The notes below the pieces were generated by a model that made no database searches, was not told where the DNA came from, and saw nothing but the letters and a program-made list of their open reading frames with translations. DNA of 64,000 nt from Trileptium ribeirensis (taxonomy: Eukaryota > Nematoda > Enoplea > Enoplida > Thoracostomopsidae), in contig JASANE010011670.1 of the NCBI GenBank assembly GCA_030248225.1, positions 1-64,000 on the forward strand, read 5' to 3'. This document shows positions 1 to 64,000 of the stretch, piece by piece; the first letter of the stretch is position 1, and the number at the start of each line of letters is the position of its first letter. A program made the position numbers and the translations under genes.

Positions 1-481
1 TTTAAGGTTTTGCGGTAGTTTTAGACGAATGTAAAGGCGTACATTTGCCGTCGATTTATTCATCCATTGAATATTGTATCCAATTGCCAATCGTCAAAAC
101 ACAATGGATCCGCTTGAAGTTTACATCTGACATTTAATAACAACAAAAATGTTTCATATATGTGTATTACAAACAATGCACTACACAATACAGCTCGCTT
201 GTGAACTGCCATTACTATTATTGACATCAACTCCTCTGTTTTAAGGCTTCGCTGTTTGCCTTTATATTAAATCCTGCTATAACATTACCCATTTCAATAA
301 TTACTATAGTTTTGGACAATTCTTTAACAAAATCAATCGAAAGCCTCACTTGTCCATTTCCGGAGATTTAGATGTAATCACAGTCGCTACTATGATCCGT
401 GTTCAAATTTTTGCAGAATATCTGGTATCCTGCACCTTGAATCCCAAATTTTCAATTCTACCATTCAACGCATATAAAGTA

Positions 482-715
482 TTATAAAATACTCGCATGT
501 CCTGTTTTACATGGTAAATATATATTACATGGATATCTGTCATCATTCATAAACAAGGTAGACGATTCCATGTCTAGTGAGCTCAATTTGAACACATTTA
601 ATTTATTTCGTCCTGCATAATCTTCTTGTCTTATTTCCCAAATGTAAATCCTACATGGTAAAGTTCCACTCAAAATTGTCCAATCTACAATTAATAAACA
701 TTTGTTTACAGACAA
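482..715 (-). CDS. Unrecognised 77-aa frame, left arm
   Basis: This open frame translates identically to its mirror at 12104-12337. The product has three Cys in its C-terminal part, a hydrophobic start and no motif I recognise. It lies in a row of short frames read in the same direction. Preservation of the whole frame in both arms is the only support for coding, and recent arm-to-arm gene conversion would give the same result. It may be an exon or a fragment of a longer decayed gene. Confidence 0.35.
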   Translation of the reverse strand: MSVNKCLLIVDWTILSGTLPCRIYIWEIRQEDYAGRNKLNVFKLSSLDMESSTLFMNDDRYPCNIYLPCKTGHASIL

Positions 716-1150
716 TGTTCATAACGTACACCTAATTGCTGGGCAATGAACTCCTGAGCAATGTAAACATTATCTTGGCCTGTTTTCTCGCGTTTGCTCT
801 AGATATGTTTAATTTAAACTCATTAATTTGTACTAAATAATTTTATGGCTTGCTACATTGTAATATCAGCGAATGTGAACTTCATACAAATTTAGACTCA
901 AGTTTAGTTTTAGGCTGAAGGTACTTTTGTTGCAAGTATGCGTCCATGATTACGGAAAAATATACGTTACATTTATGTGATGCCAAAGTTTGTGCCCTCT
1001 TAGCTAAGAAACCACAATCATTAAGAGTATCATCAGACATTTATGTTCCATCTGGCTGGTAGAGACATCCCTCCAAATATTGTTTTAGTTGTTCTGCGCT
1101 TCACGTGTATTACGTACACAACACACACCATCCAAGAGTGATATTTGTTA

Positions 1151-1450
1151 TTACATGGTATAGGTTCGCCATTTATTTTTATCAACTGACGAAACAAATC
1201 CATATTCGAAAATTTTACATGGTGCTACTCTTAAATTTAGATCCAAAATGAGTTTGCGAAACCCTTTTACAATTGTGAAATCAATATAAGCAAATACACC
1301 AGATACATCAATTAAATCAAAAGCACTTTCTCCAGTTTTCAAACGAAATGAATCCACCATATCGGTGCTTGGTAAACCTGTTTCACAAGCGATTTCGAGT
1401 ATTTGTGCTGAAATGATGGATTCATGAACTGGGCGTTTAGTGTTTACCAC
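1151..1450 (-). CDS. Unrecognised 99-aa frame, left arm
   Basis: This is an intact frame from ATG to stop. Its nucleotide sequence appears identical to the mirror copy at 11370-11669 over 300 bp, although elsewhere the arms differ about every 50 bases. The product has mixed hydrophobic and charged composition without low complexity and looks like a folded soluble domain. No family was recognised. It is the most protein-like of the arm frames. Confidence 0.45.
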   Translation of the reverse strand: MVNTKRPVHESIISAQILEIACETGLPSTDMVDSFRLKTGESAFDLIDVSGVFAYIDFTIVKGFRKLILDLNLRVAPCKIFEYGFVSSVDKNKWRTYTM

Positions 1451-1774
1451 GCTTCCAAATTAGCTTTCAACGTCGCATACGTTTGCTATGTTTTGGTTTC
1501 TTTTGTTTGTGATCCTTTTAAGAGTTTTCTTCTGCCTTCAATAGCTTTGTTGAACTGAAACATGACGGTCACGCTATCTTAAATGTTGTATAAGTAGACC
1601 AACTTTTTTAAGTTCTTTACGAGAACCATAAACGTGGATTCATTTTTGCGTCTTTGAAAAATTCTATCTCTTTGAACTCTGTATACAATATTTGAAATTC
1701 CAATAATTATATCATACACCTAATGTCCAATCCCAAAGACCAAATCCAATGTTATTGTGTTCTTGACAGCACCG

Positions 1775-1918
1775 CTAGTTATAACATGTAACAAAGGTTT
1801 GTATATCCCGTTCAGTAACCCTTCTTCCACATGTGAACTCGTTAAGAGCTTGGGTTTTGCGCTGCTCAAGATCAAAATATTCGTTTACAATATGTCTTCC
1901 ATTTCTTAGATGCGAAAC
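1775..1918 (-). pseudogene. Frame fragment, left arm (second part)
   Basis: This is a 47-codon open stretch with no ATG of its own, ending in TAG at 1775-1777. It begins just where the neighbouring frame at 1906-2082 ends, but in another phase, so the two look like pieces of one gene separated by a frameshift. In the right arm one T of a four-T run is missing, which breaks this stretch as well. Function is unknown. Confidence 0.35.
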
Positions 1919-2082
1919 TTAGAAGCCAAAGATAGCTTTAATTTCTCAGAATAATTTGAGATCAGCACGAACACGGCATCCCTGAAATTTCGAAATCCAG
2001 TATTTTTACGTGCGTAACGCAAAAGGCTGTTGGAAATCATAGCCGGTCCGCTCAAATCAAAAACAACTACATCTTTCAGGAT
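1906..2082 (-). pseudogene. Frame fragment, left arm (first part)
   Basis: This minus-strand open stretch ends in TAA at 1906-1908 and has a natural protein composition, with an aliphatic beta-strand-like start and then basic helices. It overlaps the next fragment (1775-1918) in a different phase. An internal ATG follows the first dozen or so codons. No family was recognised. The mirror copy around 10740-10920 carries its own changes. Confidence 0.35.
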
Positions 2083-2146
2083 CTATTGATACCTTTTAAG
2101 AGTATTATACAAGTATTGCAAGTATATAAAAACTATTTACAGATTA

Positions 2147-2729
2147 TGCCTAATTAAACTTAGGTGCGCCCCTCACCATTCCTTTTGCTAGCATTAGCGA
2201 TTCTTGAACGTGTTAGCAGTTTTTCCTTACCATATAAGAGAACATATAATTGGTGTGTTGGGCTCCGCAACCAAAACGTAAAGTAACAGAAAATTGCACT
2301 AGTAACGATTACTTTAAAAAGATTAAGTAACCGATCTGTGACGGTTTGACATTTGACCTGGAAAATTTTTATTCTATTATCGAGCAAAAATTCCTCGTTT
2401 TAGTTTTTAAAATCTGCATATCACATGTAATTTCGCAGACTACACGTATTATCATTAATAAAACGAAATGTGTTACCGTAAAAAACAATGCGGAATGCGA
2501 GTTGCAACGTCGTGCGTTGTGAAACGAGTTTGTGGCCAACCAGCAAATAGGTGCATTGTGTTAGCGAACATAAACTACCCCTGTTTTGCAATGAGTAGCT
2601 CTGTGTTTGCTAATGGACATTGTTGAATTTGGAATTGATTATTGCAATGAATGTTTTGTTCTCTATCAGCGTTTTGTACATAGTGTCAAAACCGGATGGT
2701 ACGGGACGTGGCTTAAGTTTACGTGTGCA
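2147..2729. mobile_element. PIF/Harbinger-like MITE, copy 1 (left arm)
   Basis: The terminal inverted repeats begin TGC and include the AAACTTA/TAAGTTT core. They are flanked by a 3-bp target duplication TTA at 2144-2146 and 2730-2732. TWA target duplications are a hallmark of the PIF/Harbinger superfamily. The element is 583 bp with no transposase frame. The short open frame inside it (2160-2387) is therefore not a gene. Four other copies with the same ends lie in this window. Confidence 0.8.
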
Positions 2730-2934
2730 TTACGACGAGTTTCTACAACATCACCGCTACTGTAAACCAAAGCAACACATTTGTTTAGGGTGAGCTACAT
2801 ACTGTTATGCAATTAATTTTCATAAATTACGGCGTAATTATTTCTGATGTTAATTATAAATACGCGTTATATTAAAGCGTAACATCGCTTCTTAACAAAC
2901 CAACTACATTATCAACTCGGGGTCGTGCGTTAGA

Positions 2935-3307
2935 TTAGCATTTTCCCTTAACCTTTTTTCTCACAATATTCAGGAAATCCGTTCGTTTACATTCTGACCT
3001 TAAGCCAACCAATACCACCTTTTCACTTGAAAATAATAATAATGTGTCTCTAGGTTCAAAATTTCCAAATACCTCTTGTGAAACGTAACATATTATAATA
3101 TAAGCCATTAATTTCACATGATAAATACAATATATCAACGCGGAATTCAATTTTCGGTATTGTCATATTAGTTATTCCGCTTCGACTCTCAATCCTATCC
3201 ATAGTCCTCCCAAAATGTTCTTTCCCATCCATTTGTGAGACGTCTTCTCGACTAGATTTATCGGTGATGTTATGCCCATTACCACAATACTGATCCCATT
3301 TTGACAC
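2935..3307 (-). pseudogene. Unrecognised frame, left arm, frameshifted
   Basis: Two overlapping minus-strand frames (3056-3307 and 2935-3150) together match the single longer frame at 9532-9885 in the other arm, so the left copy has a frameshift near 3056-3150. The encoded sequence is non-repetitive, with an acidic and basic N-terminal part and a hydrophobic C-terminal part. I recognise no family. Confidence 0.4.
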
Positions 3308-3411
3308 CTCCGCTATTAGTGTGTTTTCTGTGCCGATTAGGGTCGTTCGTACATTAGGTAGTCGCTGTAACTTTACGGTAATCCCTCGTTTATTACTGAT
3401 GCTACGCTGTA

Positions 3412-3768
3412 CTACCTTTCCGCTCGATGATTTTGATTTGACGACCCAGCTTCCTTTGTTGTAGAGGGTTTGAATCTTGACATTATCGCCTTGTAGGATT
3501 CATGTTGTTGCGGTACCGAGCTTTGGGGCTTTGTTGCCACTGCTCCACACATTTGTATTTTCTCGACACCGTTGATGGTTATTCGTGCCACGTTGAAGTT
3601 GTTGCATACGCTCCATCCATACCGAAATAACACTAGTTGGGCGCCGTCGGTTGTTGCACAATACTTAGTGTACTCCATACTGTCATTTAATACTGCTATT
3701 ATATAAACACGTCCAACTTCGATGAAAACAAAAATAAAACTGCTAGAGAAGAATAAAGTGTTCTCCAT
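3412..3768 (-). CDS. Unrecognised 118-aa frame, left arm
   Basis: This is an intact ATG-to-stop frame in the left arm. The same sequence in the right arm is split over 9070-9357 and 9183-9437 by a frameshift, so the left copy is the better-preserved one. The product starts with a short hydrophobic Phe-rich stretch, then a mixed domain with several Cys, then a basic, Ser/Gln-rich tail. The order of neighbours is the same in both arms. No family was recognised. Confidence 0.4.
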   Translation of the reverse strand: MENTLFFSSSFIFVFIEVGRVYIIAVLNDSMEYTKYCATTDGAQLVLFRYGWSVCNNFNVARITINGVEKIQMCGAVATKPQSSVPQQHESYKAIMSRFKPSTTKEAGSSNQNHRAER

Positions 3769-3828
3769 TTGTATTAGAATCTGGAGATGTTTTGAGAAAA
3801 AGTAGAAATTTGAAAGTATTTGGCTAAA

Positions 3829-4047
3829 TCAATAATATATGTTAGAGCCAACCGTTTTGTCAGTGTATTTCACTTGGTTGTTGCCATTGAACTTTAAATC
3901 ATTTATATTTTTTAACATCAACTTTATTTTTGTAAAGTTTTGAAACATAAGTGATAAATCTAGCTTTTCTATTGCTTTATACACAACTACCTTGCTTCTA
4001 ACTGGTTCTTTATCATGTAAATGAAAATCATTTTTCATAGTTTCCAA
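3829..4047 (-). CDS. Unrecognised 72-aa Lys-rich frame, left arm
   Basis: This short Lys- and Asn-rich frame is shared with 8785-9009, with small differences in the middle. It sits immediately upstream of the 118-aa frame in reading direction. There is no signal peptide or recognisable motif. Its AT-rich codon use means chance openness is possible. Confidence 0.3.
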   Translation of the reverse strand: METMKNDFHLHDKEPVRSKVVVYKAIEKLDLSLMFQNFTKIKLMLKNINDLKFNGNNQVKYTDKTVGSNIYY

Positions 4048-4480
4048 CTAGCTTACTGGTACTACTGTCATCTCACTGGCCATAATATTGGCTAAAATAA
4101 TGAATTAACCATTTTACAACATACAGTTAGAGTTACACCTTCTTCTTTTACTTGCAATGCTTTTAAGAACTTTATGTTTGGATTTCGTGATTTGTGCTAA
4201 AAAGTATGCAATGTCTACAAACGTGTGAATCAGAGATATGTGTGCAACGTTGATAACAGCTGCAAAAACTTTAGACGATGATCCACCAAAAAACTGTGAC
4301 CCGGTAAATTACAATCAAGACATTATCATATTTTAGAAAAAATTCCTTTTTAAATAAACAAACAGTTGCCGATCGTCTGCGAAGGCATTCTATCGTGCCC
4401 ATAATATATTATTGGTTTCCAGATTTAAACCAAGAAACAAGTACCGAAACGGTTCATTGTTGCCTGGTCAAATGCCCTTG

Positions 4481-4915
4481 TTACAAACTGGTGTTTTGAA
4501 GGCCACATTTACATACCCAAAGTATGCATGATAGACCGATTTCGAGTGTAGGAACAATAATATATTGTTCATTTCGTGTAATACCACGTGTAATACTTTG
4601 CAGTCTAGCATAGTCGGTATGATGGGCACCTCCCAGGAACATAGACATTGTCGGAAATATATTTTGCCAGACATATGTGTAGACTTGATTTGATCGTGCA
4701 ATATGAGTGTGGTGTGATTTTGCCGTTCCAGGAAAATGGGACGAGTCTAAGTGAGATGCAAAACATGGATGGCGTAGCACATGGTTATGACATCGCCCGC
4801 GACGTACCGCGTACGTTACTTCAGCAAACTTGAACATTGTCATACTCTTCAACAAGTCAAATATCATCTGCTCTTCGAAACTGATATATCTGACGTTGCC
4901 GTTTGACAGTACCAA
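4481..4915 (-). CDS. Unrecognised 144-aa frame, left arm
   Basis: This is the longest intact frame in either arm. The N-terminal third reads like an ordered protein and is also present in the right arm at about 7884-8077. The later part contains His, Ser and Cys residues and continues in the left arm only; on the right it is broken into 8037-8321 and 8053-8349. The intact left copy suggests a once-functional gene. Family unknown. Confidence 0.4.
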   Translation of the reverse strand: MVLSNGNVRYISFEEQMIFDLLKSMTMFKFAEVTYAVRRGRCHNHVLRHPCFASHLDSSHFPGTAKSHHTHIARSNQVYTYVWQNIFPTMSMFLGGAHHTDYARLQSITRGITRNEQYIIVPTLEIGLSCILWVCKCGLQNTSL

Positions 4916-5174
4916 TCGCTGTTGGCCTTTGTGTTACTCAACTATTTGTAGAATTGGATTCTTCTGAACGCCAAAAAAATTTCACAAGAGTGTTACTTGA
5001 TTTGATGTGAAAATCAATTACCTCCAAGAGCGAACTAGGTTGTCACGTATGTTAAGTTACATCTATTTATGTACCCATTTATATATTAACGTCCACAGCA
5101 TCGCAATTTTCACCCTCTAGCATTTTGAGCCTACCCAAGACTACCTGTACTGAGCTGAGCCGAGCCAAGAAAAA

Positions 5175-5381
5175 TTACGGCTCAAGCGAGCCGAAACAAG
5201 CCTGTAAAATTCGGCTCGTTCTCACACCTGCAAAGTAGCCGCAGCATGCCAGTATTGCCGAGGGTACATAAAATATATGCTTAGGGTGCTTATATACCAG
5301 AAAGATTACAGCTTTTCTATCGCGGTGTAATAAATACCAACTACACGAAATCCAAAAGGAGACATCGTGTCGTTGAGGCAT
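5175..5381 (-). pseudogene. Left-arm copy of the 47-aa frame
   Basis: The open 68-codon frame here is not the one preserved on the right. The frame starting with ATG at 7456 in the right arm has a stop in the left arm after an insertion in the middle. This copy is probably a decayed version. Next to it (5110-5240) is a tract of short GGCTCG-type repeats on both strands. Confidence 0.3.
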
Positions 5382-5742
5382 AATTGAGTAACCGGTTGTT
5401 AAAATTTGTTACTATAGTATAGTTTTTTCTGAATTCTCAGGCGTGTAACAGCTAGCTGTGTTTACACTACTTGAAATATATTGTAGTTGGTCACTGCGTT
5501 CCGTGCGTGCTGTTGAACCCCTAAGTTTACAAATATTGACATAAACACATGACTAAATATTCCAACTGATGGTAACCGGTTCAGTCCGCTATAAACTCAA
5601 ACAACTTTGAGGATCTCTGGCTTAAACTGTAGCATTAATACATAACCTATCGCTATTTAAGAACCGAACCTCATAATTGAGGCTGATCAAACTATTTTGT
5701 GGTCTGCGCCTAGTAAATTTTTTGCTGATTTGAAATCATAAT

Positions 5743-5958
5743 TTGTCTTCTTTCGTAATTTGTAACGATCGTTGTATTTGTGTTAAAGAAGGCAGATCAG
5801 GATTACTCATAATTATTGAGTTTAAGTCTGGGCCTGTGAGCGGCTGCGAGGAATTTGGAATGACCGATGTAATAAGAAGATTTTATTGGGTGAAAACACT
5901 AAAAACTAACTTGTTGTCAGCATTCAAAAAAATAGTTGGATTGGTATACTATACTTAG
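5743..5958 (+). CDS. Unrecognised frame reading toward the palindrome centre
   Basis: This plus-strand open stretch of about 70 codons reads opposite to most frames of this arm and has no clear ATG at its start. It has a mixed, protein-like composition with three Cys. The mirror copy around 6860-7080 (minus strand) is altered in several places. It could be an exon of a gene reading into the spacer, or a decayed fragment. Confidence 0.3.
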   Translation: MSSFVICNDRCICVKEGRSGLLIIIEFKSGPVSGCEEFGMTDVIRRFYWVKTLKTNLLSAFKKIVGLVYYT

Positions 5959-6202
5959 AGTCACCAACCTAAAGATATGATTTTTAATTTTTATGTTAGG
6001 CCCAAAGCTTAAAACTATTAATTTTAGAAACTCAAAACAAGTAAAATGTGGTATTAGTTAAAAATTAAATTTCAAAAACACTCTTTAAGCTCAATATTTC
6101 AAAACGTTTAAAATTAACATGACGTTGATTCAACAAAATTACTAAGAAAAAAACTCCGCGCCTACTTCCTATCTAAATTATGACACAATTAAACTTTGAG
6201 GT

Positions 6203-6618
6203 GTATTTATAATGTTACTAAAAGGAAAACCTAAGTGCGGTGTATCTGTAGCCAACATCTCCAACTTAGGTTTATGATTAGTGCAAGACTCATATTAGGA
6301 CTTAAGTTTAGCATAAGGCATATGCTTAGTATATCCAGGACGGCAGAGTCTAGATTTCACTTATGGCCTTCAAACTGCCTTCTTTAACACAAATTACCGA
6401 TAATTACCGTCAACGCTTACGATTATAATATCGTAAAATCAAATTATCAAATATCTGGCGATAAGATATCCCTTTTAGAAAGTGGTATAAGTGACTTTGG
6501 GACTACATTTTCATTCGGATATTTCCGTACACCAAGTAAAATCCCAGAAATTTCTGTCACTCGTCAAATGGTTGTTATAATTTTTGTTATTTGGTTTTTG
6601 TTTGCTCATTTGTCTTGT
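6203..6618. other. Central spacer of the palindrome
   Basis: These 416 bp separate the two arms and are not mirrored between them. They are AT-rich, with no convincing gene. A 19-nt stretch at 6375-6393 is an exact reverse complement of 5777-5795 in the left arm, while the matching place in the right arm (about 7026-7045) has diverged. The spacer therefore has its own partial relationship to the left arm. Confidence 0.8.
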
Positions 6619-6859
6619 ACCTCAAAGTTTAATTGTGTCATAATTTAGATAGGAAGTAGGCGCGGAGTTTTTTTCTTAGTAATTTTGTTGAATCAACGTC
6701 ATGTTAATTTTAAACGTTTTGAAATATTGAGCTTAAAGATTGTTTTTGAAATTTGAGTTTTAACTAATACCACATTTTACTTGTTTTGAGTTTTACCTAA
6801 AATTAATAGTTTTAAGCTTTGGGCCTAACATAGAACTAAAAATCATATCTTTAGGTTGG

Positions 6860-7080
6860 TAACTATAAATTGCTGACATACCAATCCAACTATTATTTCG
6901 AATGCTACTACTTAGTTTGAAGTGTTTTCACCCAATAAAATCTTCTTATTACATCGTAGTTTCCAAATTCCTCGCAGCGACGCTCACAGGCCCAGACTTT
7001 AAACTAGATAATTATGAGTAATCCTGATATCCTTCTAAAACACAAATACGACGAACGCTACAAATTACGAAGAAGACAAA
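6860..7080 (-). pseudogene. Mirror copy of the centre-facing frame
   Basis: This is the reverse complement of 5743-5958 with substitutions and small indels (for example near 6900 and 7030), so the left-arm frame is not kept. Divergence here is visibly higher than in the outer part of the arms. Confidence 0.35.
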
Positions 7081-7455
7081 TTATGATTTCAAATCAGCAA
7101 AAAATTTACTCGGCGCAGACCACAAAATAGTTTGATCAGCCTCAATTATGAGGCTCGGTTCTTAAATAGCGATAGGTTATGTATTAATGCTACAATTTAA
7201 GCCAGAGATCCTCAAAGTTGTTTGAGTTTATAGCGGACTGAACCGGTTACAGTCAGTTGGAATATTTAGTCATGTGTTTATGTCAATATTTGTAAACTTA
7301 GGGGTTCAACAGCACGCACGGAACGCAGTGACCAACTACAATATATTTCAAGTAGTGTAAACACAGCTAGCTGTTACACGCCTAGAATTCAGAAAAAACT
7401 ATACTATAGTAACAAATTTTAACAACGGGTTACTCAATTATGCCTCAACGACACG

Positions 7456-7599
7456 ATGTCTCCTTTTCGATTTCGTGTAGTTGGTATTTATTACACCGCG
7501 ATAGAAAAGCTGATCTTTCTGGTATATAAGCACCCTAAGCATATATTTATGTACCCTAGGCAATACTGGCATGCAGATGCAGCTACTTTGCAGATGTGA
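7456..7599 (+). CDS. Unrecognised 47-aa frame, right arm
   Basis: This small frame runs from ATG at 7456 to TGA at 7597-7599. Composition is rich in aromatic, Val and Ile residues with His/Lys, typical of a folded fragment. The left-arm copy is interrupted. Immediately downstream (7590-7710) is a tract of GGCTCG-type repeats that may be the edge of an old element. Confidence 0.3.
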   Translation: MSPFRFRVVGIYYTAIEKLIFLVYKHPKHIFMYPRQYWHADAATLQM

Positions 7600-7883
7600 G
7601 AACGAGCCGAATTTTACAGGCTTGTTTCGGCTCGGCTCGACCGTAATTTTACTTGGCTCGGCTCAGCTCGGTACAGGTAGTCTTGGGTCGGCTCGAAATG
7701 CTAGAGGGTGAAAATTGCGATGCTGTGGACGTTAATATATAAATGGGTACATAAATAGATGTAACTTAACATACGTGACAACCTAGTTCGCTCTTGGAGG
7801 TAATTGATTTTCACATCAAATTAAGTAACACTCTTGTGAAATTTTTTGCGTTCAGAAGAATCCAATTCTACAAATCGTTGAGT

Positions 7884-8349
7884 AACACAAAGGCCAACAG
7901 CGATTGGTACTGTTGGACGGCAACGTCAGATATATCAGTTTCGAAGAGCAGATGATATTTGACTTGCTGAAGAGTATGACAATGTTCAAGTTTGCTGAAG
8001 TAACGTCCGCGGTACGTCGCGGGCGATGTCATAACCATGTGCTACGCCATCCATGTTTTTGCATTACTCACTTTTAGACTCGTCCCATTTTCCTGGAACG
8101 GCAAAATCACACCACACTCATATTGTGCACGATCAAATCAAGTCTACACATATGTCTGGCAAAATATATTTCCGACAATGTCTATGTTCCTGGGAGGGTC
8201 CATTCATACCGACTATGCTAGACTGCAAAGTATTACACGTGGTATTACACGAAATGAACAATATATATTATTGTTCCTACACTTTCGAAATCGGTCTATC
8301 ATGCATACTTTGGGTATGTAAATGTGGCCTTCAAAACACCAGTTTGTAA
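7884..8349 (+). pseudogene. Right-arm copy of the 144-aa frame, broken
   Basis: The N-terminal part is open to a TAG at 8075-8077 in the frame matching 4481-4915. The remainder continues in other phases (8037-8321 and 8053-8349). At least one frameshift separates the parts, whereas the left-arm copy is continuous. Confidence 0.45.
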
Positions 8350-8784
8350 CAAGGGCATTTGACCAGGCAACAATGAACCGTTTCGGTACTTGTTTCTTCA
8401 TTTAAATCTGGAAACCGATAATATATTATGGGCACGATAGAATATATTCGCCGACGATCGGCAACTGTTTGTTATTACTAAAAAGGAATTTTTTCTAAAA
8501 TATGATAATGTCTTGATTGTAATTTACCCGGGTCACAGTTTTTTGGTGGATCATCGTCTAAAGTTTTTGCAGCTGTTATCAACGTTGCACACATATCTCT
8601 GATTCACACGTTTGTAGACATTGCATACTTTTTAGCACAAATCACGAAATCCAAACATAAAGTTCTTAAAAGCATTGCAAGTAAAAGAAGAAGGTGTAAC
8701 TCTAACTGTATGTTGTAAAATGGTTAATTCATTATTTTAGCCAATATTATGGCCAGTGAGATGACAGTAGTACCAGTAAGCTAG

Positions 8785-9009
8785 TTGGAAACTATGAAAA
8801 ATGGTGGTTTACATGATAAAGAACCAGTTAGAAGCAAGGTAGTTGTGTATAAAGCAATAGAAAAGCTAGATTTATCACTTATGTTTCTCAAAACTTTACG
8901 AAATAAAGCTAAACTAATGTTAAAAAATATAAATGATTTAAAGTTCAATGGCAACAACCAAGTGAAATACACTGACAAAACGGTTGGCTCTAACATATAT
9001 TTGATTTAG
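8785..9009 (+). CDS. Unrecognised 74-aa Lys-rich frame, right arm
   Basis: This is the mirror of 3829-4047, intact from ATG to stop but with small compensating differences in the middle. It is followed 60 bases later by the start of the next frame (9070). No known motif. Confidence 0.3.
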   Translation: METMKNGGLHDKEPVRSKVVVYKAIEKLDLSLMFLKTLRNKAKLMLKNINDLKFNGNNQVKYTDKTVGSNIYLI

Positions 9010-9069
9010 CCAAATACTTTTTTTCAAATGTCTACTTTTATCCATCAAAACATCTAGATTCTAATACAA

Positions 9070-9437
9070 ATGGAGAACACTTTATTCTTCAAAAAGTATC
9101 ACAGTTTTATTTTTGTTTTCATCGAAGTTGGACGTGTTTATATAATAGCAGTATTAAATGACAGTATGGAGTACACTAAGTATTGTGCAACAACCGACGG
9201 CGCCCAACTAGTGTTATTTCGGTCTGGATGGAGCGTATGCAACAACTTCAACGTGGCACGAATAACCATCAACGGTGTCAAATACAAATGTGTGGAGCAG
9301 TGGCAACAAAGCGAGAAAGCTCGGTACCGCAACAACATGAATCCTACAAGGCGATAATGTCAAGATTCAAACCCTCTCAACAAAGGAAGCTGGGTCGTCA
9401 AATCAAAATCATCGAGCGGAAAGGTAGTACAGCGTAG
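9070..9437 (+). pseudogene. Right-arm copy of the 118-aa frame, frameshifted
   Basis: The first part is open at 9070-9357 and the C-terminal part is open in another phase at 9183-9437. The left-arm copy (3412-3768) is continuous. The shift lies near 9280-9300. Confidence 0.5.
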
Positions 9438-9531
9438 CATCAGTAATAAACGAGGGATTACCGTAAAGTTACAGCAACTACCTCATGTACGAGCGACCCT
9501 AATCGGCACAGAAAACACACTAATAGCGGAG

Positions 9532-9885
9532 GTGTCGAAATGGGATCAGTATTGTGGTAATGGGCATAACATCACCGATAAATCTAGTCGAGACGTCTCA
9601 CAAATGGATGGGAGAGAACATTTTGGGAGGACTATGGATAGGATTGAGAGTCGAAGCGGAATAACTAATATGACAATACCGAAAATTGAATTCCGCGTTG
9701 ATATATTGTATTTATCATGTGAAATTAATGGCTTATATTATAATATGTTACGTTTCACAAGAGGTATTTGGAAATTTAAACCTAGAGACACATTATTATT
9801 ATTTTCAAGTGAAAAGGTGGTATTGGTTGGCTTAAGGTCAGAATGTAAACGAACGGGTACCCTGAATATTGTGAGAAAAAGGTAA
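9532..9885 (+). CDS. Unrecognised 117-aa frame, right arm
   Basis: The frame stays open upstream of the assigned start to about 9440, giving roughly 150 open codons in all, one of the longest in the window outside LINEs. The left-arm copy is frameshifted. The sequence is non-repetitive and protein-like, with Cys in the N-terminal and C-terminal parts. Family not recognised. Confidence 0.4.
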   Translation: MSKWDQYCGNGHNITDKSSRDVSQMDGREHFGRTMDRIESRSGITNMTIPKIEFRVDILYLSCEINGLYYNMLRFTRGIWKFKPRDTLLLFSSEKVVLVGLRSECKRTGTLNIVRKR

Positions 9886-10100
9886 GGGAAAATGCTAATC
9901 TAAGCACGACCCCGAGTTGATAATGTAGTTGGTTTGTTAAGAAGCGGTGTTACACTTAATATAACGCGTCTTTATAATTAACATAGAAATAATTACGCCG
10001 TAATTTATGAAAATTAATTGCATAACAGTATGTAGCTCACCCTAAACAAATGTGTTGCTTTGGTTTACAGTAGCGGTGATGTTGTAGAAACTCGTCGTAA

Positions 10101-10677
10101 TGCACGCGTAAACTTAAGCCACGTCCCGTACCGTCCTGTTTTGACACTATGTACAAAACGCTGTTAGAAAACAAAACATTCATTGCAATAATCAATTCCA
10201 AATTCAACAATGTCCATTAGCAAACACAGAGCTACTCATTGCAAAACGGGGTAGTTTATGTTCGCTAACACAATGCACCTATTTGCTGGTTGGCCACAAA
10301 CTCGTTTCACAACGCACAACGTTGCAACTCGCATTCCGCATTGTTTCTTACGGTAACACATTTCGTTTTATTAATGATAATACGTGTAGTCTGCGAAATT
10401 ACATGTGATATGCAGATTTTAAAAACTAAACGAGGAATTTTTGCTCGATAATAGAATAAAAATTTTCCAGGTCAAATGTCAAACCGTCACAGATCGGTTA
10501 CTTAATCTTTTTAAAGTAATCGTTACTAGTGCAATTTTCTGTTACTTTACGTTTTGGTTGCATTGCCCAACACACCAATTATATGTTCTCTTATATGGTA
10601 AGGAAAGGCTGACACGTCCAAGAATCGCTAATGCTAGAAGGGAATGGTGAGGGGCGCACCTTAAGTTTAATTAGGCA
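10101..10677. mobile_element. PIF/Harbinger-like MITE, copy 2 (right arm)
   Basis: This is the mirror of copy 1: TAA target duplications at 10098-10100 and 10678-10680, ends TGC...GCA, 577 bp. Because both arms carry it at the same place with the same duplications, the insertion predates the formation of the palindrome, or was copied by arm-to-arm conversion. The open frame at 10441-10650 lies inside it and is not a gene. Confidence 0.8.
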
Positions 10678-10739
10678 TAATCTGTAAATAGTTTTTATAT
10701 ACTTGCAATACTTGTATAATACTCTTAAAAGGTATCAAT

Positions 10740-11060
10740 AGATCCTGAAAGATGTAGTTGTTTTTGATTTGAGCGGACCGGCTATTGAGTTTCCAACAGC
10801 CTTTTGCGTTACGCACGTAAAAATACTGGATTTCGAAATTTCAGATCCGTGTCGTGCTGATCTCAAATTATTCTGAGAAATTAAAGCTATCTTTGGCTTC
10901 TAAGTTTCGCATCTAAGAAATGGAAGACATATTGTAAACAAATATTTGATCTTGAGCAGCGCAAAACCCAAGCTCTTAACGAGTTCACATGTGGAAGAAG
11001 GGTTACTGAACGGGATATACAAACCTTTGTTACATGTTATAACTAGCGGTGCTGTCAAGA
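10740..11060 (+). pseudogene. Right-arm copies of the two overlapping fragments
   Basis: This is the mirror of 1775-2082. Relative to the left arm there is one missing T in a T-run near 10948, and there are changes near 10785 and 10845, so neither fragment stays open throughout. The order and direction of the fragments match the left arm. Confidence 0.4.
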
Positions 11061-11369
11061 ACACAATAACATTGGATTTGGTCTTTGGGATTGGACATAG
11101 GTGTATGATATAATTATTGGAATTTCAAATATTGTATACAGAGTTCAAAGAGATAGAATTTTTCAAAGACGCAAAAATGAATCCACGTTTATGGTTCTCG
11201 TAAAGAACTTAAAAAAGTTGGTCTACTTATACAACATTTAAGATAGCGTGACCGTCATGTTTCAGTTCAACAAAGCTATTGAAGGCAGAAGAAAACTCTT
11301 AAAAGGATCACAAACAAAAGAAACCAAAACATAGCAAACGTATGCGACGTTGAAAGCTAATTTGGAAGC

Positions 11370-11669
11370 GTGGTAAACACTAAACGCCCAGTTCATGAAT
11401 CCATCATTTCAGCACAAATACTCGAAATCGCTTGTGAAACAGGTTTACCAAGCACCGATATGGTGGATTCATTTCGTTTGAAAACTGGAGAAAGTGCTTT
11501 TGATTTAATTGATGTATCTGGTGTATTTGCTTATATTGATTTCACAATTGTAAAAGGGTTTCGCAAACTCATTTTGGATCTAAATTTAAGAGTAGCACCA
11601 TGTAAAATTTTCGAATATGGATTTGTTTCGTCAGTTGATAAAAATAAATGGCGAACCTATACCATGTAA
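11370..11669 (+). CDS. Unrecognised 99-aa frame, right arm
   Basis: This intact frame is identical in protein sequence to 1151-1450 and apparently identical in DNA. The upstream 300 bp holds further short open stretches in the same direction, including one ending near 11240. Family unknown. Confidence 0.45.
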   Translation: MVNTKRPVHESIISAQILEIACETGLPSTDMVDSFRLKTGESAFDLIDVSGVFAYIDFTIVKGFRKLILDLNLRVAPCKIFEYGFVSSVDKNKWRTYTM

Positions 11670-12103
11670 TAACAAATATCACTCTTGGATGGTGTGTGTT
11701 GTGTACGTAATACACGTAAGCGCAGAACAACTAAAACAATATTTGGAGGGATGTCTCTACCAGCCAGATGGAACATAAATGTCTGATGATACTCTTAATG
11801 ATTGTGGTTTCTTAGCTAAGAGGGCACAAACTTTGGCATCACATAAATGTGACGTATATTTTTCCGTAATCATGGACGCATACTTGCAACAAAAGTACCT
11901 TCAGCCTAAAACTAAACTTGAGTCTAAATTTGTATGAAGTTCACATTCGCTGATATTACAATGTAGCAAGCCATAAAATTATTTAGTACAAATTAATGAG
12001 TTTAAATTAAACATATCTAGAGCAAACGCGAGAAAACAGGCCAAGATAATGTTTACATTGCTCAGGAGTTCATTGCCCAGCAATTAGGTGTACGTTATGA
12101 ACA

Positions 12104-12337
12104 TTGTCTGTAAACAAATGTTTATTAATTGTAGATTGGACAATTTTGAGTGGAACTTTACCATGTAGGATTTACATTTGGGAAATAAGACAAGAAGATT
12201 ATGCAGGACGAAATAAATTAAATGTGTTCAAATTGAGCTCACTAGACATGGAATCGTCTACCTTGTTTATGAATGATGACAGATATCCATGTAATATATA
12301 TTTACCATGTAAAACAGGACATGCGAGTATTTTATAA
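12104..12337 (+). CDS. Unrecognised 77-aa frame, right arm
   Basis: This is the mirror of 482-715 and encodes the same residues. It is the last frame before the outer edge of the arm; about 480 bp of arm sequence without a clear frame follow. Family unknown. Confidence 0.35.
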   Translation: MSVNKCLLIVDWTILSGTLPCRIYIWEIRQEDYAGRNKLNVFKLSSLDMESSTLFMNDDRYPCNIYLPCKTGHASIL

Positions 12338-12798
12338 TACTTTATATGCGTTGAATGGTAGAATTGAAAATTTGGGATTCAAGGTGCAGGATACCAGATA
12401 TTCTGCAAAAATTTGAACACGGATCATAGTAGCGACTGTGATTACATCTAAATCTCCGGAAATGGACAAGTGAGACTTTCGATTGATTTTGTTAAAGAAT
12501 TGTCCAAAACTATAGTAATTATTGAAATGGGTAATGTTATAGCAGGATTTAATATAAAGGCAAACAGCGAAGCCTTAAAACAGAGGAGTTGATGTCAATA
12601 ATAGTGATGGCAGTTGACAAGCGAGTTGTATTGTGTAGTGCATTGTTTGTAATACACATATATGAAACACTTTTGTTGTTATTAAATGTCAGATGTAAAC
12701 TTCAAGCGGATCCATTGTGTTTTGACGATTGGCAATTGGATACAATATTCAATGGATGAATAAATCGACGGCAAATGTACGCCTTTACATTCGTCTAA

Positions 12799-13119
12799 AA
12801 CTACCGCGAAACCTTAAATGAAGGGCACAAATGGTTTAACTGTTCGGCGTATTCAAACATTTGTGGATCAACTTATCAATGCCTATCAGCAGGACTTATA
12901 TTAGTAAAAGCGGCCTGTATTTTTTGTGGATATACCTTCAGCAACCATTGTGTGGCAGCGAGGATTATGAAACATTTGACAACGTACCATTTCGATAAAG
13001 TATTTGTCCAACTTTACATCGACGTTGATATTGGCGAAGCATCGAACTGGAATATTTTGCGCAATATTTATCTTCAAGACGAAATAGTGTATTGGCAAGA
13101 CAAAGTGGTGGAATTTTAA
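12799..13119 (+). pseudogene. Unrecognised open stretch just outside the palindrome
   Basis: About 106 open codons run from inside the arm edge into single-copy DNA and end in TAA at 13117-13119. The only in-frame ATG is at 12967, leaving 50 codons after it. The N-terminal half holds several Cys; the C-terminal half is acidic and aromatic. It overlaps the next stretch (13088-13318) in another phase, as if frameshifted. I recognise no family and do not assign a function. Confidence 0.35.
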
Positions 13120-13318
13120 CGTCACTGTTAAGAAACAGGCGACTTCATCGATGGCATATCGGATGTCGAAAAAAAAAGCTCATCACACCCCAACAACAAC
13201 GTCAAGCAGTGCAGGTGCTGGTGGGATTCATTATAAAAAAACAAAAAAGGGACATTTATTTGATTATGCATTGTACAAAATCTGTTTGTGGTATCCTAAA
13301 TATATTTGTATTGTATAA
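13088..13318 (+). pseudogene. Unrecognised open stretch, basic and Ser/Thr-rich
   Basis: This open stretch follows a stop at 13085-13087 and ends at TAA 13316-13318. Its middle is Lys-, Thr- and Ser-rich and its end is hydrophobic and aromatic. An AATAAA sits 23 bases after the stop (13341-13346), where a polyadenylation signal is expected. It is probably the 3' part of the same decayed gene as 12799-13119. Confidence 0.35.
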
Positions 13319-13340
13319 TCAAAATATTGTAAATTTATTT

Positions 13341-13346
13341 AATAAA
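13341..13346 (+). promoter_or_regulatory. Candidate polyadenylation signal
   Basis: AATAAA lies shortly after the stop at 13318 and is followed by an A-rich run. Such hexamers are common in AT-rich DNA, so position is the main support. Confidence 0.35.
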
Positions 13347-13473
13347 AAATGAAAAACACATTACGGTAACTATTAGGTCGTCTGATAATTCCCTATGCAG
13401 GAATGACATATTTATAAAATGGCTGTTCTTTTAGTAATTTCAATCAGTCTTGTATATGATTTCGGTCGATTAA

Positions 13474-13761
13474 GTATCTACAATTTATTCAGCACTTCCA
13501 AATGGAAATGTTCACACCAAATGGAAAGTTTCCTACAATTCTCTTCTCATCGGTGATTACGAGGAAAATGTATACGAAACAGTCTACAATGGCGACGAAC
13601 ACTTCGTTCGACAAGATCTGGAGCACTTTAAAATGGTCAACAAAATCGTTGGTTATCGAGATTGGACGGGAAATGCTGACTACATTATGCGCGCGGTTAC
13701 AGAAGGCAATACGGTAGTCATGTCATGCGTTTACGATGATCAAGTTCATGCGCGGCAGTGA
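13474..13761 (+). pseudogene. Unrecognised open stretch, about 95 codons
   Basis: This frame is open from the TAA at 13471-13473 to TGA at 13759-13761 with no early ATG. The composition is strongly protein-like (Asp, Glu, Tyr, Asn, Val). A second phase takes over at 13736-13834 and has a natural C-terminal look, so a frameshift near 13740-13760 is likely. An AATAAA follows at 13875-13880. No family recognised. Confidence 0.4.
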
Positions 13762-13834
13762 ACGTATCAATTGGTATACCAATATGCTACGAAACGAGAA
13801 TAGAAATGAAGATATTGAATTGATACTTTTATAG
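13736..13834 (+). pseudogene. Likely C-terminal continuation after a frameshift
   Basis: This is a 32-codon stretch with ATG at 13736 and TAG at 13832-13834, charged and Asn/Glu-rich. It is followed 41 bases later by AATAAA. It overlaps the end of 13474-13761 in another phase. Confidence 0.35.
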
Positions 13835-13874
13835 GCGCTTTGTATGTTCTGTATTTGTTATATTTCAAGTTATA

Positions 13875-13880
13875 AATAAA
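13875..13880 (+). promoter_or_regulatory. Candidate polyadenylation signal
   Basis: AATAAA lies 41 bases after the stop at 13834 and is followed by an A-run at 13886-13891. Together with the preceding frame this looks like the end of a transcription unit. Confidence 0.35.
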
Positions 13881-13899
13881 GAATGAAAAAAACGTCGTG

Positions 13900-14690
13900 G
13901 AAACCTATAGCCGTATGATGAGGCCCTCCGTAAAGCCGAAACGTTTTACCATTGCCCATGTCTCATCCAATCTAGTTCAAATAAGGTTGTTTGTATATAG
14001 CAATTGTTAATAGGTATGCTTGAATATCATGTGTGCATGTTTGTTTGTATATGTGAACGTATGTTAAATATATATACACAACCAGATGTCACTGTTACTT
14101 CATATGCATTTGCATATGTATTTATATACTGGTATATACATGTATGTGTAGAAAACATGTATACTTATACATATACATATAAACAATATACATCCAAAAG
14201 CCAATTCCCAACCACTGCCGACCTCCAGCGGTAAATCGCTATTTTTCGTCTACTCAAATGAACAGCTATATGATGTCCTGGGTTACAGTTCCTTGAATGT
14301 TTTCAATGGCACTATGTTACCTGACTGAGCTTTTGCACTCACTATACTCTGGAAACCACAACCGGCAAATTTTTACTGAAAATTTAGTTTATCTCTTAAA
14401 GCCGATGAGGGTGGCCAATATCTTACTAAGTTCAATCAGACCTTGACTAGGGTTTTACGGAGTATAATTGCCGATAAGTTTATGCTAGATGTGTGTGATA
14501 TGTGAGATTTTTAGTCAAAAAAACGTTATGTCTTTCATCTACATTGATGTACTTCGGTTAGATTATTGCAAAGCTGATCTTTGTGTTCATTTGGGTCTTT
14601 TCTTTTGTCGTATTTCACATCTTACAGGTAACAGATTAAAATCAAGTAACCGCATAACATAGCATCTTCTTAAACGTAAAATAAATCATA
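13900..14690. other. No gene seen; TA/CA-rich stretch
   Basis: The part at 14000-14200 is rich in alternating TATA, CATA and TGTA steps and gives a spurious open frame of Tyr, Thr and Val residues. I see no splice-supported exon. Confidence 0.5.
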
Positions 14691-14698
14691 AAAATAAT

Positions 14699-15142
14699 TT
14701 ATTTACCGCTTGTATCCGGACCAAAACACATATCGTCTGCATCTTTAAACATATCTTCGAATCGTGTAAATATTTCGCTGACCGCTGAGTAGTGATCTGG
14801 ACAGCGACATAGGCAATCCTTGTACGAAGTGTACTGACCACAGAGCATCGTTCGTGTTCGATTTCGTTGTGCAATGCCTTGTGGTATTGTTGTTGTTGTT
14901 TCAATGCGTTGTTTTTGTTCTTCACGTTGAGCTTCAAGATTGTCAAATGTTTCTGCAAAGTTTTGAATGCATTGTACCGCACATTTCATGTCGGATCCAG
15001 GACGTTCGTCGCTAGACTTTTGATATTTGTTGTTTTTGCTGGAAGCTGAATTTAATTTGCACTGCTTGGCTGCACCGACGATTGAGTTGAGCGATGTTGT
15101 GAAAAACCACGATGTTGCAATTAAAACTCGGGCAAGTAACAT
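14699..15142 (-). CDS. Small secreted Cys-rich protein
   Basis: I choose the ATG at 15142 rather than the in-frame ATG at 15241. It is followed directly by a classic signal peptide: Met-Leu-Leu-Ala-Arg, a hydrophobic core through residue 22, then small residues (Gly-Ala-Ala near 23-25). That gives 147 residues. The mature part has eight Cys (28, 54, 58, 101, 110, 112, 114, 139), including a C-x-C-x-C group, and an N-glycosylation site at Asn94. A charged Glu/Gln/Arg stretch at 65-80 could be helical. The stop is TAA at 14699. I do not recognise the family. The pattern is typical of extracellular proteins of worms, but that is inference. It may be a single-exon gene or the last exon of a longer one. 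A TATA-like sequence lies about 20-30 bases upstream on the minus strand, too close to the ATG to be a certain promoter. Confidence 0.6.
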   Translation of the reverse strand: MLLARVLIATSWFFTTSLNSIVGAAKQCKLNSASSKNNKYQKSSDERPGSDMKCAVQCIQNFAETFDNLEAQREEQKQRIETTTTIPQGIAQRNRTRTMLCGQYTSYKDCLCRCPDHYSAVSEIFTRFEDMFKDADDMCFGPDTSGK

Positions 15143-15242
15143 TTTTCCACTCTTTGATATATATTTATAGTTAACCGAACTGAAATTACGTAATTTATGC
15201 AATGTTAGGTTTGTTTGGTTTACTTTGTGTTGACGCGACATA

Positions 15243-17120
15243 TCTTTTCATAAACAAGGTACATAGGTTTAAGGGGAGATGGTTTTGGATGTGTGGGGCT
15301 GGAGAGGGCTACGCGGCGTGGAGCAGGCCAGATTAGTAACTAAAAATTTCCCTTTTTCCGTATAATTTTTTCCATTTTTACAAATTTTCAGTTTAAATTT
15401 CTGTAACTCTGCTCATAACTGCTAATATTTTCCACGCACGGACGCGCGGGAAGTAGTTGGTGGCTGAGGCGGCGGTGGTGAATTCTTGGTATTATTTCAT
15501 CAGTCATGCTCAAATTACTTGTAGCGAAGGTTTTACACGCCTTAGTGCGGTGCAAAACATACAAAAGCCAATAGCCTTCATCTCAAGACAGATGTTCGTC
15601 TCGTTCGAAAATATCGCTCGTGGTGGTAAACCCGTTCAGCTATAGAGCGTGGGTCCCTACACTAATGGGGTAGCCTGGCGAGGACAGCTTGATCGCAGAA
15701 TATCAACAGAAAACCACAGCAGGCAATTTAACTCAACATAAGATTTTAATTTAGCTTGAGCAAGGAAAAATATTGTGCTAGGTCCATTTAGTTTGTTCTC
15801 TTCTTCAGAGAACTTCTGCAGTTTTATTATAATTGGGGACATTATAAGTACAGCATGGCCGATATTAAAAAATACGATAGCCGACACTGATGCCAATAAT
15901 GATAATAGAATGCGGATACCGATACTGATGTTCGCTAAATTGATATATATCTGTTCAAGGCAAGTGACTCAATTGGTGCAGCGTTGTACTCTTGTCCGGT
16001 AGGTCGTGTGTCTCAACTACCATCCTTCCATCCCTTTGGGGATTGATTAGCATACGTACGAATATGATCGATTGCGAGGACGCAACTTCCGGCCCCGGTT
16101 AGCACTCCGGACCTTGTACGTGCCGAAATATTGATATAGCAGTACTGTTTCTATTTTGACGGCAATTGACACCTGAAATATTAGAAATGTTCGTTTTGGA
16201 AGGAAGATTCGAATTTGGGAAAGAGCAGGACTGTATGAGTTTTGTAGATGACTGGGGTATAATTAGATGGGTTGTGGTATGCCATTTTTCCAATTGTTTC
16301 TTTTCGGCACAGAAATTTGTGTGCCTTTCGATGTTTTGTTCTTCTTTGTCCTATTAATCATAACCAAGATTCTTGGACACTAAGTCCCCCTTCGTGACCA
16401 GTTGTTGCAAAGTGGCGACAAGTCTTGTGTCTCATAAACAAGGCGCAAGCAGGATCCCAGCGTCAGCCCCTGAACAGCATGATCTTTTTTCGATAAGAAG
16501 CATTTGCAGTTGGTTGTTGTTGCAATATGGCAAATAGTTACTGGTCCAAAGCCATTGCTGCCGTAACCCAAAGCAATTGGAGTCGTGGGACTGCATGGGA
16601 CCGTCGCAGAACCACCACCCATTATGTTATCAATATTTAACTTATGTATTTTTCCAGCTAGAATAGATTCAAAATATTTTTAGACACATTTACGGTTAGA
16701 TTAAATTTATTGACCTCAGGCATCCACCATATCGCATAAATCTTCAACCCGTCCTCCGGACATTTCAGATTAGAAGGAAGAATGTTTGTGACCTGCGCTA
16801 GGTGTGGGCCTGAAGCCGTCTGTGTATTTGTGTGGAAACGCATAGGCGGTAATTCGAAACATGAAGAAGCCAATATATTTATAATTATGTGTACAATCGG
16901 TCAGCTTCCAATTTTTCCGCCATTTGCGATATCGGTATCAGTATTATGATATATCTAAAATGCAAATAGCGATACTAAAGCCGGTAGTGTGAGTCGATAC
17001 CTATACCGATAATCGGCCAAGCCCTAATTTATGAGTTGCTGAAATTGCAATTCTGACCTCCTGGCCTACCCACTACCCCGCCGCGGGGTTTGTATGGTCG
17101 GTCTTTGCCAATCTCACTAT
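15243..17120. other. No clear gene; one SINE-like copy
   Basis: Short open frames on both strands (for example 15457-15645, 15657-15896, 16380-16622) show no shared motif and no convincing splice signals. A possible tRNA-like SINE lies at 15964-16021. Confidence 0.5.
15964..16021 (+). repeat. Possible tRNA-derived SINE head
   Basis: An A-box-like ACTCAATTGGTGCAGCG stretch is followed about 22 bases later by a B-box-like GGTCGTGTGTC segment. Spacing fits a pol III internal promoter, but the B box is degenerate. Confidence 0.3.
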
Positions 17121-17128
17121 GAATCGAA

Positions 17129-17530
17129 CGTGAGAGTGTGCTTAGGAACGATAACAGCATAGGGCACAAATTGCTCGACTTAGACGACAAAGTACAATAT
17201 GGGACTTGAAGGGTTTTCCAGTGAGTAGAATACATAGCTCACTGTACTTCCGGCTTTCGCAAGGCCAATGTGAGAAATTGTATTTGTGGAACGACAGTAA
17301 GAGTATGCTCCAATTTAGCTCGGAACGACAGCAGCAGCATAGGGTTCAATTGCACGGCTATGACGACGAAAGCATAATATGAGAGGATACGGGTCGATAG
17401 AACGCATAGCTAACTCATAATTCAATGTGCGACCCTGTCGCCGTGAAATAAAGGTGAGAATGTGCTCAAATTTAGCTCGGAAGTGTAACAGCAGCGTAGG
17501 ATTCTTTTCTTAAATGCTCAACCATGATAA
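17129..17530. repeat. Three degenerate direct repeats of about 160 bp
   Basis: Related blocks start near 17129, 17297 and 17456. Each contains a GAGANTGTGCT-like start, then GGAACGANAACAGCA and a following AGGGNNCAANTTGCNCG motif. Identity is low, so the duplications are old. Confidence 0.5.
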
Positions 17531-18000
17531 GTATGACAGGCGAAGAGTTTCTCAAATAAACAGTGTGATAGCGGAAAAACCCAGATACAAAACGAAAAAT
17601 AATGGTTTCTATTTCGGTAAAATACACTATTAGCAGAATGTTGAGTCGTAAATTGATTACACAATATTACTCACACCACTAAACAACTCGCTATAAACTG
17701 TAGTTTTAGATATATATATACGTTAAGCAAAGTTGTTTTTTTATTAAAGTGCAAAATATTCCGTCTTATAAAAACCATCCAACCAAACTAACTATGATAA
17801 TTATATACTTTGTAGAAATTTTGCAAACCTACAAATATATTCATATATAAAGATGTTCACATTACAATATATATTTTAAAATGACTACTGAAGACGCTAC
17901 GATCTACAAAAAAACAAATGTAAATATGATAAAACTTGAAAACGTGACAGATCATCTGACAAGTTATTATATAAATTGTCAGTTTGACCAGGAAGAACTA
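17530..18000. other. No gene seen, AT-rich
   Basis: AT-rich sequence without long frames, between two repeat blocks. Confidence 0.5.
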
Positions 18001-18003
18001 ATT

Positions 18004-18306
18004 CCCATTGCAAACCCAGGTTAGACAGTTGCAAACCCAACTAAGGTCTGCCGCAAACTCAACTAAGACCCGTTGTAACCATACCTAGGGTACAGTGCAA
18101 ACCTAACTTAGGCACATTGACAATCCAATTAAGGCCCTTTACAAACCAACAGTGCTGTTTTTAACCGAGCTAAGCACCTTACATTCCCAGCTATAGTCCT
18201 GTTGTAAAAGCAACAATGATGCCGTTGAAAACACACTTAAGACCCATTGCGGACCCAAATAATGCCCAGAGCAAACCTAATTAAGGCCCGGTACAAACAA
18301 AGCTAA
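18004..18306. repeat. Degenerate minisatellite, about 24-28 bp unit
   Basis: A motif of the type GCAAACCCAACTAAGGCCC recurs about a dozen times with many changes (18010, 18031, 18052, 18101, 18134, 18272, 18292 and others). Spacing varies, so the array is old and partly deleted. Confidence 0.65.
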
Positions 18307-18309
18307 TTT

Positions 18310-19110
18310 AGTGGTCATTTTCGGGTTCAATGCGCAAAAATGAACCAATATCTGAAAGCAAAAACACTTATTATACTGTGTACTAAATGGCTAGAGCATG
18401 GTAAATGCCTTCTTTGTTGACCGTTTCAGTTTAGAGTTGAGAAAATTTGCTGGTTCCACAACCTTTATTTTATATTTAAATTCTGTTAATAATTGATGTT
18501 ATTACCTAATACATATATATGCAAAAAACCTCTTCCACTAAATAACTGTTGTAAATGGACCCACGCCACAACATGTTTACGTGAAAGCAAGGCAGTGTAG
18601 CGTTTTTTGTGTTTCTCAGAGACATTTTTCATCTTGGCAAAAGAACGTCACAGCCGTAATAGCCTTGAAAAAGGTACTAGAAACACGTCTTTATCTTCAG
18701 CTGTTATTAGCAGAATAATAATCAGAAAACTAAAACCCAAAGTTCGGACGCAATTAGCAAAGCGATACCGCATCGGCTTGCTGAGAAAAATACTGCTCAA
18801 ACCATTTGTGGTGTAATCGGGAATCATAGTATTAGGAACAATTTTTTCCATAGCTCAGAAATTTGCGTACAGTCTCTAGACGGACGTATGAAGAAGTCTG
18901 CTGTCGCGGTACATTTTGCGGCATGCCAAAGTGTTTTTGAAACTGCACACATCATCATTCCTTATTCTAAGACGACTTCTTTATATTCTAATAGCTTTAT
19001 GTCAAAAACCGGAAGTCTCGATGATGTTAAACTTGGTGTTAGTACTTTAAAACCGAACATATAATAAGTACATTATTACAGTAAGAGGTAAATATGTTTT
19101 CTGTTCAATA
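18310..19110. other. No gene seen
   Basis: The stretch contains a 69-codon basic open frame at 18607-18816 without support from motifs or splice sites, and is otherwise AT-rich. Confidence 0.45.
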
Positions 19111-19121
19111 TTGCCTTTTGC

Positions 19122-19598
19122 CATACATGCCGGCAGGGGGGGGTAGGGGGGTTACCCCCCCTGAGGTCCGGACCCCCCCCCGGGCCGAAAGGCCCGGCTG
19201 GTTTTACCCCCCTTGGGGGTGCGCAGCACCCCCTCCCCTGAGGGTGACTTGACCGCTGTCCGAGTTTTAAAGCTTGACCTTAGTGCAAAAACTTGCGCAA
19301 ATTGTGCCTGCTTGTTGCTAGCGGTGCATATGCAGCATAAATTTGTGGACAGCTTTTTGTTGACGCCGTCATTCCCTGAAATAAAAGTTAACCGAACTAC
19401 TTATTTATAATAATTTATAATAATTTGTTAATAATAGTATTAACGGCTGCGAGGACCAAAAAAAAAGGTCCTCACGAGATCGACCCCCCTAGACAAATTT
19501 GGCCGGCCAGAGGGGGGTTACCCCCCCTGGGATGGCCGCGACCCCCCCCCGTGGGGGCCTCTACCCCCCCCTGGCATGACCGACCGTCGGCATGTATG
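19122..19598. mobile_element. GC-rich 477-bp non-autonomous DNA element
   Basis: The ends are CATACATGCCG and its inverse CGGCATGTATG. They are flanked by a perfect 9-bp direct duplication GCCTTTTGC at 19113-19121 and 19599-19607. A 9-bp target duplication fits Mutator-like elements, but no transposase is present. Both ends carry long C/G homopolymer runs and a hairpin of GGGCC...GGCCC type. The centre is AT-rich and open for 65-73 codons by chance. A related end occurs near 55239-55254. The element lies directly before the satellite array. Confidence 0.75.
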
Positions 19599-19643
19599 GC
19601 CTTTTGCGCTGTTCTCAGTTATATTGGTATATTCGATCGATTA

Positions 19644-22600
19644 TAGCATAGGTGTCGGTAGAGAGTAGAGGGGTACCCCTTAAGCGTCGCAAATCCATAT
19701 TTACCACTATGTGAAGGCTCTGCTATTCTGTAGCATAGGTGTTGGTAGAGGGTAGAGAAGTACCCCTTAGGCGTCGCGAATCCATATTTACCACTATGTG
19801 AAGGCTCTGCTATTCTGTAGCATAGGTGTCGGTAGAGGGTAGAGGGGTAACCCTTAAGCGTCGCGAACCATACTTACCACTATGTGAAGGCTCTGCTATT
19901 CTGTAGCATAGGTGTCGGTAAAGGGTAGAGAGTTACCCCTTAAGCGTCGCGAATCCATATTTTCCACTATGTGAAGGCTCTGCTATTCTGTAGCATAGGT
20001 GTCAGTAGAGGGTAGAGAGGTACCCCTTAAGCGTCGCAAATGCATATTTACTACTATGTGAAGGCTCCTCTATTCTGTAGCATAGGTGTCGGTAGAGGGT
20101 AAAGGGGTACCCTTAAGCGTCGCGAATCCATATTTACCGCTATGTAAAGACTCTGCTATTCTGTAGCATAGGTGTCGGTAGAGGGTAGAGGGCACCTCTT
20201 AAGCGTCGCAAATGCACATTTACCACTATGTGAAGGCTCCTCTATTCTGTAGCATAGGTGTCGGTAGAGGGTAGAGGGGTACCCCTTAAGCGTCGCGAAT
20301 CCATATTTACCCCTATGTGAAGGCTCTGCTATTCTGTAGCATAGGTGTCGGTAGAGGGGTACCCCTTAAGCGTCGCGAATCCATATTTACCACTATGTGA
20401 AGATTCTGCTATTCTGTAGCATAGGTGTCGGTAGGTGGTAGAGAGGTACCCCTGAAGCGTCGCAAATGCATATTTACCACTATGTGAAGGCTCCTCTATT
20501 CTGTAGCATAGGTGTCGGTAGATGGTAGAGGGGTGCCCCTTAAGCGTCGCGAATCCATATTTACCGCTATGTAAAGGCTCTGCTATTCTGTAGCATAGGT
20601 GTCGGTAGAGGGTAGATGGTACCCCTTAAGCGTAGCAAATGCACATTTACCACTATGTGAAGGCTCCTCTATTCTGTAGCATAGGTGTCGGTAGAGGGTA
20701 GAGGGGTACCCCTTAAGCGTCGCGAATCCATATTTACCACTATGTGAAGGCTCTGCTATTCTGTAGCATAGGTTTCGGTAGAGGGTAGAGGGGTACCCCT
20801 TAAGCGTCGCGAATTCATATTTACCACTATGCGAAGGCTCTGCTATTCTGTAGCATAGGTGTCGGTAGATGGTAGAGAGGTACCCCTTAAGCGTCGCAAA
20901 TGCATATTTACCACTATGTGAAGGCTCCTCTATTCTGTAGCATAGGTGTCGGTAGATGGTAGAGGGGTACCCCTTAAGCGTCGCGAATCCATATTTACCA
21001 CTATGTGAAGGCTCTGCTATTCTGTAGCATAGGTGTCGGTAGAGGGCAGAGAGGTACCCCTTAAGCGTCGCAAATCCATATTTACCACTATGTGAAGACT
21101 CTGCTATTCTGTAGCATAGGTGTCGGTAGAGGGTAGAGAGGTACCGCTTAAGCGTCGCAAATGCATATTTACCACCATGTGAAGGCTCCTCTATTCTGTA
21201 GCATAGGTGTCGGTAGAGGGTAGAGGGGTACCCCTTAAGCGTCGCGAATCCATATTTACCACTATGTGAAGGCTCTGCTATTCTGTAGCATAGGTTTTGG
21301 TAGAGGGTAGAGGGGTACCCCTTAAGCGTCGCGAATTCATATTTACCACTATGCGAAGGCTCTGCTATTCTGTAGCATAGGTGTCGGTAGATGGTAGGGA
21401 GGTACCCCTTAAGCGTCGCAAATGCATATTTACCACTATGTGAAGGCTCCTCTATTCTGTAGCATAGGTGTCGGTAGATGGTAGAGGGGTACCCCTTAAG
21501 CGTCGCGAATCCATATTTACTACTATGTGAAGGCTCTGCTATTCTGTAGCATAGGTGTCGGTAGAGGGCAGAGAGGTACCCCTTAAGCGTCGCAAATCCA
21601 TATTTACCACTATGTGAAGGCTCTGCTATTCTGTAGCATAGGTGTCGGTAGAGGGTAGAGAGGTACCTCTTAAGCGTCGCAAATGCATATTTACCACCAT
21701 GTGAAGGCTCCTCTATTCTGTAGCATAGGTGTCGGTAGAGGGTAGAGGGGTACCCCTTAAGCGTCGCGAATCCATATTTACCACTATGTGAAGGCTCTGC
21801 TATTCTGTAGCATAGGTGTCGGTAGAGGGTAGAGAGGTAACCCTTAAGCGTCGCAAATCCATATTTACCACTATGTGAAGGCTCTGCTATTCTGTAGCAT
21901 AGGTGTCGGTAGTGGGTAGAGGGTACCCTTTAAGCGTCGCAAATGCATATTTACCACTATGTGGAGGCTCCTCTATTCTGTAGCATAGGTGTCGGTAGAG
22001 GGTAGAGGGGTACCCCTTAAGCGTCGCGAATACATATTTACCACTATGTGAAGGCTCTGCTATTCTGTAGCATAGGTGTCGGTAGAGGGTAGAGGGGTAC
22101 CCCTTAAGCGTCGCGAATCCATATTTACCACTATGTGAAGGCTCTGTTATTCTGTAGCATAGGTGTCGGTAGAGGGTAGAGAGGTACCCCTTAAGCGTCG
22201 CAAATGCATATTTACCACTATGTGAAGGCTCCTCTATTCTGTAGCATAGGTGTCGGTAGATGGTAGAGGGGTACCCCTTAAGCGTCGCAAATGCATATTT
22301 ACCACTATGTGAAGGCTCCTCTATTCTGTAGCATAGGTGTCGGTAGATGGTAGAGGGGTACCCCTTAAGCGTCGCGAATCCATATTTACCACTATGTGAA
22401 GGCTCTGCTATTCTGTAGCATAGGTGTCGGTAGAGGGTAGAGAGGTGCCCCTTAAGTGTTGCAAATGCATATTTACCACTATGTGACAGCTCCTCTATTC
22501 TGTAGCATAGGTGTCGGTAGAGGGTAGAGGGGTACCTCTTAAGCGTCACGAATCCATATTTACCACTATGTGAAGGCTTTGCTATTCTGTAGCATAGGTG

Positions 22601-23890
22601 TCGGTAGAGGGTAGAGAGGTACCCCTTAAGCGTCGCAAATGCATATTTACCACTATGTGAAGGCTCCTCTATTCTGTAGCATAGGTGTCGGTAGATGGTA
22701 GAGGGGTACCCCTTAAGCGTCGCGAATCCATATTTATCACTATGTGAAGGCTCTGCTGTTCTGTAGCATAGGTGTCGGTAGAGGGTAGTGAGGTACCCCT
22801 TAAGCGTCGCAAATCCATATTTACCACTATGTGAAGGCTCTGCTATTCTGTAGCATAGGTGTCGGTAGAGGGTAGAGAGGTGCCCCTTAAGTGTTGCAAA
22901 TGCATATTTACCACTATGTGAAGGCTCCTCTATTCTGTAGCATAGGTGTCGGTAGATGGTAGAGGGGTACCCCTTAAGCGTCGCAAATGCATATTTACCA
23001 CTATGTGAAGGCTCCTCTATTCTGTAGCATAGGTGTCGGTAGATGGTAGAGGGGTACCCCTTAAGCGTCGCGAATCCATATTTACCACTATGTGAAGGCT
23101 CTGCTATTCTGTAGCATAGGTGTCGGTAGAGGGTAGAGAGGTGCCCCTTAAGTGTTGCAAATGCATATTTACCACTATGTGAAGGCTCCTCTATTCTGTA
23201 GCATAGGTGTCGGTAGATGGTAGAGGGGTACCCCTTAAGCGTCGCGAATCCATATTTACCACTATGTGAAGGCTCCTCTATTCTGTAGCATAGGTGTCGG
23301 TAGATGGTAGAGGGGTACCCCTTAAGCGTCGCGAATCCATATTTACCACTATGTGAAGGCTCTGCTATTCTGTAGCATAGGTGTCGGTAGAGGGTAGAGA
23401 GGTGCCCCTTAAGTGTTGCAAATGCATATTTACCACTATGTGAAGGCTCCTCTATTCTGTAGCATATGTGTCGGTGGAGGGTAGAAGGGTACCTCTTAAG
23501 CGTCGCGAATCCATATTTACCACTATGTGAAGGCTTTGCTATTCTGTAGCATAGGTGTCGGTAGAGGGTAGACGGGTACCCCTTAAGCGTCGCGAATCCA
23601 TATTTACCACTATGTGAAGGCTCTGCTATTCTGTAGCATAGGGGTCGGTAGAGGGTAGAGAGGCACCCCTTAAGCGTCGCAAATGCATATTTACCACTAT
23701 GTGAAGGCTCCTCTATTCTGTAGCATAGGTGTCGGTAGAGGGTAGAGGGGTACCCCTTAAGCGTCGCGAATACATATTTACCACTATGTGAAGGCTCTGC
23801 TATTCTGTAGCATAGGTGTCGGTAGAGGGTAGAGGGTACCTCTTAAGCGTCGCAAATGCATATTTACCACTATGTGAAGGCTCTGCTATT
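19644..23890. repeat. 87-bp satellite array, about 49 units
   Basis: The unit TAGCATAGGTGTCGGTAGAG... repeats every 87 bp with few indels. Subtypes alternate: GCGAATCC with CTCTGCT, GCAAATCC with CTCTGCT, and GCAAATGC with CTCCTCT. Rare markers repeat at exact multiples of 87: GGTTT[C/T]GG at 20771 and 21293 and ACCACCATG at 21171 and 21693 (522 bp, six units); TGCCCCTTAAGTGTT at 22446, 22881, 23142 and 23403 (435, 261 and 261 bp). Because 87 is 29 codons, some frames stay open across units (21887-22549), which is not evidence of a protein. Confidence 0.97.
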
Positions 23891-23989
23891 CCATTGTGTT
23901 ATGGCATAACCTTGCCATTTAAACATCTTAAGCCCTAACTCAAGTTATCCTCTTTAATATTTTCTTATATGCGTGGATTATGTTGTGAG

Positions 23990-24583
23990 GGCATAAGTCT
24001 AATATCGGGGCCCAAGAAATGAAAAAAATTTTTTGCTCCGATTTGCCTAAAATTTTGCATACGGGGGTTTTCCAGTATGGGGAATTCATTTTTGACACTT
24101 TTAGCGAAAAAAAATTTTTTGACCAAAAAAATTTTTTTTGACCCAAAAAATTTTGAAAAAAATTTTTTTTGCCGAAATTCACCCAAAACCATTTTTTGAT
24201 GCCAACAGAAAAATCAACATATTCAACTTACTTTTTGGATTTGATGCAGTGCAGCTTGGTGAGCGCAACTAAGCAGCATCTCTTAAATTTCGTCGAGAGT
24301 CTTTATTTTTTCTCACGCTTGCTATCTGGCTTTGTAATTGTTGCCTCGTCTTCTCACATTTCGTTTACTTTTTCTCACGCTAGCTAATTTTGTAACACTT
24401 TCATCGTTTACCGCCTGCTTAGTTTTTGTTTGGATCCGAATGCTTTTTGGAAATGGATGTTTTTGAGATAACAGAACAGCTAAGGGACGAACGAGCTGCC
24501 GTTGCATTTTTGCAGCGGCATAACATCATCGAGTCATCGCGCCGGGCTCTACGGTGCTTGGGCCCCGATATTAGACTTATGCC
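23990..24583. mobile_element. 594-bp MULE-like MITE
   Basis: A terminal inverted repeat of about 27 bp begins GGCATAAGTCTAATATCGGG and is matched in reverse at 24557-24583. It is flanked by a perfect 9-bp target duplication TGTTGTGAG at 23981-23989 and 24584-24592, the usual length for Mutator-like elements. The left part contains runs of A followed by T (24020-24170) that can form many hairpins. No transposase frame is present. It lies next to the end of the satellite array. Confidence 0.85.
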
Positions 24584-24599
24584 TGTTGTGAGTTATAAC

Positions 24600-25060
24600 C
24601 GTCAACCTTAAATAATCGAAGCTTCCAAACTGTCAAAAATTGCCTAAAATCTATCAGTTACACACAACAATAACGCAAGAACTGATTTTGGTCAGAGAGG
24701 GATTAGTTCAACAGCTCCTCTCCAACAGCTTCATTCTAGAGATATATTCATACAATGATTATATATACTTGAGGATGCGTAGCCTTAACTACACGCCATG
24801 GAAAATAGCTAGCATGCACCTATAGGTTCCTGAATAATACCTGCTGCAATGATATTTTACGTATGTATTATATACATGTTTTATATATATAGTGTGCATA
24901 TTTTCCAAATATTGATTCTCCGAATCATCGTGTCTGTAATTTTGCGAATTTGTATTACGACGCCTAAATATTTTTCTTTAATTTTGCCTATTTTATAGTT
25001 TTATCCAATCTGACAACCAGTTAACGATTTTCAGCTGACGAATGCCTTTGGCTGCAATTT
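24600..25060. other. No gene seen
   Basis: AT-rich sequence; a 61-codon open frame at 24640-24825 has no support. Confidence 0.45.
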
Positions 25061-25069
25061 TGAGGAGAC

Positions 25070-25610
25070 CGTGTGTTCTTCGGCTTTGAATTAGTTCACC
25101 GTTGTAGACCGTTTTCAAAGGTTTTATATAAATTTTTTGGCACCCCTATATGAGGGTGCTAGTTCCATCACAGTAATAGTAATTTCTATGGGTAACAAAA
25201 AGTTATCTGACAACTGGAATTAGTTAGGTTGAGTTGGCTTATTTCATCTCGAATTGCAAAAAGATGAAGTGTTGTAAATTTTCAAAGGTTTCTGACTTTT
25301 CATAAAAACATATCATAAAACGATAAGTTCTCAATAAAAAACATTCCGATCACCATTTCTACTGCAAATGGGAATTATCTGCATACAACTTGGGAAATCA
25401 TGTGTTCGTCGACCTTGAATTAATTATCTAAAGAGTTCAAAACTTTTTCAAAATATTTTATATACCTTTGGGGTGCCAGATTTAGTAAGAGTACACTAGC
25501 TCACTAACTCCATCATAGTTATCTTAGTTTATATGGGTAACGAACAAAATATGTTACAATCAGAATTAGTTAAATTTGGTTCTTCCACAAATAAGGAATA
25601 AAATTTAAAA
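25070..25610. repeat. Old direct duplication, about 330-bp period
   Basis: The block near 25070-25270 is recognisable again near 25400-25610. Shared landmarks are TGTGTTC[T/G]TCG, a GAATTA core, TTTTATATA, a GGGTG-type motif, CTCCATCATAGT-like sequence and TATGGGTAAC. Identity is low. Confidence 0.5.
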
Positions 25611-25689
25611 AGACTTTTGACTGTTCTTGATATATACTGCTAAAACTTTGAGTCAAATGTTGAACAGTGTTTGGATCCTTTTTTAACCC

Positions 25690-26120
25690 TAATCTTAAGT
25701 TAAACTTCACTCAATCTGAGTCAATTATTAACTTATTAACTAAGTTAGATTCCAACTTGACTCTAATTGAGTCAAAACTAGCCGCAAATCTAGTCAACGT
25801 TACTTAAGCTTACGGTTAAAATGGATGGACTAGTTAGTCAAAATTTGACTAAACATTTTTGCAATGTAGGACTTTTGATTTTTATTATACCATCACCCGA
25901 TTTAGAATTATGGCCCAAGTATCCCTGAGGGGCGTTACGTTAATTGCGCGAGCTTTCGTTTTAACTAACAACTAGTTCCAAAATTCTTGGACTGTCCTGA
26001 TTTATCTTATAGTTCTATTTTAGAACAGTAAGTCAAATAGTATATATATACTGTAAAATGGCTGAATCAAATTTGACTCAATTGAGACGGCCCAAACTGA
26101 TTCATGACGACACAGTCAGA
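25690..26120. repeat. Cluster of TTGACTCAA-type inverted motifs
   Basis: TTGACT/AGTCAA pairs recur at 25637, 25708, 25757, 25838, 25846, 26030 and 26082, often as small inverted repeats. This may be the remains of a foldback or MITE family; ends and target duplications were not found. Confidence 0.35.
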
Positions 26121-26947
26121 TTTTTATAATTTTTTAACTTAACAAGCGAATCTATCTTCGACAAGGTATGCATCAGGTTTGCCTATTCTTGTATCAGGAC
26201 TGGCTTAGACTAAGTTATATTTGCATCAGATTTGACGCTATTACTTTGAGCTGGTACTATGTCGGCAAAAAATTTTGCTATCACAAAAAATAAGGTTCCA
26301 GTAAAGGAATGCTAGTATAATTAACTAATTTTCATCAGCTGCTCGAAATTTTCGGTTTAAACACGTAAATACACTGTGCTTTTCGCTATAAATGCTATAC
26401 CTATAACGAAATTGTTTTTGGTTATGGATTTTCCTCACTTTACCTGTACTGATGATAAGGGATGTGTCTATGTTTGTCTGTGTTTCTTGCTGCCAGTTAG
26501 TGCGCATGATGTAAAAAACTTGGTTCTAAGATTTTTCTCAATTTTAGTTGCAATTTATCAACATTCAATTTTAAGTATTTTTAGCAATCTGTTTTGCAGG
26601 CACTGGCAATTAGGTTACTCTGACGCATCAATTTGACGTTTTGGAATCGTGCTATACAAAAAATTGTCGATTTTAAGCAAAAAATTATGGACTCTATTTT
26701 AGGTTTTCGTAAGTTAAAGTTGTGTGCATTATGTGCGGAAGTTTTCACATTCTGCCACAACAATAATATGCAACTTAGCTACCGCGAGCCAGTTGTTTTG
26801 AGGTTTAGGAGCCACGCCAGGCCCTGTAAACATGTCAACGCTAGCTATCAGCCGCGCTAGGCTATAAAATTGTTGCAAGTGCCGTTCTCGGTTAGCGGTA
26901 TACAGTATAGCTACCGTTTTGGTTTACTCCGTTGCTTGCCGTAGTTA

Positions 26948-27370
26948 TGCGCAACTAAACTTAGAATGACCCGGCTGGCCATCTTGTTCGGTGGTGAAAA
27001 TTTTTTACAAAAAACAAAATTTTCTTGTCGGTCACAAAATGCTACTTTTTGTTCGCGAATGTCAAATATGTTCGCAAACAAAATTTTGTAATAATAAAGG
27101 GCTTGTTTGCGAACAGTAATTGATAAATAATATAAACGTCTCGTTTACGACGTCACAGTTACATTAAATTTGTTCCCTCGCAGAGGCGAATCCAGTTTGA
27201 ACGCTATGAAATGTTACGGAATTGTCATAACCCGAAAGAAAACCTTTAAGTCTGCGCTCGCAGTGAATCGGATCGAATATCCTATTTGTTCCGTAACAAT
27301 GGATGTGGATTCGACGTCAATAATTGCAAAACGGGATGGTTAGCGGGGTTACTTTAAGTTTAGTCGCGCA
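26948..27370. mobile_element. PIF/Harbinger-like MITE, copy 3
   Basis: Ends are TGC...GCA with TTA target duplications at 26945-26947 and 27371-27373, and length is 423 bp. The TIRs share the AACTAAACTTAGA/TTTAAGTTTAGT core with the other copies. The interior has several TTCGCGAA/TTCGCAAAC motifs. Confidence 0.75.
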
Positions 27371-27379
27371 TTACTTTTC

Positions 27380-27885
27380 GTTCGTAAATTATTATGCCGC
27401 AATCTTTAACGCTATTTATACAGCAAACAGCAGCTATGCAGGCGCTTAATCTGGAAATGTGTGAAGAAAACGTGTAAACAATAGTTTAGCGCAGGCTGGA
27501 CAGTATGAAAATCATTTAAGAGTTCCTTCGCTATGAGTATACCTGGTAGAAATAACTATGGTGTAACCAACGCATAAAACAGAAACCTTGGCTGAGAAAG
27601 ACACACTACTTGAGAACCTTTTATATATATGCTTTGAAGAATGACTAATACGTGCTGCAGGTCATTTGGCTATGTATTACTAGACATTCCGTGCTGCGAA
27701 GTTCCTTAGTAGTTTCCGAGAATTCGAACTTGGTGAAATTTAGACGGAAATAGTCGTTGGGGCGCAGAGACATTATTAAGCGTTTTTTCAGTCAGAAATG
27801 GTCATTGCAAGTTTCAGGGCAGCACATTATAATATGAAAAATTCTGTCATGTAATGTTGCCTGGTGGTAAAACTATAGACTTTGG
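27380..27885. other. No gene seen
   Basis: No long frames or recognisable repeats between a MITE and a tandem array. Confidence 0.45.
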
Positions 27886-27892
27886 GAAACGA

Positions 27893-28220
27893 AAATCCAT
27901 GTTTGGAATAGAGAGACACTTAAGTAGTACATCTGATTTTAAGTATGACTGAAGCAAGTAGCAGGGCATTTGGGTGTATAAAACAAAAGGCAACGCACTA
28001 CAATCCGTGTTTGGGATAGAGAGATACTTAAGTAGTGGATCTGATTTTAAGTATGGCTGAGGCAAGTAGCAGGGCATTTGGCTGTATAAAACAAAAGGCA
28101 ACGCACTACAATCCGTGTTTGGGATAGAGAGATACTTAAGTAGTAGATCTGATTTTAAGTATGACTGAGGCAAGTAGCAGGGCATTTGGCTGTATAAAAC
28201 AACAGGCAACGCACTACATA
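27893..28220. repeat. Three tandem copies of a 108-bp unit
   Basis: The GTTTGGGATAGAGAGA landmark occurs at 27901, 28009 and 28117, exactly 108 bp apart. The first unit is the most diverged. Since 108 is divisible by 3, the minus strand stays open for 137 codons (27847-28260) by periodicity; I do not call a protein. Confidence 0.9.
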
Positions 28221-28229
28221 GTAGTCTAG

Positions 28230-29370
28230 TAGTGAGAATTAGGTGTTGGCGAAAGTTCACCGAAACATAGGATACGAATAAGAAAGTTGTTTAAAAGCAT
28301 TCCAATTGACGCTCGCTCCACAAAACATACACGAATTTCTGCATCATAACCAAACTACCTTTAGAAAATGTAGAGATATCACGAAGTCGCTATGGTTAGT
28401 TTATGAAATCATAATGCTAAAGCGGTGTCAAAGTTTTAAAAGTTCAATAAAATATAATTATTTATTAAACATTCTTTTTACATAATGTTGTTGAGACCGC
28501 AATTAATAGTTGGTAAACACAAAAAGTATAAAACCTGCCGTAGTGTGTAATCCCATCCGGTATCTATCTACCATCAGGGAAACTAATCACGACCTAATGA
28601 CCAGCGTCGTTTATTAAAATAAGATACATGGGTCAGCACGACTGATGCAAACCTACCGGCCTAGCTAGTTTGCACAATTCATTTTAAGCACCACTGTCGA
28701 CTGTGCCAATCATTCCCTTTTTGTCAATAGCCGGTTTCCATCGTGTACCAGATTCCGGCCTTATTTGTTATAAAGGTAAGTAACACACTCCACGTGCTAT
28801 CATAACTTTCATGTTTATACTAGTTGAATGTTGGTTTTACTTTGAACTATAGTGTTGTTTTAATTGTTCAACATTGGTTTTGTGGTGTATATGCACAGGT
28901 TTATGAAAAGTGGTAATCAACTGCTGGATCACAATTATTAGCATCAGAATGTGTTAGGCGAATCTAGGTTCAGTTAACGTTTGATATCAAAAAGATACGA
29001 TCATTTAATCTATTATTTCTGGAACGATATGTTGGCAAAAAATATCATACTTTTCAGCTAGATTCTGTCACTTCATATCATATCAGTGTTTATGTACAAA
29101 AATTAATTAAAAATTTATCTTGACATAAATATTATTTCACTGTTTGATGTCGACAAATACTTGGTTTTAAATTTTCACTTAAATTTTTACTGGGCTCGTT
29201 CAAAATCGCCCTGACGATTTGTACAAGCTGGTTGAAAAACTGTTGATAGCTATACGCTGCGTGACTCAAATATTAATATTTATTTAGATCATGTTGCTTT
29301 ATAATGTGCTTGGCGTGTTAACATTGGAACACCGCGTATAGAAATGAAATATTGGCCAAAAATTGCTATT
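28230..29370. other. No gene seen
   Basis: AT-rich sequence without a supported frame. A segment near 28480-28760 with TATCTATCTACCATCAGGG resembles repeat debris. Confidence 0.4.
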
Positions 29371-29380
29371 TCAAAATTCA

Positions 29381-29727
29381 ACGAAATATAACGACAGTAA
29401 TACGAAAAAGCACAGTGAATAAGAAAAATTGTGCAATTTAACTAAAAATTCAACGAAATATAGCGGCAATACGAAAAAGCACAGTGAATAAGAAAAATTG
29501 TGCAATTTAACTCAAAATTCAACGAAATATAGCGACAGCAATATGAAAAAGCACAGTGAATAAGAAAAATTGTGCAATTTAACTCAAAATTCAACGAAAT
29601 ATAGCGACAGCAATACGAAAAAGCACAGTGAATAAGAAAAATGGTGCAATTTAACTCAAAATTCAACGAAATATAGCGACAGCAATACGAAAAAGCACAG
29701 TGAATAAGAAAAATTGTGCAATTTAAC
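29381..29727. repeat. Five tandem copies of a 69-72-bp unit
   Basis: AACGAAATAT landmarks occur at 29381, 29452, 29521, 29593 and 29665. Later copies are almost identical, so the array expanded recently. It gives a spurious 99-codon frame on the minus strand. Confidence 0.92.
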
Positions 29728-29739
29728 GGACTCACTGGC

Positions 29740-30930
29740 ACGCATCACTTTTACAGGCAATAGATTGCATTTTTATGGATAAGAACCTGCATGGGCGAGC
29801 TCTGAAGTCATAGAGGGAGCAGATGCTTCGGGAAGGGGGCGGGAGGTCGTCGCCAGAGGGTGAAAGCCGGTAGGCGGGAGGTCTGGAGGTCGTCACGTGG
29901 GGATAATTTTTTAAATTCTTGGGACCAAATATTGGTCAAAATTTTTTCTCGATTTTGCCAATTTTTTTCCGATTTTAGACAATTTTCCCCACTTTTTGCC
30001 AAATTAGCCCAATTTTTTCCATTTTCCTCCGCTTTTAAACAAGTGTTTTCCGCAAGACGAATGGGAGGAGTAGTTGCGGATCCTCAGAGGGAACACGGCT
30101 GCCTCTCGGGCTGATCTGCCAGACTTCGAAAGGGTCCGAGCGTCAGGGGGCATTACCATCTCCACTATGAGCACGTATGAATAAGACCAGCCCAGCGCGG
30201 GGTTTTGGAGCGCTTAACTCGCAGCTTATGCGCCCCATAAAAATAAGTTAAAGCAAATATTAGGCTTAGTATATCGGGAATGGCATAGCATGTTTTTCAC
30301 ATTCTGCCATATAAATAGTTGCATGGATTGAAACACATGTTATCGTAGTGTTTTGCTCGTGTATAGGTCAATAAAATAAATCCTGACGGCGGCTTTGATC
30401 AGCATTGCGGCCATAGAGGTGTAGGCGCAGCAAGGAACCGCTCCAATGAAATCTCTGTAGGAAGCTCCATATCGCTGTTAACTCCCTAAATATTTTTGCA
30501 AAATTTTCTTACATTGCCATAGAAAAATTTTGCTCTCTTGGCGTGCAGACCGCTTAATGCAACCCCGTCGCTGCCGCCACCTTTAGTGAAATACTAGCCT
30601 ACATGTCACCATTTTTGCTAAAAATTTAAACACTTTCTGCCAATTTGTTTCATTTTTTACAAAATTTACTCACGTTTTTGCCTGTTTTCCCAAAATTTTT
30701 CGAGGAAACTTGCAGTGATATCGCGAAGCTTTGGGGCAACCCTGGTTACCTCCATAGATACATATGTCCCACAGTGCCAAACCGGACCTGCCCCCTTATG
30801 GTGTAATTGTGACAACGCCTTGGAACGCTTTTAATGACACTACTTGATGAAAAAGATATATCACGTCTTATATTTCTACCACTTTCTCAGAAAATGTGGT
30901 TTCATTAATCAATCGGTAATAGAAAAGAGC
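29740..30930. other. Non-coding; T-run rich segments
   Basis: Two segments (29910-30040 and 30600-30710) consist of short TTTTTGCC and CAATTTTTTCC-like runs resembling interiors of non-autonomous elements. No ends or target duplications were found, and no gene. Confidence 0.4.
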
Positions 30931-30940
30931 CGTTTAATTA

Positions 30941-32317
30941 TGCATAAGTAAACTTAAGCTGTGCCGCCTACCGTTGTCTCTTGACATCATGTACAAAACG
31001 TTGTTAAAGAACAAACTAATAGTAACAGTTGCCTAACGCTATTTCCAAACTTTTTGTTCGGCGAACGCTTAGTATCTAATTACAAAAACGTTTAAGTTAC
31101 GTTAGCTAACACAATGCACCTTTTTACACTTTCACCATAACTGTGCTCCGAAACGCTAAATAGGCTGCTTGCATTTTGAAGTTTTTCGTTATGCTAACAC
31201 AATTCTTGATATTCTTAACGGTCTGATTGGTTTCCGAACAGTTCTATGATGTATACAATTCTATAAATTCTGTGTGTGAACAGACCGAGCTTTCTTGTGC
31301 AAAAAATTGTTCGCGAACATAAAGTACTGTTGTAATCAAGCTGGTCGCGAACAAACGTAAATGTCCTAACACTACCTAAATACTAAAAAGGATATTAATT
31401 ATGTGTTTATTGTTCGCGAACCTGTGTCCATAACTAAAACATGTTAAATAAAAATGTGAAAAATCTTAATCAAATTTTAACGGAAATCCGGGAGTATATC
31501 ATTAAATCCGTATGTTTTGTTCGCAAACATCACATTGTTCGACCATCGACATGCAAGAGTATTTTGGTGGAAATTGCAAGTCAACGCTTTAATATTAACA
31601 TTTCCTAGTTAAAGGTGTTCGAGAACGTCACAACTTTTTGCTCAATAAATTGGTGCGTTTGCCTTTGCACATAAAAACCTGTTCGCGAACATTGTTGTTG
31701 TGATATAATACGGGGTAGCGAACACTGACCCAATACTTCAATTAAATTAATCATGAGTAAAAAATGTCGAAAATATCAAGAGCAATGCAAACAAAAATGT
31801 TTAAGCATGAAACCCAAAACGTTTACGACCATCATATTCGTACGTTCATTGTTTTAATAATTGTTTCTTCAACAAACTGAAGACATTCGCGAACATCACA
31901 CTTGAACAGGTATTCCTTATAAACCAGTATAATAGTTCAGTCACGCAGCCATTCCGGAAATTTTCAATTGGGTTATTGTGCAAACGGCGTTAGCCAACGT
32001 TTTGAATATAATTATAACAGTAGGTTATTAAGTTCCCTAACAAGATTATAAAACGGAAAAATGTTGTGTTTTGTTCGATAACAAAATCTAAAATTCACGA
32101 CTTTAACCTTTAGTCGAGAAGTAAGGTGTTCGATACCACTTCAGAAGCAACCCAAGCAGTCTATTTCTTGTTCATTTACGTTTTGGATGCATTACTTAAA
32201 AGCCCCATTTTTTGTTCTCATATAATTTTATGAATTTCGTGTTCATAGAACAAGCAATTGCTAATCGGAAATTTCAAAAGAGGATGGAAGGCGACGCAGC
32301 TTAAGTTTACTCATGCA
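30941..32317. mobile_element. PIF/Harbinger-like element, copy 4 (1.38 kb)
   Basis: Ends are TGCATAAGTAAACTTAAGCT and its inverse, with TTA target duplications at 30938-30940 and 32318-32320. It is more than twice the length of the other copies yet has no transposase frame. The interior contains many GTTCGCGAAC palindromes (about 31310, 31417, 31678 and diverged ones), spaced 100-260 bp apart. Confidence 0.8.
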
Positions 32318-32423
32318 TTAGGTTATTAAACATGGATAAAACAGCTCACGAATTTTACATAACTGTACGAGTAACGAAAGCTACTAATTATCTTTTATTA
32401 ATTTTCGAAAACCAAAAGTTGCA

Positions 32424-32530
32424 GGTAAAGACTCGGTCTGGGATGGGATCCGACACCCACGACCACTACCGTTAGATTTACAAACTGGTAAACGCTCTAA
32501 GGACTTTTCTATCCTGGCCAGAATTCACAG
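32424..32530 (-). repeat. tRNA-derived SINE-like copy
   Basis: Read on the minus strand, a GTCGTGGGTGTCGGATCCCA segment resembles a B box plus flank, preceded by an A-box-like TTAGAGCGTTTACC. It is one of several such copies within 2 kb. Confidence 0.35.
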
Positions 32531-32649
32531 CAGCTATGACACTGTGACATTCGGCAGTAACATGGATATTGAAGAGGTATCTCGTGCTGCTTGTGAACAA
32601 TTTTAGATTTGGGATAGTGCTAGGTGCTTGATAAACGAAAGGGCGTTAG

Positions 32650-32765
32650 AAAAGTAAAGGAAAATGTTGGGCGGTGGTTGTCGAAGCCACGACGTACCGC
32701 TCTTGCATCCGCAAGCACACGGACCCAATATCTCATCAAAAATTGAGCTGCTAGCTATATGAAAC
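32650..32765 (-). repeat. tRNA-derived SINE-like copy
   Basis: On the minus strand a TAGCAGCTCAATTTTTGATG stretch (A-box-like) precedes a GTCGTGGCTTCGACAACC stretch (B-box-like). Confidence 0.4.
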
Positions 32766-33104
32766 ATACCCAGGCTGGGTACAGTTAGCCACACAATTAT
32801 ACGGCATCCTTACCGGTCTTTCAAAATTCAAAGTATAAATAGGTATATGTTGTTTTAATAAATTCAAATGCTAATACGGATGAAGCTACTTGTCTGCTAG
32901 ATTACGTTCAGGTTTAAAATAATTTATGTTTTTGCTGCGGCAGGCTTGCAGGTTTGTTTCAAATACTCAGCCTAATGACTGCTTTTAATATTCTAGATTT
33001 ATATTGGTTTTCGATTGGATTGAACTGATTCTGATTATTAGGGAAGCAAATTGGATTTAGCGGTATGTGCTTGATCAGGCAGGAACTGAAAAGCAGTGGA
33101 CCGA

Positions 33105-33195
33105 AAAGTTAGGCTGAGGTTGGATTCAAACCCACGACCTCTTCCCTTTGGATAGCCAAGAAGGCACTTCATCGACTGAGCTATTCCTGCCCGAA
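33105..33195 (-). repeat. tRNA-derived SINE, best copy
   Basis: On the minus strand TAGCTCAGTCGATGAAG fits the pol III A box and GGTTTGAATCC fits the B box, with tRNA-like spacing and a GGTCGTGG lead. It is not a functional tRNA, since no proper acceptor stem or anticodon arm could be drawn. Confidence 0.55.
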
Positions 33196-33199
33196 CTTA

Positions 33200-33860
33200 T
33201 ACCAGTTACAAAGCTGTTATATTCGTCATCGTCCGTCTTTCATACAAGCATACCATCTGCTTTTTTATTTATATATACCTTACCATAATTTCATACATAT
33301 GCACTATGCCTTATATCACTACTGTATAGCGATGAACATCAGTTAAGCTGGTAGTCGTTAGGTCAGCACACGCGGGGTAAGAATCGCAGCAAAACGCACT
33401 ATCTTGCCCAAGCAAAACCTAGAACATAACAATTAGATTTTCCAGACTTAAGTCTAAGCAATTTTCGCCAAAATTGACCCCATAACACGAAGCTGTACTT
33501 TTCTATAACTACACAAGCCTAACTGCAAACATCAAAGTTAAAAACTCAACATTATTGGGTGTGCTGATTTCCACATTATAATGCTTTAATCTTAGTCTCC
33601 ACCATTTATAGAACTGGTGAGATCATTGAGGCACCACATGTTCATTTTCGGAGAAATTTCAAAGTTAGTGGGGACAAAAATTTGTTCTTAGAGGTATGTA
33701 TCCTAGTCTTTTCTGGCAGTTTGAACTTCCGCACAATTATTTGTATCTTTCTCAGGCTATAAAAACTGTCGGTGCTAAAAGTCAGTCGGTATAACACTGC
33801 TGTGTAGTTTTTTGTGTGTTGAAGTAAGCAGCTCCGATCCCAAATACTATAACACTATAT
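33200..33860. other. No gene seen
   Basis: AT-rich intergenic sequence, possibly including the promoter and 5' UTR of the candidate gene starting at 33872. Confidence 0.4.
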
Positions 33861-33871
33861 AATTTAAAACG

Positions 33872-34688
33872 ATGAGGCAATATATTCTGCGTTTGGGATG
33901 CGCGAATTCACTTCGTGTACATGCAGCCAGGTCGTTGGTAAGCAAAAGCACAGTTCAATTTTACTCTAACATTAATAAGATTCCCCAAAGTCGAAGGTTA
34001 ACAGTTTAATGCCAAAGTATTCAGTGCAGCATTCATGTCGAGTGACTATTATATCTAATATACAGTTGATTATGTGATTCTCGGTCTAAAATGTCAATTC
34101 AAAACTAGTAATCGTACTTGTCGCTGACTCGATCACTATTTCCAAATATAAGAAATCACTGACTACGCGTTACACGATAAAGTATTGGCCCTGAAAAGCT
34201 GGCTACACGCTCACATTCGCTATGTACTCTGCTGTGCCTTTTTAGCAAGCGAAATACATATGAAGAATTGCACGAAACGAAAAGGAACACTGCTATTTAA
34301 TACGGTGATGTGAAACCAATAGCGCTCCACTTCTGCTTAAATTTCCGATATCCGTGACGCTATACACTGAGCTAGCTGCTCATAAATGGTTTCCCCATGT
34401 CACCAATGGTCCATGTAAACTTTATAGACCAGAAAGATAGTCTTCAAACGACATCGAGTACCACTATACTCCAATAGATACTCAGGTTATACAGTTATAT
34501 GTCACAGTGTTACACCCATTCAGGTGCTCAATGTCAAACAAGGCCGGTACAGCGAGCGCAACTACGGCAGCGTCAAAGGCAGGACGCATTTCCAAAACTA
34601 TTCGGAAAATACTTCACCGATGCGTGAGCGAATCTCCTGGCTGAAAGATTTTTATTGGAGGTGGTCTCTTGCCTGGCAGGGATACTGA
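33872..34688 (+). CDS. Candidate two-exon gene, mitochondrial-type N-terminus
   Basis: Exon 1 (33872-33937) codes for 22 residues rich in Arg, Leu and Ala with no acidic residue, typical of a mitochondrial presequence, and ends at a strong GTAAGC donor in phase 0. A CATTCAG acceptor precedes 34524, and the phase-0 frame then stays open for 54 codons to TGA at 34686-34688. The last part is aromatic and Trp-rich (KDFYWRWSLAW), like a small inner-membrane or ribosomal mitochondrial protein. Total length would be 76 residues. I could not name the family. Other frames after the acceptor are also partly open, so the second exon is less certain than the first. The intron (33938-34523) contains a SINE-like copy. 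Confidence 0.45.
34318..34390 (-). repeat. tRNA-derived SINE-like copy inside the intron
   Basis: On the minus strand, GCTAGCTCAGTGTATAGCG matches an A box well; the B box is not clear. Confidence 0.35.
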
Positions 34689-34989
34689 TATTCTGACCAC
34701 ACTAAATCGTGCAAACTCCAGTTATGTCTTAAAACTCTTTTTGAAAAATCTAACGAAATTAGCAAGGTAGTGTTGAAAGAAAGCGAAGACAATATCACCA
34801 CTTATCGATACTGACAATGTTTCTCTCGTCCAATCTCTATAAAAACGGAACTACGACACGCTAACTCATACCAAACTAGCTGACTAGCACATTCGTGACT
34901 TAAGGTAAATTATTTAGAAACTATATATATTTTTATATATAAAATGTAACTACTTTATTGTAATATTAAAATTGTAATAATTTGTGTCA

Positions 34990-36110
34990 TTAAGGGTAAA
35001 ATGGAAAGGAGGTGGGATGGAGAGTAAAACGATGCGGAAGGGGTTTAAAGGAATCTTGTGAGAGATGAGTGAAGATGGAAACGGAAAAGGGTTTCGGGTA
35101 GGAGAGAGTCAGAAGGTAGTTATTTTAAAGGAAGGAAACGAGAAATTTAGTAATTTTTAAGAAAAGGGGAAATACATGGAAAGGGTGTATTGAAGGAAGT
35201 CTGGGGAAAAGAAGGGTTGGAAAAAGGGAGTAGTGGAAAAAAGAGAACAAAAGGAGAAATTTGAAGGGGTAAGGAATTAGGGATTTTTAGGAATTTAAAA
35301 GAAAAATATTCCATACTTATGGGGAAGGGATAAAAGTTGAAGGAAAAAAGGTAGGGTGGCATAGAAAGGAATGGGGCAAGGTGAGGAGAAATATAGAGGT
35401 TTCGCACTGGAATAAGGGTATTTTGAAAGGAATTCGAAGAGGGGAAGGTATTGGATAGAGTATTTTTATGAAGCAGTGAAATGAGTATTTTCGTAAAGTC
35501 AAGTGGGAAGGGGCTTGGAAAACCAGGCGGAAGGTGTTGGTTATGTGGACAAGGAAAATAAAACAAAATTTTGGAAGGATAAGGTTAAGGGTAGCTGAGG
35601 GAAAAAAGAATTGATAGGGGAATTAGGAATATTGGGAAGGAGGAAGGAAAGAAAACGTTATAGAAGTTTAGTAGTATCAGAAAAAGGAAATTTTGTGGAA
35701 AAAGATGGGAAAATGAGATGGAAATTGGGGATAATAGGGATAAAGGATAGGCGAAAGGGTAAAGGAAAGTAGATTTTGAGGAGAGGGAATGGAACATAAC
35801 AGGAAAGCATAATTTCGGGACACATGGTTTATAATATAAATAAGAATGAAAAAACAAAAATTTAAGAACAAAAATTTGGAAGTTGATGCAAAGTTTTTGT
35901 GAGAGGCGAATGTCGAAAGATTGGAGAAGGGAATATAAATGGTTATAGCATAAAAGAAAAGGAATTTTGTAGGTAGATCATGTGGAAGTTGGAAATGGGG
36001 AAGGTATTTTTTATTGGAAAAGGAAAAAATATGGGGAATTTTGTACAAGGGATTTGGAAAGAATTTTTAAGAGAAATGGATAAATTTTGAAAGAAAAAAT
36101 AGTATTTCGA
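34990..36110. repeat. 1.1-kb polypurine/polypyrimidine tract
   Basis: The plus strand is overwhelmingly G and A with very little C for more than a kilobase, without a simple repeat unit. The minus strand is therefore open in several frames (35147-35566, 35585-35857, 35677-36048) with products made of Phe, Pro, Ser, Leu and Ile; these are composition artefacts. Confidence 0.9.
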
Positions 36111-36129
36111 ATTTTATGTTTCGAGTATA

Positions 36130-37050
36130 TTTTATTGAATTTGGTTAAATACGTAGCTAGGGGATATATTAAAGACGTACTGGCCGAATATTTTTATTTA
36201 ACCGGAGGATTCAGGGAGTTCGGAGCGGCCATAGAGATAAGTTGACTTGCAGGTGGGGTCGTCACCCCGTCCTAATGTTAACAAGCCAGATATGCAGTAG
36301 ATATTTTAGTGACTGTTGCATGGGTTTAAAAACCGATTTGTCATATAAATTCTTTCGAATGATGTGAGTAAGCGTATAGAATTTTGTAATAGAGTCGTAT
36401 TACTGATAAAAATAACACGAGCACACATAATTGGATTTCATAATGTATTAGCAAACTAAGTTGTGAAAATTTGTAACTGTTAAATGTATGTCCCGCACGT
36501 TGTATCTAATTTATATATGCTTGGCTAAAATTTGTATTATATAAATTTTTATAAGCAATGATAACCGAAATGTACGTTAGTTAAATTATATTTTCAAAAA
36601 TTTCCTTTTGTCATTTCCATCCGTGGATTGTTCATAGACCAGATAGGTAGCTTCAAAAAGAAGCTTATCATATAGTAGGTAAATTTTGAGCCTTTGCTAA
36701 GTGATAATTGCGATAAATAAATGTTTTGGAAACTTTCTACTTTGTCCGCATCAACGTGCGTCCTTTTGGCACCTATCCGCCATGGGCCGACTTGATTACA
36801 CTTTATAATGTCACCTGTGTTTTATCGGACGGGGGGCGATTCACATTTGTGGGAGGTAAACTACATTGCACTGGTCGTAGTTTATATCCCCACAGGTTCT
36901 CCCTGTCACCCGGATTGACCATTGGCGCGAACGGATCAATAAAATATATGCTTATAACTTATATATTATTCTTATATCTTACATGTCCGTATATATTTAT
37001 ATATGTCTTCTCTATTGTCTAGGTACTTCTTTTCAGGGTAGCCTATAACA
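36130..37050. other. No clear gene; possible LINE 5' region
   Basis: AT-rich to 36710, then less AT-rich with a 98-codon frame at 36726-37022 that could belong to the 5' region of the following LINE. No motif seen. Confidence 0.4.
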
Positions 37051-37319
37051 ATAAATTACAGTGATAATAGTCAAGATTATGGTGGTCGTGGAGGTTCGGA
37101 CGAGGCCTCCCCATCTTTTCAACTGGCTACCGGCCCTCCCACGTGACTATGACAACAACTTCAACACCTGCTGCCGCACTTACAACCACGATAACATCAA
37201 CAACAACGCACGAAGGAAGCACAATGAGCGACCAACAAGAATCTGGTGTGTCAGTGACGACCACCACATTTAGCACGGGTCTCACCCCGAATATGAAGCC
37301 ATGAACGTTAGCAGCGGCC

Positions 37320-38150
37320 AGAATCGACGATCCTCTCTTCCTTGCTTTGATGAACGATACATCTGAAAATGTGCTATGGATTTGTATGAATGCACAGTCA
37401 GCCGGAGTACGTCCTGAACCTTCCGAGGGGGGGCGGAAACGGTTGGTCTGTCGCTCAAAACCGTGCTAAGAGATCAAAAAGAAGTAAGCGGCACGAGTTA
37501 TCTGGCTTGCAGAGGCGTAACCTGCACGAAGCGGCCGTCCCGCTACTACGAACGACCTTAAGAACACACTTGAGAACCCATTACGAATTACAATCTGCCC
37601 TGATGACCCGGTCCCTAGCCCATCGAACGAACCACCTCGACGTGATCCGACCGCATCTGGTGCACAGTCTTATGCGAACGCCGCTCCCAAACGGCCTATG
37701 AACGCCACAGGAACCACACCCGGAGTGAAGTATAAGAATCTTCAGCTACAAAGACGCTGTGGCTGGAGTCAAGCAACTATTCGTCCTAGTTGAAGACGAA
37801 TCTTATCGAAAGTTCACAGAAAATGAACTGGAGCTCGTCTTGAACAACATCATGGAGGCCATGCAGAACATCGACGATGAGACTGCAGCCAAGCTGCATA
37901 TGGAAGTATCTGGGGGAAAGATGTCACCTTCACATGGTTGAAGACGTCATCCCGAAGACAACTCATGATCGCTGCTGCCCTCTAGTCGCGATGACGCACC
38001 AAGAGTTAAAACATGGCAATGGTGGAGTCTTTGTCCCCGCCAGAAAGAACCGGCCATTCAACCTGGAGCGGCTGCAAACGCAGCTTGGTCATCGGAATCC
38101 ACCACTGGGTACATCAGCTTAGAGACACGTCTTCAATAAAACACAGACGC
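37320..38150 (+). pseudogene. LINE ORF1 remnant
   Basis: The best stretch is at 37759-37941, an acidic helical segment after a VKQLFV-like start. It continues in other phases through a Trp-containing segment to a TAA just after 38110. At least two frameshifts and internal stops are present. It is placed as ORF1 because it directly precedes the endonuclease; the family of the ORF1 domain is not determined. Confidence 0.5.
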
Positions 38151-38371
38151 AGCAAACCGTCGGTGGATTCCGTATTCCACGATATTCCTGTCTGCGTTTA
38201 CTGTACTGGAGTTTAGACCCTATTACGAACTCACACGGCTTCTCTTATGAGAGCGCCGGGTCAGCCAGTGAGGGGTCCATCACTGCAATCAGTACTACAT
38301 AATTATAAATATGTAAATACGTTTTGAATAACGTAATTTAAGCAATATATATATAATATGTATGATATATA

Positions 38372-39045
38372 ATGATGGATGACGAAAGATGCACCATAAT
38401 GCAGATTAATCTGCAAGACTACAAGGAAGCTTGTTATGAGCTAAATAAAAGATTGGCCGCTCGTGGACCCCCTCTTGTGGTGATGCAAGAGCCGTATGTC
38501 CGCATGGGTAAGACATCGATTATTTCCAATAAGAACAACTCCGTTATATACGGTAATTGTCCCAGACCACGCACTGCTATTATTATTTCTAGGAATTTAT
38601 ATTACTTATTTATTAATGAGTTATCTGATATTGACTGTACTGCCACTGGGGGAGAGGTTGTCATGGCGTCTGTTTATCTCCCCTACGACGGTGTGAACCT
38701 GCCTCCGAATGAGCAGCTCTCTCGTCTCGTGCGTTACTCTAGGATACATAAAATAGCTCCTCTGATGGGGTATGACTACAATTCTCATCACACGCTCTGG
38801 GGAAGAACTAATGATAATGTCTGGGGTAAAGCTTTCTTGGACTTTATTATTAGCAATGATCTCACGATCTTGAATGTCGGAAACCCCCAACATTCATGAA
38901 CCGAGTTAGAGCGGAGGTCATCGCGCTTACCGTTGTGCTCACTAAAGATTAGTGACCTAATCAGAAATTGGGAGCGTATCACTACATGCCTCTTATTCAG
39001 ATCATCGTTACATCGATATTAGATTGGGTGGGACCTTGAACCAAA
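38372..39045 (+). pseudogene. LINE endonuclease domain (APE-like)
   Basis: The frame is open at 38372-38899 (175 codons). It starts with the M-QINL motif and has QEPYV (catalytic Glu region), a central strand series and an N-x-H-x-x-W motif (YNSHHTLWG). After a frameshift the conserved YSDHRYI end motif appears around 38993-39013. These are the standard landmarks of LINE apurinic endonucleases. Their product would nick target DNA for reverse transcription; this copy is broken. Confidence 0.8.
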
Positions 39046-39587
39046 CTCTTATTTCTGATGAAGCGAATATCAGAACCATTAATGAACTATCATTCTGTTC
39101 TAAGTTGAAGGCAAACCTGGGAAATGACCCACCCAAGGTAAGCAATACATATAACCATGAAACTGACGTAACGTGCCTGTACACTGACATATCTGAGGCA
39201 TGATCAGGATCCTGTAGGCTCAGAAATATATGTGATAGTACGAAACTACGCTGGTGGAGCCCCACCATTGAAACGCTCCGTGCTGGATCTCGACGTCTCT
39301 TAACAGAGTAACCTGATCCAAGAAACCCGGAGACTGGGAACGATATAAAAATTCTTAAAGAATATAAGTCGGCCATGAAATGAGCTAAGACCGCTAGCTG
39401 GAGGGCTTTCTGTTCCGACGTTAACGAATGCAAGAAGACCTCACGGTTTAAGAAGATAGTTTCCAATACGGGAAATCATAAAATAAAACCTCTAGTCGGC
39501 CCTGGGGGGAACTACACGAGTAATGAAAAAACACTTAAGTTACTTCTATCGGCTCACTTCCTTGGTTCGATCAACACAGGTGACCAG

Positions 39588-40110
39588 GTGTTGGCCAGTG
39601 GATACTGCAGGTATTCCAGTATGAACAGAACAGTCTGTAACAAAATTTTTTGCAAAGAAAATGTTAAACGGGCAACATCTGTTTTTGAACGATATAAGTC
39701 ACCTGGCCTGGGTGGCGTCTATCCAATACATCTCCAGATGGGTTGTGACTTAATAGTAGTTGAGAGACGCAAAAGTATCTTTTCAGCTTCCCTAGTCAGT
39801 GGATTCTTACCACATGCCTGGAGGACAGCGAAAGTAGTGTTCATCCCAAAACCGGGGAAAAATAGGTATGATATTCCGAAATCGTTCAGGCTTATCTGTT
39901 TCTCATCATACGTCCTGAATACGATGGAGCGTCGGATTGACAGGTATTTTCGAAAGGGCGAGAAAGTGGTCAGTAAGCTTCATCTGAAGCAGCATGCCTA
40001 TCTTTATGGCAAATCCACTACCACAGATTTGCCCGAGGTAGTTGGCACTGTTGAAGACAAAATCTACAGTGACAGGATAGTTCTTGGATGCTTTCTTAAT
40101 ATAGGTGGAG
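39588..40110 (+). pseudogene. LINE reverse transcriptase, N-terminal half
   Basis: The frame contains the SPGLGG finger motif, FIPKPGKN, and a CFSSYVLNTMERR segment typical of RT motifs 1-2. It reaches the start of catalytic motif A (GCFLNIGGA), where the usual catalytic Asp is Asn. It is cut there by the hAT-like insertion at 40111. Confidence 0.8.
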
Positions 40111-41272
40111 CAGGGAATAACCGGAACCGAAATTTACCGGAACGGAACCGTTCATTTAAACCGGATCCGGAACCGGAACCTGGTCTTCGAAATTTATATA
40201 TAGTAAAACAGATGATGGAAGAAATGAATGTATAGTGGATTTAAAATGCATTAAAAATAACTTTTATATTTAACTTAATGTATTGCGATGGTATTATTGT
40301 CTTTCTCAAACTTTAAAGAGACTGAGCAAGCTAATAATGTTTATTTATCGATCAAATATGTCGGATTTTGGACATTCAGAGCAAAAAATGTCTTCCACTA
40401 TACACCACTGCGTATACTGCGTCAAATGGAATGTGCTTACAAAGCTTGGAGCGTAGAATACACACTTTCGCTCTGTCTCCAGTCGCCTCCCTTTACTACA
40501 CATACGTTTGTTGCATGTTCTTCTGTAGGAAACTTAAAATTATTGGTTTATATGATTCTAAGAGAAAATAATAGATAGAAGGTAATTTTCTGATCAGTGG
40601 TCAGAGACTGTTTAGGCTAGCTTTGGACAAACAGTGCCCGTCAGTTAGATCATAATGATGATAACTTTCTAATCAGAATGCTATAAATGAGACGCACTGC
40701 GATGCTGCTCGCACAGTTTCAATAAATACAGTGCATTGCCAAGAAAGAAGTTTCTAGCTGCGTTGCAGGTAACGTTAGTTTACTTCAATTTAGACTGATT
40801 TACCAAGGTTACAAGCGCACTGGCCTGTGCTTGACGCAATTTATGTTAGCCAAGCATACCCTAAGTACTTTTGCGTAAGCCATACTCTGTTATCGAGATG
40901 GACCGGTTTAATTCAAACGTATCCCACAGACTTCTGGATGTGTAAAATAGCTGCTACAGGCATCGACCTGGCCTTGATTTAACAAACGTCTGCAGGTTAT
41001 TATGAAAAATTCCTGCTCAGATTATGTGCCCTACTTACGTTTCACACGGCTAATTGGTTAGTTAATCTTTTCTTTTGCTTGGTTGTATTGGAGCTTGATC
41101 ATTGTATAATATATATTAAACATGTTTGGATTACAGGATGAAGCAAAAAACGTGGAAAATTTCAAACAAAATTTTTAAACCGGAATTCCGGTTCCGGTAT
41201 GGTTTCTGCCCTTTGCCGGAACCGCAACCGGAACACGATTTTCGCCGGAACCGGAATTCCGGTTACTCCCTG
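40111..41272. mobile_element. hAT-like non-autonomous element, copy 1
   Basis: The terminal inverted repeat CAGGGAATAACCGGAA matches the other end at 15 of 16 positions. It is flanked by an 8-bp target duplication, AGGTGGAG at 40103-40110 and AGATGGAG at 41273-41280 (7 of 8). CAGGG ends and 8-bp duplications are typical of hAT elements. Both ends carry repeated CCGGAAC motifs (40120-40180 and 41178-41265). There is no transposase. It interrupts the RT of a LINE at catalytic motif A. Confidence 0.85.
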
Positions 41273-41280
41273 AGATGGAG

Positions 41281-42010
41281 CTTTGATAACACCAATCTAT
41301 CGTCGTTCGAGAAAGCGTTTAGGGACTTTGGGTTATCCAAAATAGTAAGCAACTGGCTCACAAATTTATTTCTAAGGAATAGAGCAACTGCCAGACTAGG
41401 TGGAACATCCGTCTCAGTCAATGTACGTAGAGGAACCACTCAGGGTGGTGTTCTGTCATTTGCTTTGGTGCTTGGTGATAAACAGCCTCCTTGTTGAATT
41501 GAACATAAGAAGCATTCATGCACAGGCATACTCAGATGATGTTGCAATATTATGTAATGGCCCAGATGTACCATCAGACAAGCGTCTGATGAACTCAGAA
41601 GGTTAGCCGATGGTGTCTTAAAAACGGGCTAAACGTGAACGCTGGAAAATGTGAACTTGTTCTGTTCCACAATAGGCGCACAGTACCAGGTTTCCCTGGT
41701 GTGTTACATGGGGGTGGGGACAAATCCTTTTAGTCACAGAAATAAAGTACCTTGGGGTTATTGATTGACTCTAAACTCAGTTGGAAATCTCATTTAAACT
41801 TCATTGTGGTGAAGGCAAAGAAAGCCACCATGACAGACAGAAGCTGTGTTGGGAAGTCATGTGACCTAAAGCCTAGCTCCCAACTATGGTTTACGACACG
41901 ATGCTTCAATGTAGGGATTATTATGGCTGAATAAACTCAAAATAGGTTTTTTTGTAAAGAAATTGAACGTGGTGACGCGACTCATGGCAACTGGGGAATG
42001 CGATCTACTC
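41281..42010 (+). pseudogene. LINE reverse transcriptase, C-terminal half
   Basis: The sequence resumes with FDNTN of motif A and an NWLTNLF segment. It then has RRGTTQGGVLS (motif B) and, after a frameshift, AYSDDVAIL (motif C; YSDD as a variant of YADD) at about 41525-41550. Later, YLGVLIDSKLSW-like residues at 41750-41785 are the thumb motif. Several stops and shifts follow. Confidence 0.8.
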
Positions 42011-42284
42011 TAAACATGGGTTTACAAGCAGTGTTATGCTTTCCACCTGCTGAGATATCGCTATTATAGGAGGCCATGGTCTGCTACGAAAGGGCACTGG
42101 AATATGGGGTTCAGTAATTACAGTAGAGGACATCTAAACGTGGATCATTTGGTACAGATGGTACCAAGTATTCAGTTACCATGCGATCGCTTGGCCAAAG
42201 AAGTGGTTGATGTACCAATGTGGAGAGTCATCATACCAAAATGTGAAGAGTGGGCCACGGCCTCACTCACTGAAGTACAGAACA

Positions 42285-42770
42285 CCATCAATTCTTACAC
42301 AGATGGTTCTAGACTGGAACTGTCTAACGGACCACATGTCGGTGCTGGCATATTCATAGAATACATGTTAAGACACTCCTGTACACTCGGTAGTGCTGGC
42401 CCTGTATTTTAACCTGAAGTCTACCCTATCATGGACTGTTCTTACATGCTACAACAGAACAAACTGAGGAACAAATCTATAAGTGTCAATTCAGGCAGTC
42501 AGGCGGCAATTCAGACAATTTCGGGTAGACACGAACGCTCCATACTAGTACTCGACTGCATTAACAGTCTCTGGACACTATGTGAGAATAATAGCGTCAT
42601 GCTAAAATGGATTTCTGTACTTGAAGGATATATAGGAAATGAGATTGCAGACGAACTGGCAAAGCAGAGATCAATGAAGAAATCTATCGGGTCAGAACCT
42701 ATACTTCCTATCCCAGCCAGCAATATTCGTTTTGAAAGCGGGAAATGGACACTCTCGTCCCTTCAGGGGT
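42285..42770 (+). pseudogene. LINE RNase H domain
   Basis: YTDGSR at 42294-42312 carries the first catalytic Asp. A later frame has a VNSGSQAAI segment and WISVLEGYIGNEIADELAK. The catalytic positions usually filled by Asp of DSQAA and His of GHxGxxGNE are Ser and Glu-Gly here, consistent with decay. One frameshift separates the two parts. Confidence 0.75.
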
Positions 42771-43014
42771 TATGGGAAACAGCAAAAGGATGCTGAGAGA
42801 CTACACACTCTTTCTACCGACGCTACATAAGAAATATAACAAATATCTTAGAAAGCTGAAGAAGATAAGGCAAAGGTGGGCTGTAAAATTGATTACTGGT
42901 CATAACGTCTTGAATTATCACATGTACAATCTGAAATTGACAGATACTCAGCAATGCAGCATATGCAATGAGAGGGATATCGCAGAACACTTGATACTGC
43001 GATGCCCGGGTTAG
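42745..43014 (+). pseudogene. LINE C-terminal zinc-knuckle region
   Basis: The frame has an RQRWAVKLITGHNVL-like start and ends in C-x2-C-x7-H-x4-C (QCSICNERDIAEHLILRCPG), the CCHC-type knuckle common at the C-terminus of jockey/I/R1 group elements. Confidence 0.75.
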
Positions 43015-43249
43015 GACCAGCTGCGATCCAAAATTTGTGGAAAGAATAGAATGGAATTTAAGGACATCCACTCTGGGGGGTATTATGAAGATAGTCAGTT
43101 TTTCCACGGAATGTCGGAGACTTGAGTGAATTGGTTCTGAAAGAGACGGTGTAATAAACACGGGTCGGGCAGTGCCTTCCTTGAGTCTCTTTTTGTCAAT
43201 CTATCTATCTTCTGTTGGACGTTAAGGTGGATGAGCCATTAACCTACTA

Positions 43250-44150
43250 TTCACCTATGTGGTCGTAGTTTCCTCCTGATTTCAAATTTTATTCCAATCG
43301 TACTATACACAATAACTCTCATTGCTGCAAATCTGTATCTGGAATTGGTTTCTTGAGCATATCGTCTCTTCTCTCAACCTCGTTACGTGTTAAAGGCTAC
43401 TCCATGATTTGGGTTTACGGTCATAGTACTTAGCGCGTGTTCTCTGATTCTCTACCATCTGGTCAGCGCAATACGTGTGGCATCACATACGGTGCGTTTA
43501 CGGGTCAGCACATCGGAGATGTAGTGACAGTCGATAGCTAAGAAACGAAGCCCACGTCAAATTTCAAGTCTAGTTTCTAAAATGTTTTTAGAAAATATAG
43601 TGTTCTACTTGCTTTTTGACCTACCATCAACATCACGCCATCTCAATTATTTCCATTTAAGGTTATGATAATTGAAAGTCTTCTGTTTAGACCTTGTCTT
43701 ACACCAAGTTTAGCATACAGGCTTAAGTTGGAAATAGTGTTTAAGAGTTCGTAAGGCTTATTGCTCAAAAAACAAAAATATTGTTTTTAATACGTGGGAA
43801 CAGTATACATGTTTTAATATGCTTCGTTTCGTTGAGAATATGTCAGATATTTTGGCGGAGTGAACGTAGAATCTTATTTATGCTCGAAGATGACTTGACT
43901 GTGTCTATGCATGCCACGCGCCGTCATTTTATACCGTAATAACTGGGTGTTGAAATTTTTCTTCGTTCGTAACAAACAAAAATAAGGCGATCTACATTTC
44001 ATAATTTTAATATTCATATTTATACACCATTTAGTTTTAAATATATACACAACTTTTTGAGATTGTGTATTTTTCGGTTTAGTCAAGTTTTTGCTGCCAT
44101 TGATGAATCTGAAAACTTTTCATTTTGGCCCGTATTGAGACTATAAAAAT
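43250..44150. other. No gene seen
   Basis: Unremarkable intergenic sequence. A short GC-richer patch at 43430-43560 holds a 21-codon open stretch without support. Confidence 0.4.
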
Positions 44151-44199
44151 CGTATATTTTCGCCTCGCTCTGTTGCTAACAGGCTTGGCTCTCCATTCG

Positions 44200-44590
44200 C
44201 TGAAAAATTTGCCAGTGGGTATGAACCGGAGGGCCCCGGGTTCTGAAGCGGGGGGCGCCCGATTTCGCCAGGGCGCATTTCGCCAAGAGGAAAACGGTCA
44301 AAAATCGTCTCAGAAACACTGCGAAAATGCTTTTGATGCAGAGAGAAAGCGATTTTGAAGCAATTTTTGACAAAATTTGCGAAATTTTTGGCTTCAATAA
44401 CGAATTTTAATAAAATTTTATGTATTTTGTACCAATTGGAAACAAACAAAAAATTCCCAAGTGGCAGTGAACCGGGGGAGCCCAAAATTTTGTCAGGGGC
44501 ATGAACCGGGAGGAACCAAAAAATGCCAGCCTTCCAATTTGAAGAGCCAAGACAGTGTGAACAAAACATTGCCGACACTGAGCAATATCC
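44200..44590. repeat. Repeat with recurring GAACCGGRGG motifs
   Basis: Three related segments, CAGTGGGTATGAACCGGAGG (44213), CAGTGAACCGGGGGAG (44464) and CAGGGGCATGAACCGGGAGG (44495), flank an AT-rich part. They probably belong to a non-autonomous element; ends were not found. Confidence 0.45.
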
Positions 44591-44599
44591 CATCGTTAC

Positions 44600-45420
44600 T
44601 GGAGTCTATTTTTTTAAGTAATATAGTTAAAGTTTTATGAATCGTTTCTTCAAAATTTCCAACTCAGCATTCAAATTCACGATACTGAGCCTTTGAATCG
44701 GATTGTTAGGAAAGATCGCATTTTCCTTCTGATTTTTGACCTCCGTGGCTCCGATCCTTTGGAACTTGTGATTTTCAAGGGATGTGTCAAACTAAATATA
44801 AAGAGTAGCTGTTACCATTGTTTTTGTCACCTAATCGGTGCATTTAATGTTGGGAGATCACAACAATATTTTGTAACAAACATTATCCGTCTTCGGCACT
44901 TGAATATGTGTCGATTTTTATTGAAAGGAACAAGTACAATATAAGATGTATCAAGATAGAAGTTGCTAATTATTTCGCAGCGAAAAACGGTTATTCTTCG
45001 CAAGTTAGGAGCATTGTTGCGCATGGTATGTAATCTTCGGTAATTCTGAATTATTCACTGAGATTGTGCTGTAGTTGTATTCGAACATGTTAATAATGGT
45101 TATGGTAGCCAGATATGTAAGATTAATTTTTATCTTGTTATGTATATGTGTAGTTCAGCGGAGCGAAGCGAAACGATTTTGTTTTCGTCAGGGGTGTAAA
45201 ATTGACACGGTTTGCCCGTACCTGCTTTCAAAGTGCTAAGAAATAAAAAAATTGCACATTGGGGTTCCCTATGTCGCTGATCACTAATATGATATTTTTG
45301 GAGCTCTAAAACTTGGCCGGATATAGTAATATTTAGTTGAAGTATATGTTTACATATACGTATAGATATAAGATATAAATATACATATCTTATTATTCTT
45401 TTTGTAATTTGTTACGTTTA
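44600..45420. other. No gene seen
   Basis: An 83-codon frame at 44693-44944 lacks motifs and splice support. A GCGGAGCGAAGCGAA patch at 45158-45172 resembles one at 62110-62137. Confidence 0.4.
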
Positions 45421-45869
45421 CTAGTGTTATAGATAGATAGATAGATAGATGTTTATTACTAACAACAGGGAAAACCAATGAGCTGTGCAACCTATCGCGC
45501 GAAAAGTGACGCCTTCATGTAGGCCAGCCCATGGCAATCCCTTAAAACAATGAACGATTACTGTTTACAGGATAATTAAGTATTTGTTTGCTTGCTAATC
45601 ATTTTCAGCAAAACTGAGAAGGCAAATTCACGCATCGCCGATGTAGTATTCGTTCGTATCCGATCTGCAACAGTAAACAACGAGGCAGAGGAGAAAGAAA
45701 AGACTACATCAGGAATATAGCATGGCAATGACATATCCGTACTTAAAAATATAATGTGAAAATACCTTCACCTACATATTTGAATTCATTTAGTAGTTTA
45801 TTTACGAATGTACAATCGATCAATTTATATAAATTTGTAAAAACTAAGGACGACAGAGGACCTAAGTGG

Positions 45870-46655
45870 TCACCTAACCCATCGCCCCTTCATCGTATGA
45901 TTCAAGTTTAGCTCGGAAACAAGTTTGTTAAATTTAACGTCAGTATTAGCTTGAACAACTTTACAAGGCAAAGAATTCCAAATAATGGGAAAACGATATC
46001 TGAAAGAATTACGAATAATTTCTGACTGTGTGAAAAGTACAGCTAATGTTAGAGGATGAGACCGTGGTCCGATATAGTCAGCAAACCTAACGAAACTTTC
46101 AGTGTTATCGCCATAGACACGTTTATGCACTAAGTTATATCCCAGCTTTAGATCGGCAAATATACGCCTCAGTTCCAGGCTTTGGAGTCCTAGATGTTTA
46201 AGTCTCTCTGAGTATGATAAATGTGCAAAACCCGGAATCCTTTTCGTGAATCTCCGTTGCACGTTCTCAACCAAATCTACGTCTTTCAAAAGGTGTGGGG
46301 ACCAAACCGGACTTCCGTATTCAAGAGCTGGTCTAACAAAGGTGCAAAACATTTTAACAAGGAATTTAGGATCCCGGCATTTAAAAACTCTGAAGATGTG
46401 AGAACAAATAATGTTGCCTTGTTTTGCAATTTTTTGGCAGTGAATTGAAAATTTTTGATCAGAACTGATAATGAACCCTAAATCGTTCATTTCTTTGACA
46501 AAATTCAACTGGTTTCCGCCAATAGAATAACGTTCATATGTTTCTGAAGAACCAAAAGTTAAAACGCAACATTTATCTTGAGCCAAAGACAATTGCCATT
46601 TATTTGACCATTCACACAAATTTTGAAGATCATTTTGAAGTACTTCAGATAACAT
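45870..46655 (-). pseudogene. LINE RT thumb and C-terminal part
   Basis: This frame continues the RT after a frameshift near 46,640-46,660. It has an LQNLCEWSNKWQLSL segment, MNDLGFIISSD (thumb), a RPALEYGSPVWSP motif and QRRFTKRI, followed by a C-terminal domain to TAG/TAA at 45870. These are the standard C-terminal landmarks of CR1/jockey elements. Confidence 0.9.
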
Positions 46656-47917
46656 ACAACCACGAGGGACGGCAGCAGAATTTTTGCGTCGTCGGCATAT
46701 AACATAACCTCAGATTGCTCGATACATGATGGTAAATCGTTAATGAATAGCACAAAAAGCAGGGGACCGAGAACAGAACCTTGGGGCACTCCGCTTAGAA
46801 CGCATTTCTGTTTAGATTTGACCCCGTCAATAACGACAAACTGTTTGCGGTTTGTTAAAAAGGCTTTAATCCAGTTAAGAATTTTGCCTTTAATGCCTAA
46901 ATTTTCAATCTTGTACAATAGTTTTCGATGACTAACTGAATCGAAGGCCTTAGAAAAATCAACATAACAACAATGGGTAGAACTGTGAAAAGTTTTATAC
47001 TTAAACCATTTGTTCACGCTTTGTAACACGTTTGTTACTGTAGACCTACTAGGTAAAAACCCGTGTTGTTCTTGACGTATCAAATTGTTTCGGAGCAAAT
47101 AAAACATTATATGATCTTTGATAATACGTTCAAACGCCTTACAGACAGGCGAAGTCAAACTTATAGGACGGTAATTGGCTGGAATCGAGTTTTCTCCCTT
47201 GCGTTTGAATAGAGGGACAACCTTTGCAACAAGCCATGCTTTTGGTAGCACACACTGTTCCAAGGAAGCCGAAAAAATCAACAAAAGAGGTAAAGCCAGA
47301 GATCGGGCACATTTTTTCAGCAAAAAAGGTGGAATATTATCAAGCCCAGAGGATAGCTTGTTTGGGAGTAATTTCAAAGCACGTAAAACGGTTTGTTCAT
47401 TTAAAACCAGACTGTCTATTGAAGCATTTACGGAAGGAAAATCAGGCAATACTCCGTTATCAACAGTGAAGACTGAACTAAAATAATCAACAAAAACGTC
47501 AGCCTTACTAGCTGCATCAGTAATAACATTATTCTCTAGTACAAGCGGGGGAATGATACCTTTAGAAGCTAACTTAGTATTAACATATGTATAAAATTTT
47601 GAAATGTCACCAGAGCGCAGAATACGCAGTTCTCTGGCTGTTATTGCATTTGTCGAAGCAATACTAGCATTCTGATAGGCTCGTTTGTACAACAAAAGAT
47701 CATTAGCAGTTTTAGTGTCTTTGTAAATACGCCAACGTTTCTTTTTCAAAAGATATGCGTTTTTCACATTTATGTCACGTAAGATATATTTCTTTATACG
47801 TTTTTTTCGAGGGACGAAAACTGCAGTTGCATATTCGATAAAATAAAGAAAAATATCCCACATTTCATTTACATCACGAAATTCAGAAAACAATAAATTC
47901 CAGTCTATCGACTCCAA
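46559..47917 (-). pseudogene. LINE reverse transcriptase, main part
   Basis: These 452 open codons remain open upstream to about 48,020. Landmarks in order: LNSGLDNIPP-type finger (KLSSGLDNIPP), VVPLFKRKG, NYRPISL (motif 1), QHGFLPSRST (motif 2), YVDFSKAFDSVSH (motif A with catalytic Asp), GVPQGSVLGPLLF (motif B), and MLYADDAKI (motif C, both catalytic Asp intact). The frame is lost by a shift right after YADDAKI. Product role: copying LINE RNA at the nicked target. Confidence 0.92.
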
Positions 47918-48029
47918 ATAAAACGAAAAATCCGTAAAATTTCCTGCTTTATAATCATAAAAATATTCTTCATTTTCTTTATGTATTGTGTTGATAAAGT
48001 TGAAGAATACAATTAATATATTATCTATC

Positions 48030-49210
48030 TAATCAATGGTAACTGTTTAATCTTAATTATCTACGTGTTTACGATAATGTAGCATTATTCACTGAGCAGA
48101 TATTTGCTGCATATGAATTATTTGCGGCATGCCTGAATTATTTTGCAAAATGTAGTCGCATTGAAAAATGTTGGATGATTGGACAGGTGGTGGAGCATCC
48201 CTAGCACCGGTATGTATCGATATATCTATCACATTGATTTATTTTTTGGCACAATGTTGTAACGTCTATAGTGCATATGTCCAAAAGATTCGTTATGCGG
48301 CAGCAACTTAATGTGCACCCATCGACCATCTTATTTTAATTAAGTAGTGCCGGCATTAGTGATGATATGCACCTTCCTTTGAATCTTTAAGTATTAAAAG
48401 GTTTTATCACATTTTTTTGAATATTTTCACTTGAATACGTCTGTAATCTATTCCTGAACCTGAATATATATCTTTGTAACATGTTTTCTTCATGTAAAAT
48501 TCAGTAATATTTTTCCTTATTTACTGTGATAAACAGTATGAAAAGATTGGCTGGGTTGTTTTCGTGTTAATAACTTCGAGTAAAACAGCGTAATTTAATA
48601 TATAAATAAATTGCAGAAGTTTTGTCGTTTTACAGTTTAGTGCTTTAGGCGCTTTCGCACACTATCAGCTTCTAAATTGATGAAATGGTAGCTGTTCCTT
48701 TGTTTACTGTGGATATCAGGTATCGGCAGAGTAAGGAGGTCCTTTGGGAATAGACCCCTCCCTTACGACTTTTTAGCTTTACCACTTTTACCCCAATTCT
48801 TGCTAAAACTTTCCGTCGCAGTGGAGGAGGGTGGGGGTGGGTGCGGAGACTTCAGTGGAGCAATTAAGTGGGTTCGACCGTTAGGTGTAAACCACCCTAC
48901 CCCCCTAATGACACATGTGCTGTAGATATATGTATCATAAAGTTTAACGGTAAAATTTGTCTTCGATTAGGGCTATATCCATACTCATTTTTATATGGGG
49001 ATGTTCAAGGAAATTTTGTCTTCTTTTTGAAGCAAGATATAATATTGCTAATTCTCGCGTCCACAAGTCTGAGTCCAGAACTCAAAGCATCGATATGGCT
49101 ATACGACATATCAGGATTCTATCTGTAGCGAAAGGTTTTTAAAATGATTTTTTTGCGGTGAGGCAATAACGTAACCTAATTTAAATGCTCGCTAACGATT
49201 GTCATGCAAT
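48030..49210. other. No gene seen
   Basis: AT-rich; a GC-richer patch at 48720-48910 holds CCCCTCCC and GGAGGGTGGGGG runs. ADAM prodomain exons were looked for here and not found. Confidence 0.4.
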
Positions 49211-49214
49211 TCTG

Positions 49215-49750
49215 CAGGAAACCGGAACTTAATGGTTTTTCTGGTTCTGAAATAAAATTACTGAAGGTTCTACTTTCTGAACAGGTGTGCTATAAGCGAG
49301 ACAAACTGTGATATTATGCTGCTCATTCAACAATAAAAACAGTTTCAAAAACATAATGTGAAATACTCAGCATTGCCTATGTTGTGCTGCCATATCAAGC
49401 TTGCAAGTTCCTGCTTAAGTATTTCTAAGCCATCTATACTTTGTTTTCGTATTAAGTTGAACAAGTTCAAGTTAAACATTACGCTACCGCACTCCGAATG
49501 GGTCAAATACAATAACTAAGTAACTACTATAAGCATGCAATTGACTTGGTTTTGTGGACATAAACTTCAGGTGAACAATTACTACAGTGATGAAATGAAT
49601 AATCCTGCTGTAAACATTTTACCTACGTTTTGATGGTCAATTTGTTGATGTATTTAAAACTGGAATTTCCGTTCCGGCAGTTTTTACCTTTTGCTGGAAC
49701 AACAATTGGAACAAGATTTTCGCCGGAAACGGAATTTCGGTTACTCCCTG
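49215..49750. mobile_element. hAT-like non-autonomous element, copy 2
   Basis: The right end AATTTCGGTTACTCCCTG and the subterminal GTTCCGGCAG...GCTGGAAC...CGCCGGAA series match the right end of copy 1 at 41178-41272. The left end CAGGAAACCGGAAC is a deleted version of the TIR. The interior shares the GATGCTGCTC/ACAGTTTCAA stretch. No target duplication is visible, so it is older than copy 1. Confidence 0.65.
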
Positions 49751-49759
49751 ACCTGATCT

Positions 49760-50230
49760 GTCTGTCTGCACCAGTATTACTGCAGTCTATGACTCAGATG
49801 CACAACAAATGCCAAATTAGATAAAATTGCACCTTAAGTTGATCACAGATAAAAATTCTCTAAGTCAAAATCAAATATTTAAATGACTAAACTTTCGAAG
49901 TGGGAGATGGCGAACAGGGGTCAACGGCAAGACATGAAGGTTTAGACCCCATTCCCTACCTCAGCATGACGACTTGTCTCTGTTATCATAAAACTAACGT
50001 ATGATTAGCCTCGGCTTACAATTAAACATAATTTTTTCTGTGGTGTTCATATTCTGTTGTTCCTCACCGTTATATGGAGATTTGAACTTGGCTAGATCCA
50101 TTATTTTAACATTGGCAACAAGTTGAAGTTAATTTAAAGGTATTATCGCGTTAACAGTGTGTAGTTGTAAAAATATTTGTGAGGTTTAACAATTTTACGT
50201 TAAGACATTTAAATTTTGAGCTATATTTAC
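49760..50230. other. No gene seen
   Basis: Sequence between a hAT-like relic and the first recognised ADAM exon; probably intron. Confidence 0.4.
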
Positions 50231-50232
50231 AG

Positions 50233-50352
50233 CCTTTGATGCGCAGCATGGATCCAACCAGGTCAGCGTATCCAGAATATTATCACACGTTTAATTTGGA
50301 TGGTCTGGATGAACGTAAACTTGATTTGATCATCGTGCATGATTTTTCACAG
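50233..50352 (+). CDS. ADAM exon: end of linker and first protease strand
   Basis: The acceptor TATATTTACAG is followed by 40 codons in phase 0. The end, DERKLDLIIVHDFSQ, matches the first beta-strand of reprolysins (typically Glu-Arg-Lys-x-Leu-Glu-Leu...Val-x-Asp). The donor is G|GTAA, with the TAA being the target duplication of the MITE that begins at 50357. The acceptor position is less sure than the donor, as the frame is also open upstream. Confidence 0.7.
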
Positions 50353-53300
50353 GTAATGCGTGAGTAAACTTAAACTGCGCCCCTTGCTATCCTCTTTTGA
50401 CAAAAGCAATTGTCATTCAGTTGTTCACTGAACACAAATTTCATTTTTGCATTATAGAACATAAATTAGTCCGTTTCGTATTTCATACGTTATAATTTGA
50501 AAATGTTCGCGAACGCATTGGTGCTAAAGTACAGGGGCCGAATTGCATTCCCTAATGGCGTTATGGAACAGAAAAATGTCGAAATTGATCCGAGTTTTGT
50601 TCTCTAACAAAGTTTTGTACATAGTTTCAAAAGAGGATGGTTGGTGGAGCATCTTAAGTTTACTCTTGCATAACGCTATGTTTAAATCTTTCATTGTTAT
50701 CAATGACAACTTGCCTTTAAGTTAACCAAGCAATGTCTATTCAATTAATTATGTAGTTGCATACCAGCAGCAATATGGTATGAAATCCGTAGAAGTATTA
50801 AAATTAAGCTCCGGTGTAACTGCAACTGCAATGACGTTATATTAAATTTTAAGTACTATGCTACTTTCTTATGTTTGTGTACAGATATAATAAATAGTGT
50901 TTTGAAGGTTAAAGCATAATGACTACGAACAACATATAATGATATAGTTTTAGTTCAGGTACTTTTTTGGAAAGCGGATACCATTGGAATCCTGTACTGT
51001 GTACGTAGTATAGTAAAGCTTCCTTAAGTAATTTTAACGGTGCCCCTTTTATGATGGTATAGAAATATATCCGGCGTGTAATTTGTGAAAAACCTTAATA
51101 GTTAATAAATAAGCTTAATAATAAAACCGTAATAAACAAAGACAACGCAGAAACAAAAAGTTAGATGTAAGAATTTCGGTCCATGTGGCGGGGTTCCAGA
51201 CGACTACAAACAGAAGTGCCGAAATGCTTGTTATATGAAACAGCCTGTGGCGGCGCTCTTCGGTCCGGTCCAAAAATTATAGAGAATTATGCAATACGTG
51301 TGTGTATGCAATGTATGTGCAGAGCATGTGGAACCAAAACATGTATACTTCAATATAGCTTTTATTATTTTAAAATGTTGTATAAGAAAAAAGTCAGTCT
51401 TACCGTGAATTTTAGTAGTGCTTGCAATTTAACCTTTGAAACCCGATAGTAGTGCTTTCCGTTTAATTTTTTCGTTAGTTCACATGTACATGGTGAAACA
51501 TATTTGATATTTATAGTGTTTCGCAGATAGATAACAGTTTACGATACAGCTCGAAACGCATGGGTTTGCGTTAATTATTCGTAGAGGTCGTTTCACGTTG
51601 TTGCATTCTGAATGTTCTGTACTGAACAGATTAACTCAGCGATAGTTCATTCGGAAGGTCTAAATCCATAATTGTCCCTTCAGTTAGTCGCGAAAGCTTA
51701 TCTCGCCATTTTCTCCGATGGGCCAAATGGGCTCGGACCAAGTCGGAGAGGTCCGCAATAAAACATAATGGATTGTATCTTGACAAGTAGTGTGGATGTC
51801 AGCCAAACTAGGCTCATTTTGTAAAGCAACTTGGGTCCAATCGGGATTTTAAACGGAGTTTTGAGACACAGAATTAGCGAAACATGGGGCGTTCTACATA
51901 TCTCCACAACTGCTTAGCTATATTGGTGAAATTGGCCTCATTTTACAGAGCTATTCATCCTATATAGCTGCACATGCAACTAGTGCCCTTATTTACGCTG
52001 CAGGGTTGTGTAAAATTAGGTTTTTAATCCACGACAACTGCAGTATCTCGCAATTGCTCGATCTCAGTGTGAATATCAGTGTTATTGTGTGGAGAAATGC
52101 TGTGCTGCTATTGTCATTATTTCTGCTGCAGGGTTGGCGTAAAATGGATTTTGAATGGTCCCATTAATATCAGTTTTCCATTACAATAGTTTTTGCTTTA
52201 GTACTCTCTGGTATTGTGTTGCCGCTGCATAGCTGATGACGATAATACTTATATATAATAAAACTATGTTGATGTTTTTGAAAATATCACTGTGCGAATA
52301 ATTATTACCATTGTTAAGCTTTTATTCGAGAATTAATGTTCAAGTCATTATTTAATTAATGTTCAAGTCATTATTTTAAGGTAAATTCTTTTTTCTTATA
52401 TTATGCTGGCCTTTCCAGTCGCCGAAAAAATGTGGGTGAGGTAAGATTTTTATGGTGCTTCCATGTGCAATCTCGGGGGAAATTGGCGTGGTGGTGCGAA
52501 ATTTCATGTTTTGTGCACGTTTTTTGACATATTTTTGGAATTTTTACTACACGTCGTTTTCGGGACGGGTTATACTTAGGGTTCGCAACTGCTTAAATCA
52601 CACCGAAGCTAGTTACAAGTCTTTCCTATCCCTTGTGTTTATTTTTGTGTTTTGAATCAATGTCAAACATGGGGATTTCATGAAGTGGTGTGGAGGCGAA
52701 CATCGGGTACTTTTGGGGAGTAATAGTGTGAATGGCTGAATAGGAATAATCCGCCTATAATGGAGAGGCTAGCTTTGTAGTTTTTATAGTTTGCAATTTA
52801 ATTACAGTGGGTGCGATATGGACGGAATTCAACAACATTGAATAATCGAACGAAAGAGTTGGTTAACATAATGAACAGTGTATGTTACTACGCACAGTGA
52901 CTTTGTATCTCGTTATGTTAAATATTCATTCGTTGTTTGTTATGATCGATCGTTATCGTTGTTAAAACACAGCGGGAAAAGCAAGCTCAAAAATCCATTA
53001 ACTGTGTAAACTAGAAGCTCTGTTGGCCTTTGGTGTCATGAAATAAATATTTCCTGACTATGGACACTTAAATCCACCAAAATGGATATATAATACACTT
53101 GATTCTTGTAGTTAAATCTTTTATAGGTGCAACATAAAACAAAGTGGAATATTCATTGCAAAGCCATAGACCGTAACGGCAACTTGTGGTCTAACCTGTT
53201 ATTTAATATGCTTAAGCCGCTTGTTTCGTAGTCAAATCTGAATATTTGTTGAATAACCCTACAAACAAAACGGTGTGCGGAAACCCAAAGGATTATATAG

Positions 53301-56300
53301 TTTGCAATTAGTCAAAGTTTTTTTTAATTTCAGCGTTTTGGTGTATTTTAAACTGTTTCATTTCAAAACGGCTGAGATAACAAAATATTTGTAACAGCGA
53401 AATTGTTTGTCGCGATGATACTACTCGGTTGCATATTTAGAAATAATGCATCTGAAAAGATTTATTTCATGAAATGTTCAGGCGTCCCAATTACAGCTGA
53501 AACAACAAAGTGATAATTCGACGTCAGTTTTTCGACTTTTTGTTTAAAATAATGACGACAGCGTTACAACGGGTACGAAATGAAAATAGAATACATTTTC
53601 ACATCTAACAAAATCATATTTTAAAAATTCATTCATCCGGAGATAAGTGGTTGTTGCAGAGTGTTTGCATAGATAGGTTTTGTTAAAGGAAACTTCGGCC
53701 TCTTTGTTTCAACAAATTTAATTGTAACGCAGCTGTGCCTTACTATAACAGCGGTTGTGAAAATCCGAAAACTGTGTTATAACCTGATCACTTTTTCCGC
53801 AGCCGAACAACGCTTTCATTTGCCATTTTATTCCTTAAAAGTGTTTTTAGTTTCATTGTGCTATTTATGAAATATATATATTGTAAGTTGCAATCAATTT
53901 ATATTTCCAAGGTAATGCTAATTGGTGATACCAGCAAATCAAGTTATACTGTGGTATAGTGCTAGAGTATAATATTCTGCTCGTATTGTTCGTTGATTCT
54001 GTAAATCATATTTTTCTTTTTGTAGCAGATGTGTTGTACGTTGATAATTTGAGAAGAAAAGTTAGGCGCCATTTTGTTACGTAATTGTTTGTACGTTTTC
54101 AATTCATTTTAGCTGTTTGATCCGCTTAAAATACGAATTGCGCTAGCCGATGTTGATATTTGGCGGTCCGGCGACAAAATTTCCATCGATTCTAATCCTA
54201 ATCCTACGCTCACTCGGTTTCTCTACTATCGACGAAAAGTATTGCTGACTGATTCTTCATTGCCCCGCCGCTACCACGACAATGCCCAGTTATTGACGTA
54301 AGTAGAAAATAGGTTTTACGATGTATATGTTATTTTTCAAACGGCAGTTATGTTTTGGATAAATCCTTCGTGCTGCATGCCTGACTTCCCGGCAGGATCA
54401 AGATAATACCTGACCGTTTTGAAGTCACGAGCACCTGCTTTAATTTGCTGGTAATAAGAAATTTGGGGTATTGCCCTCAGGTTATAAGGCTCTCTTATAA
54501 TTGCATTTTGTAGCGTTATGCCTTCACAACATTAGTAATGTTGGTTTTGTCAAATACTTGTGCCAGATGAAGATTGAGATTTCAGGACGCCACGTTCAAT
54601 ATTATAGTGCCAATAGGCGAAATTAATGCAGTATATATATTAGAGATGTAACGGAGCTTAGTCCTGGGACGGTGCAACGTCGAAGCCCCGGTAAAAGGTA
54701 AAATTTGGTGCCGGGGCTGCTGTTGCCGGAAAAATATTTTTGGTACAAATTGTTAGAACAGATTTATAAACAATGTGAAGCTTTAGCTAAAGACATGATA
54801 CTTGTTACTAACTAGGGCAGTGCAAAGTCCACATCACCTTCCTGAAACAGTGAACTTTAGCTCACAACGTACAGTTTATTAAATAATAAACTAAAATGTT
54901 AAAACGCTTTGTGTTGAGTTTTTGACATTTCAACAAGATTATTACGTATACGGACAAAATTTGGATATGGTTTTTCTTTTAACAAAAATATTTTTAATCA
55001 GGGGTGTGTTATTCCGCGTCATATGGTTTGAATTTGAACTATAACACATAATGGTGGCAGTGAAATTCGTCTACCCAGAGGGTAACCCCCGGTAGCCGCG
55101 AAATTTTTCTGGGGCGTCGGTACGGTAGTGAGGACTTTTTTGGTCGCCGGCGTCAAATTTTCGCCTATGAGTTAACCTCATTTCGAGGGGGTGAGGGTCT
55201 CCGGATTCCCGTGGGGGGATTTTACTCCCTCCCACCACCCTGTCGGCATGTATGTATATGTATTATATAATACATTAGCATATTATGCTCTATATGCGTT
55301 GGCAAATCGAACACAGTACTTTTCGGCTGCCAGGGCAAGCTTAGCCCCGGTAGGCTGGACCCGGTTCCGGTAGAATTCTTGCCCCGGTGCAACACTAAAT
55401 GTGTAGCGCTTGCAATGGTACATTTCCTCCTGTACAGTAGTAAATTCTTGTGTCTCGTTTTTCTTGGTTCTTGATCTTTTTGTGCGGTGCGAGCTTTGTT
55501 AAAGGACAGTGTTGGTTGCTGACATTTTCATCACAGAGTGTTTTGCAATATAAAAGTTTAGAACTCGTATTTTGTAGAAGCCGGTTATTTTGTGTCGTTG
55601 TAGCGTCAAGCACATGCTGAGTAAACGTAGCAAATTGTGATTCGTAATATTTCTTGTGTTGTAGTGTGAATATTGCTTGAGTCAACTGTTGCAGTTGACG
55701 GAAACATTTAATGACTGTTGCAGTTGTTTGAACAAATATAATTTCAGTTGTTGCAACTGCAACCAGTATCTTTCATCTGGCCTTCGTGTTATGCTTCGAC
55801 TGTTGCAGTCGAATGTAATAGCATTCCCCTTCGTGAGACCTAGCATCGCCAAAACTCGGTAACGCTACATATATATTAAGCTTTGCGTAATGGTTTGTTT
55901 TAGAACAATTATTTTTAACAAACATTGACACAGTACAAGTTTGATGTCAGGTTAATGTTATGTGGTGGTTTGTTCAATTCGCAAAATACCATTTGCGTTG
56001 GACGGCAATTTAATTATTGAAAGATTGCTGAAAGATAATTGATATCAGTTATGAGGCAGATCGTATGACTTACCACGGTTTTCGAACTTATTGTAGTCGG
56101 TACATTTACCAAAGATTAACTGTGTCGCAATCTTGTGATTTTGATGTATGATGTATATACTTTGCAATCTCATTTTAACTGGATGAATTTGGTGCTTGTC
56201 CTAACTAGAAAAATTCATATTGTCTCAGTATTAATGAAATTTTTTATAGTTGCAGCTTCGTTAATAAAATGTTTTTTATTTTGTTATTATGAATGCTATT

Positions 56301-59300
56301 AATATTCTGTATATAGTTTAGCGAAATTTGAATTTGATCGTAAAATTTTGTATAGTCTGTCAGATTTTTCCACGTGTGACATTTAAATTGTATGGTTTGT
56401 TTCTGTGGACTATTGCTGTTGTTATTTTAGAAGTCATCGTTTAGACGGTGACGGTGCCAAATCTCTTCAAGGTTCAATCTGCTCAGTACATCATTCCGGT
56501 GGTATCAGCACGGTGAGAACCTTACTTATGTTTTGCCTATAATTCAGCGTTAGACCAGGTGAGCAACAGTGTAGTCATTTTCGACACTCCATCGATGAGT
56601 TATTTTCCCGTTGCCTGATGCAGTGTCACGCCTAGCTATCGAATCACTGACCAACGTCAAATTTAAACTATACCACGGTAGCATAATTATTACCAGGGTG
56701 TCCCACAAAAGTTTACTGAATACGAACGATTATTACATTTTGCTCATATTAATATTTTATTCAGTTGTGCAGAATATAATGACCTCCTGCCCAATGACGC
56801 TGTAATTCCAGGTGTTATGTTTTGATGACCGTCACTATCTGATGGCGGAATGGTGTATTAATAATGCCGTCCTTAGTAAGCAATTGTTTTAACACAGGCA
56901 TACTTGCATCTAAAAGTGTTATCAGGGTTCTTCGACGATTATTTAATATTATTCACTACCAAGCCACACGCTACATTTCTATCTAGACAACAAGGATATG
57001 ATCCACTACATGATAGGCGAATCGTTTCTGCAGTTACGCAGATACAACTTATGCTAACGAAATCAAACTTGTCCTTTGTTAGCTCATTCATACGTTACAC
57101 ACTACCGTGGATGTAAAAGCAGAAAGAAGCGTTGTAAAAAAAAGTAATACTACACCAATATGATCGCATACAAACGTTGCTGTCGAACAGTCAACATCGG
57201 CCGAGCGATATTTTGCTTAGGAGAAAAGTGTCACAGGTTTATATCGGATACAGTCTTCAACAGTTGCAATAGTTCTAGTAAGAACATGTAGAGGTCTAAA
57301 TTTGCAATTATGATAAGCAAGATACCATGGCCATTTCACTTCCGTGAATAAAATTCAGGTTTGTTATATGGTACATTGCTAAAAGGCCAAGAGAATATAA
57401 ATTGAGGACCGAACCAACAGCTTCTGCATTTTGTAGCCGCCGCCCTACCGCTTTGCCATCACACATGTGCGTGCAAAGTAATGCCGACTTGGCTTATATA
57501 TGAGATATCTTTATAAGAATACTTATAGAAACATATCACCTTTAAGGGAAAAATTTGAAGTTATCTCTGTACGAAAAAATTGCTCAAAACATATATTATT
57601 AAAAATCTAATTATTAGGAGATCGTTTATATTTAATCTTTCACTGGTAAGTGGTAAATAGAAGAATTTGAGGAAACGTAATCGTAGTTTGTTCTATCCGC
57701 TTATTTTTAGTTGTCTCATTAACTTTTCAAAAGGAAAATTATTAAAACTGTAATATAAAATAATCTATAAATTCAGTGGTATTGACATATTATCCTATGT
57801 TAGTTTTACGAAGGCGTAAAATTTCAGAAGTAGTTTGCATTTATAAATCTGAAAATTTTTCATAAAAGTGGGCATTCGTTAAATTACAATATGAAACGAG
57901 TGGTTCCTACAAAGCTTGTAGCTATTGAATGTATTTGTTTTAGGATAATGGCAGTACTCGCGCTGTTGCTACTCGTCTTGCTCAACTAATTGGGTATGCT
58001 TTGGGAATTAGCTATGATCCAGCTTCTGGTGACAATACGACATCACTATGCTACTGCTCTCAGCCTGAGTGTATCATGACCGCTAATTTTACCATGTACG
58101 TATAAAATTGAATTTAGAAATTGTTATTTTGTCATTTTGTTTGGTGTAAATAATTAATTTAGAAATTCTTTGGGGTACATATCGCAGTGTTGAACCTCAG
58201 AAATTTGTGATTAAAGAATGCGATAATTTTTACGGGACATTATTAACTGAGTTTGACAACGCCAAAGATTCTGTCAATGTTTTCTTGGTGGGAAATAATT
58301 ATCCTACTTCTTAATAGTTATTGGTCGTGATGTTGACTTTAAAAATTAAATATAACCACACACTGTCTGGTTTGCTTTACATGGACTCTCGACGTCATAT
58401 GTGGGCCCTGGTTTTGGATGGCGGATAACACCTAGATGAGCCATTGTTGTTTCATAAATATTATATTTTTTATATTCATATTGTTACATAATGTATAAAT
58501 TAAATACTATAGATATTGTTTAGATGCTTAGTAAATTTCATTAAACTTGCATCGACGTTCGTTGGGCATGAAAATTTCACAGGATCGCTTATAATTGGTT
58601 ATAAAACATGAAGAAATTTTTCAGTCTGGTCCATGGTCTGGGACCGAATAAATCAAAAATCTTTTTTTTCGGCAAAAAGCTTAGAATTTTCGTGTAACAG
58701 TGCAGCAGATTCACTGAGGCTTATTTTTCGAGCCAGTGTCTACTTACATCATGTTAGGGAAATATTTTAGTTAGACATGATAAGGCATTATACAGCAACT
58801 CTGAGTACCAAACTTAATTTGGAAAAAATTTTGAATTTATAGTTTTTGCCAACACAGTTTCAATGATGTCTGCGCTGGATCCGTCCAACGAACCCCACTA
58901 CTTTATAACATTGTCTGATAGTGACTAAAACGAGATCACGTGATATGCTCAATTTCTCGAGCATTAAGTTGATATCGTGGAGGTTAAACATTCGCCATTG
59001 ATATCTAAGAATTTTTAAGCCTATTTTTATGTTTCAAGACACTTGTCATGCTGTGAAAGATCCAGAATAACAGTATTTAACGCATCATATTAAAATAAAT
59101 TTCCAGGGCAAATCCACCAACCGCCTGGTCACATTGTAGCCTGAAATCATACATTTCGTCTTTAGAGCGAGCTAGCGACTATTGTATGTCAACGCGGAAT
59201 ACCTTGCGATATCATGACAATAATCTCGTGCCCACAAAATTGACTTTTGACGGACCGACGTGCGGCAATAATATTGTTGAAGCGAGCGAAGAGTGTGATT

Positions 59301-62300
59301 GCGGATTGCCAGAGGTAATCGACATTTACATGTGCAAAGCAGCTTTGTCGTGTCTATAGACACTCATTTCACTTTCATCGTACTTCAGTTATGTGCATTT
59401 TGGAAAATAATTGTAGCAGCTAACGGTTGGTTCAACGTTATTTGGATATGAATACATTTGCTTATTATACGCAGTGTAGTTTATTCATCGTTGGGAAAGT
59501 ATGTTTATCATATCTACTGATGGGCAAAAAATACCCGTCCGGATATCCATGACATTACATCCGATGAGCCGTTTTAAAATTTTAGTGGTTGAGAAGCCAT
59601 AAACAATTGATTTGAGGATGAAAAGAACACACTATTGTCAGATGTTTTCCTTTCACCTTTTCAGAAGAGATCTTATCGTTCGATCCACGTAGTGTGGATT
59701 TAGGCAATCGTTTGTAGCGTATATATTTGCCTTAGGCTAACGAAAAGAAGGCACTCCAGGTGACCATTCCAGGTTAACGTTTAGTCGTAACCTCAAAATG
59801 CATCCATTTCCAAAATTCTTTTCGTTCTTTTCTCGTGTTTTCATCGTAAACCTATTTATAATAAAATATTATCACTGCAGTCAAAATGTATTTCCATGCG
59901 AATTTAAACTTTAATTATATGCCATTCTAATTTTGTGGAAGGTTTTTACTTTCTATAACCAAATATCTTGTCGAAATTTCGTATTCGATTGATGCAGACA
60001 AAATTCTTCTTCTTTGTGCCATTTAATTAAACACTAAGAGACTGGTCAAAATGGCAAAACTAGTTTTTAACGGTCTTTCACCGAATCTGGAGACACGGTT
60101 TCCTTATTTCGCAGCTTATATCTCGCGACAGAGGCTTCCAGAAACCACTGCTCGGAATCAGCTCAGGGAGATCTACAGTTTAGCTCAACATCATTTTTTT
60201 GTCCTGTTGCCCATTTTCCTGAGCCTCTTTACCGCTGACGAACCCAATTTCCAGAATGTACTCTGTTTTCATTTGCCTATCTATGTATTGCTAACCGGGC
60301 ATCAAGAATGGTTTATATTTAGGTTTTCCGGTGTACTGGATACATTGTTTTGATTACCGAGACACCATAAAGAATATTTCATGCGTTTTCTGTTATTTTC
60401 AATCGGTTTAGCCCATTCGGTTCAAACAAACCACATTTGTTTATCCCCAGTTGGTTGGTTATATTTTGCTTTCAGGACTAATGAAAATTTTTTTTGACGA
60501 TATCCGCGAAAATTCAGGGAATATTCATGTTTTTAAAATAAGCTTTATGGAGTTGTACATTGTACTGGAGATTTCTTAATTCATATATCAATCTTCAGAT
60601 GCGCGTTAGTCTGAATGAATTAGCGTTGATTATAAATTGAAATAGCGCGCCAGATCCTCTGGTTCGGTTAAGCCTATTTTATTAAAAAGCCTGTTCACTA
60701 AAATAGGGTTAATCGTCGACTCAGTGTATGCCGATACTCCAACTATTGTTACAAAAGTATCTTATCAAAAGCTTGTTTACATCTGAAATCTTTAGTACAC
60801 AATGTAATAATGTAGTAGTGAATGGTAAAGTTTAGTATACAATTTTTGAAGTGTAAATAAAACTGAAGTTTTAGGATATGGTTTTCCCGTCCCACAATTT
60901 TAGCCGAATAAACGGATATGGCAATCCATATCTCTGCCCATCACTATTCTTATCATTGTTGTTTTAATGATAAAATTATAATTATATACTGTGTGAAGAT
61001 TTATATTTCGATGGTTTTCTCGAAATCTGTATGAAAATAAAATGACTGTGTAAACATGGTTATCATAGTTAAGTCATGATGTAGTCCTGCACTTGGCCAA
61101 AGGTAATAATGTGCAGTTGAAACACACGGACGACTATTTCACTTAGTAGTGCTAAAGTTTGTCATATTGTGCTAAACATCGTTTACTTTTCTACGGCGAG
61201 GAGGAAAGAGTCAACAATAGTAACGACGGCTGGGATGTGCTGAAAATGCTTTAAGTTTTATTCATGAAATCACATATATTAATAAAACTATTTAAACCAT
61301 TTGAAAATTCCGAAATTTTGTTTTGTTTGTTTAGAGCTGCCACAATCGTTGTTGTGATCCAAGAACGTGCCGAAGATACTCATTTGCATCATGTGCCACT
61401 GGAGCTTGTTGTGATCTAAAGACTTGCATGGTAAAATATTTGTAATTCAGTGATTTTAGCTTTAATTAAACATTGACAAAATGGCATATGCTGTTCTACG
61501 AATTTGAATTCACTGCATGTTTTGAAAATACATATTCGGATCCAGATTATGTCCGCCATGTATGCTCTAACAAGGACTGCTGGCGCCAGTAGGAATAGCA
61601 GTTTATAAATCACAGTTGTAGTAAATGGTGAAACTGGATACCCGACCCGGACTGTGACCCACCAAGAATTATGCGACCTTTTCTGGAGCAAACATGCATA
61701 GCCGTACACGGAGTAAATCGTACTAACGAAGTGTATCGATGTTTTTGAGGAATACATTGTTTCGTATGAAAAGGGTTACTTATAATTTTTATTGTAGTCG
61801 GTTTGCTACACAATGGGTCGTTTTTAAACTAATTGTATAAATAATCGGTCAAGTTTCTATATTTGTCATCGGTCATATTTGTACCCTATAAACAAGTTTG
61901 TAAATTACATTATTTACATTGCACTTTTTTGGTTGATGATTTTTGAGTTTCTAGCAATATTTGTTTAGAAATATTTCATATAGACTTCACGAATTTTTAG
62001 TTTTTGCTTTAAATATATTGGTTGGATTTTGCTATGTCATTTTTAAATCTTTGAGTAGTAATATCCCATTCTCGACGAACTTGGTCATGTAAGGAATTCC
62101 TTATCTTTGAGCGGAGGGAGGCGAAGCCGAGCGTAGCGTTTTTATTTTCTGTCTGGGAGTAAAAGGGTCGATGTCCGTCCGTTCGTTCGTTCGGTCCTGA
62201 ATGCGGATCTCAAGAACCACTGAACCGATTTTAAAAAACTTTTTTTGTTTGAAAGTCTTAAGCTTATGCAGCTAAAATAGAGAATTTTGCAATATTTGGG

Positions 62301-62845
62301 TTATTTATTGAAATAGAATCGTTTCGATCAAACCATTATAGGTTTTTTGGGTCGAAGAATTCAAATATAACATTTTTACCAATGATAAAGCCCTATGCCC
62401 TTTGTAATGTAGTTACAAGAACATAAAATTGAGTACATTCGTAATGCCACAGCCCAAGCTCCGCTCACAAATGTAGTTCCACTACCGACTAGTTGGCAAT
62501 ACGTATTTTCGCTCTTCGTTCGTTTTGTTTTGTTTCCTGGCTGGAATTGGCCATGATAGTATAATATAAGGTATTACTGGAAAAATAAATCTTTCCAAGG
62601 AATATGCAGCAAATGTTACGGTTAGAAAAAGTTGTAGTGTACGTAGGAACCTTTGGGGTTGTCCCAGTGTTTTATTTCACTTTATAAACGATTATTCATT
62701 CAACTTTATGTAGGTAAGCCAAGTCGGTACCTTATGTCGTCTGGCGTCAACTGCCTGTGATTTGCCAGAATATTGCGACGGCAGCAGTCCCGTCTGTCCT
62801 AAAGATTACTATATGATGGATGGAACGAAGTGCCATAACACTGAG
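50233..62845 (+). CDS. ADAM-family pseudoprotease gene, partial, 8 exons
   Basis: Exons: 50233-50352, 52808-52879, 54113-54297, 56431-56512, 57944-58095, 59107-59314, 61335-61430, 62714-62845. All introns are GT-AG and the phases agree throughout. The order is reprolysin metalloprotease domain (exons 1 to early 6), then disintegrin domain (late exon 6 to exon 8). ADAMs are membrane-anchored proteins that shed cell-surface proteins or act in adhesion. Here the zinc-binding HExxHxxGxxHD becomes QLxxYxxGxxYD with the spacing kept, so proteolysis is not expected. The disintegrin loop has the R-x6-DLPEY pattern linked with alpha9-type integrin binding in other ADAMs. Start, prodomain, Cys-rich, transmembrane and tail exons were not found. 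UNC-71 and vertebrate ADAM11/22/23 are known inactive ADAMs; orthology is not claimed. Confidence 0.93.
50357..50670. mobile_element. PIF/Harbinger-like MITE, copy 5, in ADAM splice donor
   Basis: This 314-bp element has ends TGCGTGAGTAAACTTAAACT and TAAGTTTACTCTTGCA, with TAA target duplications at 50354-50356 and 50671-50673. An interior GTTCGCGAAC lies at about 50506. The left target duplication forms intron positions +2 to +4 of the preceding exon, so the 5' splice site reads GTAA from the host and continues into the MITE. Confidence 0.85.
52808..52879 (+). CDS. ADAM exon: helix after first strand
   Basis: Acceptor AATTACAG, 24 codons phase 0-0, donor GTATGT. The RYGRNSTTLNNRTKELVNIMNS segment matches the reprolysin helix (x-Tyr-Gly-...-Arg-...-Ile-Val-Asn-x-Val-Asn-x), which leads directly to the Leu-x-Ile-x-Ile-x-Leu strand in the next exon. 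Confidence 0.85.
54113..54297 (+). CDS. ADAM exon: central protease strands
   Basis: Acceptor CATTTTAG, donor GTAAGT, phase 0 to 2. It contains PLKIRIALADVDIW, SGDKI, a TLTRFLYYRR segment and HDNAQLLT, all textbook positions of ADAM metalloprotease domains. Confidence 0.95.
54640..55400. repeat. GC-rich repeat debris in an ADAM intron
   Basis: AGCTTAG[T/C]CC, GCCCCGGTAAA and CGGTGCAAC motifs occur at both ends (54652-54710 and 55336-55393). The stretch 55060-55254 resembles the GC-rich element at 19122-19598 and ends in the same TGTCGGCATGTATG. Confidence 0.5.
56431..56512 (+). CDS. ADAM exon: GxxCS and SGG loop
   Basis: Acceptor TTATTTTAG, donor GTGAGA, phase 2 to 0. It contains GSICSVHHSGGIST, matching the Gly-x-x-Cys-Ser...Ser-Gly-Gly-[Val/Ile] segment just before the active-site helix. 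Confidence 0.93.
57944..58095 (+). CDS. ADAM exon: degenerate active site
   Basis: Acceptor TTTGTTTTAG, donor GTACGT, phase 0 to 2. ATRLAQLIGYALGISYD aligns without gaps to the Ala-Thr-x-x-Ala-HELGHNLGMNHD segment of active ADAMs, with all three His and the Glu replaced. The following CYC...CIM segment is normal. Confidence 0.95.
59107..59314 (+). CDS. ADAM exon: end of protease, start of disintegrin
   Basis: Acceptor TTTCCAG, donor GTAATC, phase 2 to 0. It begins with the WSHCSLKSYISSL segment, has a Cys-containing DYCMST loop, then CGNNIVEASEECDCG, the conserved start of disintegrin domains. Confidence 0.95.
61335..61430 (+). CDS. ADAM exon: disintegrin core
   Basis: Acceptor TTTGTTTAG, 32 codons phase 0-0, donor GTAAAA. 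The Cys pattern CHNRCCDPRTC...CATGACCDLKTC is the disintegrin hallmark. Confidence 0.95.
62100..62260. repeat. Dispersed-repeat-like segment in an ADAM intron
   Basis: A GGCGAAGCCGAGCGTAGCG patch is followed by GTCCGTCCGTTCGTTCG and CACTGAACCGATTTT. Similar GAGCGAAGCGAA text occurs at 45158. Family not identified. Confidence 0.4.
62714..62845 (+). CDS. ADAM exon: disintegrin loop and end
   Basis: Acceptor TTTATGTAG, 44 codons phase 0-0, donor GTTAGT. It contains CRLASTACDLPEYCDG, the disintegrin loop, with Arg-x6-Asp-Leu-Pro-Glu-Tyr, then SPVCPKD and DGTKC leading into the Cys-rich domain, which lies beyond the recognised exons. Confidence 0.94.
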
Positions 62846-64000
62846 GTTAGTTAACCCAGGTGTCCAAAATGGGTAATGCACTTCTCCACATTAATAACGT
62901 CAAACATGAGTTAGTAACGGAAATTTCCTGTTTCCGTAGTTTTCCGTTTCTGGCTGGCAAACTAGTTTGTTCCCTGGTCATAAGAGATATGATCATTATC
63001 TCCGGCACCGATCTGCATAGTCCGACACTCCATTTTGGTTTTGAAATATAGCTTCGACAACCACTTAGACCTGACAGTCACACCTTATAGTTCCATATCA
63101 GAAATGAGGTGTGATTGGCCGAAGCGCCCATGACTTCTAGCGTGAACTGAACGTTATGGTGCGGCAATCAGTTGGCCCAAGTTTTTGCTGGGCCTCTGCA
63201 ACTTACACGTCATTCAAGGTAAAACTAAAGATAGCAATGCTCCCGCAAGAACTTTATTGGTGGTAGGGGTAGCTGATCAGAGCAAAGAACCTTAGTATTG
63301 CATATCTAAACAGCGCGGGGGGGGGAGGCTATGATAAAAAGCCAAAACGAAGCACATAGTAGTACAATGTGTATGAGAATGGCAGAGTGTTATACACTTC
63401 CGCAAATTTTTGAATTCTATGTGGTGAAATTTGTGATTGTCAATTTGGCCATTTTTGTGGCATCTAAAAACTGAAATTAGCAATGTGCAATCGTCTCGCT
63501 CGATAGTTCAAACTAATGCTTATTTTGGGCAACGAAACCGCCCCTCCCCCGTAACACTTGGCCGAAGGAGGTCGGTTCAGAATGGGGTCTGGCAAAAGAA
63601 GTTTTTTGCAGTAGCTCAACATCCCGCGCAGATATTTCAGTCAAATCAAGTTCTGCAGAGCAATCGAGTAGATCTAAATGCACCCAAGAAGCCGTGTCTC
63701 TACAATCGTACAAACAATATGCTTGAAACAGGGCTATTTTGTTGGCGAATTAGGTGTTGTGCAGCTGTGTGGAGTGGGTTGTTAATGGCTACGTAAAAAC
63801 CTTTTCGCCGGAATTTGCTGACTCGTATTTTGTGCACCTATATCGCGATGAATTAATATTGTATATACTGATACACTCAGAATTCAGAAAATGACAAAAA
63901 GAACATGTTGTAATTATGAAGTTTTGTTAACAACAAGAATGTATAAGGGAAGACTGTGGCACTTTCGTGCACGTTAATGTTACCCTGTGTTAAGATGTCG
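62846..64000. other. No further exon recognised
   Basis: Probably ADAM intron. Open frames at 62860-63051 and 63437-63796 have no ADAM Cys-rich motif. A G9 run lies at 63318-63326. Confidence 0.4.

What the first reader, a model, noticed from the sequence alone, without database searches (positions are those of the whole stretch)
1..12819. Giant imperfect palindrome with about 6.2-kb arms and a 416-bp spacer
Two arms face each other across 6203-6618, carry the same gene-like frames and the same MITE, and are only a few percent different. The differences include substitutions as well as indels, so this is not a simple fold-back copy of one molecule. Ampliconic sex-chromosome palindromes, foldback elements and integrated linear DNA genomes with inverted repeats are possible explanations.
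Basis: partly seen in the sequence, partly recalled or inferred. Interest (0 to 1): 0.85.

Follow-up and report, generated by a model that had tools for sequence, protein, structure and literature searches.

The report
Contig-end fold-back over decayed Polinton
The giant palindrome is in the sequence but sits at the very start of an assembled contig and looks most like a folded-back copy made during sequencing or assembly, while the DNA it duplicates is a decayed virus-like transposon (Polinton type) carrying two unexpected genes, NADAR and a TATA-binding-protein relative.

Summary
The palindrome is in the sequence: window 1-6202 against the reverse complement of 6619-12818, 96.7% identical, 416-bp spacer. 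But window base 1 is base 1 of contig C7725 in a 687-Mb, 20,229-contig genome, so the left arm ends only because the contig does. With 16 paralogous loci as outgroups, 58 of 65 polarisable differences are changes in the left, contig-end arm and 7 in the right; two equal copies or alleles should split evenly. One of 18 sampled contig starts, C7726, has a 97.4% inverted repeat that also begins at base 1. Best reading: a fold-back sequencing or assembly artefact. A real inverted duplication with second-arm base-calling errors is not excluded; no reads were available. The arms are not terminal repeats: they hold a decayed fragment of a dispersed Polinton/Maverick-like element. Other copies encode packaging ATPase, NADAR and TBP-like proteins in that order; one has an rve+chromo integrase and a PolB-like ORF upstream. 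First-look candidates: 2317 for NADAR, 975 for TBP (150 of each scored). My paper searches showed no report of NADAR or TBP in a Polinton.

The parts
1..6202 (-). Left arm, cut off by the contig start; carries most of the derived differences; probable fold-back copy of the right arm
   Evidence: alignment; contig base 1; polarity
6203..6618 (.). 416-bp spacer, once between the arms; 6207-6374 belongs to a dispersed short repeat; a relative at C9989 runs from arm into spacer (to 6321, and 6376-6428)
6619..12818 (+). Right arm, continuous with the rest of the contig; closer to the paralogs
   Evidence: 15 of 16 paralog loci give it more total bits; 13 of 16 a higher percent identity
8244..14254 (+). 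Decayed Polinton-like fragment; runs without a break through 12818, where the alignment of the arms ends
   Evidence: dispersed copies at about 67-78% identity; right limit approximate (13.95-14.25 kb)
8244..8373 (+). Remnant of the 3' part of a packaging ATPase gene
   Evidence: read by eye against ATPase ORFs of copies; Pox_A32 over its cut-off in copy L056
9229..9645 (+). NADAR domain, broken frame (left-arm counterpart about 3180-3600, minus strand)
   Evidence: PF08719 E=1.2e-8, 35.8 bits against a cut-off of 35.1, read with X at each stop
9691..10092 (+). TBP-like region with both TBP repeats, broken frame (left-arm counterpart about 2735-3140, minus strand)
   Evidence: PF00352 E=1.7e-6 for the second repeat; solved TBP structures, best E 3.2e-5 and 6.4e-5
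10100..10680 (.). MITE-like repeat nested in the element (left-arm counterpart about 2150-2730)
   Evidence: stand-alone copies at 79-86%; several copies of the element pass from 10100 to about 10679 without it
10680..12760 (+). Region matching two ORFs of the copies that I take for capsid genes (penton-like, then major-capsid-like)
   Evidence: capsid identity rests on position and recalled resemblance only: no significant Pfam, PHROG or PDB match

Best explanation
The palindrome is most likely a fold-back artefact at the start of contig C7725. Reading from the right, the true sequence runs through the right arm to its inner end. The molecule, read or assembly path then jumped 416 bp ahead onto the opposite strand and read back over the spacer and the arm, so the spacer appears once and the arm twice, inverted, until the contig ends. 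The left arm is a poorly resolved copy of the right. What is duplicated is host DNA with a decayed Polinton-like fragment that once encoded NADAR and TBP-like proteins. Shown: contig position, geometry, one-sided differences, one other contig with the same sign, and the gene content of other copies of the element. Inferred: that the fold arose in amplification, library preparation, base calling or assembly rather than in the animal.
For: Window base 1 is contig base 1. Of 106 difference events, 65 could be polarised: 58 left-derived, 7 right-derived (nominal p=4e-11). By single sites, 56 left-derived, 14 right-derived, 2 ties of 72 informative among 131. 15 of 16 paralog loci give the right arm more total bits; counted per locus, 14 favour the right arm and 2 are level. 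35 of 106 events are multi-base or complex. C7726, 1 of 18 sampled contig starts, has a 97.4% inverted repeat from its base 1 with a 2.1-kb spacer. Outside C7725 the best of the scored candidates reach only 88% over 115 bp, 74% and 86%. At C9989 a relative of the inner arm runs straight into the spacer, with no inverted copy in the 20 kb seen. Such chimeras are documented: PMC6218980 (passages) for amplified DNA and missed SMRTbell adaptors; PMC13141652 (abstract) for nanopore ligation libraries, 0.18-7.33% of reads.
Against: The arms are not identical, and they differ least near the contig end, where coverage should be thinnest, and most beside the fold. Seven events favour a right-arm change, two of them with 4 of 4 outgroups, so the left arm is not purely right arm plus error. 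17 of 18 sampled contig starts show no such repeat, and the one that does, C7726, was picked as the numbering neighbour of C7725 (with C7724); the 16 taken at round numbers have none. Three of 16 paralog loci have a slightly higher percent identity to the left arm. Real inverted duplications also cause nanopore errors near the junction (PMC7229812, passages). Reads, depth and sequencing method were not available.
Confidence: 0.75

Rival explanations
1. A real inverted duplication in the animal's genome, at least 6.2 kb per arm, made by a fold-back repair or replication event. The left arm looks worse because reads entered from the right and base calling degraded after the fold.
For: Geometry with a loop present once; differences densest beside the junction, as described for native inverted duplications (PMC7229812, passages); sharp inner boundaries; 7 right-derived events; 17 of 18 contig starts without such a repeat.
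Against: The contig ends inside the arm; no scored place in the assembly continues the left arm at high identity; a second contig begins the same way.
Confidence: 0.16
2. The two arms are the two parental alleles of one locus, misjoined head to head by the assembler.
For: About 2% substitutions, an uneven pattern and short indels; no further copy at high identity among the scored candidates.
Against: Alleles should share derived changes about equally; 58 to 7 is seen. Runs of two to four consecutive substitutions hold 57 of the 131 substitutions.
Confidence: 0.07
3. The arms are long terminal inverted repeats of a foldback transposon or of an integrated linear DNA virus.
For: The arms carry a Polinton-like element, and Polintons have terminal inverted repeats (recalled).
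Against: Arm limits (6619 and the contig start) do not match the element's limits (about 8244 and 13.95-14.25 kb); the arms hold internal genes; the copies seen elsewhere are not palindromic (short loci).
Confidence: 0.02

Closest known systems
Palindromic (inverted) chimeric long reads and the assembly errors they cause (PMC6218980, PMC13141652)
   Same: Inverted copy of one locus, ending where the contig ends
   Different: The arms differ by about 3%, most next to the fold; the sequencing method of this assembly is unknown to me
Polinton/Maverick elements and adintoviruses of animals
   Same: rve+chromo integrase, A32-type packaging ATPase and a PolB-like ORF with KxxxNxxFG and DTDS motifs on one contig; many dispersed copies
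   Different: NADAR and TBP-like genes between the ATPase and the capsid-like region; capsid genes, protease and terminal repeats not verified
NADAR genes of other viruses (PMC9503650, passages)
   Same: A virus-like element with a stand-alone NADAR gene
   Different: The passages name phages, NCLDVs (phycodnaviruses, mimiviruses, iridoviruses, ascoviruses) and RNA viruses; the words Polinton, Maverick and adinto occur 0 times in the main text

Membership tests
Fold-back sequencing or assembly artefact | Inverted copy reaches exactly to a contig end | tested here: met
   window = C7725:1-64000
Fold-back sequencing or assembly artefact | Differences lie on the terminal copy | tested here: met
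   for the most part; 58 left-derived and 7 right-derived events
Fold-back sequencing or assembly artefact | Recurs at other contig ends of the same assembly | tested here: inconclusive
   1 of 18 contig starts (first 5 kb each), and that one is the numbering neighbour; 0 of the 16 at round numbers
Fold-back sequencing or assembly artefact | No independent reads cross the fold into new flanking DNA | not testable with these tools
   no reads held
Ampliconic sex-chromosome palindrome | Sex-linked, two true copies kept alike by gene conversion | not testable with these tools
   no male/female data; one-sided differences speak against two equal copies
Foldback transposon | Other copies with the same inverted arms | tested here: not met
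   39 loci scanned (some overlapping, 3-10 kb long); apart from L043 only inverted repeats of at most 217 bp at 79-83%
Polinton/Maverick (the element in the arms) | Retroviral-type integrase with chromodomain | tested here: met
   rve 6.2e-11 and Chromo 8.8e-12 in one copy, C520; not in the window fragment
Polinton/Maverick (the element in the arms) | A32-type packaging ATPase | tested here: met
   Pox_A32 26.3 bits, cut-off 22.8, in L056; below the cut-off in L032; Walker A and B motifs
Polinton/Maverick (the element in the arms) | Protein-primed family B DNA polymerase | tested here: inconclusive
   601-aa ORF on C520 with KxxxNxxFG and DTDS motifs; strict region II motif not found; no Pfam, PDB or PHROG match
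Polinton/Maverick (the element in the arms) | Double-jelly-roll major capsid protein and penton | tested here: inconclusive
   ORFs in the expected place; best line Capsid_N E=0.12, not significant; no PDB match
Polinton/Maverick (the element in the arms) | Terminal inverted repeats and target-site duplication | not tested
   element ends not mapped; whole copies were not put together

The most novel reading that the evidence does not exclude
A very abundant Polinton/Maverick-like lineage in this animal genome has NADAR and a TATA-binding-protein relative as regular genes next to its packaging ATPase. NADAR would strip ADP-ribose that host defence puts on nucleic acids; the TBP relative would give the element its own promoter recognition. 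Hundreds to perhaps thousands of copies remain, many with open frames.
Probability: 0.75. Interest if true: 0.65.

Novelty: new variant of a known kind. Interest (0 to 1): 0.42.

Why it matters
It warns that a palindrome with substitutions and indels between its arms can still be a fold-back artefact, and it gives a test that needs no reads: polarise the arm differences with paralogs. Underneath lies something more interesting: a Polinton-like element that carries NADAR and TBP-like genes in great number. If confirmed, it extends viral NADARs and viral TBPs to Polintons of an animal and offers a natural system to ask what NADAR does against eukaryotic defence. The novelty grade refers to that element; the palindromic arrangement itself I judge not to be a real feature of the animal's genome.

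Tried and rejected
Foldback element or terminal repeats: element limits and arm limits disagree. Alleles: one-sided differences. RNA and tRNA genes: none found. Taxon: a LINE reverse transcriptase gave hits of at most 50% identity; COX1 gave only a decayed, apparently nuclear copy, without a match in the plasmid collection, so the animal is not named. Viral contigs: no match for a spacer 30-mer, the LINE or the ATPase; the tool says that records near this genome may be left out. Protein database: none for the broken NADAR/TBP frame or an intact TBP-like ORF. Capsid-like alignment against PDB: none. In one search the broken frame showed NADAR below its cut-off and TBP only at E=0.066; TBP became clear. 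Pfam on six frames of 13.3-18.3 kb showed nothing significant.

The polarity of the C7726 palindrome could not be tested: the search did not complete. Nor did a genome-wide search for the PolB family.
Full report
1. Observation. The window pairs 1-6202 with the reverse complement of 6619-12818 at 96.67% over 6253 columns. By MAFFT there are 131 substitutions in 6154 aligned bases and 48 gaps of 1-6 bases, leaving out a 12-base overhang. The spacer is 6203-6618, 416 bp.

2. Where it lies. The window is contig C7725, bases 1-64000, of a 687,459,628-base genome in 20,229 contigs; the contig is 147,866 bases long. So the left arm stops at base 1 of the contig. The right arm does not end at 12818 in any natural sense: the dispersed element in it runs on to about 13.95-14.25 kb.

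3. Are the arms two equal copies? I took 16 loci of the same genome that match parts of the arms (about 69-86% identical) as outgroups. Differences between the arms were grouped into 106 events: 42 single substitutions, 29 pure indels, 17 multi-base substitutions, 18 complex. 65 could be polarised: 58 are changes in the left arm and 7 in the right (two-sided binomial p=4e-11). 41 could not. By substitution sites: 56 left, 14 right, 2 ties among 72 informative of 131. 15 of 16 loci give the right arm more total bits, L017 being the exception; by percent identity 13 of 16 favour the right arm and L020, L022 and L024 the left. Per locus, event counts favour the right arm in 14 and are level in 2. 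The outgroups are related to each other and events are not wholly independent, so the p-value is nominal. In the 800 bases next to the fold all 20 informative sites are left-derived (one outgroup), though one indel there goes the other way. Of 131 substitutions, 57 lie in runs of two to four consecutive bases. Two neutral duplicates or two alleles should share changes about equally. The right arm is itself broken by stops and frame breaks, so selection on it is a poor explanation of the skew.

4. A control. I took the first 5 kb of 18 other contigs (12, 6): 16 at round numbers and the two numbering neighbours C7724 and C7726. C7726 has an inverted repeat, 1-895 against 3894-3012, at 97.4%, again beginning at base 1. 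The other 17 have none of 100 bp or more. Repeats not completed within 5 kb would be missed. In the other loci scanned, only inverted repeats of at most 217 bp at 79-83% were found.

5. Geometry. At C9989:18682-19569 an old relative of the inner arm runs into spacer sequence (window 5457-6321 at 75%, of which 6087-6321 at 83%, and 6376-6428 at 83%), with no inverted copy in the 20 kb seen. The junction 6202/6203 therefore looks ancestral and 6618/6619 looks like the break. This is the shape of a strand that reached the end of the arm, skipped 416 bases and came back on the other strand.

6. Mechanism. Such inverted chimeras are known from amplified DNA and missed adaptors (PMC6218980, passages) and from nanopore ligation libraries (PMC13141652, abstract); PMC13265396 was seen in a search listing only. 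Errors concentrated near an inverted junction are described for nanopore reads of inverted duplications (PMC7229812, passages), so the error pattern by itself does not prove an artefact. I put 0.75 on artefact, 0.16 on a real duplication, 0.07 on misjoined alleles and 0.02 on long terminal repeats.

7. What is in the arms. The right arm from 8244 on is a dispersed repeat: 2009 first-look candidates for 6619-10800 (40 scored; this includes the MITE-like repeat) and 807 for 10800-14200 (40 scored). With X at each stop, one frame holds NADAR (9229-9645, 35.8 bits, cut-off 35.1) and TBP; solved TBP structures match both TBP repeats. Copies elsewhere have open frames: packaging ATPase, two small ORFs, NADAR, TBP-like, then two ORFs that I take for capsid genes. 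In L056, Pfam gives NADAR 1.8e-40, TBP 1.1e-32 and Pox_A32 over its cut-off; upstream on the same contig lies an integrase with rve and Chromo. A 601-aa ORF further upstream has PolB-like motifs but no profile match. I call it Polinton/Maverick-like; capsid identity and terminal repeats are unverified. A second lineage (L053-L055) has ATPase and NADAR, with another ORF where TBP would be in L054 and L055 and no TBP seen in L053.

8. Numbers. NADAR: 2317 candidates, 150 scored, 150 over the cut-off, 137 of them without a stop inside the match (my count of the rows). TBP: 975 candidates, 150 scored, all over the cut-off; the best, on C9496, at 110 bits with a second piece 2.4 kb away, is probably the host gene; the rest score at most 63 bits. 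In the two lists 36 of 150 NADAR rows have a TBP row downstream on the same strand within 1.5 kb, and 36 of the 37 contigs in both lists are paired that way. As only the best 150 of each were scored, this is a floor.

9. Literature. Searches of the held library: NADAR domain with TATA-binding protein, 0 papers; NADAR with Polinton, 0; NADAR with adintovirus, 0; NADAR with Maverick, 15, of which 10 titles were listed, none about animal or viral Mavericks, none opened; Polinton with TATA-binding protein, 3, of which I read passages of PMC10675990, where TBP genes sit sporadically in mirusvirus-like elements, and did not open the other two; Polinton with TBP, 2, not opened. [quoted passage not shown] PMC11125620 (passages) reports that NADARs reverse guanine ADP-ribosylation and occur in many animal groups. 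Most subscription papers are not held, so this is no proof of novelty.

10. The functions of NADAR and TBP here are inferred from their families: reversal of nucleic-acid ADP-ribosylation, and promoter recognition. Neither was tested.

Noticed in passing
window 19644-23891: Tandem array of an 87-bp unit, about 49 copies, GC 0.46-0.49 against roughly 0.36-0.39 around it; the long ORFs on it follow from the 29-codon period.
   Followed up: no
window 35001-36000: Extreme strand asymmetry: GC skew 0.757 and AT skew 0.298 in one kilobase.
   Followed up: no
window 45870-48028 and 38366-38899: LINE-type reverse transcriptase (RVT_1 1.4e-30, minus strand, with a frame break) and a separate endonuclease-like ORF.
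   Followed up: partly
window 27894-28218 and 29371-29727: Short tandem arrays, 108 bp x 3 and 72 bp x 5.
   Followed up: no
L043 (C7726:1-5000), 1-895 and 3012-3894: Second inverted repeat beginning at base 1 of a contig, 97.4% identical, 2.1-kb spacer.
   Followed up: partly
L053, L054, L055: A second NADAR-bearing element lineage; the ATPase is 38% identical to that of L056 in the two compared (L053, L055), and no TBP was seen.
   Followed up: partly
L059 (C17193:64551-65610): The only COX1 match in the assembly is a decayed, apparently nuclear copy; no mitochondrial contig turned up.
   Followed up: partly
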